64,000 nucleotides of DNA, from the NCBI GenBank assembly GCA_963402885.1, contig OY727095.1, positions 5,523,001 through 5,587,000 of the forward strand, given 5' to 3'. The position numbers were made by a program, and so were the translations under genes. The notes beneath the pieces are model-generated. The model was not told where the DNA came from and searched no databases. It worked only from the letters and a program-made list of their open reading frames with translations. This document shows, piece after piece, positions 1 through 64,000 of this stretch. Position 1 is the stretch's first letter. Every line of letters begins with the position of its first letter. This DNA is from Antedon bifida. Taxonomy: Eukaryota > Echinodermata > Crinoidea > Comatulida > Antedonidae.

Positions 1-212
1 ATTCTATTCTGAACCGTACTGTATGTTTAAGTTTAAGTGTTGTTGTCTGATGGCACTGACAAACACCTTAAGCACGAACTCAAATACAAATCATGGACCA
101 AACCTTCAAATATTGATTGCATTCACTATTGTTTACAGGTTTTATATGTTTTTGTACACAAATACCTAATTTTACTACAATACAGTAAGATCTTGTGTTT
201 AAATCTTTCTAG
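1..212 (+). other. Intron upstream of the first visible STPG exon
   Basis: The stretch has scattered stops in all frames and ends in a pyrimidine-rich tract and AG at 211-212. The exon that follows starts in the middle of a codon (two bases complete it), so at least one coding exon lies left of the window. Nothing else was recognised here. Confidence 0.6.
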
Positions 213-3200
213 GTTCTGAAACAGTGACAGATGATGATACATTTACACCCGAAATGTCTGATAATGGCACACGTCACAAGGTAGTTCAATTCAATGACAA
301 CATAGAGATGGACGAAAAAGAAGAACCTGGTATTGAACACACAAAGTGTGAAGTAGAACATGTTAGTGATCAGGACCAAGACACAGGATCAAAACACCCA
401 GAGGCACGGAATGTGTGGAATAATAATGATTTAGACCAAACTGGCAGAAGTAAGCAAAATGTGCAGCACATCATAAATAAGAACAACCCAGAGCTTAAAG
501 AAGTTGAAAAAATAATTTTCGAAATAGCTGATAGTGATAAGGTTGAATATAATGTTATAAATAAGGAAATTCAGGAGCAATTAACTATTGAAGTTGGTGG
601 TGGTAATAGGGACGAAGACGTTAACATAGAAATGGAAGAAAATGATGGTGAAAGTAAGAAAGATCCACTGGACACTGAAGACATTGAACACTCAATTAGT
701 AACCAAACAGAGGGTCACGCCAATGGTCACAGTGGTCAAGCACAAAAACAAGAGGGCCAAGATGGTGTACTAAACGGCTACGATGACCATAATATGGAAG
801 TGAAAACAGTATTAAAAACTACACAAAATGTGACAATTGTTGGTATTGGTGATAACGAACCAGACACGCATAATAATTTGGCAACTATTAGTGATGTAGA
901 CCAAAAACAATGTAAAAGTGATGACAAAGAAAAGAAAGTCGACCAAAATAACAAATCGTTGGAAGATGTTGATAAAAGCCACCAAAAAAGGCCAAGTAAA
1001 TTAAAAAGCAACACTTCGGATAATTTAGGTGAACTTAGTGCAGCAGAAAAAGAGGAGAATGAAAAATCTAATTTACGTGAACAATACAAAATAGAAAATA
1101 TCGACATGGACACAACTGACATTTGTCACCCAGTTGATAATTACTCAAACAATTGTGAAGAAGGATCTTTGAAAGAACAAACAAAAACACAAGCAAATGA
1201 ACAAACAAAAACACAAGAAAATGAACAAACAAAAACACAAGAAAATGAACAAACAAAATCACAAGCAAATGAACAAACAAAAACACAAGCAAATGAACAA
1301 ACACAAACACAAGCAAATGAACAAACAAAAACAAACGATAGTGGAGATGATAACGACAGTGGAAATGAAAACGGAGAAAAAGTCGATGAAAATGACGATG
1401 ACATCGAAGCATTACAGAGACTAATTGAAGACCAACATCTTGCAAAGAGTGACACTCAAGATCTAAGTGAAACAGAACTAAGTAAGTATCGCTTTTATTT
1501 CCATAAGTTTAGTTAAATCTCACATATTTTTATATTTGGAAACTTCTAAATATAACATCTTAAAGATGGATGTAAATTAAGTACAACTTTATTATTAAAT
1601 AATTGCAGACGATCAAGATAACCAATCAGAGAAGCCGTACTATGATAGGGTGCCGTCAATATTTGTCGCCAGGAAATCTAATTTCAAGACAAACAGACCT
1701 AGCATCGCACAAATTCCGTCACCATCTTTGAAATGGAACTCGATTGATGAACGATTATCTACGCGCCAATCGGTTAGACTTCCACCAGCCGTTGTTAAAA
1801 TGTCAACTAAAATGACGTCAGCAAAGTAAGTGGTACAATCCGGGTATAATAATAACAATACTATACGTCATCTCGAACTCGGCCAACAGAAGTAGAAAAA
1901 CGTAATTGCATATTATACTGATTTGTTCTTTGTTTTTTAGAAAGCGTCGTGCTGCCGTTATCAGAAGCGTCAGCCAATACTATGAAGTTAAAAAGCAGGC
2001 TAAACTTCTGAGTAAGTTTTATTATATGTACCGGAAGTTATCAAAGCGCTGATTGGCTTATAAGCATGCGTATTGCGTTATTAGCCATTCAAAATGTATG
2101 GAAAATAGAATAGAGAAGAGAGAGATAGTTAAATTACAATTTCTATTGTTGCTTAATATTACAAATTCTAACCATATTTATAAAATAGTTCTTGTTGCAT
2201 ATTCGTTATCAGTTTACTTTCCTACTACTTACTATCCTACATGGTACCTGAATGCCTATTCGTTCGTCATACAATAATTATACAATGAATAAATTAATCT
2301 TTGTGACACATAAAAATGTTGTAAAATGTATCGAAATGTTATTACTTTTTTACAGGATGGGATGAATGTGCAAATAGTAGGCCACCACTACCGATTGATT
2401 TAGATTTGCCTGGCCCATGGCATTATTCGCCAAGCAATAAACCACTGTACGAAACGAATGCACCCGAGTACAGCTTTGGAATGAGGTTTTATGAAAGAGG
2501 TATGTTCCTTTAAGGTAGAGTTAATGTTGATATCTACTTCAAAGAAGCTTTGCGCCAGGGAGTTCTCATAGTAGTACTACAAAAGTATAGTTACGTCAGA
2601 GTATAGGGCAAACACATGACCAACTTTCATCAAATGGTGAGCCAGATTCTTATAATGCCAACAATTTGTTCATCCAATGTAACTTGAAGATTGTACAGTA
2701 TACTGTTAGATGTACAATGAACATTCAAGTCACCAAGCAAGCAAGACGACAACATTATAATTATTACGGGGCGCCGTTCAGGGCATTGGTGACTTTGTGG
2801 ACAAACTGCGCCCCGTATTAATTACTTCGTCATTAATTTTGTAATTTTGTAATTCTTAAACAGCCAAGTTGTCAGTACCTGAAATGACGTCAACAAAACT
2901 TTAAAATAGAGCGACATAACAATAATATTTAAATAAATTTCTTCCTCTGATGTAGGTGGAGGTGCCCGTACTGCGCATGCTAAACCGTGGTTCAATAGTA
3001 ACAGCAACTTTACCACCAAAGTGAATTTTGAAAAAAGAGTAAGTAAAATTTTAAAACCAGCGTTATTAAATTATGCACCGATAATCATCATTGCCCACCT
3101 GTGTTCTCCTGAACAACAAATAATGTAAATAATAGTATTGTATTTATTCAATGTTAGGTAAGACCAATAACTGATCAAGTAGTATTTAATCGTTCATGCT

Positions 3201-6200
3201 TGAGTGACTGAACGTGATTCACGAATGTTGAAATATGTCGTCATCATCATCAGCAGAAAAATATGATCTCCAATTACCCTTTTGATTAGATGGGTTTGGG
3301 GGAGAGGGTTTAATTGTATAATGACACTCATTATGATGACATAATGGGACAAATGAACACATTGACACAAATACGCATTATCAACTTTGTTAGCGTAATT
3401 TGGGAATATAATATTATGGAGTTCCTCGGATTACTGTTTTTTACAATTCAATTATTTTGCTTACTTTAAATACTACAAAGAATGTTTGTTTCGTCACAAT
3501 GTACTATAAAAATATATAGATTAGGTTACTGTTCACTCGTGTGTAATTGCTTTATCAACTAGAGGCTACTACTGTATTAGAGGATGGGCAGCAAGGTAGA
3601 CTACTAATATTCACTAAGAAGGTGACAAAAGATGTGTTCAGAAGAAGCCATGATATCTAGGGATAGATTCACACTTGGACGCAGCTGAACGCCGTCAAAA
3701 CACAACACAAGTGAGTTGACCAATCACAACCGACACGATAATCCATCGCTTATGATTGGTCAACTTATGGTGCGCTTGGTGCACTTATGGGAACCAAGCT
3801 TAAAATGGTACTATAGAGATTAGCGAACACGTTTAACACATTCATAGAGCTTTTGGTTCTATATCAGCACTGTGATTTTTTAAAACTAAAATTAATTCAT
3901 TTCAGTGGCCATCACCTGCACAATACTGCAGTAAACCACTACTGGGAAGGAGAAACCACACACTGCCAGACTTTCCAGTGTACAGTATTGGAGTCAGATC
4001 GAAATTTGCTATAAACAAAAAAGGTACCTACTACTGTATATGAATATAGAGTAACCCCTTTTCGGGGATAGAGTGTTGGGATTATTGGTTTGTTAATAAT
4101 AAAATAGATGACGCTGACGTCATAGATTCCAATATGCTTTCCATTAATGATTCTAAGAAATTTAGGATTTAACTGAAAACAACCTAGTTCTGGATGATCT
4201 AACGCCTTCCATATGTAGGCCTATCTATATGACTGTATAAACAAAAGAAATCGCTTTATTGAGGTATACATGGCAGCAGGGGGGTTTGACAGAAAACGAG
4301 GGTTTTGAAATTAATTTGTCGCAAAATCACTTAAACGTGCCTCCCGTTACCCGTAACAAATTAGTTAGGCCCACCCACCCCTGTCTACTCTGCACCATTC
4401 CCAGCTTAAAGTATGTCTAGCTATTAATAATTTGGTTTAGTGCTTGTCTGCTGATACGACGAGTTGTGGCCGGTGACCGAATTCATAATTGACCAGAAAA
4501 TGGCAAACAAAAAGACTTCACTTGGACCAAAGGAGTAATTTTCCACACTTTAAACACACATAATGACCGCTGCCGACTGGACATTGTGATGGGGTTATTA
4601 ATACTAGAATAGAAGCCGCATTATTGTTACCTGTTGTTAAAAATCGATAGAACGTGTTAATAGTAAATTTGCCAATCTATAAAAAAACTGGGCTGCTAAC
4701 ACCTTTTATTTTTACGATTTAATCATAATAAAATTAGGGAGTGGGTCAAGCAAATCATAGTTTCTATTTACTATGTTAACTCAAACCTGCAGTATCGTGT
4801 CTGTGACGGCAGCATTCGTCCCACATGTGCTACGGTACTTATGAGATTAGTTAGTTAGACGGTCAAGTGTAAGTTGATGTTAGATATTGTAGATTTACAC
4901 GTTATCAGACACGATACTATATGCTGTGTATTGTCAGTAGACATGATACCGCACCAGAATCGGCTGAATCAAAAACAGGCCATTATTTGAATGACATTAT
5001 TGTACTGTAGTCCAAATTAATTTTAAAATATTGTCTACTTAAATGTCTTATTTTAAGCTCTGTCTATACTATCAAACTAATTTGACAAACAAGAGTGATG
5101 TGCCCAAATATGGTAGTGATATACCCAAATATGGTACTGATATGACATCATCATGTCCATATATGGGCACACCACATTTTCTGTCACACAAATCTGATAA
5201 TGTAGACAGAGCCTTAGTGTTTCTTTAAGATGCTTTAAATTGTACGCCCCTGTGATAATGTTTTATTTTAGGATCTGAATGCGAGCCATCGCCAAATGAA
5301 TATTACCCAGACAAATCCTATTCATTACCAAGTGCTCCTGCATACAGCTTTGGATCTAGACATTTGGGTACATGCATATCTATCGGTGATACTGATCGTG
5401 AGTATAGTCTAATTAGTATCAATATATTATTCTGATTCTTTATTACAAAGCAAAAAAAAAAAAGAACACGTCTGCATGCTTACAAACTTAAAATAGGTGT
5501 AGATGTATTGATAACATTTTTATAATATGTTCTAAGCATGCGCAGATGTACTTTAAAGCTTGGTTCACATTGGACGGAACACAAGGACGTAAGTGCGCCG
5601 CAAGTAATTTGACCAATGACAACATTATGGATCTAAAAAAAACTGTCGCTTGTGATTAGTCAATACACTTGCGTCGTGCGTTGCATCCAAAGACCATGAG
5701 CAAATCATTATTAAGCAAGTATTTCAAATTACGGGTACAACTAATATTAATGTTGTGTGTTGTGTTTCAGCAAACAACCCAGGTCCTGCTAACTACAGTC
5801 CACGAATCCAGCATATGAAGCCTCATCGGCCATCCTTTACGATTAAAGGTATACGAATTCCGAAAAGTCATATGCTAGGACCTCATGCAACGCTTTGAGA
5901 AAACAGTAATCACCATGGTTCCATGAAGAGGGTTTAAATCTCATCGACGCAGTCCTGAAAAGTATTAGTAATAAAGCCTATTTTCCACTCACTATAGCGC
6001 GAACCGAAAGCGTCAACTTATACGCATACGTAGAAAGGGATTTGGAAGATGGAAACATGAATACGCATGCGTACAAGCTGACCAAGTGGAAAATATGCTT
6101 AAAGCTTGGTTCCCACTTAGGCGCAAAGCAAGTAATTAGTATAAAGTATAACTGACATGTTATTGATCGGAGAGGTAACAATTACATGTCCTGAAAGTGG

Positions 6201-7360
6201 ACGTAGAAATGGCGTCTGATAAATAACGCTATACCACCACCCTACCAATATATACCAACTCTGGTCTGGAAAATACAACAAGTCCCTCAGATGTGAATTG
6301 AAGCCTAATATACACGGAAGGTAAATTTCATAGTGAGAGCGTAGAACTCTTTTTACAAAACACTATAAATGAAACAAATTTATTTTAAAATTAAATTACA
6401 GGTCGATGAAAGCTAAAAAATCAAAGTGTCAACTAAATTTGACGTTAAATGCCCCTTGCACTGACCTGTTTAAAGGTCATGTCAAATATTTTAGGCAGAT
6501 GTTGGTCATTGACGGCGGCTCCTATTATGAATCCAAATTGAAAGAACCACTTATAGGATAAATAATATACTATTAAACCCGATGGTCAATACGGTCATTT
6601 ATCAGTCTCAAATATTATTTTTCAAGAATGTGAAACTTTTGAAAATTAAAGGTGCGTGAAAAAAAAGTATCGTGATATTCTTGGCTATATTGCATACGGG
6701 TGGTATACAGTAGTTTGTATTCATTCTTGATAGTGACATCATAGACGATTACGCGCGCGTGTAAAAACTGATATGTATTTTGCATTTTGTAAATGCGCGT
6801 GTAAATATTCTGCCAGTTGTAAGCGCGCGTGTAAATGCTGATATGTATTTTTTTTATTTTGTAAGCGCGCGTGTAAATGCTGATATGTATTTCGCATTTT
6901 GTTAGCGCGCGCGTGTAAATGCGGATATGTATTTTGCAAATTTATAGCATTATAAATACTATTTCAGGTGAAATTGTATAAAGTTCTTGAATACAAGTTT
7001 CAGATATGATAGCTTGTCAAAGAAACTGAATGCTGTAGGCTAAATCTAAACAGAAATGTTATCTTACTATTAAATGTTCTTAAACTATGCTACTTAGCTA
7101 AGAAACAAATGTATTGTTTCAGCCCTTAGCTATAAATTTAAACCAAATATTAAAAAGACAACAAGTATTTTAAAATAAAGATGTATAGGCTTATATGTTT
7201 TGATTTATGTCATTCATGATTTGTATTCTACATTTCTTTGTTATTTTGCTATCAATTTGTAGAAAATAGATCCCATATGAAAAGATCATCTTCTAGGGGT
7301 CACGACATTTCAAGAAAACCCCAAGTGATGATGATGAGTAAAAGAGGAGGTAACAAGTGA
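213..7360 (+). CDS. STPG3: Sperm-tail PG-rich repeat protein, STPG3-like (5' partial)
   Basis: Nine exons splice in frame: 213-1481, 1609-1825, 1941-2011, 2356-2499, 2956-3038, 3906-4023, 5272-5397, 5771-5848 and 7263-7360 (TGA 7358-7360), giving 734 visible residues; the N-terminus lies outside. The first exon (about 423 residues) is low-complexity and rich in Glu, Asp, Asn, Gln and Lys, ending in an eight-residue repeat of the form NEQTKTQA. The C-terminal part carries four degenerate PG-rich repeats: LPGPWHYSP followed by YSFGMR, WPSPAQY followed by YSIGVR, EPSPNEYYP followed by YSFGSR, and NPGPANYSP. Each lies on its own exon. In this family such repeats occur in ciliary and sperm-flagellar microtubule proteins. 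The block GGGARTAHAKPWF followed by FTTKVNFEKRWPSPAQY resembles human STPG3 as I remember it; an ODF3/CIMAP relative is the alternative. The tail after the last repeat is basic. Gene structure is fairly sure; the orthology is an inference. Confidence 0.75.
1178..1336 (+). repeat. 24-bp coding minisatellite in the STPG gene
   Basis: About seven copies of a 24-base unit, within the unusually long first visible exon, encode an eight-residue repeat (NEQTKTQA and variants with E, S or Q substitutions). Because the unit is a multiple of three, copy-number change keeps the frame. Other-frame open frames across this block on both strands are by-products of the repeat. Confidence 0.85.
3667..3803. mobile_element. 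Family A MITE copy, degraded
   Basis: It lies in an STPG intron. It keeps the family's central inverted arms, GACCAATCACAA and TATGATTGGTCAAC, and the right terminus GGGAACCAAGCTTA. The left terminus has decayed. No coding capacity. Confidence 0.6.
5054..5216. mobile_element. Family C MITE copy
   Basis: Terminal inverted repeats read TAAGCTCTGTCTATACTATC on the left and, at the right, the complement ending TGTAGACAGAGCCTTA. The interior has repeated ATATGGTAGTGATAT and the complementary CCATATATGGGCACA. It sits in an STPG intron; the small open frame here is a by-product. Confidence 0.8.
5553..5690. mobile_element. Family A MITE copy, degraded
   Basis: Starts TAAAGCTTGGTTCACATTGG and contains the family core TTGACCAATGACAA facing CTTGTGATTAGTCAA. 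The right end (GTGCGTTGCATCC) has lost the canonical terminus. Intronic in the STPG gene. Confidence 0.65.
6751..6937. repeat. GC-alternating tandem repeat, about five copies
   Basis: An intronic array whose unit contains GCGCGCGTGTAAATGC, TGATATGTATTT and TGCATTTTGTAA, about 40-44 bases long, with one shortened copy. It combines a (GC)n purine-pyrimidine alternating core with AT-rich spacers. An apparent 66-residue minus-strand open frame is only the repeat. Confidence 0.85.
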
Positions 7361-8157
7361 CATTGTTAATAGAAAACTCATTGTCACTTTTCACTTGTAT
7401 ATTAAAAGATGAAAAATACTGGTTAGCTATCATTTGTAACTCACAGCTCATTTGTACAACTTTAAGTTCGTACTTACACATTGGACCAATACAAAGGTTT
7501 AAGGTAAGTTGACTGCTATAGGAACTACTTTCATATATTTGTTTAGGGTTAGGCTAAACTAAATTTAGGCCTATTAATCCTGATAATATCAATTGTTAGT
7601 TTTCAAATGACTTGGTAGAAAATTCTAAGTCTAATTCGGATTTTAATGAACGTAAATAAGTTTTCTCCAACAAGTAGTAAACATAACAGTAACAGTACAT
7701 TACTGGAAATAGGCTTAAAGTCTTTAATTGAACCAAAAGGATGTAACTTCACAAATTAAACCAACACAATGGAAAGAAACTGAAAACAATATTTTCTCGT
7801 TCATATTTTTTGCTCTACTCTCTTTTGTTTTTCCCACGGGTGCATGTTTCAGGTTATTGATTACTATTGAACTATCACAACCTATAACATAGCACGTCAC
7901 TATTTCCATTTTGTATCATTAATCGATATGCTACAGTAGTCTGCCTGAGTTTTGAAATTGATGAAGCGTTACACAGTTGGTGTCTTCTTCAGACATATTA
8001 TTTTTAGGCAATGTCCAAATGGAAGAGGGGTAAATTTTAATTGACTGATCACTTTATTTCAGAATAAAAATTCCACATATATAACATACAATACAAAACG
8101 GAAAATCACACTAAAATAGGATTTCACCCATTTAGTGAAGAGATTTAAAGATCGTAA

Positions 8158-8490
8158 TAGATAGTCCGTAGTACACCTAACAAGATCATTTTCACTATTC
8201 AAAACCATAGATTATTTTTATATTTCTAATTAAGTTAATTTGTTCAAAGACCTGGTAGGTTCAATTTACATGGAAATAAATGTACCATTAGAGCTCTATA
8301 AAATAAATTGGTTTCATATCACAGTATTTTTAACTGTATAATATAACATAGATAGTTCGTAGTACACCTAAAAAGATCATTTTCACTATTCTAAACTCTT
8401 ATTCTAAAACCATAGATTATTTTTATGTTTCTTGTTAATTAAGTTAATTTGTTAAGACCTACTAGGTTCAATTTACATGGAAATAAAGGT
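8158..8490. repeat. Tandem duplication upstream of the lipocalin gene
   Basis: Two copies (about 8158-8280 and 8345-8490) share GTAGTACACCTAA, AAGATCATTTTCACTATTC, CATAGATTATTTTTAT, TTAAGTTAATTTGTT and AGGTTCAATTTACATGGAAA. The second copy ends about 14 bases before the chosen start codon. Its last bases, AAATAAAGGTAAGC, look like a splice donor, so it may act as a 5' untranslated exon edge. Confidence 0.8.
8297..8305 (+). promoter_or_regulatory. Possible TATA box of the lipocalin gene
   Basis: TATAAAATA lies about 200 bases before the start codon, between the two upstream duplicates. The sequence is AT-rich, so such a match can arise by chance, and no initiator was identified. Confidence 0.2.
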
Positions 8491-8503
8491 AAGCCTGGTC
8501 AAG

Positions 8504-11500
8504 ATGATGTGGTGGAGAACTTTAGGTGTAGTTTTATTGGTAACTACGATTATTGTCGATCAGAGCAACTCACAGACAGCCAACACAGATTTTGCAACTA
8601 CGCAGCAGACAGAGACAGACCCTAGTGGCTTCACAACCATATCGCCTGCACACTTTGAACCGGCAACCGCACCACGCAGTTGCAGAGTGGCCGACTTCAA
8701 AGTTCAACAAAACTTCAACATTCAACAGGTACTGTTTGCGGCTTTTTTATTTATGGAATGCTGTTATTTCTGTAGTACCATACTAGTTATTGGTAAATGT
8801 CCTAACTAAAGATAACTACAAGTTATTTTTAGGCCTATGTCCTATAGTTTTGAAAAAGAAATGTAAACCCTGTTTAGATCAATACTACTATAGACTTGGA
8901 TCGTTCATAAACAATCAACTACACCATCAATATATATATATTGCAGAGGCAAAGCATAGGGTCTGGGTGGTCCGATTTCCAGTGCTGTATCTCCACATAC
9001 TATCTATTTCCGAAGTATCATAGGAATATTTGTGATGCCTTTATCATATAAGGAAAGGTTAAGGGTTAGGTTACTATTACCAAATATTCCTATGATACTT
9101 CGGAAATAGATACAGTACCGAGATTCGGCTGATAGGTGTCAGTCACAATAAGGAGATTATCGACATGGCGCTTTATCACAATAAACGTTTACACATAATG
9201 ACAACACCTGATTTCTATTATCAACAGATTAATAGATATTTGTACCTTGTTTCGTTTATAGTATAAAGGCATATGGTATGATATAGCAAATGTACGAAGA
9301 GAGGGGTTACCCCAAAAACAAGTGTCGAATTACACGTGGGATGGGGATGACGGACTGTATATGCAAAGTGATGGACTTAATATGTAAGTCTACTATTCAA
9401 AAAGTAAAATGTTACAGTCTATTTAAAAATATACATAAAGAAAAACAACAACAATTTATATATAGATAATGTATATATTGAGCAAAATTATAAATAACAA
9501 AATAAGTGTTCGGTTCAAATAATTGTTACCGTCTAAACTTCTCGATAAAGTAAAGCGAACATTATATTTGTTGAGTTAAAAAAAAGGAACGCAACAACAG
9601 TCTGTAGAGCACCTGTAACAGTTTTTGTAGCTGAGTTTCTTTTTGTTCTGAACTCGACATATAGATAGTGAACTATATAGATATAATCGAGTGTGTATTC
9701 TACATTGAAATGATATTGTGTATGCAAACTTTTACACATAATAAGATGAGAAATAAAGGGTATACAATAATTATCGAATCAGTTACCGGATAAGTGGTTA
9801 CATTTTTACTGTACAGATTAAATTACTTTCTGTAAGATGAATTAATCTAGAAGGTTACCTAAAATATAGGCTAACATTGATTTATCTATGTTAAAAGTAA
9901 TGGGGAATGTTTTAAACAAAAGATGATAGCACAGGGAATACTTACTGATCCCAGTAGAAGAGAAGGAAAGTTCCGCGTCAACATTGGAGATGTCGGCCTG
10001 GATCAAGTCGAAGCAACATCAGGTAAATGTCTCCTTTTAAAATGTATAAATATTGTAAGAGAGTAGCAAAGATACATAATGCATATTGAAACTTTTGTGT
10101 AATATTGTTGTAAAACAAGTACTATAATCTCTAATAATTAAAAACTAGAGTATGATAGATTTCTGAAAAACAGAATATCATCATTTACTCCGCTCAGAGA
10201 TACTGTGATTTTCACTCGATTCTCGTACGAATAGAAACAATAAACACTCTCATGACTACACCCTATATTCCACTATACACTAACACATTGCACTTTTTTA
10301 AAATACGGTATGCGAACGCTTTTCGACAAGTCAGCTGTCCCAACTGACAATTATAGTTCTAACATCTTAAATGGATTGTGCAGTAATTTTGTTTTCAGAT
10401 GATTATTGGGTGATTGACACTGATTACAAATCATACGCAGTAGTCTACAGTTGCCAGCTTTATCTAGCTGACGGAACGTGTTCATACAACCACACCTCAG
10501 CCTGGCTGTTGTCCAGAACCTTAACAGTACAACCAGCTGTGTACATGAGAATGGTGAAACTGTTGGAAAATCTGTGTATTTCAGAAGACAGAATCAATCG
10601 AACGCTACAAAGTATAATTTTAAACCTTAAGCGTGGTTCCCACTAGCCACTCGATTGCAACGCAGTGACGTATTGGCGCAAAGTGCTGTATTGCGTAATC
10701 ACAAGTGGGAACTGACGACGCAACCGTGCTACAAACATAACAGGTTTGATTTCAAGCAGGAGGGGGGTAGGAGCAAACACAATTAATGGAAGGGCATTTT
10801 CTTACGTTGCGTAGGTTGCGTCGCTAGTGGGAACTAAGCTTTAGGGATCATGTCTACATATTCTACTACAGTTACTCATTGATTTTAATAACAGTTTATG
10901 ATGAAGAAGAGTACTTAACATCAGCGTCCTTGTTGCAAAATATAGATATAAAACTAAGGGTCCATGGCAAAAATTATTCTAATACAGTTACTGCAGTAAC
11001 TATATTTTGTTTACTCTTTAACCTGTTTTTTTCCAGTTAGTTAAGTTAAGTTTTTTGGGGTATCATACACACTTGATTGAATTACAGAATTACATTTTTG
11101 TCTGTGATAAGTACTTTGATAGCTTCCAACAAAATGGGTTGTAAAAATAGTAAAACTGGACGACGCCAACAAATTTGTATATATGCTTATATATGTTTTA
11201 TAATTTATCTAATAACCGTTACATAAACTGAATTGTTATATTACAGATTGCAATGAGACCATTTCTGTGAACGTGAACGCCGAGAGCACCGGTAAATCTG
11301 ATGTGACGTCAGAACCAGAAGAATGCATTGTAACCAATGTTTCTCTACAAACTGATATCGACTTCAGAAAAGTAATTGAAATACAGTTATGTAAATTAAC
11401 GAATTCGAAACAACCAATCAGAAGTTAATAGTTAAATTGTGATTAATGAATAATTGATGAGTGAATAAGAATGATCGAGCCTTTTAATTTAAGTGTGAAA

Positions 11501-14500
11501 TTAGTGAATGGAGTGATTATAGAACGGCAGGAATCAACAAATTAATGAATCAATATTCTTTATGTAATGTCATTCATGTAAACATTACAACATTACACAT
11601 TATTTAGTATATGGGAACGTGGTATGAAATAGCAAAGAAACGAACCAGCGTCGATTACGAAGTGCCAGATTCTACGACCACTATTTTAACGATGACGGAG
11701 AATGACACTATTGCGATGCAACTAGACCTTTTCAGAGTGTAAGAATAATTACGTAATACGTTACGTTACGCTTTTTAACGTACATAAAGTTATGCTTTGT
11801 TTTCTACATCCCAATTCTTCTCCACTATATTATCAACCATTGCTATCTGTTCCCTGTTTCCGATGGACAGTCACTCCTCTTCTTTTGTTGCATCTTCTCT
11901 TTGAAACGAATTTCCTCCTTTTGTAAAACTTTCGCCCACTTATGAAAATATCATAGGATACAATGTGCCTTTGATCATCTTGTTGGTGGATTGCCGCTAT
12001 AGGCTATAAATGTTTGATTATTATTATTGATGATAATGTTTTTTATTATATGAAATCCTACCAATCGTGTTGTATATATCAGAGCCAACGAATGCGTAGA
12101 CATACGTGTAAATGGAGTTGCAACGACCAATGGTGGTGCGAAGTGGACGGTCACGTTCGATCCTATTGGGGACGGTGAACGTAAAATGGGTACGTTTTCA
12201 TTAATTAATATCAAACATAATCGAATGTTGTGTTTATACATGCGGATACGGTTGAATAATAATTAAATGTAATAACTATTTAATTTCTATTAATGTTTAT
12301 AAAACTTATAATTAAATTCAATTAAAATAATGACATCATTTAAATATATTGTAATGATCAAAATTTAAATCTAATAATACAAATAGCTGTTGAGACGGAA
12401 AGTCATTCTGCGTACACTCAGTAATAAAGACATGCGCTGAATGGCTGTGTGAAATTAATTGGTTGCGTCATCATGGCAACTAAGACTGCATTTTATGATT
12501 TATTTGTAGCCCCTTACTGGATAGTCGAAACAGACTATGACAACTACGCACTGATTTACGGTTGCAATGCAGATAACCACGGAGCATGCTCACATCGTGA
12601 AAACATCGTTTACGTAATGAGTCGCCAGCCTACATTGTCCAAGACCCACATGGAACGAATTGACCAACTTCTACCGTCTCTTTGTATTAAGAAAGACGAT
12701 ATTATCTTAACAAATCCAGGTAAAACATTTCATCATAGGGCTAGGCCATCATCTCCCAGTAAAAGAAACATTTATTCATTATAAGGTCTCTGGCCTACAA
12801 TATTTAAATTTCTTGAACACTGTCTGTATGCATACAGTAATACGCATATACTATGTCAGTGTTTCGCAGTAAGCTGGGTTCCCACGAAACGCAAGGACGC
12901 AAGCGCATTTAAAGCAATTTGGCGTCCTACGTTGCGTCCAAGTGGGAACCAAGTTTAAAGGACAATTTACACAGACACAGTAGCTTGTCCCACGTAGAAT
13001 CTGTATCTGTGTAAATGGTCATAAGGAATAACATAGACTCTATATTTTAATTAAGAGAGGCAACGCCCAATGCAGTTACAGTATTTGAATAAATAAATTT
13101 GGAGTACAATTTTATATTAGTTTAAACAATTTTATAGAATTTTGTGTCTAATATAATAGTTCTGTACAATATACTAGAGCTATAGCTTACATTATTTGAA
13201 TTTATATATAGATAATAATTTACTCAACTTAAAATAAAAATTGGTGTCATAATTTTTTCAGAGGAATGTCGTGGATTAAACATGAGTAAGTAGTTTTGAT
13301 TTTGTTTCAGTTGTTGATTTATAACAAAAAAATGTTGTACTTAATGCAATGTAATGTAATGTTAAAATATAATCTAGCAAAGTTCACTGTGTGAAATGTT
13401 TTATTACATGTATATTATATTAATTGTTGATCCTTAACTAGATGTATATTTACCTTTGGTTTTACATTCCCGATTTCAGCGGTTGACTTAACAGTTTATA
13501 ACACCTTGTCACAAAGCGCTGGGGTTTTCAATAAAATCGTTATTATTTTTAGATTTCTCCATTTCTATTATTTATTTATTATAGATTCATTAAACACCGA
13601 CAAAGCCCGTTTTCTCTCCTCCCAAAATAAAAATACCTAAAGATTAAAAGTGCGTTATAGGTACAGATATAAGTATTTCCAGTATTTGACTTCTTTTTGT
13701 GCTTGCTCTAATATTACTGGTTGACTTAACATCGCGATGGTTTTATTTCGCGTCCTTTAAAGATGTATTGTCCCCCAAAGTCATGAAAAATAAAGATTTT
13801 TAAAATTGGACTTTGAATAGGCCATTTTGCAGTTTTAATGAAGTTGTTCACTTCCATAAGAAAAAAAACGGGGGAAAAATTATTTCACCTATAAAAAGAC
13901 AAAATAAACAGTTAAATTACCCAAAAACTCATTGTCTTCCAGACAATTTGACAATTTTTTGCTTTAAATTACATTTTTCTCAGGTAAATAAACATTTTTC
14001 AGACCCAATTTTTTGTGAGAGTGAATAACTATTATGTGACATTAACATATTATACAACATATTCAACAAAAAAATTTAAAAAAAAAATTTTTTAGGGGGA
14101 CAATATATCTTTAATATCTGCGATAACATCCGATCGATCTACCGAGTTACATTTTCAGGGCTCTTAAATTATCGTGATTGCGATGTTATTGTTAGTTAGA
14201 TCACCCCTAGCTTAAGTAACATTTTGTCACATGAAATGGTGGTTCACATCATCTGGGCCTATGGGTGCCGTGACGTTTAATTGAGTTCATTATAATGGGG
14301 TTTTTTATATCAGACGACTGTAAACAAGTAATTTTGGATACACATTTATTTACATTATTTTATTTAATAATTGGGTTTAAGGACATTACGAAGATGAAGA
14401 TTGCGTAAGGATTGCGTAAAACTGACGTTTACTGAAGCGTGAAAGCCCAATATTGTAGAGGCCTGCTTAGTAATCATATTATTATCTCTATGGTGAAATC

Positions 14501-17500
14501 TTAACTTAGGCGAGCGTCACTTGCAAAGTTTGGTTCTGAGACTAGGGCGCGCGCAACGCAACGGCATAAGCGCAACGCAAGTAATTTGACCAATCACGAC
14601 GCAATTGATCATCCGAAGTGTTGCTATTGGTCAACTTGCGTTGTTGCACATACCGTTCTGTTTCGTAAACTCATTAATTGTTTGCCTCAACATCTTGCAA
14701 TACATCCTTGTTTGCTTCTCATGAAGTATACAGGGCGTAACACCAAACTTCAAAAGACGTTATTACGATTCAGTACACTTACACTATGCAGTCATTTTAC
14801 AGGTGATATAATCTATTCATCTAAATTTGATCAGGTATAGTAATAAATACAAATTAAATGATATAGTCGGCTGTCTCACGTAATACAAATATTATCTTTT
14901 GTGCCAGTCAATTTCGTGCATAGTGAGCAGTTTTAAAAGGTTTACAATCAGCTTTTCATTGGTATTGTTTACACACGCGGCTTTCCGTATTGGGTAGAAA
15001 AGTCTTGCGTAAAGTTTATTGGTTTTCGGCCTACGGTGATCATTCTCCGTGTTCTCATTAACCGAAGTGCATACCGATTATGTTACATATTACTATACTA
15101 TAAACCATAATGTATTAACACCTTTTCATAAAAGAAGCCGGTACAACGTATACAATACTACATACAAATATAAGAGACACCGACACACTCAATGCTTGCA
15201 ATACGAGCCTCTTAACATTGTTAAGTCAAGTTCTTCCCAATGAACGTTAGTGAAAAGTTCACATGACGCTGACTTCGCTTTTACCCACTTAAAGCGTGGT
15301 TCCCACTTGCGACGCAACGTAACGCAGCCTACGCAACGTAAGCAAATGCCCTTCCAAGGATTGTGTTTGCCTCCGGCCGCCTGCGTGAAATCAAACTTGC
15401 GATGTTTGCAGTACTATTGCACAAGTGGGAACCGACGACGCAATAGTGCTGCAAACATCGTAGGTTTGATTTCACGCAGGCGGGGGCAAACACAATGTTT
15501 GGAAGGGCATTTTCTTACGTTGCATAGATTGCGTTACGTTGCGTCGCTAGTGGGAACCAAGCTTTAAGCGTGGTTCTCACTAGAGACACAACGCAAGGAG
15601 GTAGGCGCAACGCAAGCGAGTTGACCAATGACAAGCCACTGTTCGAATAATCCATCGCTTGTGATTGGTCAACATTACGTCCTTGCGTTGCGTCGCTAGT
15701 GGGAACCAAGCTGTGATTATTTTTTACCAATGTTTTAAGTCAAATTATCAATAATCAACGTAAATCAATTGTTAACAATTATTATGAGCATTATGTGTTC
15801 ACATGAGTTGCATGGGTAAATGACGTTATTCGCATGTGTTATACGCCATAGGCCTAATCCTACCGCAAATTTATAATTCATCTATATTATGTACATGTTA
15901 TATTTATATATATATGTATATTTAAATAGTAGTTGGACCGGAAAAGAGTTTACCTGTACCGGATTTTAGCCACGTTCCAAAGGCCCTTCCTAGCCTTCAC
16001 ATAACTCCTAGGAAATGTAATCCAGAGAGGGAAGCATACGGCTGTTGCACGTTTATCGATGCACCTGCTGTGGGGCCTAACGAACAAGGGTGTCCAAGTA
16101 CGTATTATCTAATAATAATTTCGTCATTTATTCTTTAGGAAACGTTGATATGCGTTTGATTTTAGAATTTTCTCTTTTGGGTTGCCTGACACATTTTAGC
16201 ATTTTTGTGTGTACTTCTTTAAGCCTGGTTCCCACTAGAGACGCAACGCAATGACGTACGCGCAACACAAGCAACCAATGACAAGCGACAGTTCGAATGA
16301 TCAATCGCTTGTGATTGGTTAAATCACTTACGTTGCGTTACGCCGCTAGTGGGAAGCAAGCTTTATTATACAAAGAGGTTCTGGTAATAGAGTGTGAACG
16401 CACGCCATGTCATTTAATGTAAAATGTTTTAGAGTATGGAGTAAATTTACTATAATTTTAGATTTTCAAGAAATCAAATCAGCCGTGAACGCAGTCAATC
16501 AAAAACGAGGAAAATGTTGGAAAGATAGGCAGACTTCAACCGTAGATGGCGCAATATCATACCTAACCTGTAACTATGATGGCAGTTATACAGAGGTAAG
16601 TACACTCTCGCTTTAGAGACTAGAATATCAATACGATATACGGTAATACTAATACATCAATGGTTTACATTTCCAATCAATGTAAAAATGTTATATAATA
16701 TTTGTATTACACCACAATCATTTGTATATTATTTTTTTTTCCTTTGTGGAGTACACCTAACACAACACATTTCATTAAGCTCTGTCTACACTATCAAACT
16801 TAATGTGACAAAAAAAGTTTTCTGACCATTATATGGACATGATGATGTCATACCACTACCATATTTGGGCATCATGTCCATATAGTGAGCACATCACATT
16901 TTGTTGTCACATAAAGTTTGATAGTGTAGAGTACAGAGCTAAAACTGTTTTCTTTTTTGGTAGGTACAATGTGATAAATCACGGGGAGCATGTTGGTGCG
17001 TTGACAAGAAGAATGGTCAGAGAAAACCCGGTAGTGTAACAGCAAACATGGAAAAGCCAGACTGCAGTAAGTGAAGTTACGTAAGCTTGGTTCTATTCCT
17101 ACTATACGCAACGCTTCGCCAGAAGTAATTGACCAATCACGACGTGATGGATCACCCGAACTCTCGCTCGTGATTGGTCAATTCATTCACGTTGCGCCTA
17201 CGTGAGAACCAAACGTTAAAGTTATAAGTAGCCGTACAGTTTTATAACTTTTCTGCTTACACATTTTTAATTAAAATTATAGACTTTATGGCACACAATT
17301 CGTAAAACCGAGCACTAAAGTATAATTATTTTGTATATATTTTCTTGGTTCACAAACATTAGAAAATTAATATTTGACTAACTAACTAAAACCATTGTCT
17401 ATATTTCACTTGAAGGGTTGTCTAACTGCCAGCGACATCGAAAAAGGATCGACGGCTATCAATCAAGACGAAATATGAAAAAGAAATCTTTCTATCGACC

Positions 17501-18214
17501 AATATGCGAGAAAAACGGACAATATTCGGCCATCCAATGTTTCAACAGCTGGAGATACTGCTGGTGTGTTGATGAACACACGGGCAAGAAGGTGCAAGGG
17601 TCACTAGCCCAGGGAATGTTACCGGTTTGCGATAATAGGCGTGGTGAGTGGTTATTAAAACATACAAGTTTACAATCAGTCATGGTGTTGGTGTTGGTGC
17701 GTGGTGGTGGTGCGTGTTGGTGGTGGTGATGATGATGGTGGTGGTGGTGGTGTTGTTGTTGGTGGTGGTGTTGGTGGTGGTGATGATGATGGTGGTGGTG
17801 TTGTTGTTGGTGGTGGTGTTGCTGTTATTGTTGTTGTTGGTGGTGGTGTTGTTGTTGCTGTTGTTGTTGTTGTTAGTGGTGGTGGTGTTGTTGTTGGTGG
17901 TGGTGTTGTTGTTGGTGTTGTTGTTGTTGGTGGTATTGTTGTTGTTGGTGGTGGTGGTGGTGCTGTTGTTGTTGTTGGTGGTGGTGGTGTTTATTGGTGG
18001 TAGTGGTATTATTGTTGGTGATGGTGGGTGTGGTATTGTTGTTGTTTTGGTGATGGTGGTGGTGGTCATAACGGTCATGATGGTCGTGGTTACGATTTTT
18101 GTAATAACTATTACAAACTGTACGAACTATATACTGTAATAAAGTTCTGTAATTCTTTTTACAACAGAAGCATTGAATAACAGATTGGAAAGCGGAAAGC
18201 CAGGATTGGTCTAG
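8504..18214 (+). CDS. Secreted double-lipocalin, double thyroglobulin type-1 protein
   Basis: Fourteen exons join in frame to about 652 residues: 8504-8728, 9262-9383, 9898-10022, 10399-10611, 11247-11371, 11608-11738, 12083-12189, 12510-12719, 13262-13285, 15933-16097, 16462-16595, 16964-17066, 17416-17643, 18168-18214 (TAG). I chose ATG 8504 because a hydrophobic signal peptide follows ([18 protein letters not shown], likely cut near NSQ/T); an in-frame ATG at 8477 is possible. Lipocalin 1 (about residues 76-228) has GIWYDIA, DTDYKSY and LLSRT. Lipocalin 2 (about 271-419) has GTWYEIA, ETDYDNY and VMSRQ. These are the three lipocalin kernel motifs, each present twice. A Cys-rich linker follows (420-482; CNPE, GCCTF, GCP). 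Two thyroglobulin type-1 domains (about 483-561 and 562-637) each show six cysteines and CWCV. Lipocalins carry small hydrophobic ligands; Tg1 domains often inhibit cysteine proteases. Function of the combination is unknown. No membrane segment after the signal peptide. Confidence 0.85.
9000..9112. repeat. Perfect 31-bp inverted repeat (hairpin element)
   Basis: Arms 9000-9030 and 9082-9112 are exact reverse complements; one arm contains TATTTCCGAAGTATCATAGG. The spacer of about 50 bases contains GGTTAAGGGTTAGGTTA. It lies in the first lipocalin-gene intron. A related, more degraded hairpin with GGGTTAGGTTA sits at 21225-21385. Confidence 0.85.
10629..10842. mobile_element. Family B foldback element copy
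   Basis: Ends are AAGCGTGGTTCCCACTAG and CTAGTGGGAACTAAGCTTT. The interior holds the family B blocks AAAGTGCTGTATTGCGTAATC, GGTTTGATTTCA and GGAAGGGCATTTTCTTACG. It starts 17 bases after the donor of the fourth lipocalin-gene exon. Confidence 0.85.
12871..12956. mobile_element. Short family A MITE derivative
   Basis: An 86-bp palindrome with ends AAGCTGGGTTCCCACG and AAGTGGGAACCAAGTTT; the normal CCAATCACAAGC core has been deleted. Intronic in the lipocalin gene, next to a family G fragment. Confidence 0.7.
12957..13060. mobile_element. Family G inverted-repeat fragment
   Basis: Shares AATTTACACAGAC, GTCCCACGTAGA, CTGTATCTGTGTAAATGG and CATAGACTCTATATTTT with the longer copy at 34511-34705. 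No open frame. Confidence 0.6.
14527..14655. mobile_element. Family A MITE copy, degraded
   Basis: Contains GTTTGGTTCTGAGACTAGG at the left and the paired core TTTGACCAATCACGACG and TTGCTATTGGTCAACTTGCG. The right terminus is missing. Confidence 0.55.
15291..15565. mobile_element. Family B element rearranged into a long palindrome
   Basis: Two copies of the same family B half lie head to head: GCCCTTCCA...GTGTTTGCC...CGCCTGCGTGAAATCAAAC on the left is mirrored by GGTTTGATTTCACGCAGGCG...GCAAACACAAT...GGAAGGGC on the right. The axis is near 15423-15430 and the whole is about 275 bp. Confidence 0.8.
15566..15712. mobile_element. Family A MITE copy
   Basis: Ends AAGCGTGGTTCTCACTAG and CTAGTGGGAACCAAGCT, with core GTTGACCAATGACAAGC facing TCGCTTGTGATTGGTCAAC. 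It directly abuts the family B palindrome to its left. Confidence 0.85.
16221..16364. mobile_element. Family A MITE copy
   Basis: Ends AAGCCTGGTTCCCACTAGAG and CTAGTGGGAAGCAAGCTT, paired core CCAATGACAAGCGAC and CGCTTGTGATTGG. Flanked by TTA on both sides (TTTA before, TTATTA after), consistent with a 2-3 bp target duplication. Confidence 0.85.
16775..16941. mobile_element. Family C MITE copy next to a splice acceptor
   Basis: Left end TAAGCTCTGTCTACACTATC, right end GATAGTGTAGAGTACAGAGC. The acceptor AG of the next thyroglobulin type-1 exon is at 16962-16963, leaving only about 20 bases of native polypyrimidine tract. Confidence 0.85.
17083..17217. mobile_element. Family A MITE copy, degraded
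   Basis: Ends AAGCTTGGTTCTATTCCTAC and ACGTGAGAACCAAACGTT, core TTGACCAATCACGACG facing CTCGTGATTGGTCAA. It begins 17 bases after the splice donor of a thyroglobulin type-1 exon. Confidence 0.75.
17682..18070. repeat. GGT/GTT trinucleotide microsatellite
   Basis: About 390 bases composed almost entirely of GGT, GTT and GAT triplets, with strong strand asymmetry (G and T on +). It fills most of the last lipocalin-gene intron. Apparent open frames here (poly Gly/Val/Leu on +, poly Asn/Thr on -) are not genes. Confidence 0.95.
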
Positions 18215-19683
18215 TCTTCCTCAACCACTGATGTCTGCCTATTATTTGAGCAGGGATAATTAGTTATCTTATTATTAGTATTAATTAGTATTAACTATAA
18301 TTGGTATATAAATTCCTATAAATGATATAAACTTAGATTAGCTTCCTTTAAACATACTTAGGAATAAAACTATATTATTATTAACCTGTAGTAGTAATTT
18401 TACATCTTTTATATAACAGTGAAGATAAGATAAAAGGCCTATTAACACATACCGTTTTACAGCACTTTATTATTCCTGTTAAGAAACGATACGCACAAAA
18501 ATAAGGGTGTGTGTGTCGAAATAATGAAAAATCTTAAAGCAAATTGTAATCAATCAATTCGTTATTAGTTTTGTATTAGAGAAATAAAATATCACGGCCT
18601 ATCAAAACTAGTTGTGTTTTTACTAAATATGCCTAAGCTATTCTATAAGAAAATATATTTTTGTCGAAACGGCGATATTTCTGAGGAGTCTGAATTTACG
18701 ATGGCCTACAACGATAATTGGTTTTAAATAAACCGCCCTCTTAATTTCTATTACATTTACTACAATTCTATATTGATTTTACAAAAATTGTTGAAAAAAC
18801 AGACAGAATTTGGTCGACATCCGAAAGAGTATAAGGATGTTTCTATTCTATTAAACATAGAAACATCATAATCAACAGACTGCGTAACGTAATCAAATGT
18901 AGCCTATTCCTAATGATCATTGGTATTTTCCTGTATTGTTATATTACGTCAGACTGCACAAATTACTGCTACTTTTAGCATTGTCCTTTTAACGCCAGAT
19001 CTGAATAATTTATCATTCTGTCATTTTATGAAACGCCAAAGCGGCAATTAGCATATTCAATTTGCGTACAATGATTTATGCGCATATATCATCTACTACT
19101 CGGTATCATTGCAGCAGCTAATGCCAAACAGTATAAACGATACAATAGTGTAGCACAGTTGTTGGCGAACGACGACGATATAGCGTTGCCTTTTGCGCGA
19201 ATGCCATAGAATGAATATTTATTCCTTATACGGATCGAATCACATGTTGTAAAGGTTGATAGTTTGTGCTGGTATTATTAGCATAACGCAAACAAAGGTT
19301 CTCGTTAATTTTAGTGGAAATATGCACAGATATACCTGTTCAGTTTATTCGCGTGTTTATTGAGATATTGTGGAACAATTTTTATGCAGCGAGTCTGAAA
19401 TAATATCCAGGAGCCGGCGGTAACATTGTCCGTATCAATTCGTACGTACTCTATCTTCTTTTAAATGTAATTTCTCAACATTATTATAATTAGAAAGTCG
19501 GTTTGATATTAACCTTGGAATTTAGCGGAGGTTGTATCGTGTGAATGGCTTGTTAATGTGCTTCTTGTACACAATGATGAGTGCTTATCGATAGTAAATT
19601 GATATGCTTTGCCGTGGAAGTGGATCGATCAACTACTGACAAATCGTAACTCTAAGACTGAATATAATAACACCTTATGCAAC
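18215..19683. other. Intergenic spacer, lipocalin gene to amine oxidase gene
   Basis: AT-rich spacer of about 1.5 kb containing the lipocalin-gene 3' UTR and presumably the promoter of the amine oxidase gene. AATAAA occurs at 18363-18368 and 18583-18588. No coding frame or tRNA seen. Confidence 0.6.
18363..18368 (+). terminator. Candidate poly(A) signal of the lipocalin gene
   Basis: The first AATAAA downstream of the stop codon, 149 bases after it. A second one at 18583-18588 is an alternative. Chance occurrence cannot be excluded in AT-rich DNA. Confidence 0.4.
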
Positions 19684-22600
19684 ATGTTTTCCTCTCCTAG
19701 CATGGATAAATTCCAAGAGTTCGCTCAGGACTTTAAAGATGTTCTAAGCAGTGTTCAGGTAAACATGAATGTTAACTAGAATAGGCCTAACTAAATAGTT
19801 TCATGTGGCACAATAAAGCTAGACGCGCGCGTACAAACATTGATAGTACGCACCTTATGCGCACCATGTCAACTTTTGGGTAGATAGTATTTTGGGTAAA
19901 AGAGTATCTCTTTCTGGTGTCATAGTCATTGTTATCATTGTGTTTAGTGATATTAAGGCCTAACATACATCTCTCTCTCTCTCTCATTCTCAATCTTTTT
20001 AAATTTATCCTCGAAACCTTTATCAAGGGGATAAGCTTTCTCTGCTTTAAGGTAGAATTTATCATTTATTTCACCTTCGCCCACACCTCACGTTGTAATC
20101 GTTCTCTTTCTGTTGCCTTCTCTTTGTTTCTCCATCCTGTCTTGATCCATACTTTTCTGAATTGTATATTTAGTCAAGTGTCTTATTCTCCTTTGTCCTA
20201 CTTCTCCTCAGGGAACGGTACCTGCTTACTATTATCCACACCTATAACCTCTCATCCTCCTCTCACTGTGTGTAGGTCTTTCCACATTCATTGCACCATA
20301 TTGCTATCCTCCTTCCTTTTTTAGTTTTTCGTATTAGTTACATTACGTCCATAGTATTTATCAATTATGTCTCGGTTGACAGGAATATTTCACTTATTGG
20401 AGTATGATATGTGTATCAATCAATATTACTCCAAGCAATGTACAAATTAAAAACGATCAAGTCATTTAGGTTTCTTTACTTTCTTAACGATAAAAATATG
20501 TGAAGGAATCCCGCGCATGCTCAAAATCACACTTAGCAACTCTAGTATTTCAACTCTGACATGCACATCTAGTTATATATTAGTGAACATAATATTGCAC
20601 GAAAATAATACCATTATATGGATACTCGTTGGAATGGTATTCAAATTTGTATCTTATACTTGGCCTATTTTCAGTCCTATATGTGTTTTTAGATGAAAGA
20701 TCATTGGTATTAATAGTATAATACGTACGTGTGGTGTGTATTATATGTAAATATATTCCTTATAAACATACATTACTTATGTAGTAATTTATTTTAGAAA
20801 AAATTATGTAGGAGTGAATCTATGATACTTTAATTAATCAAATTCATATGCATAATTAATGTATATAATATTAATCAGCTGGTAGGACGAGTGTCATTCG
20901 CCTCCTGCGTACGAGAGAATTAAATCGATGTTTAACTTACGAACAATTACATTATCTCGTGATACCAATTATCGTCAAATTAATGATTTCACTTTCGTTT
21001 GACCTACATCTGACAGTTTTAAAGATCGTTTTATGCAGTAACATGGTAAGTCAGTATTAATGTTAATGTTAATTAATGAATATACGATAATGCGGGTGAG
21101 TGAAAAGATGAACAAATGATACGGGGTTGAAATATAATAGTCAGTTAGACCGGCATCAGCATATAATAATAATCGGCAAAAAATAAATCAACCAATGCTC
21201 GGTGATCTATCATCTCCACGTGACATTTGTCCAGTGTCAGGCAATTCTGCAATACAGCGTCTCATGTGTATCACATGTGGTACCTGTATCATGGAAAGGG
21301 TTAGGTTATGGTATGTTATTACAGGTACATATATGAAACACGTGTGATGCCGTATCACGGAATTTGCCTATGATACTGAAAAATATATACAGTACTGAGA
21401 ATGAATCGGATAAATACAATTAGTAAAGAGCAAATTAATATAACATTTTTATTTTTATTAATGTAAAAGTCAAAATAGAAACACTACCGGTATTCTTTCT
21501 TAGACTCACATTATTAGCTAATTACCATATTATTTTAATTACTTAATTTGCTAATAAAATTAATGAATACATTAATGAATACATTAATTATATTATTTTA
21601 GTTTGATAATGGTCTTATTCGTGACAAGAATAATGTATTCTTCTAGTATAGATCCGCAATATAAATATTGAAATAACCGTTGACGAAAAAAAAAAAAGAA
21701 TGAATACAATCGAATGAATACTGACGAAACAACGAATGTTCATAATGATATTCACATTGTCTTTCTCTTAAATTCTAACACTTATTATACGCCAGATTTA
21801 CTAATGCGAAAGCAATTACCAGAGCGTTAGAATTCAATGCCACTGCATAAATAATAAACCAAAACAAAAGCAGACTTCAAAATACGTCCCTTAAAACAAT
21901 CTATATAGTATACAATACTGTATAAGAAACTACAAGGCGGAAATTGAATTGTATTATAATAATGTTAATTGCTATGACATTTAAGCACCATCTTCTAAAG
22001 CAAGGTTTTAAGCATCTTATTCTTCAGAGAAAATAAAGGTTATCATTCACACTAACAAGGGCCAGGGCGGATCCAGAATTTTTTAAACGGGAGATCGCTA
22101 ACATCATAATATTAATAGTTTGTTAAAAATAGATATGTATCAAAAAGTAGTTGATAATAATTTTATTTATTTTATTTTCATTTTATTCAGTCAAAACCAA
22201 CAGCGATAAATACTGCCACTAAGAGGTTTAAAACAATACAACATCAAAAACGGTTAACAATAATAATGCCATTTTAGCTGTCAATTGGGGTGCGTGACCA
22301 TACTCACCGGATCTTCCTTTCTGAAACGGTTTTCTATATCGAAGCATAATATTATTAATATTTTATCCAGGACTTTGCAAAGCAAACATTCCATTTTATG
22401 ACATTTGCTCATTTTAAATGTAAATATATACCAATAGTATTAATTGTAAACAATGTACGTGGATATAACATTGTAATAAAATAAAAAAATGGGGCGCGCC
22501 TGATACTTATAGTCTAAAGAGACTTTTTAACTTTCATCATTCACTCTCTAATCTTTGCCCTTTACGCTCACTCATGCACTCCAAAAGGTACAATATAAAA

Positions 22601-25600
22601 ACCGATACAATCAATAACAATACGACATACTAATATGAACCATGAAAACCGAATACTGATGGACAGACGGACAAACTAACGAATGCGAGAATGTATCACT
22701 ACTGATTTCACTTTATCCATAAAACTACCGGCACATTATTCTATCTACTTATTTTCTATCTGCCATTATTATGTGAACACATGAGATGGAGATGGCACTG
22801 AAAGTATATGGTAAATACACCTACTACTCTAAACTCGCCCTAAATAATATTACTTTTGGTTTAAATATATTCAGAGTGCAATAAAAATGGTAACAAAAGC
22901 AGGTTACACTTTATACCAAAATTTAATTTAAAATAAAAAATTCCGAGCTCATTATTGAAAGTCAATGTTGTTGTCAGGAACTTATTTCATTTTAGCAATT
23001 ATTGACAGATATGGGGGAATTATTTATTGAACTCAAACGTAGGCCTAACTGTTTCTATCGTGTATTCAAGCGGTGATTGTTGACTATTTCTTTCTCGAGT
23101 TACGATATCCGTTACGAAACCCGGTCGTTCGGCTATAATAGACCCGGTCGTTCGGCTATAATGACCCGCTTTGTATTATTATTATTATCTGTATGTATTG
23201 ATTAGGCAAAAATTATACATCTATTTGGTGCTTAGCTTACCTGGATAAACCGATAATAGCCTCTCTCTCTCTCTACATTTACAAAAATAGTAGAGCACCC
23301 CTATCGGATAATGGTGCCGTCTACGAACCGCGCCCTTTTAGTGGGAATTTTCCCACGATACCACCGTAATAATTTATTTTGTCGGTTTATTCGTAGACCA
23401 ACGAAACTGTTGGTTTGTGTAATTTGTAAACAAAAATATAGAAAACAATTGCAACACTTACTTTACTAAATCGGTGAATATAACGTCTCTTCTGACCGTG
23501 ACCTTACAACCGTGACTTCCGTAAACAACAGTAGGCTACATTCCGCTTCTCTGTAAATCGTGGTACGTAACGTAATAACGTTATGAAGGGCCTAGCAACG
23601 TACAGTCTTCAAACAGCATTTTGATTTCCAAAACAGTAAACTGAAATTATAATCCAATATAATGAAACATTCAAAATGAAGATATAACAACAGCTTTCTT
23701 GTTACGTTTCAAGACAGTACAGAACACCATGATTTTCAACTTATTTAAATAAAAAAAAACCGTAGTTCAAACGCCCCCAAACAACTTTTCAAATACAACT
23801 TTCGTTTCACAATATATTTACCCTCCATAGCAAAATGAAATATAACATTCTATATTCTAAGCAATCTCAACATTGATATCTATAGTTACTTGTGCAAATA
23901 TGTTTAATAAAAGATATGTAAACTGCTATCACAGATTTTATAGGCTAAATGTTAACGTAACATATTTTATATCTACAGTTTCTCCATCTGTGAACAAAAA
24001 AAAATCTTCTTTTTTTTAAATAACAGAAGAAATTTACTAACACAGCGTCAGAGGATGATGATGTGGATTCAAGCGGGCCGTCAACCTCTGCATCATCCAC
24101 CCCAGTGGCACCACCAACTAAGTCAATGGTACCATCTGCACCACCCCCACCACCCGAGGCACGACCCGGAGCCCCGGAGAACGTTGATGTAGTGGTAGTG
24201 GGTGGGGGACTATCAGGTTTAACGGCCGCTTATCATCTAACTAAAAACAACAACAATATTTCAGTTGTTGTACTAGAAGCAAAGGGTAGGTGTAGTTTGG
24301 TCTGGTTCCCACTTGGACGCAACGCAATGATGTAAGCGCAACGCAATGATGTAGGCGCAACGCAATGACGTAGGCGCACGCAATGATGTAGGCACAACGC
24401 AATGACATAGGCGCAACGCAATTACATAGGCGCAACGCAATGATGTAGGCACAACGCAATGACATAGGCGCAACGCAATTACATAGGCGCAACGCAATGA
24501 CGTAAGCGCAACGCGACATGAAATTGGTCAAATTGCGACGCGCTACCTCCTTAATTGCATTGCGCCCAAGCGGGGATTAAGTTCTGTCTATCAAACTAGT
24601 TTGTGATTTGCCAAAATATGGTAGTGATATACCAAAATATGGTAGTGATATGATTGACATAATCATGTCCATTATGGGCACATCACAGTTTTTGTCACAT
24701 ACAGTTTGATAGTGTAGAGCTTTAAGCTGACGAATAATGCACATTTGGATAGCTCATGTATTCGTTCAAAGACCAGAAAATGCATGACAACATCCTTGTT
24801 CCTAAATCTATCTCATAAGGTTATGCTTTTACCTATGATCTTATTTTCCGATATATTTTCTGTTCTATAACCGTATGTTATGGTCTAGCAGGTTATATAG
24901 CCGTTTCGGTCACACCATATCCAGGATTGTTTGACACCGAGAAGCATTGGCTGTAAAAAACAGTCCTCATGGAGTAATAAAAACTGGCGTATTGGGATAA
25001 AAAGTCGATGTGATGCCGCCTAGTGTATAATAATTATAAGCCGTCATTAGCAAATTAAATTTCATTATTACTTGCTAATCCTTAAGGAACAAGAAACTGT
25101 AATTATCTTCATTCAACGTAATTACCTTTAATTATCATACCTTATTGAAACGTATAATACGTGTATATACAACATTAGTTTATAAGTACATTATCTATTT
25201 GCTAAGAATATTAATTACATTATTTTGTAGAACGCTTGGGTGGTCGTGTGTGGACACATCAAATGAAGGCGGCGTCTGGAAAAGATTTCTGGGATCTTGG
25301 CAGAACTTGGATTAACATGTTAGTATTATAAATTATAATTACATTTAATGTTGTCATCACTATAAAATCTGTATATTAAATGACATTCTCAGCGTTAGTG
25401 CGTTTATGAGGATGATGATATAACGCGTAATCCATCGTTTATAACGCTCTACCAATGTAGTGTAACGCGAAAACTGCCGCAATTGCTTTGTTTTTTCGTG
25501 ATGCGATATGACCAGGGAGTTGTAATTATGTAGACATATACGACCAAACGAAAGATTGTTGTTTTGAGGGACATATAAACCTAAAACAATTAAATTATCG

Positions 25601-28600
25601 GGTTGGAGGATTTTTTACCTTTGCACATTCTTATCTATGGCTTACAGAATTTTAAAAACATTACCACTGCGGCGCGCGGTTTATTAGTTCCTCTTTACCG
25701 TTTTTCAAATCACGGTTTCCGCTTTGTGGCATAACGAGATTGAGGACATTGAAAATTACCATAGTCCCATTTACTAATGAACATATTGTTCTAGCATCAT
25801 AGTTGCTTATTATAGATTTGTGTCATTGAATAGAACATGACAATATCAACTAATTGTGATGATGAAGTAAATTAATTATATCGTATCCTAATTAAACATA
25901 CCGTACTAAACTGGTTCAGTTATACGGTCAATTCAAAACACTGTCTAGATCTTCTGCGTTTTTAACTAGTTCTCTGCGTTTTTAATTAGTGCTTCTGTGT
26001 TTTTACTTAGTGCTTCTGTGTTTTTACTTAGTGCTTCTGTGTTTTTACTTAGTGCATCTGCCTTTTACTTAGTGATTCTGCGTTTTACTAAAGCTTGGTT
26101 CCCACTAGGACGTAACGCGAGGACGTAAACGCAACGCAAGCGTGTTGACCAATGACAAGCGTCAGTTTGAATAATCCATCGCTTGTCATTGGTCAACTAA
26201 CTTACGTACGTTGCGTTACGTCCTTGTGTCGCGTCTCTAGTGGGAACCAAGCGTTAGTGCTGCGTTTTTACTTAGTGCTTCTGCGTTTCTCCTAAGCACT
26301 GGTACTACATTATTTTATCATTAGAACTTCTCGACGTGCAATGGGTCAATAAAGATACAAGGTACAAGATACAAGATAACTTTATTGTCAAAATTGTTAA
26401 TAATTTCGAGATATGTTTTGTACCTGAGTAGAATAAATAATACGATGTGATAACTATATAAATAAATACAAATGATACAAGTGACTATCTTGAAAAGTTT
26501 TTGTTAAGGTAGAGCGAAATTGAGCAGAAAAATAATAAATATAAATGTCGACTTGAACGAATAAACGATATCAACAATAAATAATATACAGTATAAGCCT
26601 ACCTTAGCCACACAACGAGAATACAATGCGTCTATGTTCGACCATTTTCAAGAATAATAAGATATTGCTAGAATAATTTCCGATATTGTTATTATAATTT
26701 CTAACCCTAATAGAGCTTTCTATATATAATATTTACGAGAGTTAACTACACTGAAATCAATATACTCTAACCGATAAGTCCTTTTGCAATTATTTGCTAG
26801 TAATAGTGAGAACTAAGGATATAATTCGACTTTTTTCTGTTAGGTGTTTTATATAATTAATTCATGTGATCATGTACGTAAATGTCACACATTCACATTT
26901 GACCTGACACATTTTCACGATGCTAAGTTGAATAACTAATTATTTATTATTATTATTATTATTATTTATCACGTGACCATTACGATACTGATAATAATAT
27001 TATAAATAAGTAATATAATAAGTATAAATATATATTATAAGTATAACTTCAGTCACGTGAGCAGTGCAACGAGATTTGATTGGATGGCCAATATCTCACA
27101 AACAGCTGCTCTGTTCAAAATTGACATGTCGAAAGCTTGGTTCCCACTTGAACGCAACGTAACGCAGTGACGTATCGACGCAAAGTGCTGTATTGCGTAA
27201 TCACAAGTGGGAATCGACGACGCAACAGTGCTGCAAAAATCACAGGTTTGATTTCACGCAGGCGGGGGCAAACAGAGGGGCATTTTCTTACGTTGCGTAG
27301 GTTGCGTTACCTTCCGTCGCTAGTGAGAACCAAGCTTTATGACACAGCACAAGAACGTACGCGCAAAGTATAATTTGACCACAAAACCGTCGCTTGTGAT
27401 TGGACAATTACGTTTACGTCCTTACTTTGCGTTCTTCTCCTAGAAACCAATTTTAAAGGAATAAAACCATTTAAGTAAAATAAAATATTTAATTGTCTAA
27501 ACGTTGCTAGAACATTGATAGAAAGAAACGGTAAAAGACGGAACGTGGTTAATCGATAATGGTATAAAGAAAGTAGGACTGATCGATAGTTTAAATCAAC
27601 AGCGTGATACGAATATGCTGGACGGCTTAACTACTAGTAGAGTGTTGCAATTATGATACCATTGTGCATGCTCGACGTAAAATTATACAAAGATAATGAG
27701 AGCGTACAAAACATGTTTAATTACGATTAGGGTTTAAAGGTGCGCGGGGTTGTTTTGCTTTACTGACTACAACGCGTATGATACTTGGGCCTATTCTGTA
27801 TTATTCATTTTATTTTCTGTTTTGCTATACTTATCCTATTGCGTTATTTTAAGTAGCCAATTTAAGAACAATTTTCAAATCTTAATGGCACATCAAAGCG
27901 CGTTTACTTTCCTGACCTTTCGCCACCTGACAATTAACGAGTGAAAATGTTTGATCGTATTATAGGTTTTTAGCATATTATGCAATTATATAAAAATGTA
28001 AAATAAATAATTATCGTCACATATGATTTAAGTAGGTCTTATTATCATTAGATGTTTAGAGGAATAAAAGAAACAAGTCACCGAAATATATTTATAATTA
28101 TAATAATGTAACTATAAAAATTCTAAAAATAAATTGTGCATAAATTAGAATTATGCATGGAGGTACCTGTATACCTGTGGCTTGCAAATACCGTATCACT
28201 ACCAAAATAATGTTGATAATTGAATAAAGGTAATATAAAGTTACACTGATTGCAATTAATTACGGTAATTAATATAGATGAATTGAGGATACTAAGTGCA
28301 CGATTATGATGATGCCGCACTCTGATGATAAGCGTGGTTGCCACTAGAACGCAACGCAGTGAAGTATTGACGCAAAGTGCTGTATTGCGTAATCACAAGT
28401 GGGAACCGACAACGCAACAGTGCTGCAAACATCGTAGGTTTGATTTCACGCAGGCGGGGGCAAGCACAATTATTGAAAGGGCATTTTCTTACGTTGAGTA
28501 GATTGCGCTACGTTGCGTATCTAGTGGGAACCAAGCGTTAGTGCACGATTATGATGATGCCGAACTCTGATGATTATGATAATGATGATTATGATATAAT

Positions 28601-31600
28601 AGAAGTGTGATTTTTGTTAATTTTGTTTTTAGTAAACAGGCTCGAATAAACTCATTAATAAAAGAGCTGGAAATAGAGCTGTACAAGCCGTCGAGCGAAG
28701 GCCAACACCTGATGGAAATAGATGGAAGAATACAAGCATTTGAAGACTCTAGTTGGCCGTTACCGTTCTTCTCACGATTTGATATTGGCAGTTTCATCTC
28801 CAAGGTAATAATGTGACTCATTTCTGTTCTAAAATGAATTTACCGAACACAAATGAAATCACAAACATAAATCTAGATATATGACACATCTACAAAGAAC
28901 TGATAGTTAATAATAATAATTACATACTTTGCCAATACGGTAAATATATATATGGGGCGCCATAAGAAACAAAATTGTAAATCTCATACATTTGCTGCTT
29001 GTTGCGCTCCGTAGGCCAAGCCTATATTATGTATAAATATACATTTACGCAACTTGCACTGATGAAGGGCTAGTGTTGCCTGAAAGCTCTGCTAACTTTT
29101 CTGGCTGTTTTACTTTATCGTTTTGATTTAGCTTTTTGCTTATTTTATTTTATATCTCCATTGAGATCCAGCCACTGATACCCACAGCATTGTCATTTTT
29201 TCAGTATTTTGCCTTTGGATATATACATTTACGCAATATACAAATTGTATTGTACCGTATCATTCCAACCATATGCGTCTTATTAATATTTTAATTGTAT
29301 TCGTAATATAATATTTGACTTGTGCTATTCATTTCAACGCCATTATGAAACCTAATATTTTGATCGATGACTTATCCGACAAAACCTATGAGATATAAAA
29401 ATATCAATCAATAAATAATAGTAGTGCTTTGTTATGTTCACTGGATATATAGGGAAATTTACTATAAGGCAATAATCAATTCAAATGAAACCGGAATATT
29501 GTAAACAGACATGGAATGAATATAATTATAGGCACGTATTTGAATATTTGCTATAGGCACGTATTTGAATATATTTGCTATAGGCGGGTATTTGAATGTA
29601 TTGCTACATTTGTAGACGAATTACCTAACTGGGATTCATTGACTCAGCCTAGGCTAATTATAATAAGGCGACTGAATATCTGTGCAGTTTTTCTGAACGA
29701 TGGGAATCATTGAAAGAAAAATAAAATAAATCTGAAACACAAATTATAATGAGGCCTAAACAAATGAAACAAATTACAAGAAGCTTGCAAATGCCGACTC
29801 AGAATTGTAAATCGTTTGGTGTAATTTCAAAATTTATTAATAGGCCTACAGTAATAAAATATTAAATAATACTGTTCGAATTGAATAAATAAACCGGGGA
29901 AAAACCACCCGATCTTCCTAACCAATCCTAGCCCTGGAGACATTGTGCATACATTGAGGAGCGTCTTTAGCTTGGTTCCCAGTTGCACGCAACGCACGGT
30001 TGTAAAGCTTGGTTCCCACTAGAACGTAACGCAAGGACGTAAACGCAACGTTTTAACCAATGACAAGCGAAGTTATAGACAGTCAGCAATCACAAGCGAA
30101 TAAGCCATCGCTTGTGATTGGTCAATTCACTTGCGTTGCGTTACGTCCTTGCGTTGCGTCGCTAGTGGGAACCACTCTTTAGCGCTAAGAAATTAATTTA
30201 AACCAGCAATCACCAGTTCGAATCATCATCCATCGTTTGTGATTGGTCAAATCATAGCGTGGTTCCCACTAGCGACGCAACGCAAGGACGTAACGCAACG
30301 CAAGTGAATTGACCAATCACAAGCGATGGCTTATTCGCTTGTGATTGCTAACTGTCTATAACTTCGCTTGTCATTGGTTAAAACGCTTGCATTGCGTCTA
30401 CGTCCTTGCGTTACGTTCTAGTGGGAACCAAGCTTTAAGCTTGGTTCCCACTTGGATGCAACGCAAGGACGTAGACGCAATGCAAGCGAGTTGACCAATG
30501 ACAAGCGGCAGTTCGAATAATCCATTGCTTGTGATTGGTCAAATCACTTAAGCGTGGTTCCCACTAGAACGCAACGCAGCGACGTATTGACGCAAAGTGC
30601 TGTATTGCGTAATCACAAGTGGGAACGACGCAATTAGTGCTGTAAACATCGTAGGTTTGATATCACGCAGGCGGGTGCAAACACAATTATTAGAAGGGCA
30701 TTTTCCTACGTTGCGTAGATTGCGTTACGTTGCTTCGCTAGTGGGAACCAAGCTTACATTGCTCTTACGTCCTTGTGTTGCGTCTTATAGTAGGCATAAC
30801 GAAACTATGATGCAAGAAGAAATCCAGTAAATCTAATCACTAAAGTAATCGAAGAAAACAAGATGCAAAGTGTATTCGTTTTATATCGTACACGACGTTA
30901 TTCAATAACTCGTTGTGACACGATTTACACTAAATAAATATTATTATTTCATGACATGATATTAATTTTATCTGACACAGATGACTAACGTTGGCTGTAG
31001 ATTTCTTACATATCGATTTCGATTTAATCATTCTGTATTGTAATGAGTTAAAATAACAAAGTCGACTTCTTTATAAATGTACGTTGATAATAGATTGACG
31101 CAGAGGTGGCAATATTGAGAAGGATGATATGGCCAATATTCCCATGTTATTTCAATAGTTTTCGCTACATTAGGCAATGTCTGCTAAATCTTGGTTCCCA
31201 CTAGCGACGCAACGTAACGCAAGCGACGCAAGCTACGCAACGTAAGAACATGCACTTTCAATAATTGTGTTTGCCCCCGCCTGCGTGAAATCAAACCTGT
31301 GATGTTTGCAGCGCTATTGCGTCGTCGGTTCCACACTTGTGATTACGCAATACAGCACTCGATACGTCGCTGCGTTGCGTTCTAGTGGGAACCACGCTTA
31401 ACAACCCGGTGGTTAATAATTATAATTCGGAATCCGATAATGACCGTGAACTCTTTATCACTTCCTACCACCTCTGTCACTCTTCTTTGTCGCTTACGAG
31501 AGGTGGTCAATTATGAGAAGCGGTCCCTTAAAAGAGGTGATCGTTCAATAGAGGTGGTCACTTACGAGAGGTCGTTGTGACGGGAGATAGTCGATTATGA

Positions 31601-34600
31601 GAAGCGGCCCTTTAATATATATATATATAAAACAGAGAATAAATGAAACAAACAAAAATATACTCTCTGAATTTGTAACGAATGACTAATATAAGCTTTG
31701 TAAAACATTTACAGGTAGAAAATATGCGCAATGTAGTGCCAATAGACGACCCTACTAAATGTCAACATGCGTGGGATTGGGATAAGACGACGTTTGAACA
31801 GTTCCGAGCAGACGAGCTGTATACAGACGGTAAGCTTCTCGCGCATTTATATTGATGATAAAAACAGCAAACGACTTGAAACTAGAAAACACATCGATCA
31901 CAATAAAACACGTATTATGTTGAAAGCAGGTCGTCTACGACCGTGTTTAATATTCCGTCTAAAACAACTCATGTTTTATGTAAAATGATTCAGCATAATG
32001 TTGTTCAAATCAATTCAATTTAAACCAAATGTTTAATTTCAGAAACAAACTGTATAATATTATGTCCATGTACACAATTATCATTTTAAAAATATTATTT
32101 CATTGTGTAGCTGCAATTAATGCTGTAGATACATTAATTATGCTCGAGTTCGGTGTGACATCACGAGAGATTTCTCTTTTATATGTGCTACATTATCTTA
32201 ACTGCTGCGGTGGATGGAGTTACCTGATGAGTGAAAAGGAAGGACAAGCTAGAGATTACAAAATAAGGGTACATATGCATTTATTTATAAAAGGCTAACT
32301 AATGATAAACGCGCGCGTACAAACAACGTTGATAACATCATCAATTTTAGTACGCGCTCGTCAACATTCAGTTGAAATGCGTGTATAAACGAAATTAACA
32401 CGATACACTTTGGAATACACGTTAGCCAATATGCCAATTTATAATTTTATCAGCAGATAACGTGATATTTAAGTACGCGCGCGCCTATTTAATGTAGGTC
32501 TTTAATCATGTCACTGATTATGATTGGTTGCTTTATTTTTTTGCATTATACAAAAAGCAACAACATAAATCAATATGTAAATTTACTATTGACGTGAACT
32601 TCAAACGAAAATAATACATTATGTTTATGCTTATTTCTTTAGGGCTTTCATTTTTTTTTTTAACATTGAGCGTTTAAAAAATGTGTTCATCAACGCTTTA
32701 CAAACGTAATTCAAACGCAATTTTTTCCTTTTTGTAAATAATTGTTTTCGAATATTAAAAATGGTAAAATCTTTGATTTAAAACTGTTTAATATGTGCTA
32801 TTATTAATTTGAATATTTCCATTATGATGTAGGGTGGTTCCCAAACACTATGTGAAGTGTTAGCTAACAAGATAAAACGGAAGAAAATACGGTTACGAGA
32901 ACAAGTAGTTGAAATCGACCAAAGAGATAGGGATAATGCATTGATAACGACAAAAACTGGAGAAGAATATATGGCGAAGAAAGTTATTGTAGCTGTGTCT
33001 TCGCGTGCAGCAGGTGAGGTATTACGCATCTTATAACAGATATAGTAGAGAAGTGAGATTTTATTACTAAAGCATGAAACTTGGCACAAAATGTCTTTGA
33101 TGTACAGTATATAGATTCAAAATATCAGGGGGGGGGGGGGGGTGCGCCAAGGGTCCAACGTCCGGTACGGCGGCCAAACATAAAAACACAAAGTGTTCAT
33201 ATCTTGGCAACTATACACAGTAGAGACTTGATTCTGGTTTAAAATTCACAAACTACATATTTCTATTTGATGGCGTTAACTGCTCCACTAATTTAAACTG
33301 TGCATCTTTGTTGAATATTGTATCTACGAGATGCCATGCGTTACAAAATAAACTGGAGTTTTCAAGGCACATGCATTCTTTCTAGGTTGCTTATAACTGT
33401 CGTCCCCATGTGTACACGCATATTCTAATCTATTTTTATAATGTTTTCCTAAATCAATAGATAAAATAGAATTTTTACCAAATCTTCCACCGGCAAAAAC
33501 AAGTTTACTTCAACGAATGCCAACGGGTACGATGTACAGAGCTGTTGTAACTTACTCAGAGGCGTTTTGGAAAAAGAAAGGCTTTAGTGGGCAGATCATT
33601 CGAATAACGAACACAGAGTTTGCGCATAAGAAAAATAGCTGTGAATTCTTCCATGCAGTTTACGATGCTACCACGTGGAACCACAACCCGGCTCTGCAGG
33701 TTTACTACACGGGTCTTGTGAAACCTGACATCCAGGTATTTTAATTGTATTTATTCAGATCTTGGTTAAACTTTTGAGTTTAAAAAAAGTGTAACAAATA
33801 ACCGAACAATAAATTTCTTCAGTAGTGTAATCATTATTTATATTCAAAATACGGGTATTTCAAAGAGTAGGTAACTAAATAAAAGTTAAATGAGTGTTTT
33901 AGTTAATGATATATCCAAAAGTTTAAAATGGATACTGTACGGCACGGTATCTTAATATAACTAATATTGTAAAAGTATTTCTCATTTTGAATGCGAAGAC
34001 CAATACTTACAGTAGTATAATATTTTACAATATATTACATTCCATTATATCACCATCAGGCAAACGTCACTTAGTAAAAAAAAATCCATTTTTACTTGAT
34101 TTACAAGTCCAATTTAGACTTTGTAATATCGACTAATAATTCATTGACGTTCGTATTAGTATTAGCTAATAATATGGTACCAAATATTTCTTGTAGCCCG
34201 AAGATCGTCAGAGCACCATATTGCATTCTTTACGGAATTTCTTTGGTTGCGTAGAGGCGTTAGAACCGCTGGATTTCTTTGAAGTTGTAAGTGTCCACTA
34301 TTTGAACGAAGAATAAACTGTGCCTTCTTATATAAATTATTCAATACCGTACACGATAAATAATTTATAAAGATATTTACAATAACAGTCATCATCGAGA
34401 GAAACGGTACTACAGTTGATTAATAACAAATGAAAGGATAAGTGTATTATTATAGATAGATTCTCATACTCTATAAAATTATTGCGCAGTTTGGTACATT
34501 GAATTCCGCGTAAAGGCCAATTTACACAGACGATCCGAGCGGTAACGGTAAGCGGAAAACTGCGTAGTTTGTCCAACGTAGATCTGTATCTATCCTGAGC

Positions 34601-35387
34601 GGAAACCGCCCGTCCTCTCCACGTTGTGTGTAAATGGTCATAAGGAAGAACATAGATTCTATATTTTTATTACCGTTACTGCTCGTCTGTGTAAATTGTC
34701 CTTAACTCTTATCCTTCACAGGATTGGACTGATGAACCATTTTGTTCCGGTTTTCCTACTTCGTTTTTAATGCCCGGATGTTTAACGTACTACTACAAAA
34801 CATTACTAGAACCTATAAGCAGGTAGAGTATTTTTATTATCATTTTTTAAATACATGGGTTTTTATGATTAAATGTATAAATGAATACTTACAAATTAAG
34901 AGCCTTCCATTGGTAAATATCCGTGTCAGCGTGTTATGATTATTTTCCGACTGACCTATTGATTAAAAAAAAAGCATGGGTTAAAAACAAACTAACAATA
35001 ACAAAAACTTGTTTAAAAATGTGCAATGTAATAATAGGACATAAATGCAGCACTTCAATTTCCAGGCTGCCCCCTCCCTCCCCCCTCCCTCTTTAAAAAT
35101 TCTCGATTCCGCCAAACGATTTTATACCTAATCAATGCTGTCCAAGGCAGTTGTTGGATAGTCTGCTTGCTTCAACATATTTGTAAATAAAGATTTTATT
35201 TTTAATAATTGGTTTGACTAAATGTCTGTTTAGGATACACTGGGCTGGATCAGCCTTATCATCTACATGGAAGGGGCACATGGAAGGATCGGTGGAGTCG
35301 GGAAGCCGAGCTGCAATTGAAGTTCTCTCCACTTTAAACAAAAAGGGCAAAGGAAAGGGCAAAACGGTTGCAAATGGACGTCCCTAA
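19684..35387 (+). CDS. Soluble MAO-family flavin amine oxidase, divergent active site
   Basis: Eleven exons join to 555 residues: 19684-19758, 24027-24285, 25231-25318, 28633-28804, 31715-31829, 32111-32268, 32833-33013, 33461-33735, 34197-34286, 34722-34822, 35234-35387 (TAA). The N-terminal 75 residues are Ser/Pro-rich. A Rossmann FAD motif follows (VVVVGGGLSGL, about 80-90), then EAKERLGGR, the CCGGW segment matching the MAO CGG region, GGSQTL, MPTGTMYRAVVTYSEAFWKKK, and the C-terminal FAD signature HMEGSVESGSRAA. Family members oxidise amines to imines with FAD and oxygen. Aligned by eye to human MAO-B, the covalent-FAD Cys397 is Phe482, the aromatic-cage Tyr398 and Tyr435 are Pro483 and His520, and Lys296 is Arg376. 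The protein ends with a Lys/Gly-rich tail and lacks the MAO membrane anchor, so it is probably soluble with non-covalent FAD. Substrate unknown; an altered-specificity enzyme or a pseudo-enzyme are both possible. Confidence 0.88.
19759..24026. other. First intron of the amine oxidase gene
   Basis: 4.3 kb of AT-rich sequence. It holds a CT-rich stretch (19970-20330), a degraded hairpin element (21225-21385) and a direct repeat of CCCGGTCGTTCGGCTATAAT (23120-23163). Open frames in the CT-rich stretch have no recognisable domain. No extra coding exon is needed for frame continuity. Confidence 0.5.
21225..21385. repeat. Degraded hairpin element
   Basis: Contains CACATGTGGTACCTGTATCA facing TACAGGTACATATATGAAACACGTGTGATG, plus GGGTTAGGTTA in the loop and CCTATGATACTG at the right. 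These resemble pieces of the hairpin at 9000-9112. Confidence 0.5.
24300..24575. mobile_element. Family A MITE with expanded internal tandem repeat
   Basis: Begins TCTGGTTCCCACTTGGACG immediately after an amine oxidase exon (donor at 24286). Between the ends, about ten copies of a roughly 20-base unit GCGCAACGCAATGATGTAGG replace the usual single copy. Right end is decayed (GCGCCCAAGCGGGGATTAAG). Minus-strand open frames here derive from the array. Confidence 0.75.
24583..24727. mobile_element. Family C MITE copy
   Basis: Left end AAGTTCTGTCTATCAAACTAG, interior ATATGGTAGTGATAT twice, right end GTTTGATAGTGTAGAGCTTT. It directly follows the family A array. Confidence 0.8.
25950..26300. repeat. 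21-bp minisatellite split by a MITE
   Basis: Units of the form GTGCTTCTGTGTTTTTACTTA run from about 25950 to 26090, are interrupted by a family A element (26091-26254), and resume to about 26300. Confidence 0.8.
26091..26254. mobile_element. Family A MITE copy inside a minisatellite
   Basis: Ends AAGCTTGGTTCCCACTAGG and CTAGTGGGAACCAAGCG; paired core GTTGACCAATGACAAGCG and CGCTTGTCATTGGTCAAC. Well preserved, about 164 bp. Confidence 0.88.
26352..26402. repeat. Retroelement-like fragment
   Basis: Contains AGATACAAGGTACAAGATAC followed by AACTTTATTGTCAAAATTG. The AGATT-CAATTTATTGTCA stretch at 44550-44600 is similar. These resemble the short terminal remnants of dispersed retroelements; the family is not identified. 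Confidence 0.35.
27133..27337. mobile_element. Family B foldback element copy
   Basis: Ends AAGCTTGGTTCCCACTTG and CTAGTGAGAACCAAGCTT; internal AAAGTGCTGTATTGCGTAATC, GGTTTGATTTCACGCAGGCG and GGGCATTTTCTTACGTTGCG. A degraded family A copy follows (27338-27452). Confidence 0.85.
27338..27452. mobile_element. Degraded family A element
   Basis: Has GACACAGCACAAGAACG, TTTGACCACAAAACCG facing CGCTTGTGATTGGACAATT, and a decayed right end CCTAGAAACCAATTTTA. Sits immediately next to a family B copy. Confidence 0.5.
28330..28537. mobile_element. Family B foldback element copy
   Basis: Ends AAGCGTGGTTGCCACTAG and CTAGTGGGAACCAAGCGTT with the usual family B interior. The flanks repeat GTGCACGATTATGATGATGCCG on both sides (28295 and 28541), so the insertion lies within or created a local direct duplication. 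Confidence 0.85.
29969..30255. mobile_element. Family A element with a second family A copy inserted
   Basis: An outer copy is represented by its left terminus (TTAGCTTGGTTCCCAG, 29969-30003) and its right interior (CCAGTTCGAATCATCATCC to TTGTGATTGGTCAAATC, 30200-30252). Between them sits a full inner copy at 30004-30180 with ends AAGCTTGGTTCCCACTAG and CTAGTGGGAACCACTC. Confidence 0.65.
30256..30435. mobile_element. Family A MITE copy, long palindrome
   Basis: Ends AGCGTGGTTCCCACTAGCG and TCTAGTGGGAACCAAGCT. The interior TCGCTTGTGATTGCTAACTG and surrounding bases match, in reverse, the neighbouring copy at 30004-30180, so the two form an inverted pair. Confidence 0.85.
30436..30800. mobile_element. 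Family A element interrupted by a family B element
   Basis: The left part of family A (30436-30548, starting AAGCTTGGTTCCCACTTGG) runs to GTCAAATCACTTA. A full family B element follows (about 30549-30754; ends AGCGTGGTTCCCACTAG and CTAGTGGGAACCAAGCT). Family A then resumes with TACATTGCTCTTACGTCC. Removing B leaves CACTTACATTG, implying a TA or TTA target duplication. Confidence 0.8.
31186..31399. mobile_element. Family B foldback element, reverse orientation
   Basis: Reads as the reverse complement of the other family B copies: CTTGGTTCCCACTAGCGACG at the left, CCCCGCCTGCGTGAAATC inside, then GTTCTAGTGGGAACCACGC at the right. Intronic in the oxidase gene. Confidence 0.85.
31495..31615. repeat. 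Short imperfect tandem duplication
   Basis: GAGAGGTGGTCAATTATGAG with AGAAGCGGTCCCTTAA recurs as GAGATAGTCGATTATGAG with AGAAGCGGCCCTTTAA; GAGGTGGTCACTTACGAG lies between. An (AT)n run follows. Confidence 0.55.
33128..33142. repeat. Homopolymer of 15 G
   Basis: An uninterrupted run of 15 guanines in an oxidase-gene intron. It is unusual in this AT-rich setting and prone to sequencing-length error. Confidence 0.9.
34511..34705. mobile_element. Family G inverted-repeat MITE
   Basis: Terminal repeats TAAAGGCCAATTTACACAGA and CTGTGTAAATTGTCCTTA; interior AGCGGAAAACTGCG and AGCGGAAACCGCCCG. It ends 16 bases before the acceptor-proximal exon start at 34722 of the oxidase gene. Confidence 0.75.
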
Positions 35388-36396
35388 CTATCACTGAACT
35401 AATCTGTTTTATACATAGATCCGTGTTTTCACACGAGCCAATCGACTTTGTAGCTGTCGAGTGAAAAGTCATTCTGCGCACGCCCATAAACATAATCAAC
35501 ACACGCAGATATGTGCGTAGTCTAGCGCGTCGTGCAAATGAAAGGTCTCTAAATCCTGTTTTTCATTGACCAATAATATATTCGCGCGCATCGAAAGCGT
35601 TGACTAAATATGCGCATGCGTATTATCATCTACTTTTAGTGGAAATGTGCAACCAATCAGAACTCAGGAATGTTCGATTCACGTGAATATATTATTATTC
35701 TCAGCTAATGAAAAGCGGGCTTAATAAGTTTTTTAAACAAGTAAAGGTCAATTTAAATTACCAAAACCTTTGATTATATACTTTCAATTACAGACCACCT
35801 TCAAAGTAAACACCAAAGAATATTATTCTATATTCAAATTTATGATTTTAATTAACACTCTTCCGTTCCGTGAAACAGAACAAGTTAGAATGTAGCTTTT
35901 AAGACCAAATCATTGCTGTTTATTTCAACTTCTGCGTCATAATGACGATTGTTTTAAGACAATTATTTTAAATAATTGAAAATTTACCAAGAAATTGAGT
36001 TCAAAATGGCGTCGGATGATTGTTCATCTAGTTGAGAGGATTTACATTCGCCAGGAAGAGTATAATGAGGTCATCATTCTGTACTAGCCTATGTTTTTTA
36101 TCATTCAAGGTTTTAGTTTGGTTTTCCAATTTACGCTGTGCCTGTTTTGGCAAATTATTTATACAAAATGCTATCATTTGCATTCCTTGGTACATTTTCG
36201 TATCTTTATAAATTACAAAATGGTAGCTATTAAAGTATATATAAATATACTGTAACTTTTACAATAATATAATAAATTGCAATAAGTAGTTAGAGGCAGT
36301 TTATTGATGTTAATTATCCTATAGTACATTCCACAACCTAAGGAGCTTTCCATTTGCGACGACCTAGGTTCCTGGAAATTATGAGGTGGTTTTATA

Positions 36397-36602
36397 ATCT
36401 TGGTTCCTCTGGGATCCAACGACGTAAGGACAACGTAGGTGATTTGACCAATCACAAGCGATGGATTATTCGAACAGTGGCTTGTCATTGGTCAACACGC
36501 TTGCGTTGCGTTTACGTCTTTGCGTTACGTCCTAGTGGGAACCAAGCTTTACGTTGCGCTTACATCCTTGCGTTGCGTCATATAGTGGGAATCAAGCTTT
36601 AA
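36397..36602. mobile_element. Family A MITE plus adjacent fragment
   Basis: A near-complete copy (TCTTGGTTCCTCTGGGATCC to CCTAGTGGGAACCAAGCTT, 36397-36549) is followed directly by a right-end fragment of another (CTTACATCCTTGCGTTGCG to AGTGGGAATCAAGCTTT). Confidence 0.75.
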
Positions 36603-39452
36603 GTCATAGTTCTTTGGTCGTCATAAACCAAAAGCTCTTTGTCTAGAGTTCCTATAGCGTTATTCTCCTGTATATATTATTAACGTATTATAAATATAGA
36701 ATTTATTGGGCAAGGGACAATTTGCAATATTCCGAATTTAGTTTGTTGACTTTGACTTCCATTTTTATGTGAACTTAATTTTAAACCTACTTAGAATAGT
36801 GAATTACAGTTCCAGTTAGCTGTAGGCAGCTGCGATACAATAGTATATTTTTGTAGTTATATTGTTCGTTGGTTTATAATTTTAAATAAAATAGGCAACA
36901 GTACAATGAATAGATCAAAACCTGTGATCACGTTCCTTACGTTCAACAAAGTACTATTGAGTACTTTTCTCAACTTCAAATCGAAAAACATTGAATATAT
37001 TTGGGGCTTCACGTTTATTTAATTATATTATATGATATGCCATCTTTTTCTTAGTTACGATACGATAGTATTTATTGTCATTTTTGCATCAAGGTACAAA
37101 TGAAATTTTGTTGGTTGATTTACATTTGATACACATACAATATAATAGTTGGTCGTCTTTAACCATTTTAGGTCTATTAGCGTACATTTGATTAAAATGT
37201 TTTTTTAGATGAACGAATGAAATGACGTCATAACATGAGGGTTATATGTGGCTATCAAACGACAATTTATAGCCAATTAAATATTGTGTAATTTCTAGTA
37301 ATTTGTTAATAAAATAATCCACAATTTAATATTAATCAAGATTTTGGAACAGAATTACGCGATGCAAAATAATTAAGCCTACATTTCCTTGAATCTAGAA
37401 ACTTGTGCCCGGTGACGTCATCAAATCCCCTGAATGCAATCTAGTGACTTCTTCCATCATGTTATATGTTTTACTTTCATGTGTAGTTATAGAAACAAAA
37501 CAATGTATACAACATTAATTTATGTAATATGTTGTTGTTTATATAAAAGTTGTTGATAGAAGTATGCAATCCCTCTAGCTCTTATATAATATTGATATTT
37601 GACGCCTTATCGGGTAGGAACGGTAGTTTAATTATTATCTTTGGTGCTCAGGTTGTGATTAAATAAAACAGTAGTGTGTTAGAAGAAAAATTTTCTTCAA
37701 ATCCTTCTTACCTACTCCACCCACCCTCATCCATCCCTGACTCCCCACAACCAAACTATCGTACTAATACTATACTGTACTAATTATTCCAAGTTTATGT
37801 TCGTTAATAATTAATGTATTATGTAATATATATAGAAATCTAATTAAGGTAAAATATTGTTTATTTTTGGTTCATGTTTATTAAATAATTGTGTGTTACA
37901 AGATGTTCACAGAAACCGAGTATAATGCTAAATATATTATGTCTGATGATAAAATGTGAATGTGTTTTCTTTACGCACTTAATACGTCACGAATATCTCG
38001 ATATGTATCGCTCTTTCGTGACTACTACAAAGGCATCTAACAACATGACACTGAGCTCGCCTTGTCAAGATAGGAACTCGTAACAGTTCCTTCATCGTAT
38101 GTCTGGCTGCGACAAATACCGACAGTACTGTACTATGTACATATTCTCCGCTGCGCTCGGTGTAAGCATGGATCTTAATCCATGGTGTAAGGGGCATGGA
38201 ACTGACCGTCACACATCCACAGGTAAACCTTTTGATCTCCGGAGCTCCGCATCATGTTGTTAGATTGCCTTGGTATAACACAACAATACATTTTCTTATT
38301 CCCATAGATTTCTCATCTCACAGTTTATCTTGTGAGAATAGCGCTGTGCGGATTGGATTTTCTCTCACGCCGGTCAAATATATAACTCTATAAGAAAATT
38401 ATGCTTAAATAAATAGTACAGAAAGAACCGTATTTAAAGCTCAGGTACAGGCATGAATTTTAAATATAATATTTGGTTAATTGTACATAAATAAAATATT
38501 TGTAACAGAAATTAAGACGAAAAAACATGAATTTCCCTTAATATGGCCAAATACAAAATTTGGCAAAATTCTTCCATAAAAACCAGGAAGACTTTTTTTC
38601 AGTAGCTAGGTAGTTAACCTAATGTAATAACATGTCTGGTGACTCCCTAGAAGGTGAAAAAAGATGGTGGATATACGGTGGATAATTTTTGCCATAGCAT
38701 GAAAATAAAAAGCTGAAGTTGAATAAAAATACCAGAAATGTAATATTCAAGTTATATTACCTATATTTAGTTATCTGATAACATTTTTTATCACACCGTT
38801 TATTTTTCATAGCTTTTTAAATTGCCTCTCTATTTACAAAATTTGTGTACAAAAGAATAGAGATTTTACTGTGTAATTTGAACTATCCCCCCACTGATAA
38901 GAAAGTGCTTATTTTCAACAAGCTTGTGTAACACAAATAAAATCCCAAAAATTATGAAACATAGGGGAAACTATAGATCGATAATTATTGGAATGTATGA
39001 TCAATAGAAATTTTTTGCCCGCACCTGGCCTTTAACAACATTATCTACGGCAGCAGCAGCAATAGAAATAATAACTAATAAAAATAATAAATACTAAATA
39101 AAATATGATTTGAACAAGAGCATAACAATACACATGTACGCTTTATATTCTACGATTTCAAACGAAGATATTCATTTTTATTGCGACCCACGACAACACG
39201 ACGACATTTTGTTGTAAAAAAAAACTTTAATAGACACTACGACGACCAGGAGTCAGTCTCACGCTTCGACCGGCTTATCATTTATTGTAATAAATAACTA
39301 AGCCCTTTTTATTATCGACTTTACGACGCGAAAATACAGTTGACTCTACGTTGTCGTGTGCGCGCGCGTCGCGAAAATAAAAGGATCACGTGGATTAACA
39401 AATGAATCTAAATGCTTTATAATTGGTTGCCTGTCGCGGTACGTACAAGTAT

Positions 39453-39650
39453 AAAGCGTGGTTCCCACTAGAACGCAACGCAGCGACGTATTGACGCAAA
39501 GTGCTGTATTGCGTAATCACAAGTGGTAACCGACGATCCAACAGTGCTGCAAACATCGCAGGTTTGATTTCACGCAGGCGGGGGCAAACACAATTATTGG
39601 AAGGGCATTTTCTTACGTTGCGTAGGTTGCGTTACGTTGCGTTGCGGTTT
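39453..39650. mobile_element. Family B element, right end truncated
   Basis: Starts AAAGCGTGGTTCCCACTAG with a typical interior, but ends at GTTACGTTGCGTTGCGG without the terminal CTAGTGGGAACC. The open frame reading through it is a by-product. Confidence 0.8.
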
Positions 39651-40338
39651 CAACATCGAGTAGCCCGCCATTTACAGATTGGAATACATACAAAAAAACA
39701 AGACAAAAGAACATTAACAAGGTCCACAAGAAGCAATTACAAACAGTTCTTAATTTTGGATTTAAATAAAGATAAACAATTAAAGAAAATAGCAATAGTG
39801 GAGTCAAAGGCAATACTGTATATGAATTTATTATATTACATTAAAAATGCAAAAGAACATATTTATAGTATACTGTATATCAATATTTACATATATACAC
39901 AGAAATGATATTGATATTAACAAGCGCAGAGCTTTTAATATTATTAACAATATTAAATTATATTTTGTAAACAAAATTTATTTGTACAAAATATAATCTC
40001 ACAGTTATACAAAACATACCAACTAGTGGTTGAAACAACATTAGGAATTCACACGAAATGCCTATAAATATCATTTATAAAATCTTTTTTTTAAATCAAA
40101 ATGAAGAAGGAAGAATGTGTCATATAGTGCACCTAAAAATGTGGATATAAAACATTCTTTGGATTATCCTATATTTAGAAAAATGAATGAAAATTGTAAC
40201 GATAGAAAATGAACAATTGATTATCTGTCTATTCGTAACAGTAAACAAAGACAAATTATTATATTAAGAGAAAGTAACTGAAGTATTTGCACCATTGTGT
40301 AAATTTAAATGGAAGAATGTTGATACAGCGTATTGGAC

Positions 40339-40474
40339 TTAAAGCGTTGTCTACACTATCAAACTCTATGTGACAAAAATGTGTGATGTGCCCATATATG
40401 GTAGTGATATGTCCATATATGGGCATATCACATTTTCTTGTCATATAAAGGTTGGTAGTGTAGACAGAGCTTAA
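40339..40474. mobile_element. Family C MITE copy
   Basis: Ends TTAAAGCGTTGTCTACACTA and TAGTGTAGACAGAGCTTAA; interior CATATATGGTAGTGATATG facing CCATATATGGGCATATCAC. Confidence 0.85.
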
Positions 40475-40588
40475 GAGTTTGCATGTTTTCACCATCACCA
40501 CCTCAATCCAGGAGCAGATACAAGATTTTTTAAACCAAGGAGAGCTAGAGGACCGTAGTACCTTGCCATATTAACATAGGCAAGGGCT

Positions 40589-40732
40589 CAAGACTCACTC
40601 GCCCCATGGTTCTGGTGGTAGAACAAGTCTTCTTGGATAAGGGCTATAAACCGTAAGTCCAGTGTACACATCTAGCTCATGTGCACGTTAAAGAACCTAG
40701 TACATCTTTCGAGACGAGTAGGGGATTACCCT
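40589..40732. repeat. Dispersed-repeat segment with GTTAAAGAACC core
   Basis: Contains GGTTCTGGTGGTAGAACAAG, GTGCACGTTAAAGAACCTAG and GACGAGTAGGGGATTACC and leads straight into the minisatellite. The GTTAAAGAACC core recalls widely dispersed metazoan SINE-like sequence, but I cannot name the family. Confidence 0.35.
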
Positions 40733-41230
40733 GGCCTGTATCATATCGGTACATCCCTAACTGCATCATGGCGCATATCATGTTGGTACATCCCTAGCCG
40801 CATCATGGCCCGTATCATGTCGGTACATCCCTAGCCGCATCATGGCCCGTATCATGTCGGTACATCCCTAGCCGCATATCATGTCGGTACATCCCTAGCC
40901 GCATCATGGCCCGTATCATGTTGGTACATCCCTAGCCGCATCATGGCCCGTATCATGTTGGTACATCCCTAGCCGCATCATGGCCCGTATCATGTCAGTA
41001 CATCCCTAGCCGCATCATGGCGCGTATCATGTCGGTACATGCCTAGCCGCATCATGGCGTGTATCATGTTGGTACATCCCTAGCCGCATCATGGCCCGTA
41101 TCATGTCGGTACATCCCTAGCCGCATCATGGCCCGTATCATGTCGGTACATCCCTAGCCGCATCATGGCGTGTATCATGTCGGTACATCTCTAGCTGCAT
41201 CATGGCCTGTATCATGTCGGTACATCCCTA
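40733..41230. repeat. 37-bp minisatellite, about 13 copies
   Basis: The unit is built of GCATCATGGCCCGTATCATG followed by TCGGTACATCCCTAGCC (37 bases). Variants differ at a few positions (GCGCG/GTG for CCCG; T for C in TCGG), and one copy near 40873 is shortened. Units abut with no spacers. Confidence 0.95.
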
Positions 41231-41461
41231 ATACTGACACTATGATGTGAATAGTTCCTCCAGCCTGTAATACTTGTACTTGTATCCTGCTTCCAGTGAC
41301 CTCCTCGCATCTCTACATGTTGTGCTGCCGGTTGCCCAGTCAATTTTGAACCTGTGTAACGAAGACTTTGTCGATCTTGTAAAAGTTTTTTGACGTTGTT
41401 AGAAACCTGCAAATGGATTAAGATAAATTAATGTATTTATTTGTCTGAGTAATCAGTATTA

Positions 41462-41766
41462 GTTTCTAAATGTGGATGAATAATTTCTAAATATGGATGG
41501 ATAATTTCTAAATATGGATGGATAATTTCTAAATATGGATGGATAATTTCTAAATATGGATAGATAATTTCTAAATATGGATAGATAATTTCTAAATATG
41601 GATGGATAATTTCTAAATATGGATGGATAATTTCTAAATATGGATAGATAATTTCTAATGGAGGGATAATTTATAAATATGGATGGATACTTTCTAAATA
41701 TGAATGGATAATTTCTAAATATGGATGGATAATTTCTAAATATGGATGGATAATTTCTAAACATTA
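41462..41766. repeat. 21-bp minisatellite, about 14 copies
   Basis: Unit ATGGATGGATAATTTCTAAAT with minor variants (ATAGATAAT, GAGGGATAAT). Because 21 is divisible by three it makes a 109-residue minus-strand open frame of a seven-residue repeat; this is not a gene. Confidence 0.95.
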
Positions 41767-43258
41767 AGTGCATGTTAAGCATGCCCATACCTGCAGTATT
41801 CTACAGAATTTTGCAATTTGGCCTAAAATAATAAACTGTCTTAATTTTTACATTGTAATTTTCTATATTTAGGTTTTGGCCATGGCAGCTGGTCCGACCA
41901 TTCCACTTTAATCCATCTATGCTCTATACAACATTAGTTACATTATTATATATAACACCAAAATAACCTCATAAACAATAATATTTTGGATTTATAAAGC
42001 ACCTACTACCCTCTAACTACAGTACATACAAAAAGAATAAAAGAATAAAAATATGAACATAAAAAATACCAAAAAAATATTTTAAATAAACCATAAATTC
42101 TATTATCTACTTATAATTTTTAGTAAAATTTTATTCTAGAATAAGATACTGTATCTGCAATACATATGGTTCATTGTTTTAAAAATTGAAATATATGCAA
42201 TATAAAAATAAAAGAGTTCAAGCATTATAAAAAGGTCACTGAATAATAAATACAGCAGATAGATGTTTGCTGTCTGTTTGCATAATTATGTTATTGTAAA
42301 GCTTTGTCTACACTATCAAACTTTGTGACAAAAAATGTGATGAGCCCATATACGGACATGATGTCATATCACTACTATATTTGGGTATATCACTACCATA
42401 TTTGGGCACATCACAATGTTTTGATAGTGTAGACAGAGCTTTAGCCAATGTTGCTTCAACAGCTTTCAATGTATTGCGTTGTGTATTTCATGTGTAATGA
42501 ATAAGGTGTCATTTTATTGAATCTTGAATATTCAGCCTCTAAATGTTGTTATCTTAAGATTTATGATTGAAATCAATTTTCTTTATTTAACCATGGAGGC
42601 CCAGATCAACACATGGTTATTCTTCCCTGGGGCCATGCACATACAAAAAATTCAAATACAATTTTACCAATTATAACGAATTTTTTTTTAATGAATTACA
42701 CAAGCCCAAAGTCAGGATTTTTACAGGGGTTTCGTTCCTTCCACAATAAAGGTAAAAATCAACATGAACTATGCTAGTAAGTTAGGCTTATTTACAATCA
42801 CTTCCTCTCCTGTGGCCACATTCACACTTAGACTAAGGGAAACACTTACTCCTATCTAAGTGAATACAATTTAAGGGAAATACTTAAATATTTATTGAGT
42901 TAAGTGAAATACGTGTATGAGGGAAATATCTCAGTTAAGTGTGATTGGTGAATACGGCCATTGCCTCTAGTTTGAAAAGGGCACTTCAAGTAAAAAGTTG
43001 ATTCTACAGGCCTGCTCCGACAAAACGCAATAAATAATGAGGATTTTGTACAAATGACAAAGAAAAAATGAGTGTACATTATTGCATATTATAAATAATT
43101 TAAATCACAATTATAATAATGAAAATGATGAAAGTGCTAAACCAGCTAGAGTATGTAAATAATTAAAACTAAGAAGATAAACAGATAAACACATGTCAGA
43201 AAAAGGTTTTCCTAGACAAAATAAAGACACACAATACAACAAATTTAATATTTTGTTT
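41767..43258. other. Spacer downstream of the TTC16-like gene
   Basis: AT-rich, with the family C copy at 42297. TTTATT on the plus strand near 42890 would serve as AATAAA for the leftward TTC16-like gene, and ATTAAA read on the minus strand at about 43243-43248 is closer. No coding signal seen. Confidence 0.5.
42297..42443. mobile_element. Family C MITE copy
   Basis: Ends AAAGCTTTGTCTACACTATC and GATAGTGTAGACAGAGCTTT; interior CATATTTGGGCACATCAC and TGAGCCCATATACGGACATG. Confidence 0.88.
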
Positions 43259-46200
43259 TTAATAAACAACATATATACTATTAACGGATTGCGTTCTCAC
43301 CCTCTTTTTATTGTGGGCAGCTATTCTGTTAAATTCAATTTCCTCCATGCAGAGTTTTACCGTTTGTGGTGTGGATGAATTTACAAGGTTATTACCACTA
43401 CACTCCTCACTTGCCGTAGTAGCACTGTCAAAATAACGACATAATCATTTAATAGATGAATTTAGATTCATGAATGTAGCTGAGCTGAGGCTTATAAAAT
43501 TTCATATACATCCAACAGTGAGCAACAGGATGGATAAACAATATTGTAGCCATATGTTTGTGATGAGGAGAACACTCGTTTTATGAGTATGTTCGCAAAT
43601 ACATTTACAAATTTAGATTAAGAGTTATAAATATTCATAATGAAATTGAAGAGTGCACTGTGTAGCACATGTTTAGGTTCTCAAGGCGAGAAAATACTAT
43701 TTTATTGTTACCTATTTTTCATTTTATGTTTTTCTTTGATTTGTGTTATGTTGATTGGGAAGATATTTCTAAAGTTGATAAAACCAATAAAAATAAACAA
43801 ATACAACTTACGAGTGAATGGCTGGCAGCCTGACTGGTGCGGCTGTGATCATAGCGTTGTCTAATGTTTGTTTTGCATTGCGAGCTGCTTTACTTTTTAT
43901 TATGTCGGAAACATTCTTTCCTGGAAACAGTCTGGGAAGAAGAGCTAAAATATCCTGGTGGCCTGGGTCAAGGTGTAATGCTACTAACAAGTCCTGGCGA
44001 GATCCTGCCTGGTTCTAACAATGACAAATAATATTTTTTTATAAATAAAACAAAATATTCTATATTGAGGTTTTTTATATAGATTATAATTTGGAAACAA
44101 ATCTGAGATACACATATCACAGTCTTAAAAATATGAATGAATTACCTTAACTGTTTTTAAGGGGACACCTTCAGGGCCCAACAAAGCACTCCTTAATATG
44201 ATTTCTTCTTAATTTTAGCCTGTTTTGTTTTAGTGAGTTTTATAATTGCTTAGCTTTTCTGTTTTAATTTTATCTACTAACTAGAAAATCTTTTAATTCA
44301 TTAATATAAATATTTTATACTTTTTTTTTTTTCAATGTATAATTTTCTTGTTTGTTCTTCAGTTTGATAATTGTGATATTGTAGTTTTATTTCTTTCATA
44401 CGGCCTCGTGGAAGAACACATTTTGTTGTGAACGAGCCTCCGTTTTAAAATAAAGATATTATGATTATTATTATTAATATTGCTTTGTGAGTCTGCCATA
44501 GCCAAAACAAAATACCACTTAAAGTTGTTTTAATTTAATTTAAATAGGAGATTCAAGATTCAATTTATTGTCACATAATATTACGTACATGGAATTTGTT
44601 TTCCTGAGCTTAGAAACATAGATACAATACAATTTAAAACACAATATAAAAACGTAACACCTTAACTAATTATTATTAGTGACCCAAAGGAGAGAATTCT
44701 ACATAGAATTTCTACACTATTATGTTAAAACGTAAATCTGTTTGCATACCTCCATTGTAAAGCGGACTTTAGCCCTGTACACATAGTAACTGCCAACCTT
44801 AGGGCTGTGCTGCATTGCTAGAGTGAACCTGGCCTCAGACTCCTGCAAATTGTGCTCTTCATAATCAAGTAGTCCGAACTCAAAATGCACTCGAGCTATC
44901 CTCGAGTGGATGTTGCAATCTAGGTTGTCTAACTCGAGCGCTTGATGATAATCAGCGAGCGAGAAGTTTAACTCGCCCAGTCGGAAGAAACAGTCTATAA
45001 AACAGACCAACAGAAAAAAATGTATATTTAGGTTTTTAGGAAAGCAGAAGCAGAAAAAAAAACAAAACATACAAATCATATTTTCTGAAAATACAGTTCT
45101 AGAAATAGATGGTTTGATGACTACATTTAACATAATAATAATAATTATTGAACATTTATAAAGTGCTTTTTACTGGAGTCACAGCGCAACATGAAAAGAA
45201 TAACTATTGAAATAGGTGAGTTTTTACGAGAGATTTGAATTGAAAAGGGGATGGAGTGTAAAGGGTGGAATGAGGAAGTTGGTTCCAGATCTCTGGTGCC
45301 TGAGCACCACTGATTTAAGTGTTTTTTAAGGGGGCAGCTTTGGGACCAAACAAAGTGTCCCCTAATAGGAGTGTCAAAAGGAGGGGTTCTACTGTAGTAA
45401 AACCATTTAATATAATAATTTAGCTCAGTCAAGAAGTTACAGATTAAATCGTAATAAAATTAAATATCTTCTTACCTCCTCTGTTAATATAAAGACCTTT
45501 CTCTCTTTTTTCTCCCTTAATCGCTTTGTTCAGCAGCACCACGGCTTCGTTGTAATGTCCCCGCACAAAACATTCAACAGAAAAGTCGTTATAGGTCAAC
45601 AGAAGTTGGCGCTGTGCATCCATATAAATCGCATCTTGTTCGTCGTGACCCGATTTATCCATGGCTAACAAGTAATCATCGATCGAGGCATTGAAGTCGT
45701 GAAGCTTGCGATGAAGTGCACCCCTATGAATTCACAAATTAATAAATACTGCAATATTTATTATTTTACTAATTTATTCTGTTTAGTAGAGTGTGAAGGT
45801 ACATTGATTAACAATTGTTAAATAATGCATACTATTGCACGCCATGTGACCCACAATCGTCCAATCAAATGACATGAATTTAATTGGGTGTTATATAATA
45901 TTGATTATTAGGTTAAATAATATATTCTAATTAATTTTCTTATTTGATTGAAAAAGGTAAGACATTTTTAACAGCAAGAATTTTACCAACTCCGGAAAGA
46001 ACACACACTTGTATATAATCACCTCTACTGTTTCTTTAATGGCCTACCTTAATATATGATATTCAGGTACGGTAGGATTATGCTCAATAGCGTTAGTAAT
46101 CTTCTGTAACGCATCCTTAAACCTTCCCTGAAGTTGTTGTTGAATGCAGTTGCTACGATACTCGTCGGCTTTTTCTTCAAGTTGCTTCATTAGTGTCTTC

Positions 46201-49200
46201 GCTTCTTCCTGATTCGGGTCAAGACTGAGGGCATCTTTTAAATCGTAGTAACAAAGAGTTGTCTGTAGAAAAAAGAACACATACACAGTTTGTGTTATTC
46301 ATGCAATTGCACTGTAACGTTGATGTTAATATGTGCTTTGAAATGCTATAAGAAGTTTACCTTTGATTCTGTCAATAGAATTTGAATAGTGTGATACTGA
46401 TAGAAGAGATCTTAACATTTTGGTGCATTCCTATTTCAGGTGCACTTGTTTTGCTTTGTATATTTAGGCAAATTGCAAAGGATAACCAACCTGTTCACAA
46501 TACAATATAACCATAAGCAAATTCATTCACTATCCTTCTTATCAAGTTCACAACATATACACAAGATGCTCTACATAAACAAAGTCTTATTACAAGTCTT
46601 TGGGAGTAGAGTTGTAAATTGTTATTAGAAAAAATCCTGACATGACAGGAATTCACAACCACTAAGCCACAACTTCACTTGCTCATACTAGACTTATTTG
46701 AGTGAAATACCATCAAATAATCGAGTAACCCACCTAGAAAATAGTTACGCTTCCTAAAAGACAGTCATTTGGTAGATTTTTAAAAAACTTTTTTCTCCTA
46801 AGTGTAACTTTACAGTAGAGAAAACTTACATTTCTAAAGAGGTGATGCAGCCTTGCTCGCATTATGTACAAGTCTGGGTTATCACGTTCAACTTCCAGTC
46901 TTTTGTTAACGAGAGCTAAACATTCACCATGCCTCTGAAGCGCTGACAAACAAGCAACACTATACCAAACAATCAAATATATTGTTAAAGGTCTGTCTAC
47001 AGTATGAAACTTTATGTTACAAAATTATATGATGTGCCTATATATGGACATGATGTCATATCACCACCATTATTTATTTAAGCATATCACTACCATATTT
47101 AAGCATATCACTACCATATTTAAGCATATCGTCTACCATATTTGGGCACACTTTTTTTGTCAAACTAGTTTAGTCTACTACTAGCGTAGACAGAGCTTAA
47201 TACATGACAATCTGGGTATTTAAGGGAGAGTAAAGACCTACCTTCTTGTGTGATATGCCACAACTTCTGGTCTCATCTCAGAGGCTTTTGAGAATGCTTC
47301 TAATGATTCCGTGTACAAGCACTGATCAAACAGAACCTGGCCTTGAAAGTAATACATAAAAGCCAACTTGCTGTAATATTTATCACTGTCTGGGTCTAAT
47401 ACGCACACTTTCTTCTGATTCAAAATGGCCGATTGGAAATCACAGAGTTGTAGATAAGCTTCAGCGCGATGCACGTAGAACACGACATTCTTTGGTTGCA
47501 AGTTTAACGCCTTGTCAAAGCATAGAATAGCTTTAGTGTGTTCACGCATCGCTGAGAGTTGGCGCCCTCGCTCAAAACTGAAAAATAATAATATAAATAT
47601 TACCCACATGTAGGTACTAATACTTTTATAACAGTCCATTTGTATTACATTTAAAAATAAGTGATTTGAAAATAGAATTTTGTTGTAACTTCAATTTTAT
47701 CCCATTGGGACATAGGGATTGTGCCCAAGACAGTGATAGGACAGGAGCTGAAATGGACACCTGGATAAAAATCCACATTGGTTTTTTGAATGCGTATGAA
47801 CAAGATGTGTACACTGGCCTTTATCTGAGAAGACTTGCCTTGACCCCAGTGCTCCTTTCTTAAGCACTCGAATCAGAGTGGAATAAACAAATATGAAAAC
47901 ATTTGATTACTTACTGCTCCTCCGCTTTGCGACGTACGACATCATCAATTCCTACGCGTTTGTACTTAGCACCGCCAAAAAAATCTGTCGCTAATGTTTC
48001 TGTGTCCACTTGTCCAATCTGTTCATCTTGTTTCATTTTTGCTTCCATTATTTTCTCATTACTTACAGCTGTTTTAAACAACTCAGCAGCTGTCTTTTCC
48101 ATTGCCTAAAATTAACAAGGATTTAATAATTGAATTATAAAATAGTAAAGCTCTGTCTACACTATCAAACTAGTTTGACAAAAAATGTGATGTGCTCAAA
48201 TATGGTAGTAATATTCCCAAATATGGTAGTGATATGACATCATCATTTTGGAGGCAATCAGGACCACGGTCCCAATTCTGGACCACTTTTTAGTATTATT
48301 TTCAGACCTGCGTTAGTGTTAAAAGCAGTCTTAATAAAGTAACAAGTAAACTGAAATTGCATTTTCTCGAGAACTACTTTTGTGATTTGTAATTTTAAAA
48401 CATATTTAGATTTAATGTACAGGTTTTTTGATACGAGTAGTTTTAAAAAACTATTTCTTTTCAAATTCACCAGTTTGTTTTAGGCGTCAGTCAACTGAAA
48501 CTATTGATAGTTGAAAGGCTGGTTACATAACCATTACACCAAATTCACATACAAATGCTTGTAGTGAAATTAGCCTAATCACGCACAGCATTAAGACACA
48601 AAAATTCTTATGTAGGAGAATATTATGGAGGAGGTATGAACTCTTGGAGTGTCGTTCTAGTTTCCAAACCTTACTTTACCAGTTATTTATTCACCAACAA
48701 AACCCACCTTATGATAAACATCCTCTTTCTTATTTCCCTTGACATCAGCTGCAAACGTAACGCTTTTGGTACTTTCTCTGCTCAGAAGTTGTCTGCCAAC
48801 TACCATTCTGTCTGGCTCACTGCCAATGAAAGATTCATCCTTCAAAAATTGATCATAATCTGGCGTTGGGAAATCGCAGTCATTCTCAAAGAGTTCATTA
48901 TCAATCGTAGTAGCACGACTTGGTGGCGCTATGCTTCGATTATCACCTTCTGATGGCGTGTCAACATTTTTCGATTGTGATTTCTCTGTTCCCGCATTCT
49001 TATGAACCTCTCTATCATGATTTGCTGAAATAATAATAAATCAATTTATCAATAATTGATTTATAAAATTTAATTTATTGTATTTTTAAAATTTTACATA
49101 CATTGAATTTTGAACTTTTGTGTATATATCGAAATCTTGCATTATATTTATATTAGAATTTATGGAACTTGAAATGTTATTACAATTTCTATATCTTTAT

Positions 49201-49694
49201 TGTAGTTTTATATATTTGAATTTTTATGATATGTATTTCTGTACTGTATTGTCGAGGGCCCCAATGATCTCCTTGGGTATCTAAATGAAATATCGTTCAT
49301 TAAATTGATTTATCAATACACAATTCTCATCTTCTTTCAACTGGTTATAGAATGTTAAAAAGTGCTCACTGTTTTGCTTCTCGGGAACATCATTTCCCTT
49401 TTTTTTATCTTCACTTTGTTCCTCTGTGATTACCATAATTCTTGATGTACTTTGTTTTTCATCAGCTTTTCTCTCTAAATCTTCTCTATCAATATTTTCC
49501 ACTTTGCTTTGCTTTCTTTTAATTGGTTCAGTTGATTCATTAGTTTCACTATCCAAGTTTTCGTGTGTCCTTTGTTCTGCTGTTAATTCTTTTGGATTTT
49601 CACCCTCTGTTGTAGAATTCAATTCATCAGTTGTATTTATTACCATTTCATTATTCATTGATTTCTCAACTTCCATGGTGGTAGCTTTATCAGC
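43259..49694 (-). CDS. TTC16: TPR protein, TTC16-like (complete)
   Basis: Ten minus-strand exons, transcription order: 49694-49370 (ATG 49676 in the strong context ACCACCATGG), 49024-48708, 48105-47915, 47577-47242, 46959-46830, 46262-46048, 45723-45476, 44994-44750, 44014-43812, 43424-43259 (TAA); 785 residues. The first 200 residues are acidic and low-complexity. Then come tandem TPR units, for example FERGRQLSAMREHTKAILCF, KALNLQPKNVVFYVHRAEAY, RGALHRKLHDFNASIDDYLL and RGDCFFRLGELNFSLADYHQ. The order of TPRs, LLLTYNDFSVECFVRG and KGLYINRGDCFFRLG match TTC16 as I know it. TPRs form helical scaffolds for protein binding; TTC16 lacks a well-defined function, and a ciliary or sperm role is only suggested. 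The exon 9 donor GTAAGT overlaps an in-frame TAA (CACTCGTAAGT), so failure to splice ends the protein 55 residues early. Confidence 0.83.
46986..47199. mobile_element. Family C MITE copy, long
   Basis: Ends TTAAAGGTCTGTCTACAGTA and GCGTAGACAGAGCTTAA; three tandem copies of CATATTTAAGCATATCACTAC lengthen its interior. Intronic in the TTC16-like gene, 27 bases upstream of an acceptor on the minus strand. Confidence 0.8.
48147..48246. mobile_element. Family C MITE, truncated
   Basis: The left half is typical (TAAAGCTCTGTCTACACTATC, ATATGGTAGTGATATGACATC) but the right half is absent. Sequence switches abruptly to repeat D at about 48247. Confidence 0.8.
48247..48600 (-). repeat. Repeat D, tRNA-like SINE candidate (copy 1)
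   Basis: Read on the minus strand it starts GTGATTAGGCTAATTTCACT, then TTTGGTGTAATGGTTATGTAA (an A-box-like GGTGTAATGG), and ends GTGGTCCAGAATTGGGACC and GATTGCCTCCAAAATG. A second, internally deleted copy is at 51165-51350. Confidence 0.6.
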
Positions 49695-50560
49695 CTGAGA
49701 AGAGTGTATAGAATTAATTTATCAATCAATATTCTTATTATAATTTTGCCTGCCCTTATCAATAATATGGCCAATCTACAGTACCACCATAATAAAACAA
49801 ATAGTTTGTACAATTTATTTATAAACTTGCATCTTGATTGCGTTTAATACCTATCTACCTACTCCCAGCCAGTCCAACACTTAGAGGCCTACCTAATGAC
49901 AGTGTTAATTATTAATAATTACAGAACTACTTATGACGAGGCTTTATACTGTATATCAAATCACATGATCATCATGATGTAGCCTAGCTAGGCCTAGACT
50001 GAGTATAGGGGCCTAGCTAGGTAGGCCTCCTACCGTACCTATAATAGCCTATACTAAATAGTATGTACGTATCCTAACATAGGCCTAGCCAGTCTGAGCC
50101 ACCAGCAGAGAAGAATTTAAGCCTACCTACTGTGTTACCTAGATAGCCGAGGCCCAGTCTAGTAGCCCTAGCCCAGTAGCCTAACTAGGGCCAGGCCTCT
50201 ACTAGCTAGCTAGAGAGAGGGCCTGGGCCTAGGCTAGCCCCTTGTTAGGGATCTCCCTTGTTAGTAGCTAGGCCTAGCTATTTATATTGACGTAGATATG
50301 AAATCTACTCACACTACATATTCTGCACACAGGATTCAACACTGCCTTGCTGTAAATAATAATAAAAACTAAGAAAAAAGCGTATATTTAGAAGCTTAAT
50401 TCGCTTCGCAGTTGTAAGTTGTTGATCCAGTTGTTATTGGAGATGCGCCCTCTATAGTCTATACATAAAATAGAGAGCGCCGCTGTCGCCAAAAATTAAA
50501 AACCTCGTAAACCATGCCACAGCACAATATGATTTGGGCGAATTTTTAATATCACCCCGT
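49695..50560. other. 5' region of the TTC16-like gene
   Basis: Holds the presumed first intron, leader and promoter. A possible 37-base leader exon lies at 50349-50313 on the minus strand, between TTTACAG and GTGAGT. The block 49975-50290 is dominated by CTAG and AGGCCT words. Confidence 0.4.
49975..50290. repeat. CTAG/AGGCCT-rich block
   Basis: CTAG, TAGGCC and GGCCTAG recur every few bases over about 300 bp, for example TAGGCCTAGACTGAG, GGCCTAGCTAGGTAGGCCT and CTACTAGCTAGCTAGAGAG. A smaller patch is at 53125-53170. There is no fixed repeat unit, so it is a compositional block rather than a tandem array. Confidence 0.7.
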
Positions 50561-50940
50561 CAAAAAAAAATAGAAAAACTTTTTGTTTTGTTTCTTTTAC
50601 TTCTTTAAAAATGTTTTTTCTTCAAATAAACAAACAATGTATGATTTTTTCCCAGGTAATGATAACCTTGTTAGATACAGTATTATTCTCTTGAGCATCT
50701 TTTTCAGCGTAAGCAAGTACTATTACTGTAGTACTACATGCCTTGTAATTTATGCTTTGTTATAAAGCACACAACAACAGTCATATTAAATACAATCATT
50801 CACATTAAGCAGTGCCTATGAGCAACAATTGCCAAGAAAGTCACAAATGAATATTTTCAAAATTGGAAAATGTGCCACTCATTTGGTTAAATTTAAAGTA
50901 CACATACTATAATGCCTTTAAAACCGAAATGGAAAGATCT

Positions 50941-52699
50941 TCATGTCTCCATTGCCTCAACTCCAGCGTCCGTCGACTTCTTTTTCTTTCCTTTCCTTGA
51001 TAATGTGTCATTGACAACCTCCACTGAAACAAATTAAATCAAAATGTAATACATAATCAAACTAGAACGGTACTCTGAGATTACATACATCCGCCTACTG
51101 TTAAATTTTCCTTTACCAAAAAAAATATATATATCTTTTTTTTTATTTTTGTGTCTTATTGCTGTGTGTGATTAGGCTAATTTCACTACAAGCATGTGTA
51201 TGTGAGTTTGGTGTAATGGTTATGTGAGTTTGGTGTAATGGTTAAGTAACCAGCCTTTCAACTAACACTAGCAGGTCTGAAAAAGTGGTCCAGAAATGGG
51301 AACCTGGTCCGGATTGCCTCCTTAAATGGAGTGGTTCTTGACCTATATGTGGTCTCAATTTAGTAAAGATCTGGCAATAACTTTTTCAGTAATCCTGCTA
51401 ACAAACAAACACATGCGATCGACTACATAACCTCCTTGGCGGAAGTAAATATACATGTTGGGCTGTCATTTTTATATTTATTTTCAAAGACACAATTTCA
51501 TTTGTAAATTGATGAAATAAAATACTACCTTGCATAGCATTTCTCTCCTTATCTGCCCTAAGTATTGCTTTAATAAGTTTGCGTTTTTTCTTATTTGATG
51601 GCTTCACAATGGCATGCGGATCAGTGCTGAAAAGAAAACAAAAATATAAAGATTCGTTCTTCAAGATAATATTCCGTGATATACACTTCCACTTAATGTC
51701 TGCTGGAATAAGTTCAGGCTGTGCACTAATAAACTATGTATTTCATTTCGTGTTTATTGATTATAAAACATTTTGATTCTACAGTATAAAAACACAGAAT
51801 TGTCTCAAAATTCCTACATGGTAAAAATTTACTAACATATACATATAAAAATAGATCATTTAAATACTACACAAACATAAAAAAAAGTACCACAGAAACG
51901 TACAATATATATAAACAGATATAAAAAGGGGTCTAAATATTATTTAAGGAATTAATTTAGGGTCGGGTATGGTCTGGATTTACGAAATCTTTCTGTGCAA
52001 AAGTTAAATTAAACTTATTTGTGGGAAATAATGTTTAGTTTTCTTATGGCATTCTTTCCAAAATGCCATGCCACACCTTAAAACATTTATTTCTTTAATT
52101 ATAAATTATGATTACACAGTTGGAGAATCGGGACAGACTGCTTCATTTACTAAACTCTGTATGGATTTGTACCGTTTTCTTCGACGATGATAGTTTAAGA
52201 TTGTACTCTCCTCCTTTTCGACAGTTTCTTTTCCTTTTTGTTTATTCTTTTTCTTTTGAATGGTTTTTAACCGTCTTCTTTTTGCATGATTCTTTTGTAA
52301 ATCCTGGCGGAAAAATGTAAAAAAAATATAATAGCACATGTTGATATAAAGTTTGCAGTACACCACGTGTTGAGTTTCTGATATGATTGTCCTCAGGAGT
52401 GAGGACCAATATATGTGATGTGTAAAACAACAACAACATTTGATTTCGCTATGCAAACCTTCAAACAATATATAATAGTACAATTAATCATGACATGTAT
52501 TCATTTTATGTTCTAGGTGTTACGCTCAATCCAGTTAAAAACTTTAAAACTTTGTCAAGCTCCTGTGAACGATACATTACTATGGATAACTGGCACTATA
52601 TATTATATAAAGTTTAATTGATTGTTTATCTTTTTTAAGTTTAAAAGATTAATAAATACATACTGTCTTGGGTCTATTAATTTTACTTGATGGTGGCAT
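50941..52699 (-). CDS. C11orf98: Small basic protein of the C11orf98 family
   Basis: Four coding exons on the minus strand: 52699-52664, 52303-52173, 51626-51529 and 51023-50941 (TGA), giving 115 residues; the human protein is about 123. It begins MPPSSKINRPKT, matching the human start with GGKINRPRT. KNHAKRRRLKTIQKKK, HRRRKRTD, SNKKKRKLIKAILRADKERN and AMQVEVV follow, ending with a KGKKKKS basic patch and GVEAMET. The order matches KRRR, LKKR, GKKRRKLLQQIRLAQKEK and AMEVE of human C11orf98. It is rich in Lys and Arg, so nuclear or nucleolar location is likely, but the molecular role is unknown. An acceptor TTTCAG at 52724-52719 lies just before the ATG, implying a non-coding leader exon further right. 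A longer open frame reads past the exon 2 donor (CG/GTACAA) but is intronic, because the frame into exon 3 only works with the donor. Confidence 0.83.
51165..51350 (+). repeat. Repeat D, tRNA-like SINE candidate (copy 2, deleted)
   Basis: Starts GTGTGTGATTAGGCTAATTT, with GTGAGTTTGGTGTAATGGTTA duplicated twice in tandem, and ends GTGGTCCAGAAATGGG and GGATTGCCTCC. It is inverted relative to the copy at 48247-48600 and lacks its middle. Intronic in the C11orf98-like gene. Confidence 0.6.
52325..52435. repeat. Dispersed repeat shared with 55935-56040
   Basis: TTGATATAAAGTTTGCAGTACACCA is found inverted as GTGGTGTACCGCAAACTTTA at 56010-56035. Both are near GATC/opposed inverted words. Family not identified. 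Confidence 0.5.
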
Positions 52700-52724
52700 A
52701 CTCTTCTTTACTTTTTACCTGAAA

Positions 52725-53420
52725 AAAAAACCAACACAAAGACATTATTACAACAAAAGTAATAAATCAATGTGTAGAATTAGGCCTATGTTCCTTAGTC
52801 AGTTAGTTAGCTGCATCATTATTATTGTATCAAGTATTATACTGAATAAACAATATATATGTTACGACAGTCAAGCGAGTAGAGTCTTCCTTACAAGTCA
52901 GAAACCTCATCACAACACTAGTCACTATATGACACTATTACTAGTAAATTATTCATACTTAATTCTAGTATTTTGTGAACAATGTTAAACAGTACTTGTT
53001 CTTACGAACTATTGTATTATGTACTACTACTACAATATTGGGCGAAACGACCAGAAAACTCATTGAACAACTGAATAACACCTTCAATCAACAGCCTGCA
53101 TAATTTTGTTGACCTCAATATTGTCTAGTCTAGGCCTAGCCTAGCTAGTCACTGGTCTAACCAAGGCCTACTTAATGGTATATAGTAGAGCACGTGAAAG
53201 TATCTGAATCAGTAATGAGTTAATATACATTTGAAAGTTGGTTAAATTATACTTAATTTATTAGTGATAAAACTGTTAGTGTTAGTAACTTTCTTATAGA
53301 AAACAGTACGTACTTCCCAGGCAAAAATTAAACTAAAAAGGCAGGCACATGTGTTGTTTTTGTACTTCAAATAGCGCCCTCTATAAACAAACGAGGGGTG
53401 GCGCGGAGACCAGTGATGTA
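52725..53420. other. 5' region of the C11orf98-like gene
   Basis: AT-rich, presumably carrying the leader exon and promoter of the leftward gene. It has a small CTAG/AGGCCT patch at 53125-53170. No coding frame recognised. Confidence 0.4.
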
Positions 53421-53649
53421 GAGGTATATTCAGAGCGTCATTCTGGCGACTGGAGCATGCTCTACTTCTCTACGGAGCGCCATTTATGCCTTCATTAACT
53501 TCAATAATAGAAATAGTACTACGGTAACTGCTCAAGTGGACCAATTTGGCGCCAGTGGAGCACAGTGATATAAAGTAGAAATAAAGTCACTACATTTTAA
53601 TATCTTTTCGTATGTTAACACTGTGCTAAAGTGGACCCAATTTGGCCCC

Positions 53650-54070
53650 AGTTTTAACAAGGTTAATGTGATATTTATGACGTAATGATGAATTATGTAA
53701 TACACGTATACATAGACTATTATCAGCTGTTCTGTCATGTACTTACTTTGTGGCCTAACGGGTAATGTTCAGCTTTGGGTGCTCTCAGCTCTAGTAGATT
53801 GGGTTCGAGCCTCTACGTTTTTTTTTTAAATAAACAATAAATAAATAAAAAAAATAATGAATATTGTTTTTCTTTTATTTTGAAAGAGAGATATTTTGAT
53901 GGTTGTAAATGTCAGGCCTAAACAAGTGGACCTTTTTTAAAATCAGAAACAAAGTTGCATGGCATTATTTTTCATCAAATAGACTGCCATAAAACCTCGA
54001 AAGAAGCCCATGTGCTCCTTCATTTTTAGTACTCTTGGGTGGGCTTATTTTCCACATGGAGTTCTTTTCG
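53650..54070 (+). repeat. Direct repeat copy 1 with tRNA-like head
   Basis: Contains GTGGCCTAACGGGTAATG (box A-like) and GGGTTCGAGCCTC (box B-like) 36 bases later, followed by an A/T-rich stretch and AAAGAGAGATATTTTGATGG. This suggests a tRNA-derived SINE. Its partner is at 55460-55890. Confidence 0.65.
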
Positions 54071-54189
54071 AGATTACTTTTGCAAACTAAAAAGAGGGGA
54101 GCTGAGGTTCCCGGCCGGAAAATGTTTTATTTACATGATTTGAACAATCTCCTAATGTAAAGATGTAAAGAAAGACAACATAAAAATTT

Positions 54190-54295
54190 AATAGTGTGGC
54201 GTGTTGACCGCGAATGACTAAAATACCATCTTCCCCATAATACACCTGCACAAACTCATTTGCATAACAACGCACGGCATACCAAACTGTTTAAA
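54190..54295. repeat. Internal repeat copy 1 of the 2.9 kb element
   Basis: GTGTGGCGTGTTGACCGCGA and ATAACAACGCACGGCATACC recur at 54997-55090 with few changes. The small minus-strand frames in both copies share the same reading but no known domain. Confidence 0.7.
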
Positions 54296-54984
54296 ATAGA
54301 GCTGCAAGGTCTCCGGAAATGACATCTATTGTTTCTTCAAACAACATGAATAAGAATCTTCAGTACCCCATCGTACTTGGCGCTGAGCAAAGACAATTTT
54401 GAAAAATAGAACCTGCATAGGTTCCCGCCTGAAAAAATTGGCACTTTACATGATTTTAAATTATATGAAACAAACTATTTAAGACTCACCAGGACAATAG
54501 AGCTTGTCCCCGTAAAGTGCACCTATAATTCATTGAAACTTGCCCACCATGGTTGGGGCAGAGCTAATAATGAAAATAGAGCCAAGAATTGCACTTATAC
54601 TTATAACTATACATAATCACCTATGATAATTATGATAATGTGAAATTTCAATTATCCAGATGCGACTTCAAGATTTTAGGTGGGGTTTTCTACTTTAAAA
54701 CTCGACTTCGTGGGCCTACCCGGCGGCGGAATTAATCTAAGCTTCGAAATTGATCTATAAATCGGCATATTTGCAAATGTTCTATATTTGATCTTATTTC
54801 ACTCTCCATTAACCCCTTACAAAAACCATCGGGGAAAAACTATCTGTTTAAAACATGTTTATTCTGAGGACGGTGCGGCAATAAACACCAACTACCATAA
54901 AAGTTTATTCATAACATATTACAATACAATATCTTGGATGAATCGGACATTTTCGCTACCAATGTAGCAATATCGATTAACAAA

Positions 54985-55100
54985 ATCAAAATTTAACAGT
55001 GTGGCGTGTTGACCGCGAATGACTAACAATACCATCTTTCCCACTACACCTGCACAACCATTGCATAACAACGCACGGCATACCAAACCGTTTCGTACAC
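54985..55100. repeat. Internal repeat copy 2 of the 2.9 kb element
   Basis: Same direction as the copy at 54190-54295; shares GTGTGGCGTGTTGACCGCGA and the TACACCTGCACAA and CATAACAACGCACGGC blocks. Confidence 0.7.
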
Positions 55101-55204
55101 ATGCGATGAAAATATAAAATTCAATTTCTTTTAAAATTGAGGGCGGCAAACATAAAATTTACGAGATCGAATACAGGTTGGAAAAAAAATTAAATAAAAA
55201 AAAA

Positions 55205-55455
55205 GATGTTAAATGTGCTCTCCCTGCCTCAGCACTAAGGCCCTGCCACAGCCTTTTGGGGTCGTTTCCAGCACATCACCAGATGCATTGATGTTGTCGC
55301 CTCATGATGTGTGGTGGAAAGGGGGACGTATAATTCTGTGAACCCCAAACACAGTGGCCGCATGCCTTTAACTCTATTCCACCGACCAGCGTGGGAATCG
55401 AACCCACGACATACGTGTTGTCAACACGACGCTCAGGCGACTGAGCTAACTGATC
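55205..55455 (-). mobile_element. tRNA-derived SINE
   Basis: On the minus strand a 73-base tRNA-like head (55455-55383) leads into a tail with GGCATGCGGCCACTGTGTTT, CATCATGAGGCGACAACATC and GGGCCTTAGTGCTGAGGCAG, ending in an A/T-rich stretch near 55190. Head plus unrelated body plus A-rich end is the usual SINE layout. It sits inside the 2.9 kb element. Confidence 0.65.
55383..55455 (-). tRNA. tRNA-like sequence, anticodon GAC (Val-like), probably a SINE head
   Basis: Folds as a full cloverleaf: 7-bp acceptor stem GATCAGT/GCTGGTC (two G-T pairs), D arm GCTC/GAGC, anticodon arm TCGTG-TTGACAA-CACGT with a mismatch at 27-43, T arm GTGGG-TTCGATT-CCCAC, discriminator G. Both internal promoter boxes are intact. 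Anticodon GAC is not normally used by eukaryotic valine tRNAs, and the SINE tail follows directly, so a working tRNA gene is unlikely. Confidence 0.45.
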
Positions 55456-55459
55456 ATTT

Positions 55460-55890
55460 TGGTTTTAACAAGGTTAATGTGATATTTATGATGAAATGAT
55501 GAATTACGTAATACACGTATAAATAGACTATTATCAGTTGTTCAGTCATGTACTACTTTGTGGCCTAACGGGTAATGCTCAGCTTTAGGTGCTCTCAGCT
55601 CTAGTAGATGGGGTTCGAACCTGTACGGATATTTTTTTTTTAATAAAAAAAAAACAAATAAATAAAATAATAAATATTGTTTTTCTTTTATTTTGAAAGA
55701 GAGATATTTTGAGGATTGTAAATATATGTCAGGCCTAAACAAGTGTACCTTTTTAAAATCAGAAGCAAAGTTGCATGGCATTATTTTCCAATGAATAGAC
55801 TGCCATAAAACCTCGAAAAGAAGCCCATGTGCTTCTTCATTTTTAGTACTCTTGAGTGGGCTTCTTTTCCACATGCAGTTCTTTTTTTCG
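55460..55890 (+). repeat. Direct repeat copy 2 with tRNA-like head
   Basis: Near-copy of 53650-54070: TTTTAACAAGGTTAATGTGA, GTGGCCTAACGGGTAATGC, GGGGTTCGAACCTG and AAGCCCATGTGCTTCTTC are shared. Differences are scattered substitutions and small indels. Confidence 0.75.
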
Positions 55891-56289
55891 ATCAACATTT
55901 TAACTTTTTTACTCTGCTAAAGGGAACACAAAGGATATTATTCCTGAAGACGATCAAAGCATATTGATCGAAACGTCGAGAAACTCAACAGTTCTTTTCT
56001 GAACTAATATATGTGGTGTACCGCAAACTTTATATCAACAAAGGATTTTTTTTCTTAAATTTATTAAAACTTAGTGAATTTTCTATATACCACACTGTGC
56101 TCCCCTGGCAAATTGGGTTCAATTGAGCACAGTGTATTAACATACAAAATATATTACAATTCAGTGACTGGACAAGTTACCGTAGTACTATTTCTATTTC
56201 TGAAGTAAATAAAGGCATAAATGGCGCTCCGTAGGGAAGTAGAGAATGCTCCATCGTCAGAATGACGCTCTGAATATACCTCATATGTA

Positions 56290-58980
56290 TAGCCGACCTG
56301 ATGACGTGTGTGTAACCCATTTTGTTTTGATGTTATGTATAATAGTACTGTATTTAGAACTGTGTGGCTTATGTTATTTGTAATTTTGTCTGTAAATTGG
56401 ATGCACTATTAACTAATAAAAGTGTACCACCGATATAAAGGTGATTCCTATGAATAAATAAATAAACAAATAGTGCAACCAGGGAACTCCGATCCCAAGT
56501 TCTCAACTTTACACTTTATCAAATATAATAATAATATTTATTCGGTCATCAATGTAAAAATAACCAGGAATGAGAATAGGCTAAAGCCCAAACAGATTCT
56601 GCACTCACTCCATAATAATCACAGTGCTACATCTTATTATGTGCTCTTTTTAAATTGTTAGTAAATCTTCGCAACAAGAAAGACCCAATAAACCAAATCT
56701 CACAAAGAATATTACTATTGCCATAGAGTTATATTAAAACTAGAGAGTTGTCTCTCTAGTTGTAATAATATATAAATCTATGGATATTGCAGATATTTTT
56801 TGAGAGGTGAATGTTCCATGCTATATATTATACCGAAATAATCCAGAATGTCTACTTTATTTGGAATTCACAAATCATACAAACCAAAACAACATTTTCA
56901 GTCATATTTTTTATTCGGAAGAGAAGAAAAGTCCATCTAGAGTTGGTACTGTAACACATTAAAAATATTAGGTTGATTGAGAACTTAAATACTAGGATGA
57001 AGAGAAGGGGGAAAATGCCTTATAACAATTAAAGCAACAGTCCTAATATCATAAATAATCAAACAAGCATATACACCATTTAATGCATTCATGCTTACTG
57101 CAAACATAGACGAATTTAATTATACACGTCGTTGTCGACTACATCCGTGTTGAGATATCCTGTGTTGCAGCTTTACAGAATTATTGATTCAGTTTGTGCT
57201 GTTATAAAGCAAAGATGCATACAATACCAATAACAAACGGTGTTAATTTAATGTCAGTCATGCATCCACAGAAAGAAAGATGGTTGCGGAGGGTGTTTGA
57301 TCAGTCCTGCTCCCCAAACATGCATGTTCTATACAAATGTATAGGCATACATACTGTGTGACAGACACCCAGTCATTGCTGTTTTTTCGGACCTTTTAGC
57401 GACCCTTGATAAACCACGTTCATTGTAATAGCTACGGACGGTGTTGCTTTGTTATAATTAATGATTTTATTTATTTTAAAAGGCAATGAAACATGAGGTA
57501 GAGGAGAAAACTTGAGTCACAACTTATTGTACAGCGGGATACATATCGTCACAACATTTGTCTCATCATTCCAAGCTTCAAATTCATATATTGCTTACTA
57601 GCTAGCATACACTTCCCACAAACCCCACCCGAACCCCACCCACAATGGCAGATCCAGGGGAGGGAGCGCTGGGGGAACGTAGGCTCCCAACAGCCAAAAC
57701 GAAACTACTATATGATACCTATTTTTGACAGACTATTAATAATATATGTTGGCGCTATCCACATTTGAAAAATCCTGGATCCACCCCTGACCCTTGACCC
57801 CACCCGACCCTTACCCCTGACCCCAACAAAACATGGATACAGAAACATTTAATAAAAGAGGGGTTTGTTTGTCGGTTGTGATAATTATTTACCATTTAAT
57901 ATTTTAAAAACTCAGGACTACATTATGCCTCATGGGTCAACATCTTTTAAGTAAAATAATTTACAGTTTATTAGCGTGAACGATAAGGTACAGACAAAGA
58001 GAGATGAAGCCATATACCTACAACACGTTAACAAATATTGGAGCTTATATTTCTCCACAAGAACTCCAAAGCCCAGAAAAAACAAATGCATCACATATTG
58101 ACTAGAGTCTCTAAAATTTCCAAAGTAAATATTATGATATATACTATATAACAACTAATTTTTAAAATGGCCTATACCAAATTTCCCTTTTTAAAAAATG
58201 TAAATACTTCGATAGCGATACAGCTTTATAATAAAAACCAGAGACGTGTACAGAGAAAGATCCCATCCTATTATGATTAAAAATTACATAAGTTTAGACA
58301 GTATCACTATCACCTATATATTACATATCTTGAATATGATGGTCTCGGGAGGTAACCATCTTAACCCTTAAAATAAATTCTGTACACATCTCTTACTTGT
58401 TACTCTTTTCCTAGCGAGAAATAGAAAGAGGAAACAGAGTTGACAATGAATCTTTTACATTTGTTTTAAAACATCATTTACAATTAGAAACACTATGTAG
58501 AAACAAAGGACACACAAAAGCTATTTACAAGCTGCTACATAGAATACTAATGTGTACAACTGATAACCCCCAGCGGCAGCAATGGCATCATAAACAGACA
58601 CCCAGAATGTTGCGCTAATTTTAAAACATAGCATAAATTATATTCTTCAAGACGATTCATCGTTTAATTATTTACCCATTATTTGACATTTACCAGCCTA
58701 TCACATGTTCAAAGCGACTAATGGACCCTTAAACTTACCCACGATAGAGCGTTTGAAAAGAATTTTAAATTTCTACAGCTTAACAGAATTTTGTATTTAA
58801 TGTGTGGCGTGTTCAAATTAAAACAATTCTATCATGGTGATTTAAGATGAGTTTTAATTGGCTAGATTCTTGTTGTTATTTGTTATTTGGGTCAGCAGAA
58901 TCAATATACTGCCACCAATGGTGCAAGAATTCATTTATAGATCCCACAGCATATACACATGGTAATTGTACACTAACACA
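56290..58980. other. Non-coding spacer, left part
   Basis: AT-rich with an (AATA)n-like stretch near 56450 and G/C patches at 57600-57830 with repeated CCCCACCC and GACCCTTACCCC words. No exon recognised. It could hold part of a long RXR 3' UTR, since the RXR stop codon lies to the right on the minus strand. Confidence 0.4.
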
Positions 58981-58984
58981 CAAC

Positions 58985-59560
58985 TTATGTATACTAACAT
59001 ATACTTACATATATGCACATGAATGTATGTGTAGGCCCTGTTTGCCTATCTATGCATATGTATATATCTAAATATGGTACATACATATGAATATGCATAT
59101 AAATGTGATACATAAATATGAATATGCATATTTCTACTATACATAATATGGTATATACATATGATATACATGGATACCATATTATGTACAGTAGAAATAA
59201 ATATGCATATAATAAAATAAAGTAGAAATGAATATGCATATAAATATGATACATAAATATGAATATTCATATGCATATTTCTACTGTACATATGGTATAT
59301 ACATATGCATATTTCTACTGCAAATATGGTATACATATGAATATGCATATAAATATGATACATAAATATGAATATTCATATGTATATTTCTACTGTACAT
59401 ATGGTATATACATATGTATATATAAATGATATATACATATTTCTACTGTATATATGGTATACATATGAATTCCATGTACATATCATATGATTATGCATAT
59501 AAAATATATACATATGCACATTGTATAAATAGTTCTGTCTGTTAGTTAACCTTACAAAAG
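58985..59560. repeat. AT-rich palindromic satellite
   Basis: About 570 bases built of ATATGCATAT, CATATGAATATGCATAT, AAATATGATACATAAATATG and TTTCTACTGTACATATGG, repeated in both orientations. The blocks are self-complementary (TATGCATA, CATATG), so arms pair with several partners. Open frames on the minus strand are by-products. Confidence 0.9.
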
Positions 59561-62328
59561 CCTTATATGTCAAAAATAAACATTGTAATATATTGGGCGT
59601 AAATTCATTTTAAGTGTAATTTCTACCATTTATCCAATAAAGAGACATTTTTAATGTACATTTTCTTATTCTATATAACTGAAATCTCATTGATCAAAAA
59701 ATACATCCAATTTTATATTTCAGAGTAAACTGGTACATACAACTATAGTGTTGTACCATTGGATCCTAGATTGCATACATACACACTGTACATATTCAAC
59801 TATCTTTTCATTTTCAAGAGGAAAACATCTGTACAATGGAGTCTATATTAACAGACACATAATTTCAGGTCTTGCGGTAATTTTTAACAATATTACCAAA
59901 TTCTCCCAAGAAAATAAACAACACAATAAAAAATATATATATATTTACCAAATATGGTCATAATAGGTTTACAAAAACAACTAGACAGAATACGTTGATT
60001 GTATTCCTTTTTCACTATACTAACTAATACTTAGTATTTTTCTAGCGAAGAATACATTGTTAAGAACCGAAATGTTTTCAGCCAATATTACCCTGCAAAA
60101 CCTGCTTAGATATCATTTGCTGCATAATGTTACAATGTTACTAATGTCTTATTTTTACAATAACTGTTTATTTATCGATTTACAAGGAACTTTTTAACAA
60201 ACACACTTGTCGTCTTTGGAACATTTTATATTTTTATATGATCACTTTTTAAAGATGATTTGTTGGTAGAAATAGATTATTTTAATTTTTGCTTCTCAAA
60301 CTTATAACCATTTTCCATTATAATGCAATGTCTACATTAGGACGTGTGTGGTTTGACTGACATTATAGAAAACATTTCCCGCAATAAAATATTCACTAAT
60401 TTGTTTTTAGAACAAATTAGAATTTAGAAACAGAAAAAAATGGCATAAAATATACATAAATAAACTTTCTATACATATATGGGCAATTAAAACTTGGATT
60501 TGTTCACAAATTATCTAATTGGTATTTTTTATTCATGTGCAACCAAATATGTACATGTATTGACATTGAATCCGAATCATTTTTAAAACTTTAATCTTTT
60601 AATAGGTCTCAGATTAATCCAATTTAAAATTTTAATCTACTGTTATTCCACAGCGGAAAATTTATGCATTATTACATTTTTTTATTTATAAAAATAACCC
60701 AATATTTGATAGTTAAAATCCATGATTTTCTAATATTTAACAAACAAATAGATTAATATAGCAAGAGAACTGACGCTGTTTATCTTCTGGTCAAGTTAGT
60801 ATATATATATACTGTGGTATCAACCTACAATTCTAATGTAGTTATACTACATTAAAAACATAATTTTTATAACATAATGTATTATTTTAAATGCAACAAC
60901 TTTTATTGTTTATTTGCTTTCTTTATTAACATAACATTTCACCGTTGCAGTTATTTTATTTTACATTGTCTGCCGGATATCTTTCAACATTGATTTTTTA
61001 ATTTATTTTAAAACATTTTGTTGTTGTTCTGTGTGAAGGATTATTGGGTTGTCCTGAATGATTGTTGTATAGATTTGAAATAAAAACATGCTAGGCCTAA
61101 TTAGAATATATTTAGTGTTTAGCATTGAATACAATAGAATTTAAAGGTATTATGTTCTTACAATCATTTTCAATCTTATTTCACCTAATATATACATTTA
61201 GAAATACTGTATTTTATAATTTTTTTGGGGGATTAAATAAATATCTTTCTACAAATTTAATTGTATTTGTCAAATTAACATTCAAACAGGAGATAAAATC
61301 AATAATATAATAATTAATCCAATTACTGAAAATTAATTTAAAAATTCATTATAGTTTTGATTAAACCTAGAATCATTTTTATAACTATGTTCTGCATTAT
61401 TTTTTAGAATCAATATGAATTATTGATAATTGAAATTTGTAAACGATCCACTATCCACGATACATTTAAATTGCACATGAACTACACCAGAAAACGTTAC
61501 CAGCTGCCATGGCAACAATAATTTGTGGCAACATCAAAGAATTTACTTTGCCCCAGGGCTTGTTTTTCACTTGAAAATGTACACCTCCATAATGCACATG
61601 CCAAGAATGGTAAGTGTATTAGAGTACATTAAAAGTCAGCCGCCGTTAATGAAATAAAATATTAAAATTCAGTGTATCTTTCGATACACAAAAAGCAGGT
61701 TGTTTTAAAATATTGTTAATAACCACAAAAAAAAACACACAATTTCTTAATATTGCTAAGATTTTCCCCACTAAAAAACTGCTTTTTCATGGGGTAATCA
61801 CACCCAAAATTCCATACTTCTGATTGGCTAAGATTCTTTTCATTGTTAGGAATAATGATATATTATTCGTCTACAACAATAGTATCCTTCACATGCAAAC
61901 AGGTTGCAAAATATAATAGTTCAATATACCTTTCGCCAACACTAAATTACATTTCCATATATTGGTTACAATCTAGATATGCACAATTTTGAATATTTTA
62001 ATCAAAGATTAACAACAAAAAAATAATAATTTTCTGATTGTTTATAGTGAACATGTACTTATTGAATATTCATTATAATGCATTTTAACAGTTTAATATC
62101 GAAAGCTTTTGAGCTTTTCGGATTTAAATGGTGAATGATTTGAATGATAAACATGCTAACATGTGAAACGTAAAGGATATAATGGCTGATGATAACTGTA
62201 GTCATATCTTAATTTGATACAATCATGTTGGTGGTTAAAACAGCTTTAAAATATATATATATGGTATATTAACAAACTTTGTTTCCTAGCATATAGAGAG
62301 AACCCAAATACCATTAACCAAAGTATCT
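59561..62328. other. Non-coding spacer, right part
   Basis: Strongly AT-rich without any supported exon. It contains many A/T homopolymers and several TTTATT words that could be leftward poly(A) signals for RXR (for example near 60918 and 60668). Confidence 0.4.
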
Positions 62329-62493
62329 AAAGCTCTGTCTGCACTATCAAACTAGTTTGACAAAAAAAAGTTTATGCACCAAAATATGGTAGTGATATAC
62401 CCAATATGGTAGTGATATGATATCATCATTTCCATATATGGGCACATCACAATTTGTTGTCACATAAAGTTTGATAGTGTAGACAGAACTTAA
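62329..62493. mobile_element. Family C MITE copy
   Basis: Ends TAAAGCTCTGTCTGCACTATC and GATAGTGTAGACAGAACTTAA, with two ATATGGTAGTGATAT units inside. Well preserved. Confidence 0.88.
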
Positions 62494-62516
62494 CTCTTCA
62501 TTAAGTTGAATGCTTG

Positions 62517-62659
62517 AAGGCATGTCTACACTATCAAAACATGTATACATGGACACGGTGATGTGATTATGACTACCATATTTGGGCATATCACTACCAT
62601 ATTTGGGAAAATCACACATTTTTTTGTCAAACTAGTTTGATAGTGTGTACAGATCTTAA
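62517..62659. mobile_element. Family C MITE copy, second in tandem
   Basis: Starts GAAGGCATGTCTACACTATC, ends GATAGTGTGTACAGATCTTA, and is inverted internally relative to its neighbour 25 bases to the left (CATATTTGGGCATATCAC order). Confidence 0.8.
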
Positions 62660-63337
62660 CAATGAACTTGCTATCTGAATCTTCGTAATCCTGATCTTAA
62701 GCACATGTTAAGAAATGAGAAGTGAGTTTTCTAGTTTGATGTTGGTTTCCTTTCCATAAGCATCTGGATGTTGCGCAATCTGTTCACCATTCAGTGCTCT
62801 TTATACATCAAGGCATTTGATTGGGTAGAACTTGAAAAAGCATCATGCAATAGCCAATGAGAGTTGTTGTAACTACAGTATGTGGTCATGTGGTTTTGTA
62901 GAATGTTAAAATATAAATACTGGATCCAATAGTCATTTGGAAACAGTAACATTACTAACATTATTAGTAACATTATTAATAACATACAAAATAAATAGCA
63001 GCAAAAAAAACCCCAAACAGTAACTATTTTTTACAATCAAAATGAATTAATGTTTTCCTTTAAAAGTGATGTGTATTATTAGTAGTGGGAGCGTTAATAG
63101 CATTACTGTAGCAGTGTTAGCAACAGGTATGTAGTCAATCTAGTATGTTATAGTACTATACAACTGGGAATATTCAAGTAAAGTACCAACAAAAACCAAT
63201 AACTTAATGATTAAATATTGAGCTTTGTAGCATAACACACTGCATGTTACGACGGCAGATGTTACTGTGTTAATTATCAACGGTAATCATTCCTGTAGAC
63301 ATATTTAAACTCTGTGCTTCTATGTGCAATGGGTAGC

Positions 63338-63588
63338 TTAGTTATTGTTAGGTGCCTCCAACATTTCCATGAGAAACGTATCGATAGGGGTATCGCCGAT
63401 CAATTTAAAAAAGAAGAGATGTTCCAAGCATTTAAGTCCGATGGATCGTAGTGCCGGTAATCGTAGAAGTAATTTGGCAAATCGACCGGATTCGTCCGGA
63501 TACTGGTTCCGACAATACTCTTCCAGCGATGCGTACACTTTCTCTCGGAGTTCCTCGACTTTCTGGACTGACGACAGATTCTTTGCAT
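63338..63588 (-). CDS. RXR: Retinoid X receptor, last coding exon (partial gene)
   Basis: The minus-strand exon starts after AG at 63590-63589 and ends with TAA at 63340-63338, encoding 82 residues plus one split codon. It covers the end of the ligand-binding domain: [45 protein letters not shown] and the AF-2 helix [12 protein letters not shown]. These blocks are almost identical to vertebrate RXR. RXR is a nuclear receptor that binds 9-cis-retinoid-type ligands and pairs with many other receptors; AF-2 recruits coactivators. The boundary before [10 protein letters not shown] agrees with my memory of an exon boundary before the DSKGLS region in vertebrate RXR. The DNA-binding domain and earlier exons lie beyond the right edge. 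An alternative in-frame acceptor 96 bases upstream is described as a finding. Confidence 0.96.
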
Positions 63589-64000
63589 CTGTTGAATAAA
63601 CAAAAGGAACACGGTTTGTTGAATCTGTGGCTACAGCTCTTGAATTATGTATGGTTTTCTGTACTGAGACTAGATTCTTGGCATCTGCCAACACAAACAA
63701 AAAGAGAACATAGAATAGTAAAAAGAAACAAAAAAAAAAAGGACAAACAAAATAAGAAAAAGAGTGTACAGTAAGAAAGAATTTACAAACACATAACACG
63801 AAAAAAGATTTTGGGTCTCAGTATTTGAAATATTATTTGACAATATTGCAAAAATGGGCACAGCTTTCAAAAGTGTAATATTTTATCTGTACAAACATTA
63901 TTACATTTGTTTAAATCATGAAGGAATAACTTATTTCTCCATGTTTAAATCAACTCACTTTTTTGGAGCCAACACTAACACTATGTGTTGTAAACTATAA
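63589..64000 (-). other. RXR intron with a second in-frame acceptor
   Basis: The intron upstream of the RXR terminal exon. The frame stays open from about 63799 through the exon, and GTGTTGGCAG at 63694-63685 repeats the context of the main acceptor. Further right it is AT-rich with no other exon seen. Confidence 0.6.

Follow-up and report, generated by a model that had tools for sequence, protein, structure and literature searches.

Two lipocalin domains and two thyroglobulin type-1 domains in a probable single gene, with parallels in AMBP and saxiphilin

Thyroglobulin type-1 (Tg1) domains often inhibit proteases; many do not, and in nidogen and the IGFBPs the domain serves instead as a matrix or receptor tether. 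In AMBP, the alpha-1-microglobulin/bikunin precursor, a carrier is joined to protease-inhibitor modules, and furin cuts between the two halves. According to PMC10889554, saxiphilin is likewise a carrier joined to protease-inhibitor modules, in which Tg1 domains are embedded in a transferrin fold; the same paper presents both saxiphilin and p41 as known cathepsin inhibitors, and describes a glycine and a proline of the L1 loop, near the second cysteine, as conserved. Taken together, AMBP and saxiphilin indicate that the joining of a carrier to inhibitor modules arose more than once. In the literature pairing lipocalins with thyroglobulin type-1 or thyropin, no lipocalin-Tg1 fusion was described in the titles and abstract openings of the matches listed, which were largely work on ticks, including their saliva and salivary glands. 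Judged from the matches listed, the domain order described below looks new.

The locus lies in a window of 64,000 nucleotides (the whole stretch of DNA that was analysed), in which 13 exons on the plus strand, between positions 8504 and 18214, splice in frame into a model of 644 amino acids, a length that replaces the 652 residues given by the original prediction. The exon borders were set by eye from the sequence; on inspection all 12 junctions are GT-AG, and the frame is preserved through both lipocalins and both Tg1 domains, as had been claimed. No N was encountered between positions 8000 and 18500. After a signal-peptide-like start, the encoded protein has two lipocalins in a row (1 and 2), then a linker that comes from one exon and contains four cysteines, a pair of Tg1 domains (a and b) and a short tail. 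Exon 1 (8504-8728) supplies the start, which has an 11-residue hydropathy peak of 2.87 in the start scan, together with a Ser/Thr-rich stretch and the N-terminus of lipocalin 1 (CRVADFKV); an ATG at 8477, in frame with this exon, is an alternative start.

The search with Pfam Lipocalin and Thyroglobulin_1 profiles that had been proposed as a check yielded matches to both families, in two stretches each. Against the spliced model, Thyroglobulin_1 reached E 2e-25, Lipocalin_2 (also in two stretches) 4.9e-22 and Lipocalin 1.4e-20, with the lipocalin-like family Triabin also above its cut-off at 1.2e-11; the Kunitz family was absent among the Pfam matches listed to E 10. Each domain also passes when scanned singly: lipocalins 1 and 2 score 34.5 and 52 bits against Lipocalin_2 (cut-off 24) and 31.8 and 48.4 bits against Lipocalin (cut-off 23), and Tg1 a and b score 46.1 and 60.6 bits against Thyroglobulin_1 (cut-off 20.6). 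The motifs originally reported were seen again, namely GxW, TDY and a C-terminal arginine in both lipocalin copies (by eye), and six cysteines with CWCV in each Tg1 domain.

Comparison with PDB sequences places RBP4, the vitamin A carrier of blood, first for lipocalin 1, for which the best 17 of 39 sequences are all RBP4 (1e-16 to 1e-15) and ApoD stands at 1.4e-7, while for lipocalin 2 Sandercyanin (5.9e-13) and plasma RBP (8.3e-13) tie; in sequence, both domains can be described as resembling RBP4. Neither this resemblance nor the four-cysteine linker exon figured in the original prediction. Human RBP4, with its six cysteines (4, 70, 120, 129, 160 and 174) and 20 pocket positions, served as the reference for alignment; lipocalin 1 is 31% identical to it over 169 columns, and lipocalin 2 25% over 166 columns. 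At the 20 retinol-contact positions, lipocalin 1 is identical at three (L37, D102 and S119) and lipocalin 2 at none.

Within lipocalin 1, exon 2 (9262-9383) carries the GxW strand, exon 3 (9898-10022) holds the equivalent of RBP4 C70, and exon 4 (10399-10611) holds the TDY motif and the equivalents of C120, C129 and C160. All six RBP4 cysteines align in this domain, although the sixth (C230, equivalent to C174) does so only when exon 4 is spliced to exon 5 (11247-11371), which also supplies a linker and begins lipocalin 2; lipocalin 1 is thereby tied to lipocalin 2. The second barrel continues through exon 6 (11608-11738, with the GxW strand), exon 7 (12083-12189) and exon 8 (12510-12719, with the TDY motif), and the intron-phase series 0-2-1-1 is common to the two lipocalins. 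Five RBP4 cysteines align in lipocalin 2, and a sixth (C448) does so, across a long gap, only when exon 8 is spliced to exon 9.

The lipocalin and Tg1 halves meet at a phase-1 intron, intron 8 (12720-15932), which is 3.2 kb in length and leads to exon 9 (15933-16097, phase 1-1), a linker with the pattern C-x8-CC-x14-C. Fold-back repeats occupy 15288-15712 within this intron. The pattern of exon 9, including YGCC, resembles a papilin-type GCC motif, a likeness that neither Pfam nor PDB backs: the exon gave no Pfam match over the cut-off, and its cysteine motif gave no PDB match up to E 10. Its codon use is coding-like, in that none of 55 stop-free intron windows of equal length reaches its score, and each of exons 2-11 likewise scores above all stop-free intron windows of its own length (0/6 to 0/354); these comparisons use overlapping windows drawn from introns that also trained the score, and a coding training set rich in Tg1 and lipocalin exons. 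Exons 1 and 12 had no intron window for comparison, and 3.1% of 1,637 windows scored at least as high as exon 13.

These scores bear on the possibility that the region holds two adjacent genes on the same strand: one for a double lipocalin, finishing after exon 8, and one for a small secreted two-Tg1 inhibitor, whose leader, beginning at 16150, is spliced to exon 10. At the level of sequence, candidates exist for the early transcript end and the separate start that, in the original prediction, would point to two genes: reading on past exon 8 adds 21 residues before a stop at 12782-12784, intron 8 contains 13 possible poly(A) hexamers (AATAAA or ATTAAA), and the ATG at 16150 is a signal-peptide-like start with a phase-1 donor, the only such start found in intron 9. 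Both alternative ends nonetheless score like intron (52.9% of 982 windows score at or above the read-through, and 70.6% of 1,058 at or above the leader), although the leader of exon 1, used as a control, is low-scoring as well (-0.05 against -0.32). Two separate genes would also orphan exon 9, which looks coding and has no in-frame ATG, and would leave lipocalin 2 with an odd number of cysteines; we regard this arrangement as improbable. A scan of intron 8 for a signal-peptide-like first exon ending in phase 1 found none, an absence that is weak evidence because, at the threshold of 1.8, the scan returned 28 candidates on the plus strand of the window, or about 1.4 per 3.2 kb by chance. The same stop, the possible leader at 16150 and the long intron 8 could instead reflect alternative ends and starts through which one locus makes the lipocalins alone, the Tg1 pair alone and the fusion, but neither alternative end is coding-like in codon use, and this mixed outcome appears, if anything, slightly less probable still.

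The claim of a one-gene fusion thus stands as the best reading, on the strength of domain content and order, phase-consistent exons and a coding-like linker exon, all read directly from the DNA; that two lipocalins and two Tg1 domains are fused in one gene is likely, and all 13 exons would then be carried on one transcript. The model contains 27 cysteines, an odd count which implies that one is unpaired, that an intermolecular bond is formed, or that the model is slightly wrong. An additional exon at 13943-14014, the one weak candidate to pass the filters in an exon scan of intron 8, was considered as a remedy for this count and was rejected for its poor splice sites. Six N-glycosylation sequons are present, every one of them in the lipocalin half.

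The Tg1 half comprises exon 10 (16462-16595), with the first half of Tg1 a; exon 11 (16964-17066), with its second half, including CWCV; exon 12 (17416-17643, phase 1-1), which encodes the whole of Tg1 b and also matches Pfam; and exon 13 (18168-18214), which encodes a C-terminal tail of 15 residues and ends in the stop TAG. A TAG inside the raw Tg1 match near exon 11 lies on the intron side of the acceptor, and a candidate poly(A) signal is found at 18363, beyond exon 13. The start of exon 12, read in another frame, resembles the start of Tg1 a at E 5.2, which was taken as chance. The closest PDB relatives of this half are thyroglobulin and then saxiphilin.

Whether these modules act as inhibitors is a separate matter from their fusion. 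In sequence they share the Tg1 fold and CWCV with thyropins (MEROPS I31) such as the p41 invariant-chain fragment, but the L1 residues are kept only in part: by eye, Tg1 a has the glycine without the proline (DGAISYLTC), and Tg1 b the proline without the glycine (KKSFYRPIC). It is quite possible, if short of an even chance, that the Tg1 modules of a fused gene are matrix or receptor tethers and the protein a localised carrier, a reading that forms the second branch of the Tg1 step in our preferred explanation, so that the likelihoods of the two overlap. Such a role is in keeping with the many Tg1 domains that inhibit no protease, with the divergent N-terminal half of Tg1 a (its Pfam match spans profile positions 26-67 only, and its first cysteine is uncertain for that reason), and with the strongly basic character of Tg1 b, which could bind glycosaminoglycans; against it, Tg1 b is full length in Pfam and resembles the Tg1 domains of both p41 (2.3e-7, PDB) and saxiphilin.

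Within this genome the lipocalin-Tg1 combination turned up a single time. Exon 9 matched only itself genome-wide, at E up to 10, and the lipocalin half matched outside the gene only at three places on contig C13 (E 0.007 to 0.5), so a recent spread of the fusion is not supported. That contig holds a lipocalin cluster; the 30 kb analysed there contain five exons with TDY and five with GxW, an additional lipocalin match lies at C13:22683584, and within the 30 kb no Tg1 match was better than E 0.18. In each of the five GxW exons the frame stays open from strand A through GxW, without the phase-0 intron common to both lipocalins of the window, and an origin of the latter from this cluster is not supported.

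The whole explanation that we favour, with somewhat better than even confidence, is a single gene for a secreted, glycosylated carrier in which tandem RBP4-type barrels are followed by the cysteine linker and the Tg1 pair. The gene would have arisen when an RBP-like lipocalin was duplicated internally and phase-1 modules were then added at the last lipocalin intron, a kind of join also present in AMBP. Each barrel may hold a hydrophobic ligand, for instance a retinoid or a carotenoid, and the Tg1 pair may bind papain-type cathepsins, or else keep the carrier at matrix or receptor; carrier and protease contact would then travel together, as in saxiphilin. Our best guess is a secreted protein that carries hydrophobic ligands and ends in a thyropin-like tail; as the original prediction proposed, it may couple ligand transport with the control of cysteine proteases.

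A bolder and rather doubtful extension is that the protein represents an undescribed class of secreted carriers: two barrels of RBP4 type would be permanently joined to a pair of thyropins, and a retinoid-like ligand would move with its own cathepsin control. Were that so, it would be an independently evolved lipocalin counterpart of saxiphilin, and would place RBP4-type lipocalins in an animal possibly outside the chordates, with a bearing on when extracellular retinoid carriers originated. A third independent case, here of lipocalin with Tg1, would suggest that coupling carriers to protease control is a recurrent solution, one benefit of which might be a carrier that survives uptake into cathepsin-rich compartments.

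Among known systems, RBP4 shares its six-cysteine pattern with lipocalin 1, but here the barrels are in tandem, a tail is fused to them and the pocket residues are mostly changed. The closest working parallels of the present protein are saxiphilin and AMBP. The former, the saxitoxin-binding transferrin of frogs, is likewise a small-molecule carrier with two Tg1 domains, whereas the present protein has lipocalins as its carriers, with the Tg1 pair placed C-terminal to them. AMBP likewise places a pair of protease-inhibitor modules after a lipocalin, but combines Kunitz modules with one lipocalin where the present model combines Tg1 with two; and in contrast to the furin-cut AMBP, the 644-residue model, searched throughout for a furin site of the form RX[KR]R, contains none.

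Once exon borders had been set by eye on the sequence and the exons joined, the gene at 8504-18214 (+ strand) yielded a spliced model of 644 residues from 13 exons, with 12 introns that are all bounded by GT-AG and a TAG stop codon at 18212-18214. The intron phases of lipocalin 1, 0-2-1-1, recur identically in lipocalin 2 and are followed by phases 1, 0, 1 and 1; by these phases the linker (exon 9), the first thyroglobulin type-1 domain (Tg1 a, exons 10 and 11) and the second (Tg1 b, exon 12) each form a phase 1-1 module, the class moved most easily by exon shuffling. The model matched the Pfam families Thyroglobulin_1 (2e-25), Lipocalin_2 (4.9e-22) and Lipocalin (1.4e-20), with two stretches per family, and Triabin also passed the cut-off, as did each lipocalin and Tg1 piece when scanned singly. 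In the PDB, lipocalin 1 was closest to RBP4 (1e-16; RBP4 sequences took the first 17 places among 39 matches) and matched ApoD at 1.4e-7, lipocalin 2 was closest to Sandercyanin (5.9e-13) and a plasma RBP (8.3e-13), and the Tg1 half matched thyroglobulin first (4.4e-50), followed by saxiphilin (1.3e-13) and p41 (1.7e-6). RBP4 is 31% identical to lipocalin 1 and 25% to lipocalin 2, while the two lipocalins are 29% identical to each other; by bit score lipocalin 1 lies slightly closer to lipocalin 2 (77.4) than to RBP4 (72.8).

The alternative to a single gene is a double lipocalin that reads through after exon 8, followed by a separate Tg1 gene with a leader beginning at an ATG at 16150. The training data for a codon score comprised 1,266 coding codons (13 loci of the same genome and three other exons of the window) and, as noncoding sequence, 11 of the gene's 12 introns; scores were compared with those of equal-length, stop-free intron windows on both strands, stepped every third base. 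Because these windows overlap, the introns also supplied the noncoding counts, and Tg1 and lipocalin exons are heavily represented in the coding training set (exon 9 belongs to neither class), the figures that follow are guides and not probabilities. Exons 2 to 11 exceeded all null windows (0 of 6 to 0 of 354), including exon 9 at 0.192 per codon (0 of 55); exon 13 was reached by 3.1% of 1,637 windows, and no null window matched exons 1 and 12 in length. The read-through, at -0.168, was equalled or exceeded by 52.9% of 982 windows; for the possible leader, at -0.28, the share was 70.6% of 1,058. The score judges leaders poorly, since that of exon 1 is also low (-0.05 over its first 20 codons with a smaller training set, versus -0.32 at 16150). 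A search of intron 8 (12720-15932) for a signal-peptide-like start in phase 1 found none, but only about 1.4 would be expected there by chance, given 28 on the + strand of the 64 kb.

The cysteines bear on the exon joins as well. In an alignment to human RBP4, in a sequence that agrees by eye with the stretch printed in the PDB alignment, Cys 4, 70, 120, 129 and 160 are matched in both lipocalins. The counterpart of Cys 174 in lipocalin 1 is C230, at the beginning of exon 5, without which that domain would be one cysteine short; for lipocalin 2 it is possibly C448 in exon 9, without which lipocalin 2 would likewise be one short. This second case is the weaker, because C448 lies 40 residues from the Cys-160 partner (versus 13 in lipocalin 1 and 14 in RBP4), is reached only across a long gap, and may belong instead to a four-cysteine motif of exon 9. 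The model's total of 27 cysteines is an odd number, a point that bears on exon 9 (15933-16097; residues 448-473) and may reflect an intermolecular disulfide or a small error in the model.

Taking all of this evidence together, we judge one gene, as in the original prediction, to be considerably more probable on sequence grounds than two.

Searches of the genome (27 contigs, 315.6 Mb; window at C8:5523001-5587000) returned counts that are lower bounds. The PF00061 profile matched at least eight places, of which this gene and contig C13 hold two each, C14 three and C12 one, those on C12 and C14 being single open frames whose translations we take to resemble fatty-acid-binding proteins. Searched as protein, the lipocalin half matched at least 11 places, eight in this gene and three on C13 (E 0.0066 to 0.5). 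A tandem lipocalin cluster at C13:22685001-22715000 holds five exons with TDY and five with GxW; one of each type lies on the opposite strand to the other four, and no Tg1 was found within that 30 kb. At least 44 places matched PF00086, two of them within this gene; of the remaining 42, the one nearest to a detected lipocalin place is on C14, at a distance of about 0.37 Mb from one fatty-acid-binding-like frame, and the only C13 match found, at 2.74 Mb, is about 20 Mb from the cluster.

Fold-back (MITE-like) repeats occupy 15288-15712 in intron 8 as four inverted pairs (arms of 96, 44, 37 and 30 nt); by eye, GGTTCCCACT...GACGCAACG ends like theirs can also be seen in introns 4 and 9, with a poorer match in intron 11. 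A long GGT/GTT triplet repeat (17660-18080) in intron 12 lies shortly after the last Tg1 exon. Downstream lie exons of a flavin amine oxidase-like gene (24024-33741, +; NAD_binding_8 2.9e-8, Amino_oxidase 5.7e-4, just below the cut-off), a TPR-repeat gene (44723-47690, -; best open frame TPR_2 6e-14), a tRNA gene (55383-55455, -; Rfam 50.8 bits) and the C-terminal exon of an RXR nuclear receptor (63341-63817, -; PDB RXR-alpha 2.4e-36, Pfam Hormone_recep 2.5e-13). Some 45 kb separate this RXR exon from the RBP4-like lipocalins; in humans, too, RXRA has a lipocalin cluster nearby, at 9q34, and the linkage may be an old one.

No lipocalin-Tg1 fusion appeared among the papers listed by the literature searches, and a predicted protein of the same domain order may already be present, unnoticed, in databases; the gene is classed here as a novel pairing of two known families. 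According to PMC10889554, thyropin Tg1 domains inhibit cathepsins via loops L1-L3, and the two Tg1 domains of saxiphilin bind two proteases. That paper points out a Gly and a Pro in the L1 loop; by eye, Tg1 a retains a Gly and Tg1 b the Pro. Cathepsin inhibition is plausible for Tg1 b and doubtful for Tg1 a. A signal-peptide-like start, together with six N-glycosylation sequons that all fall in the lipocalin half, suggests an extracellular glycoprotein. Both barrels keep an RBP-like frame, with retinol-contact positions altered (identical to RBP4 at 3 of 20 in lipocalin 1 and 0 of 20 in lipocalin 2), so the ligand need not be retinol. AMBP carries a furin-type site that separates its halves, whereas the Antedon bifida model has none between its lipocalin and Tg1 halves, and the carrier and Tg1 pair should therefore stay joined.
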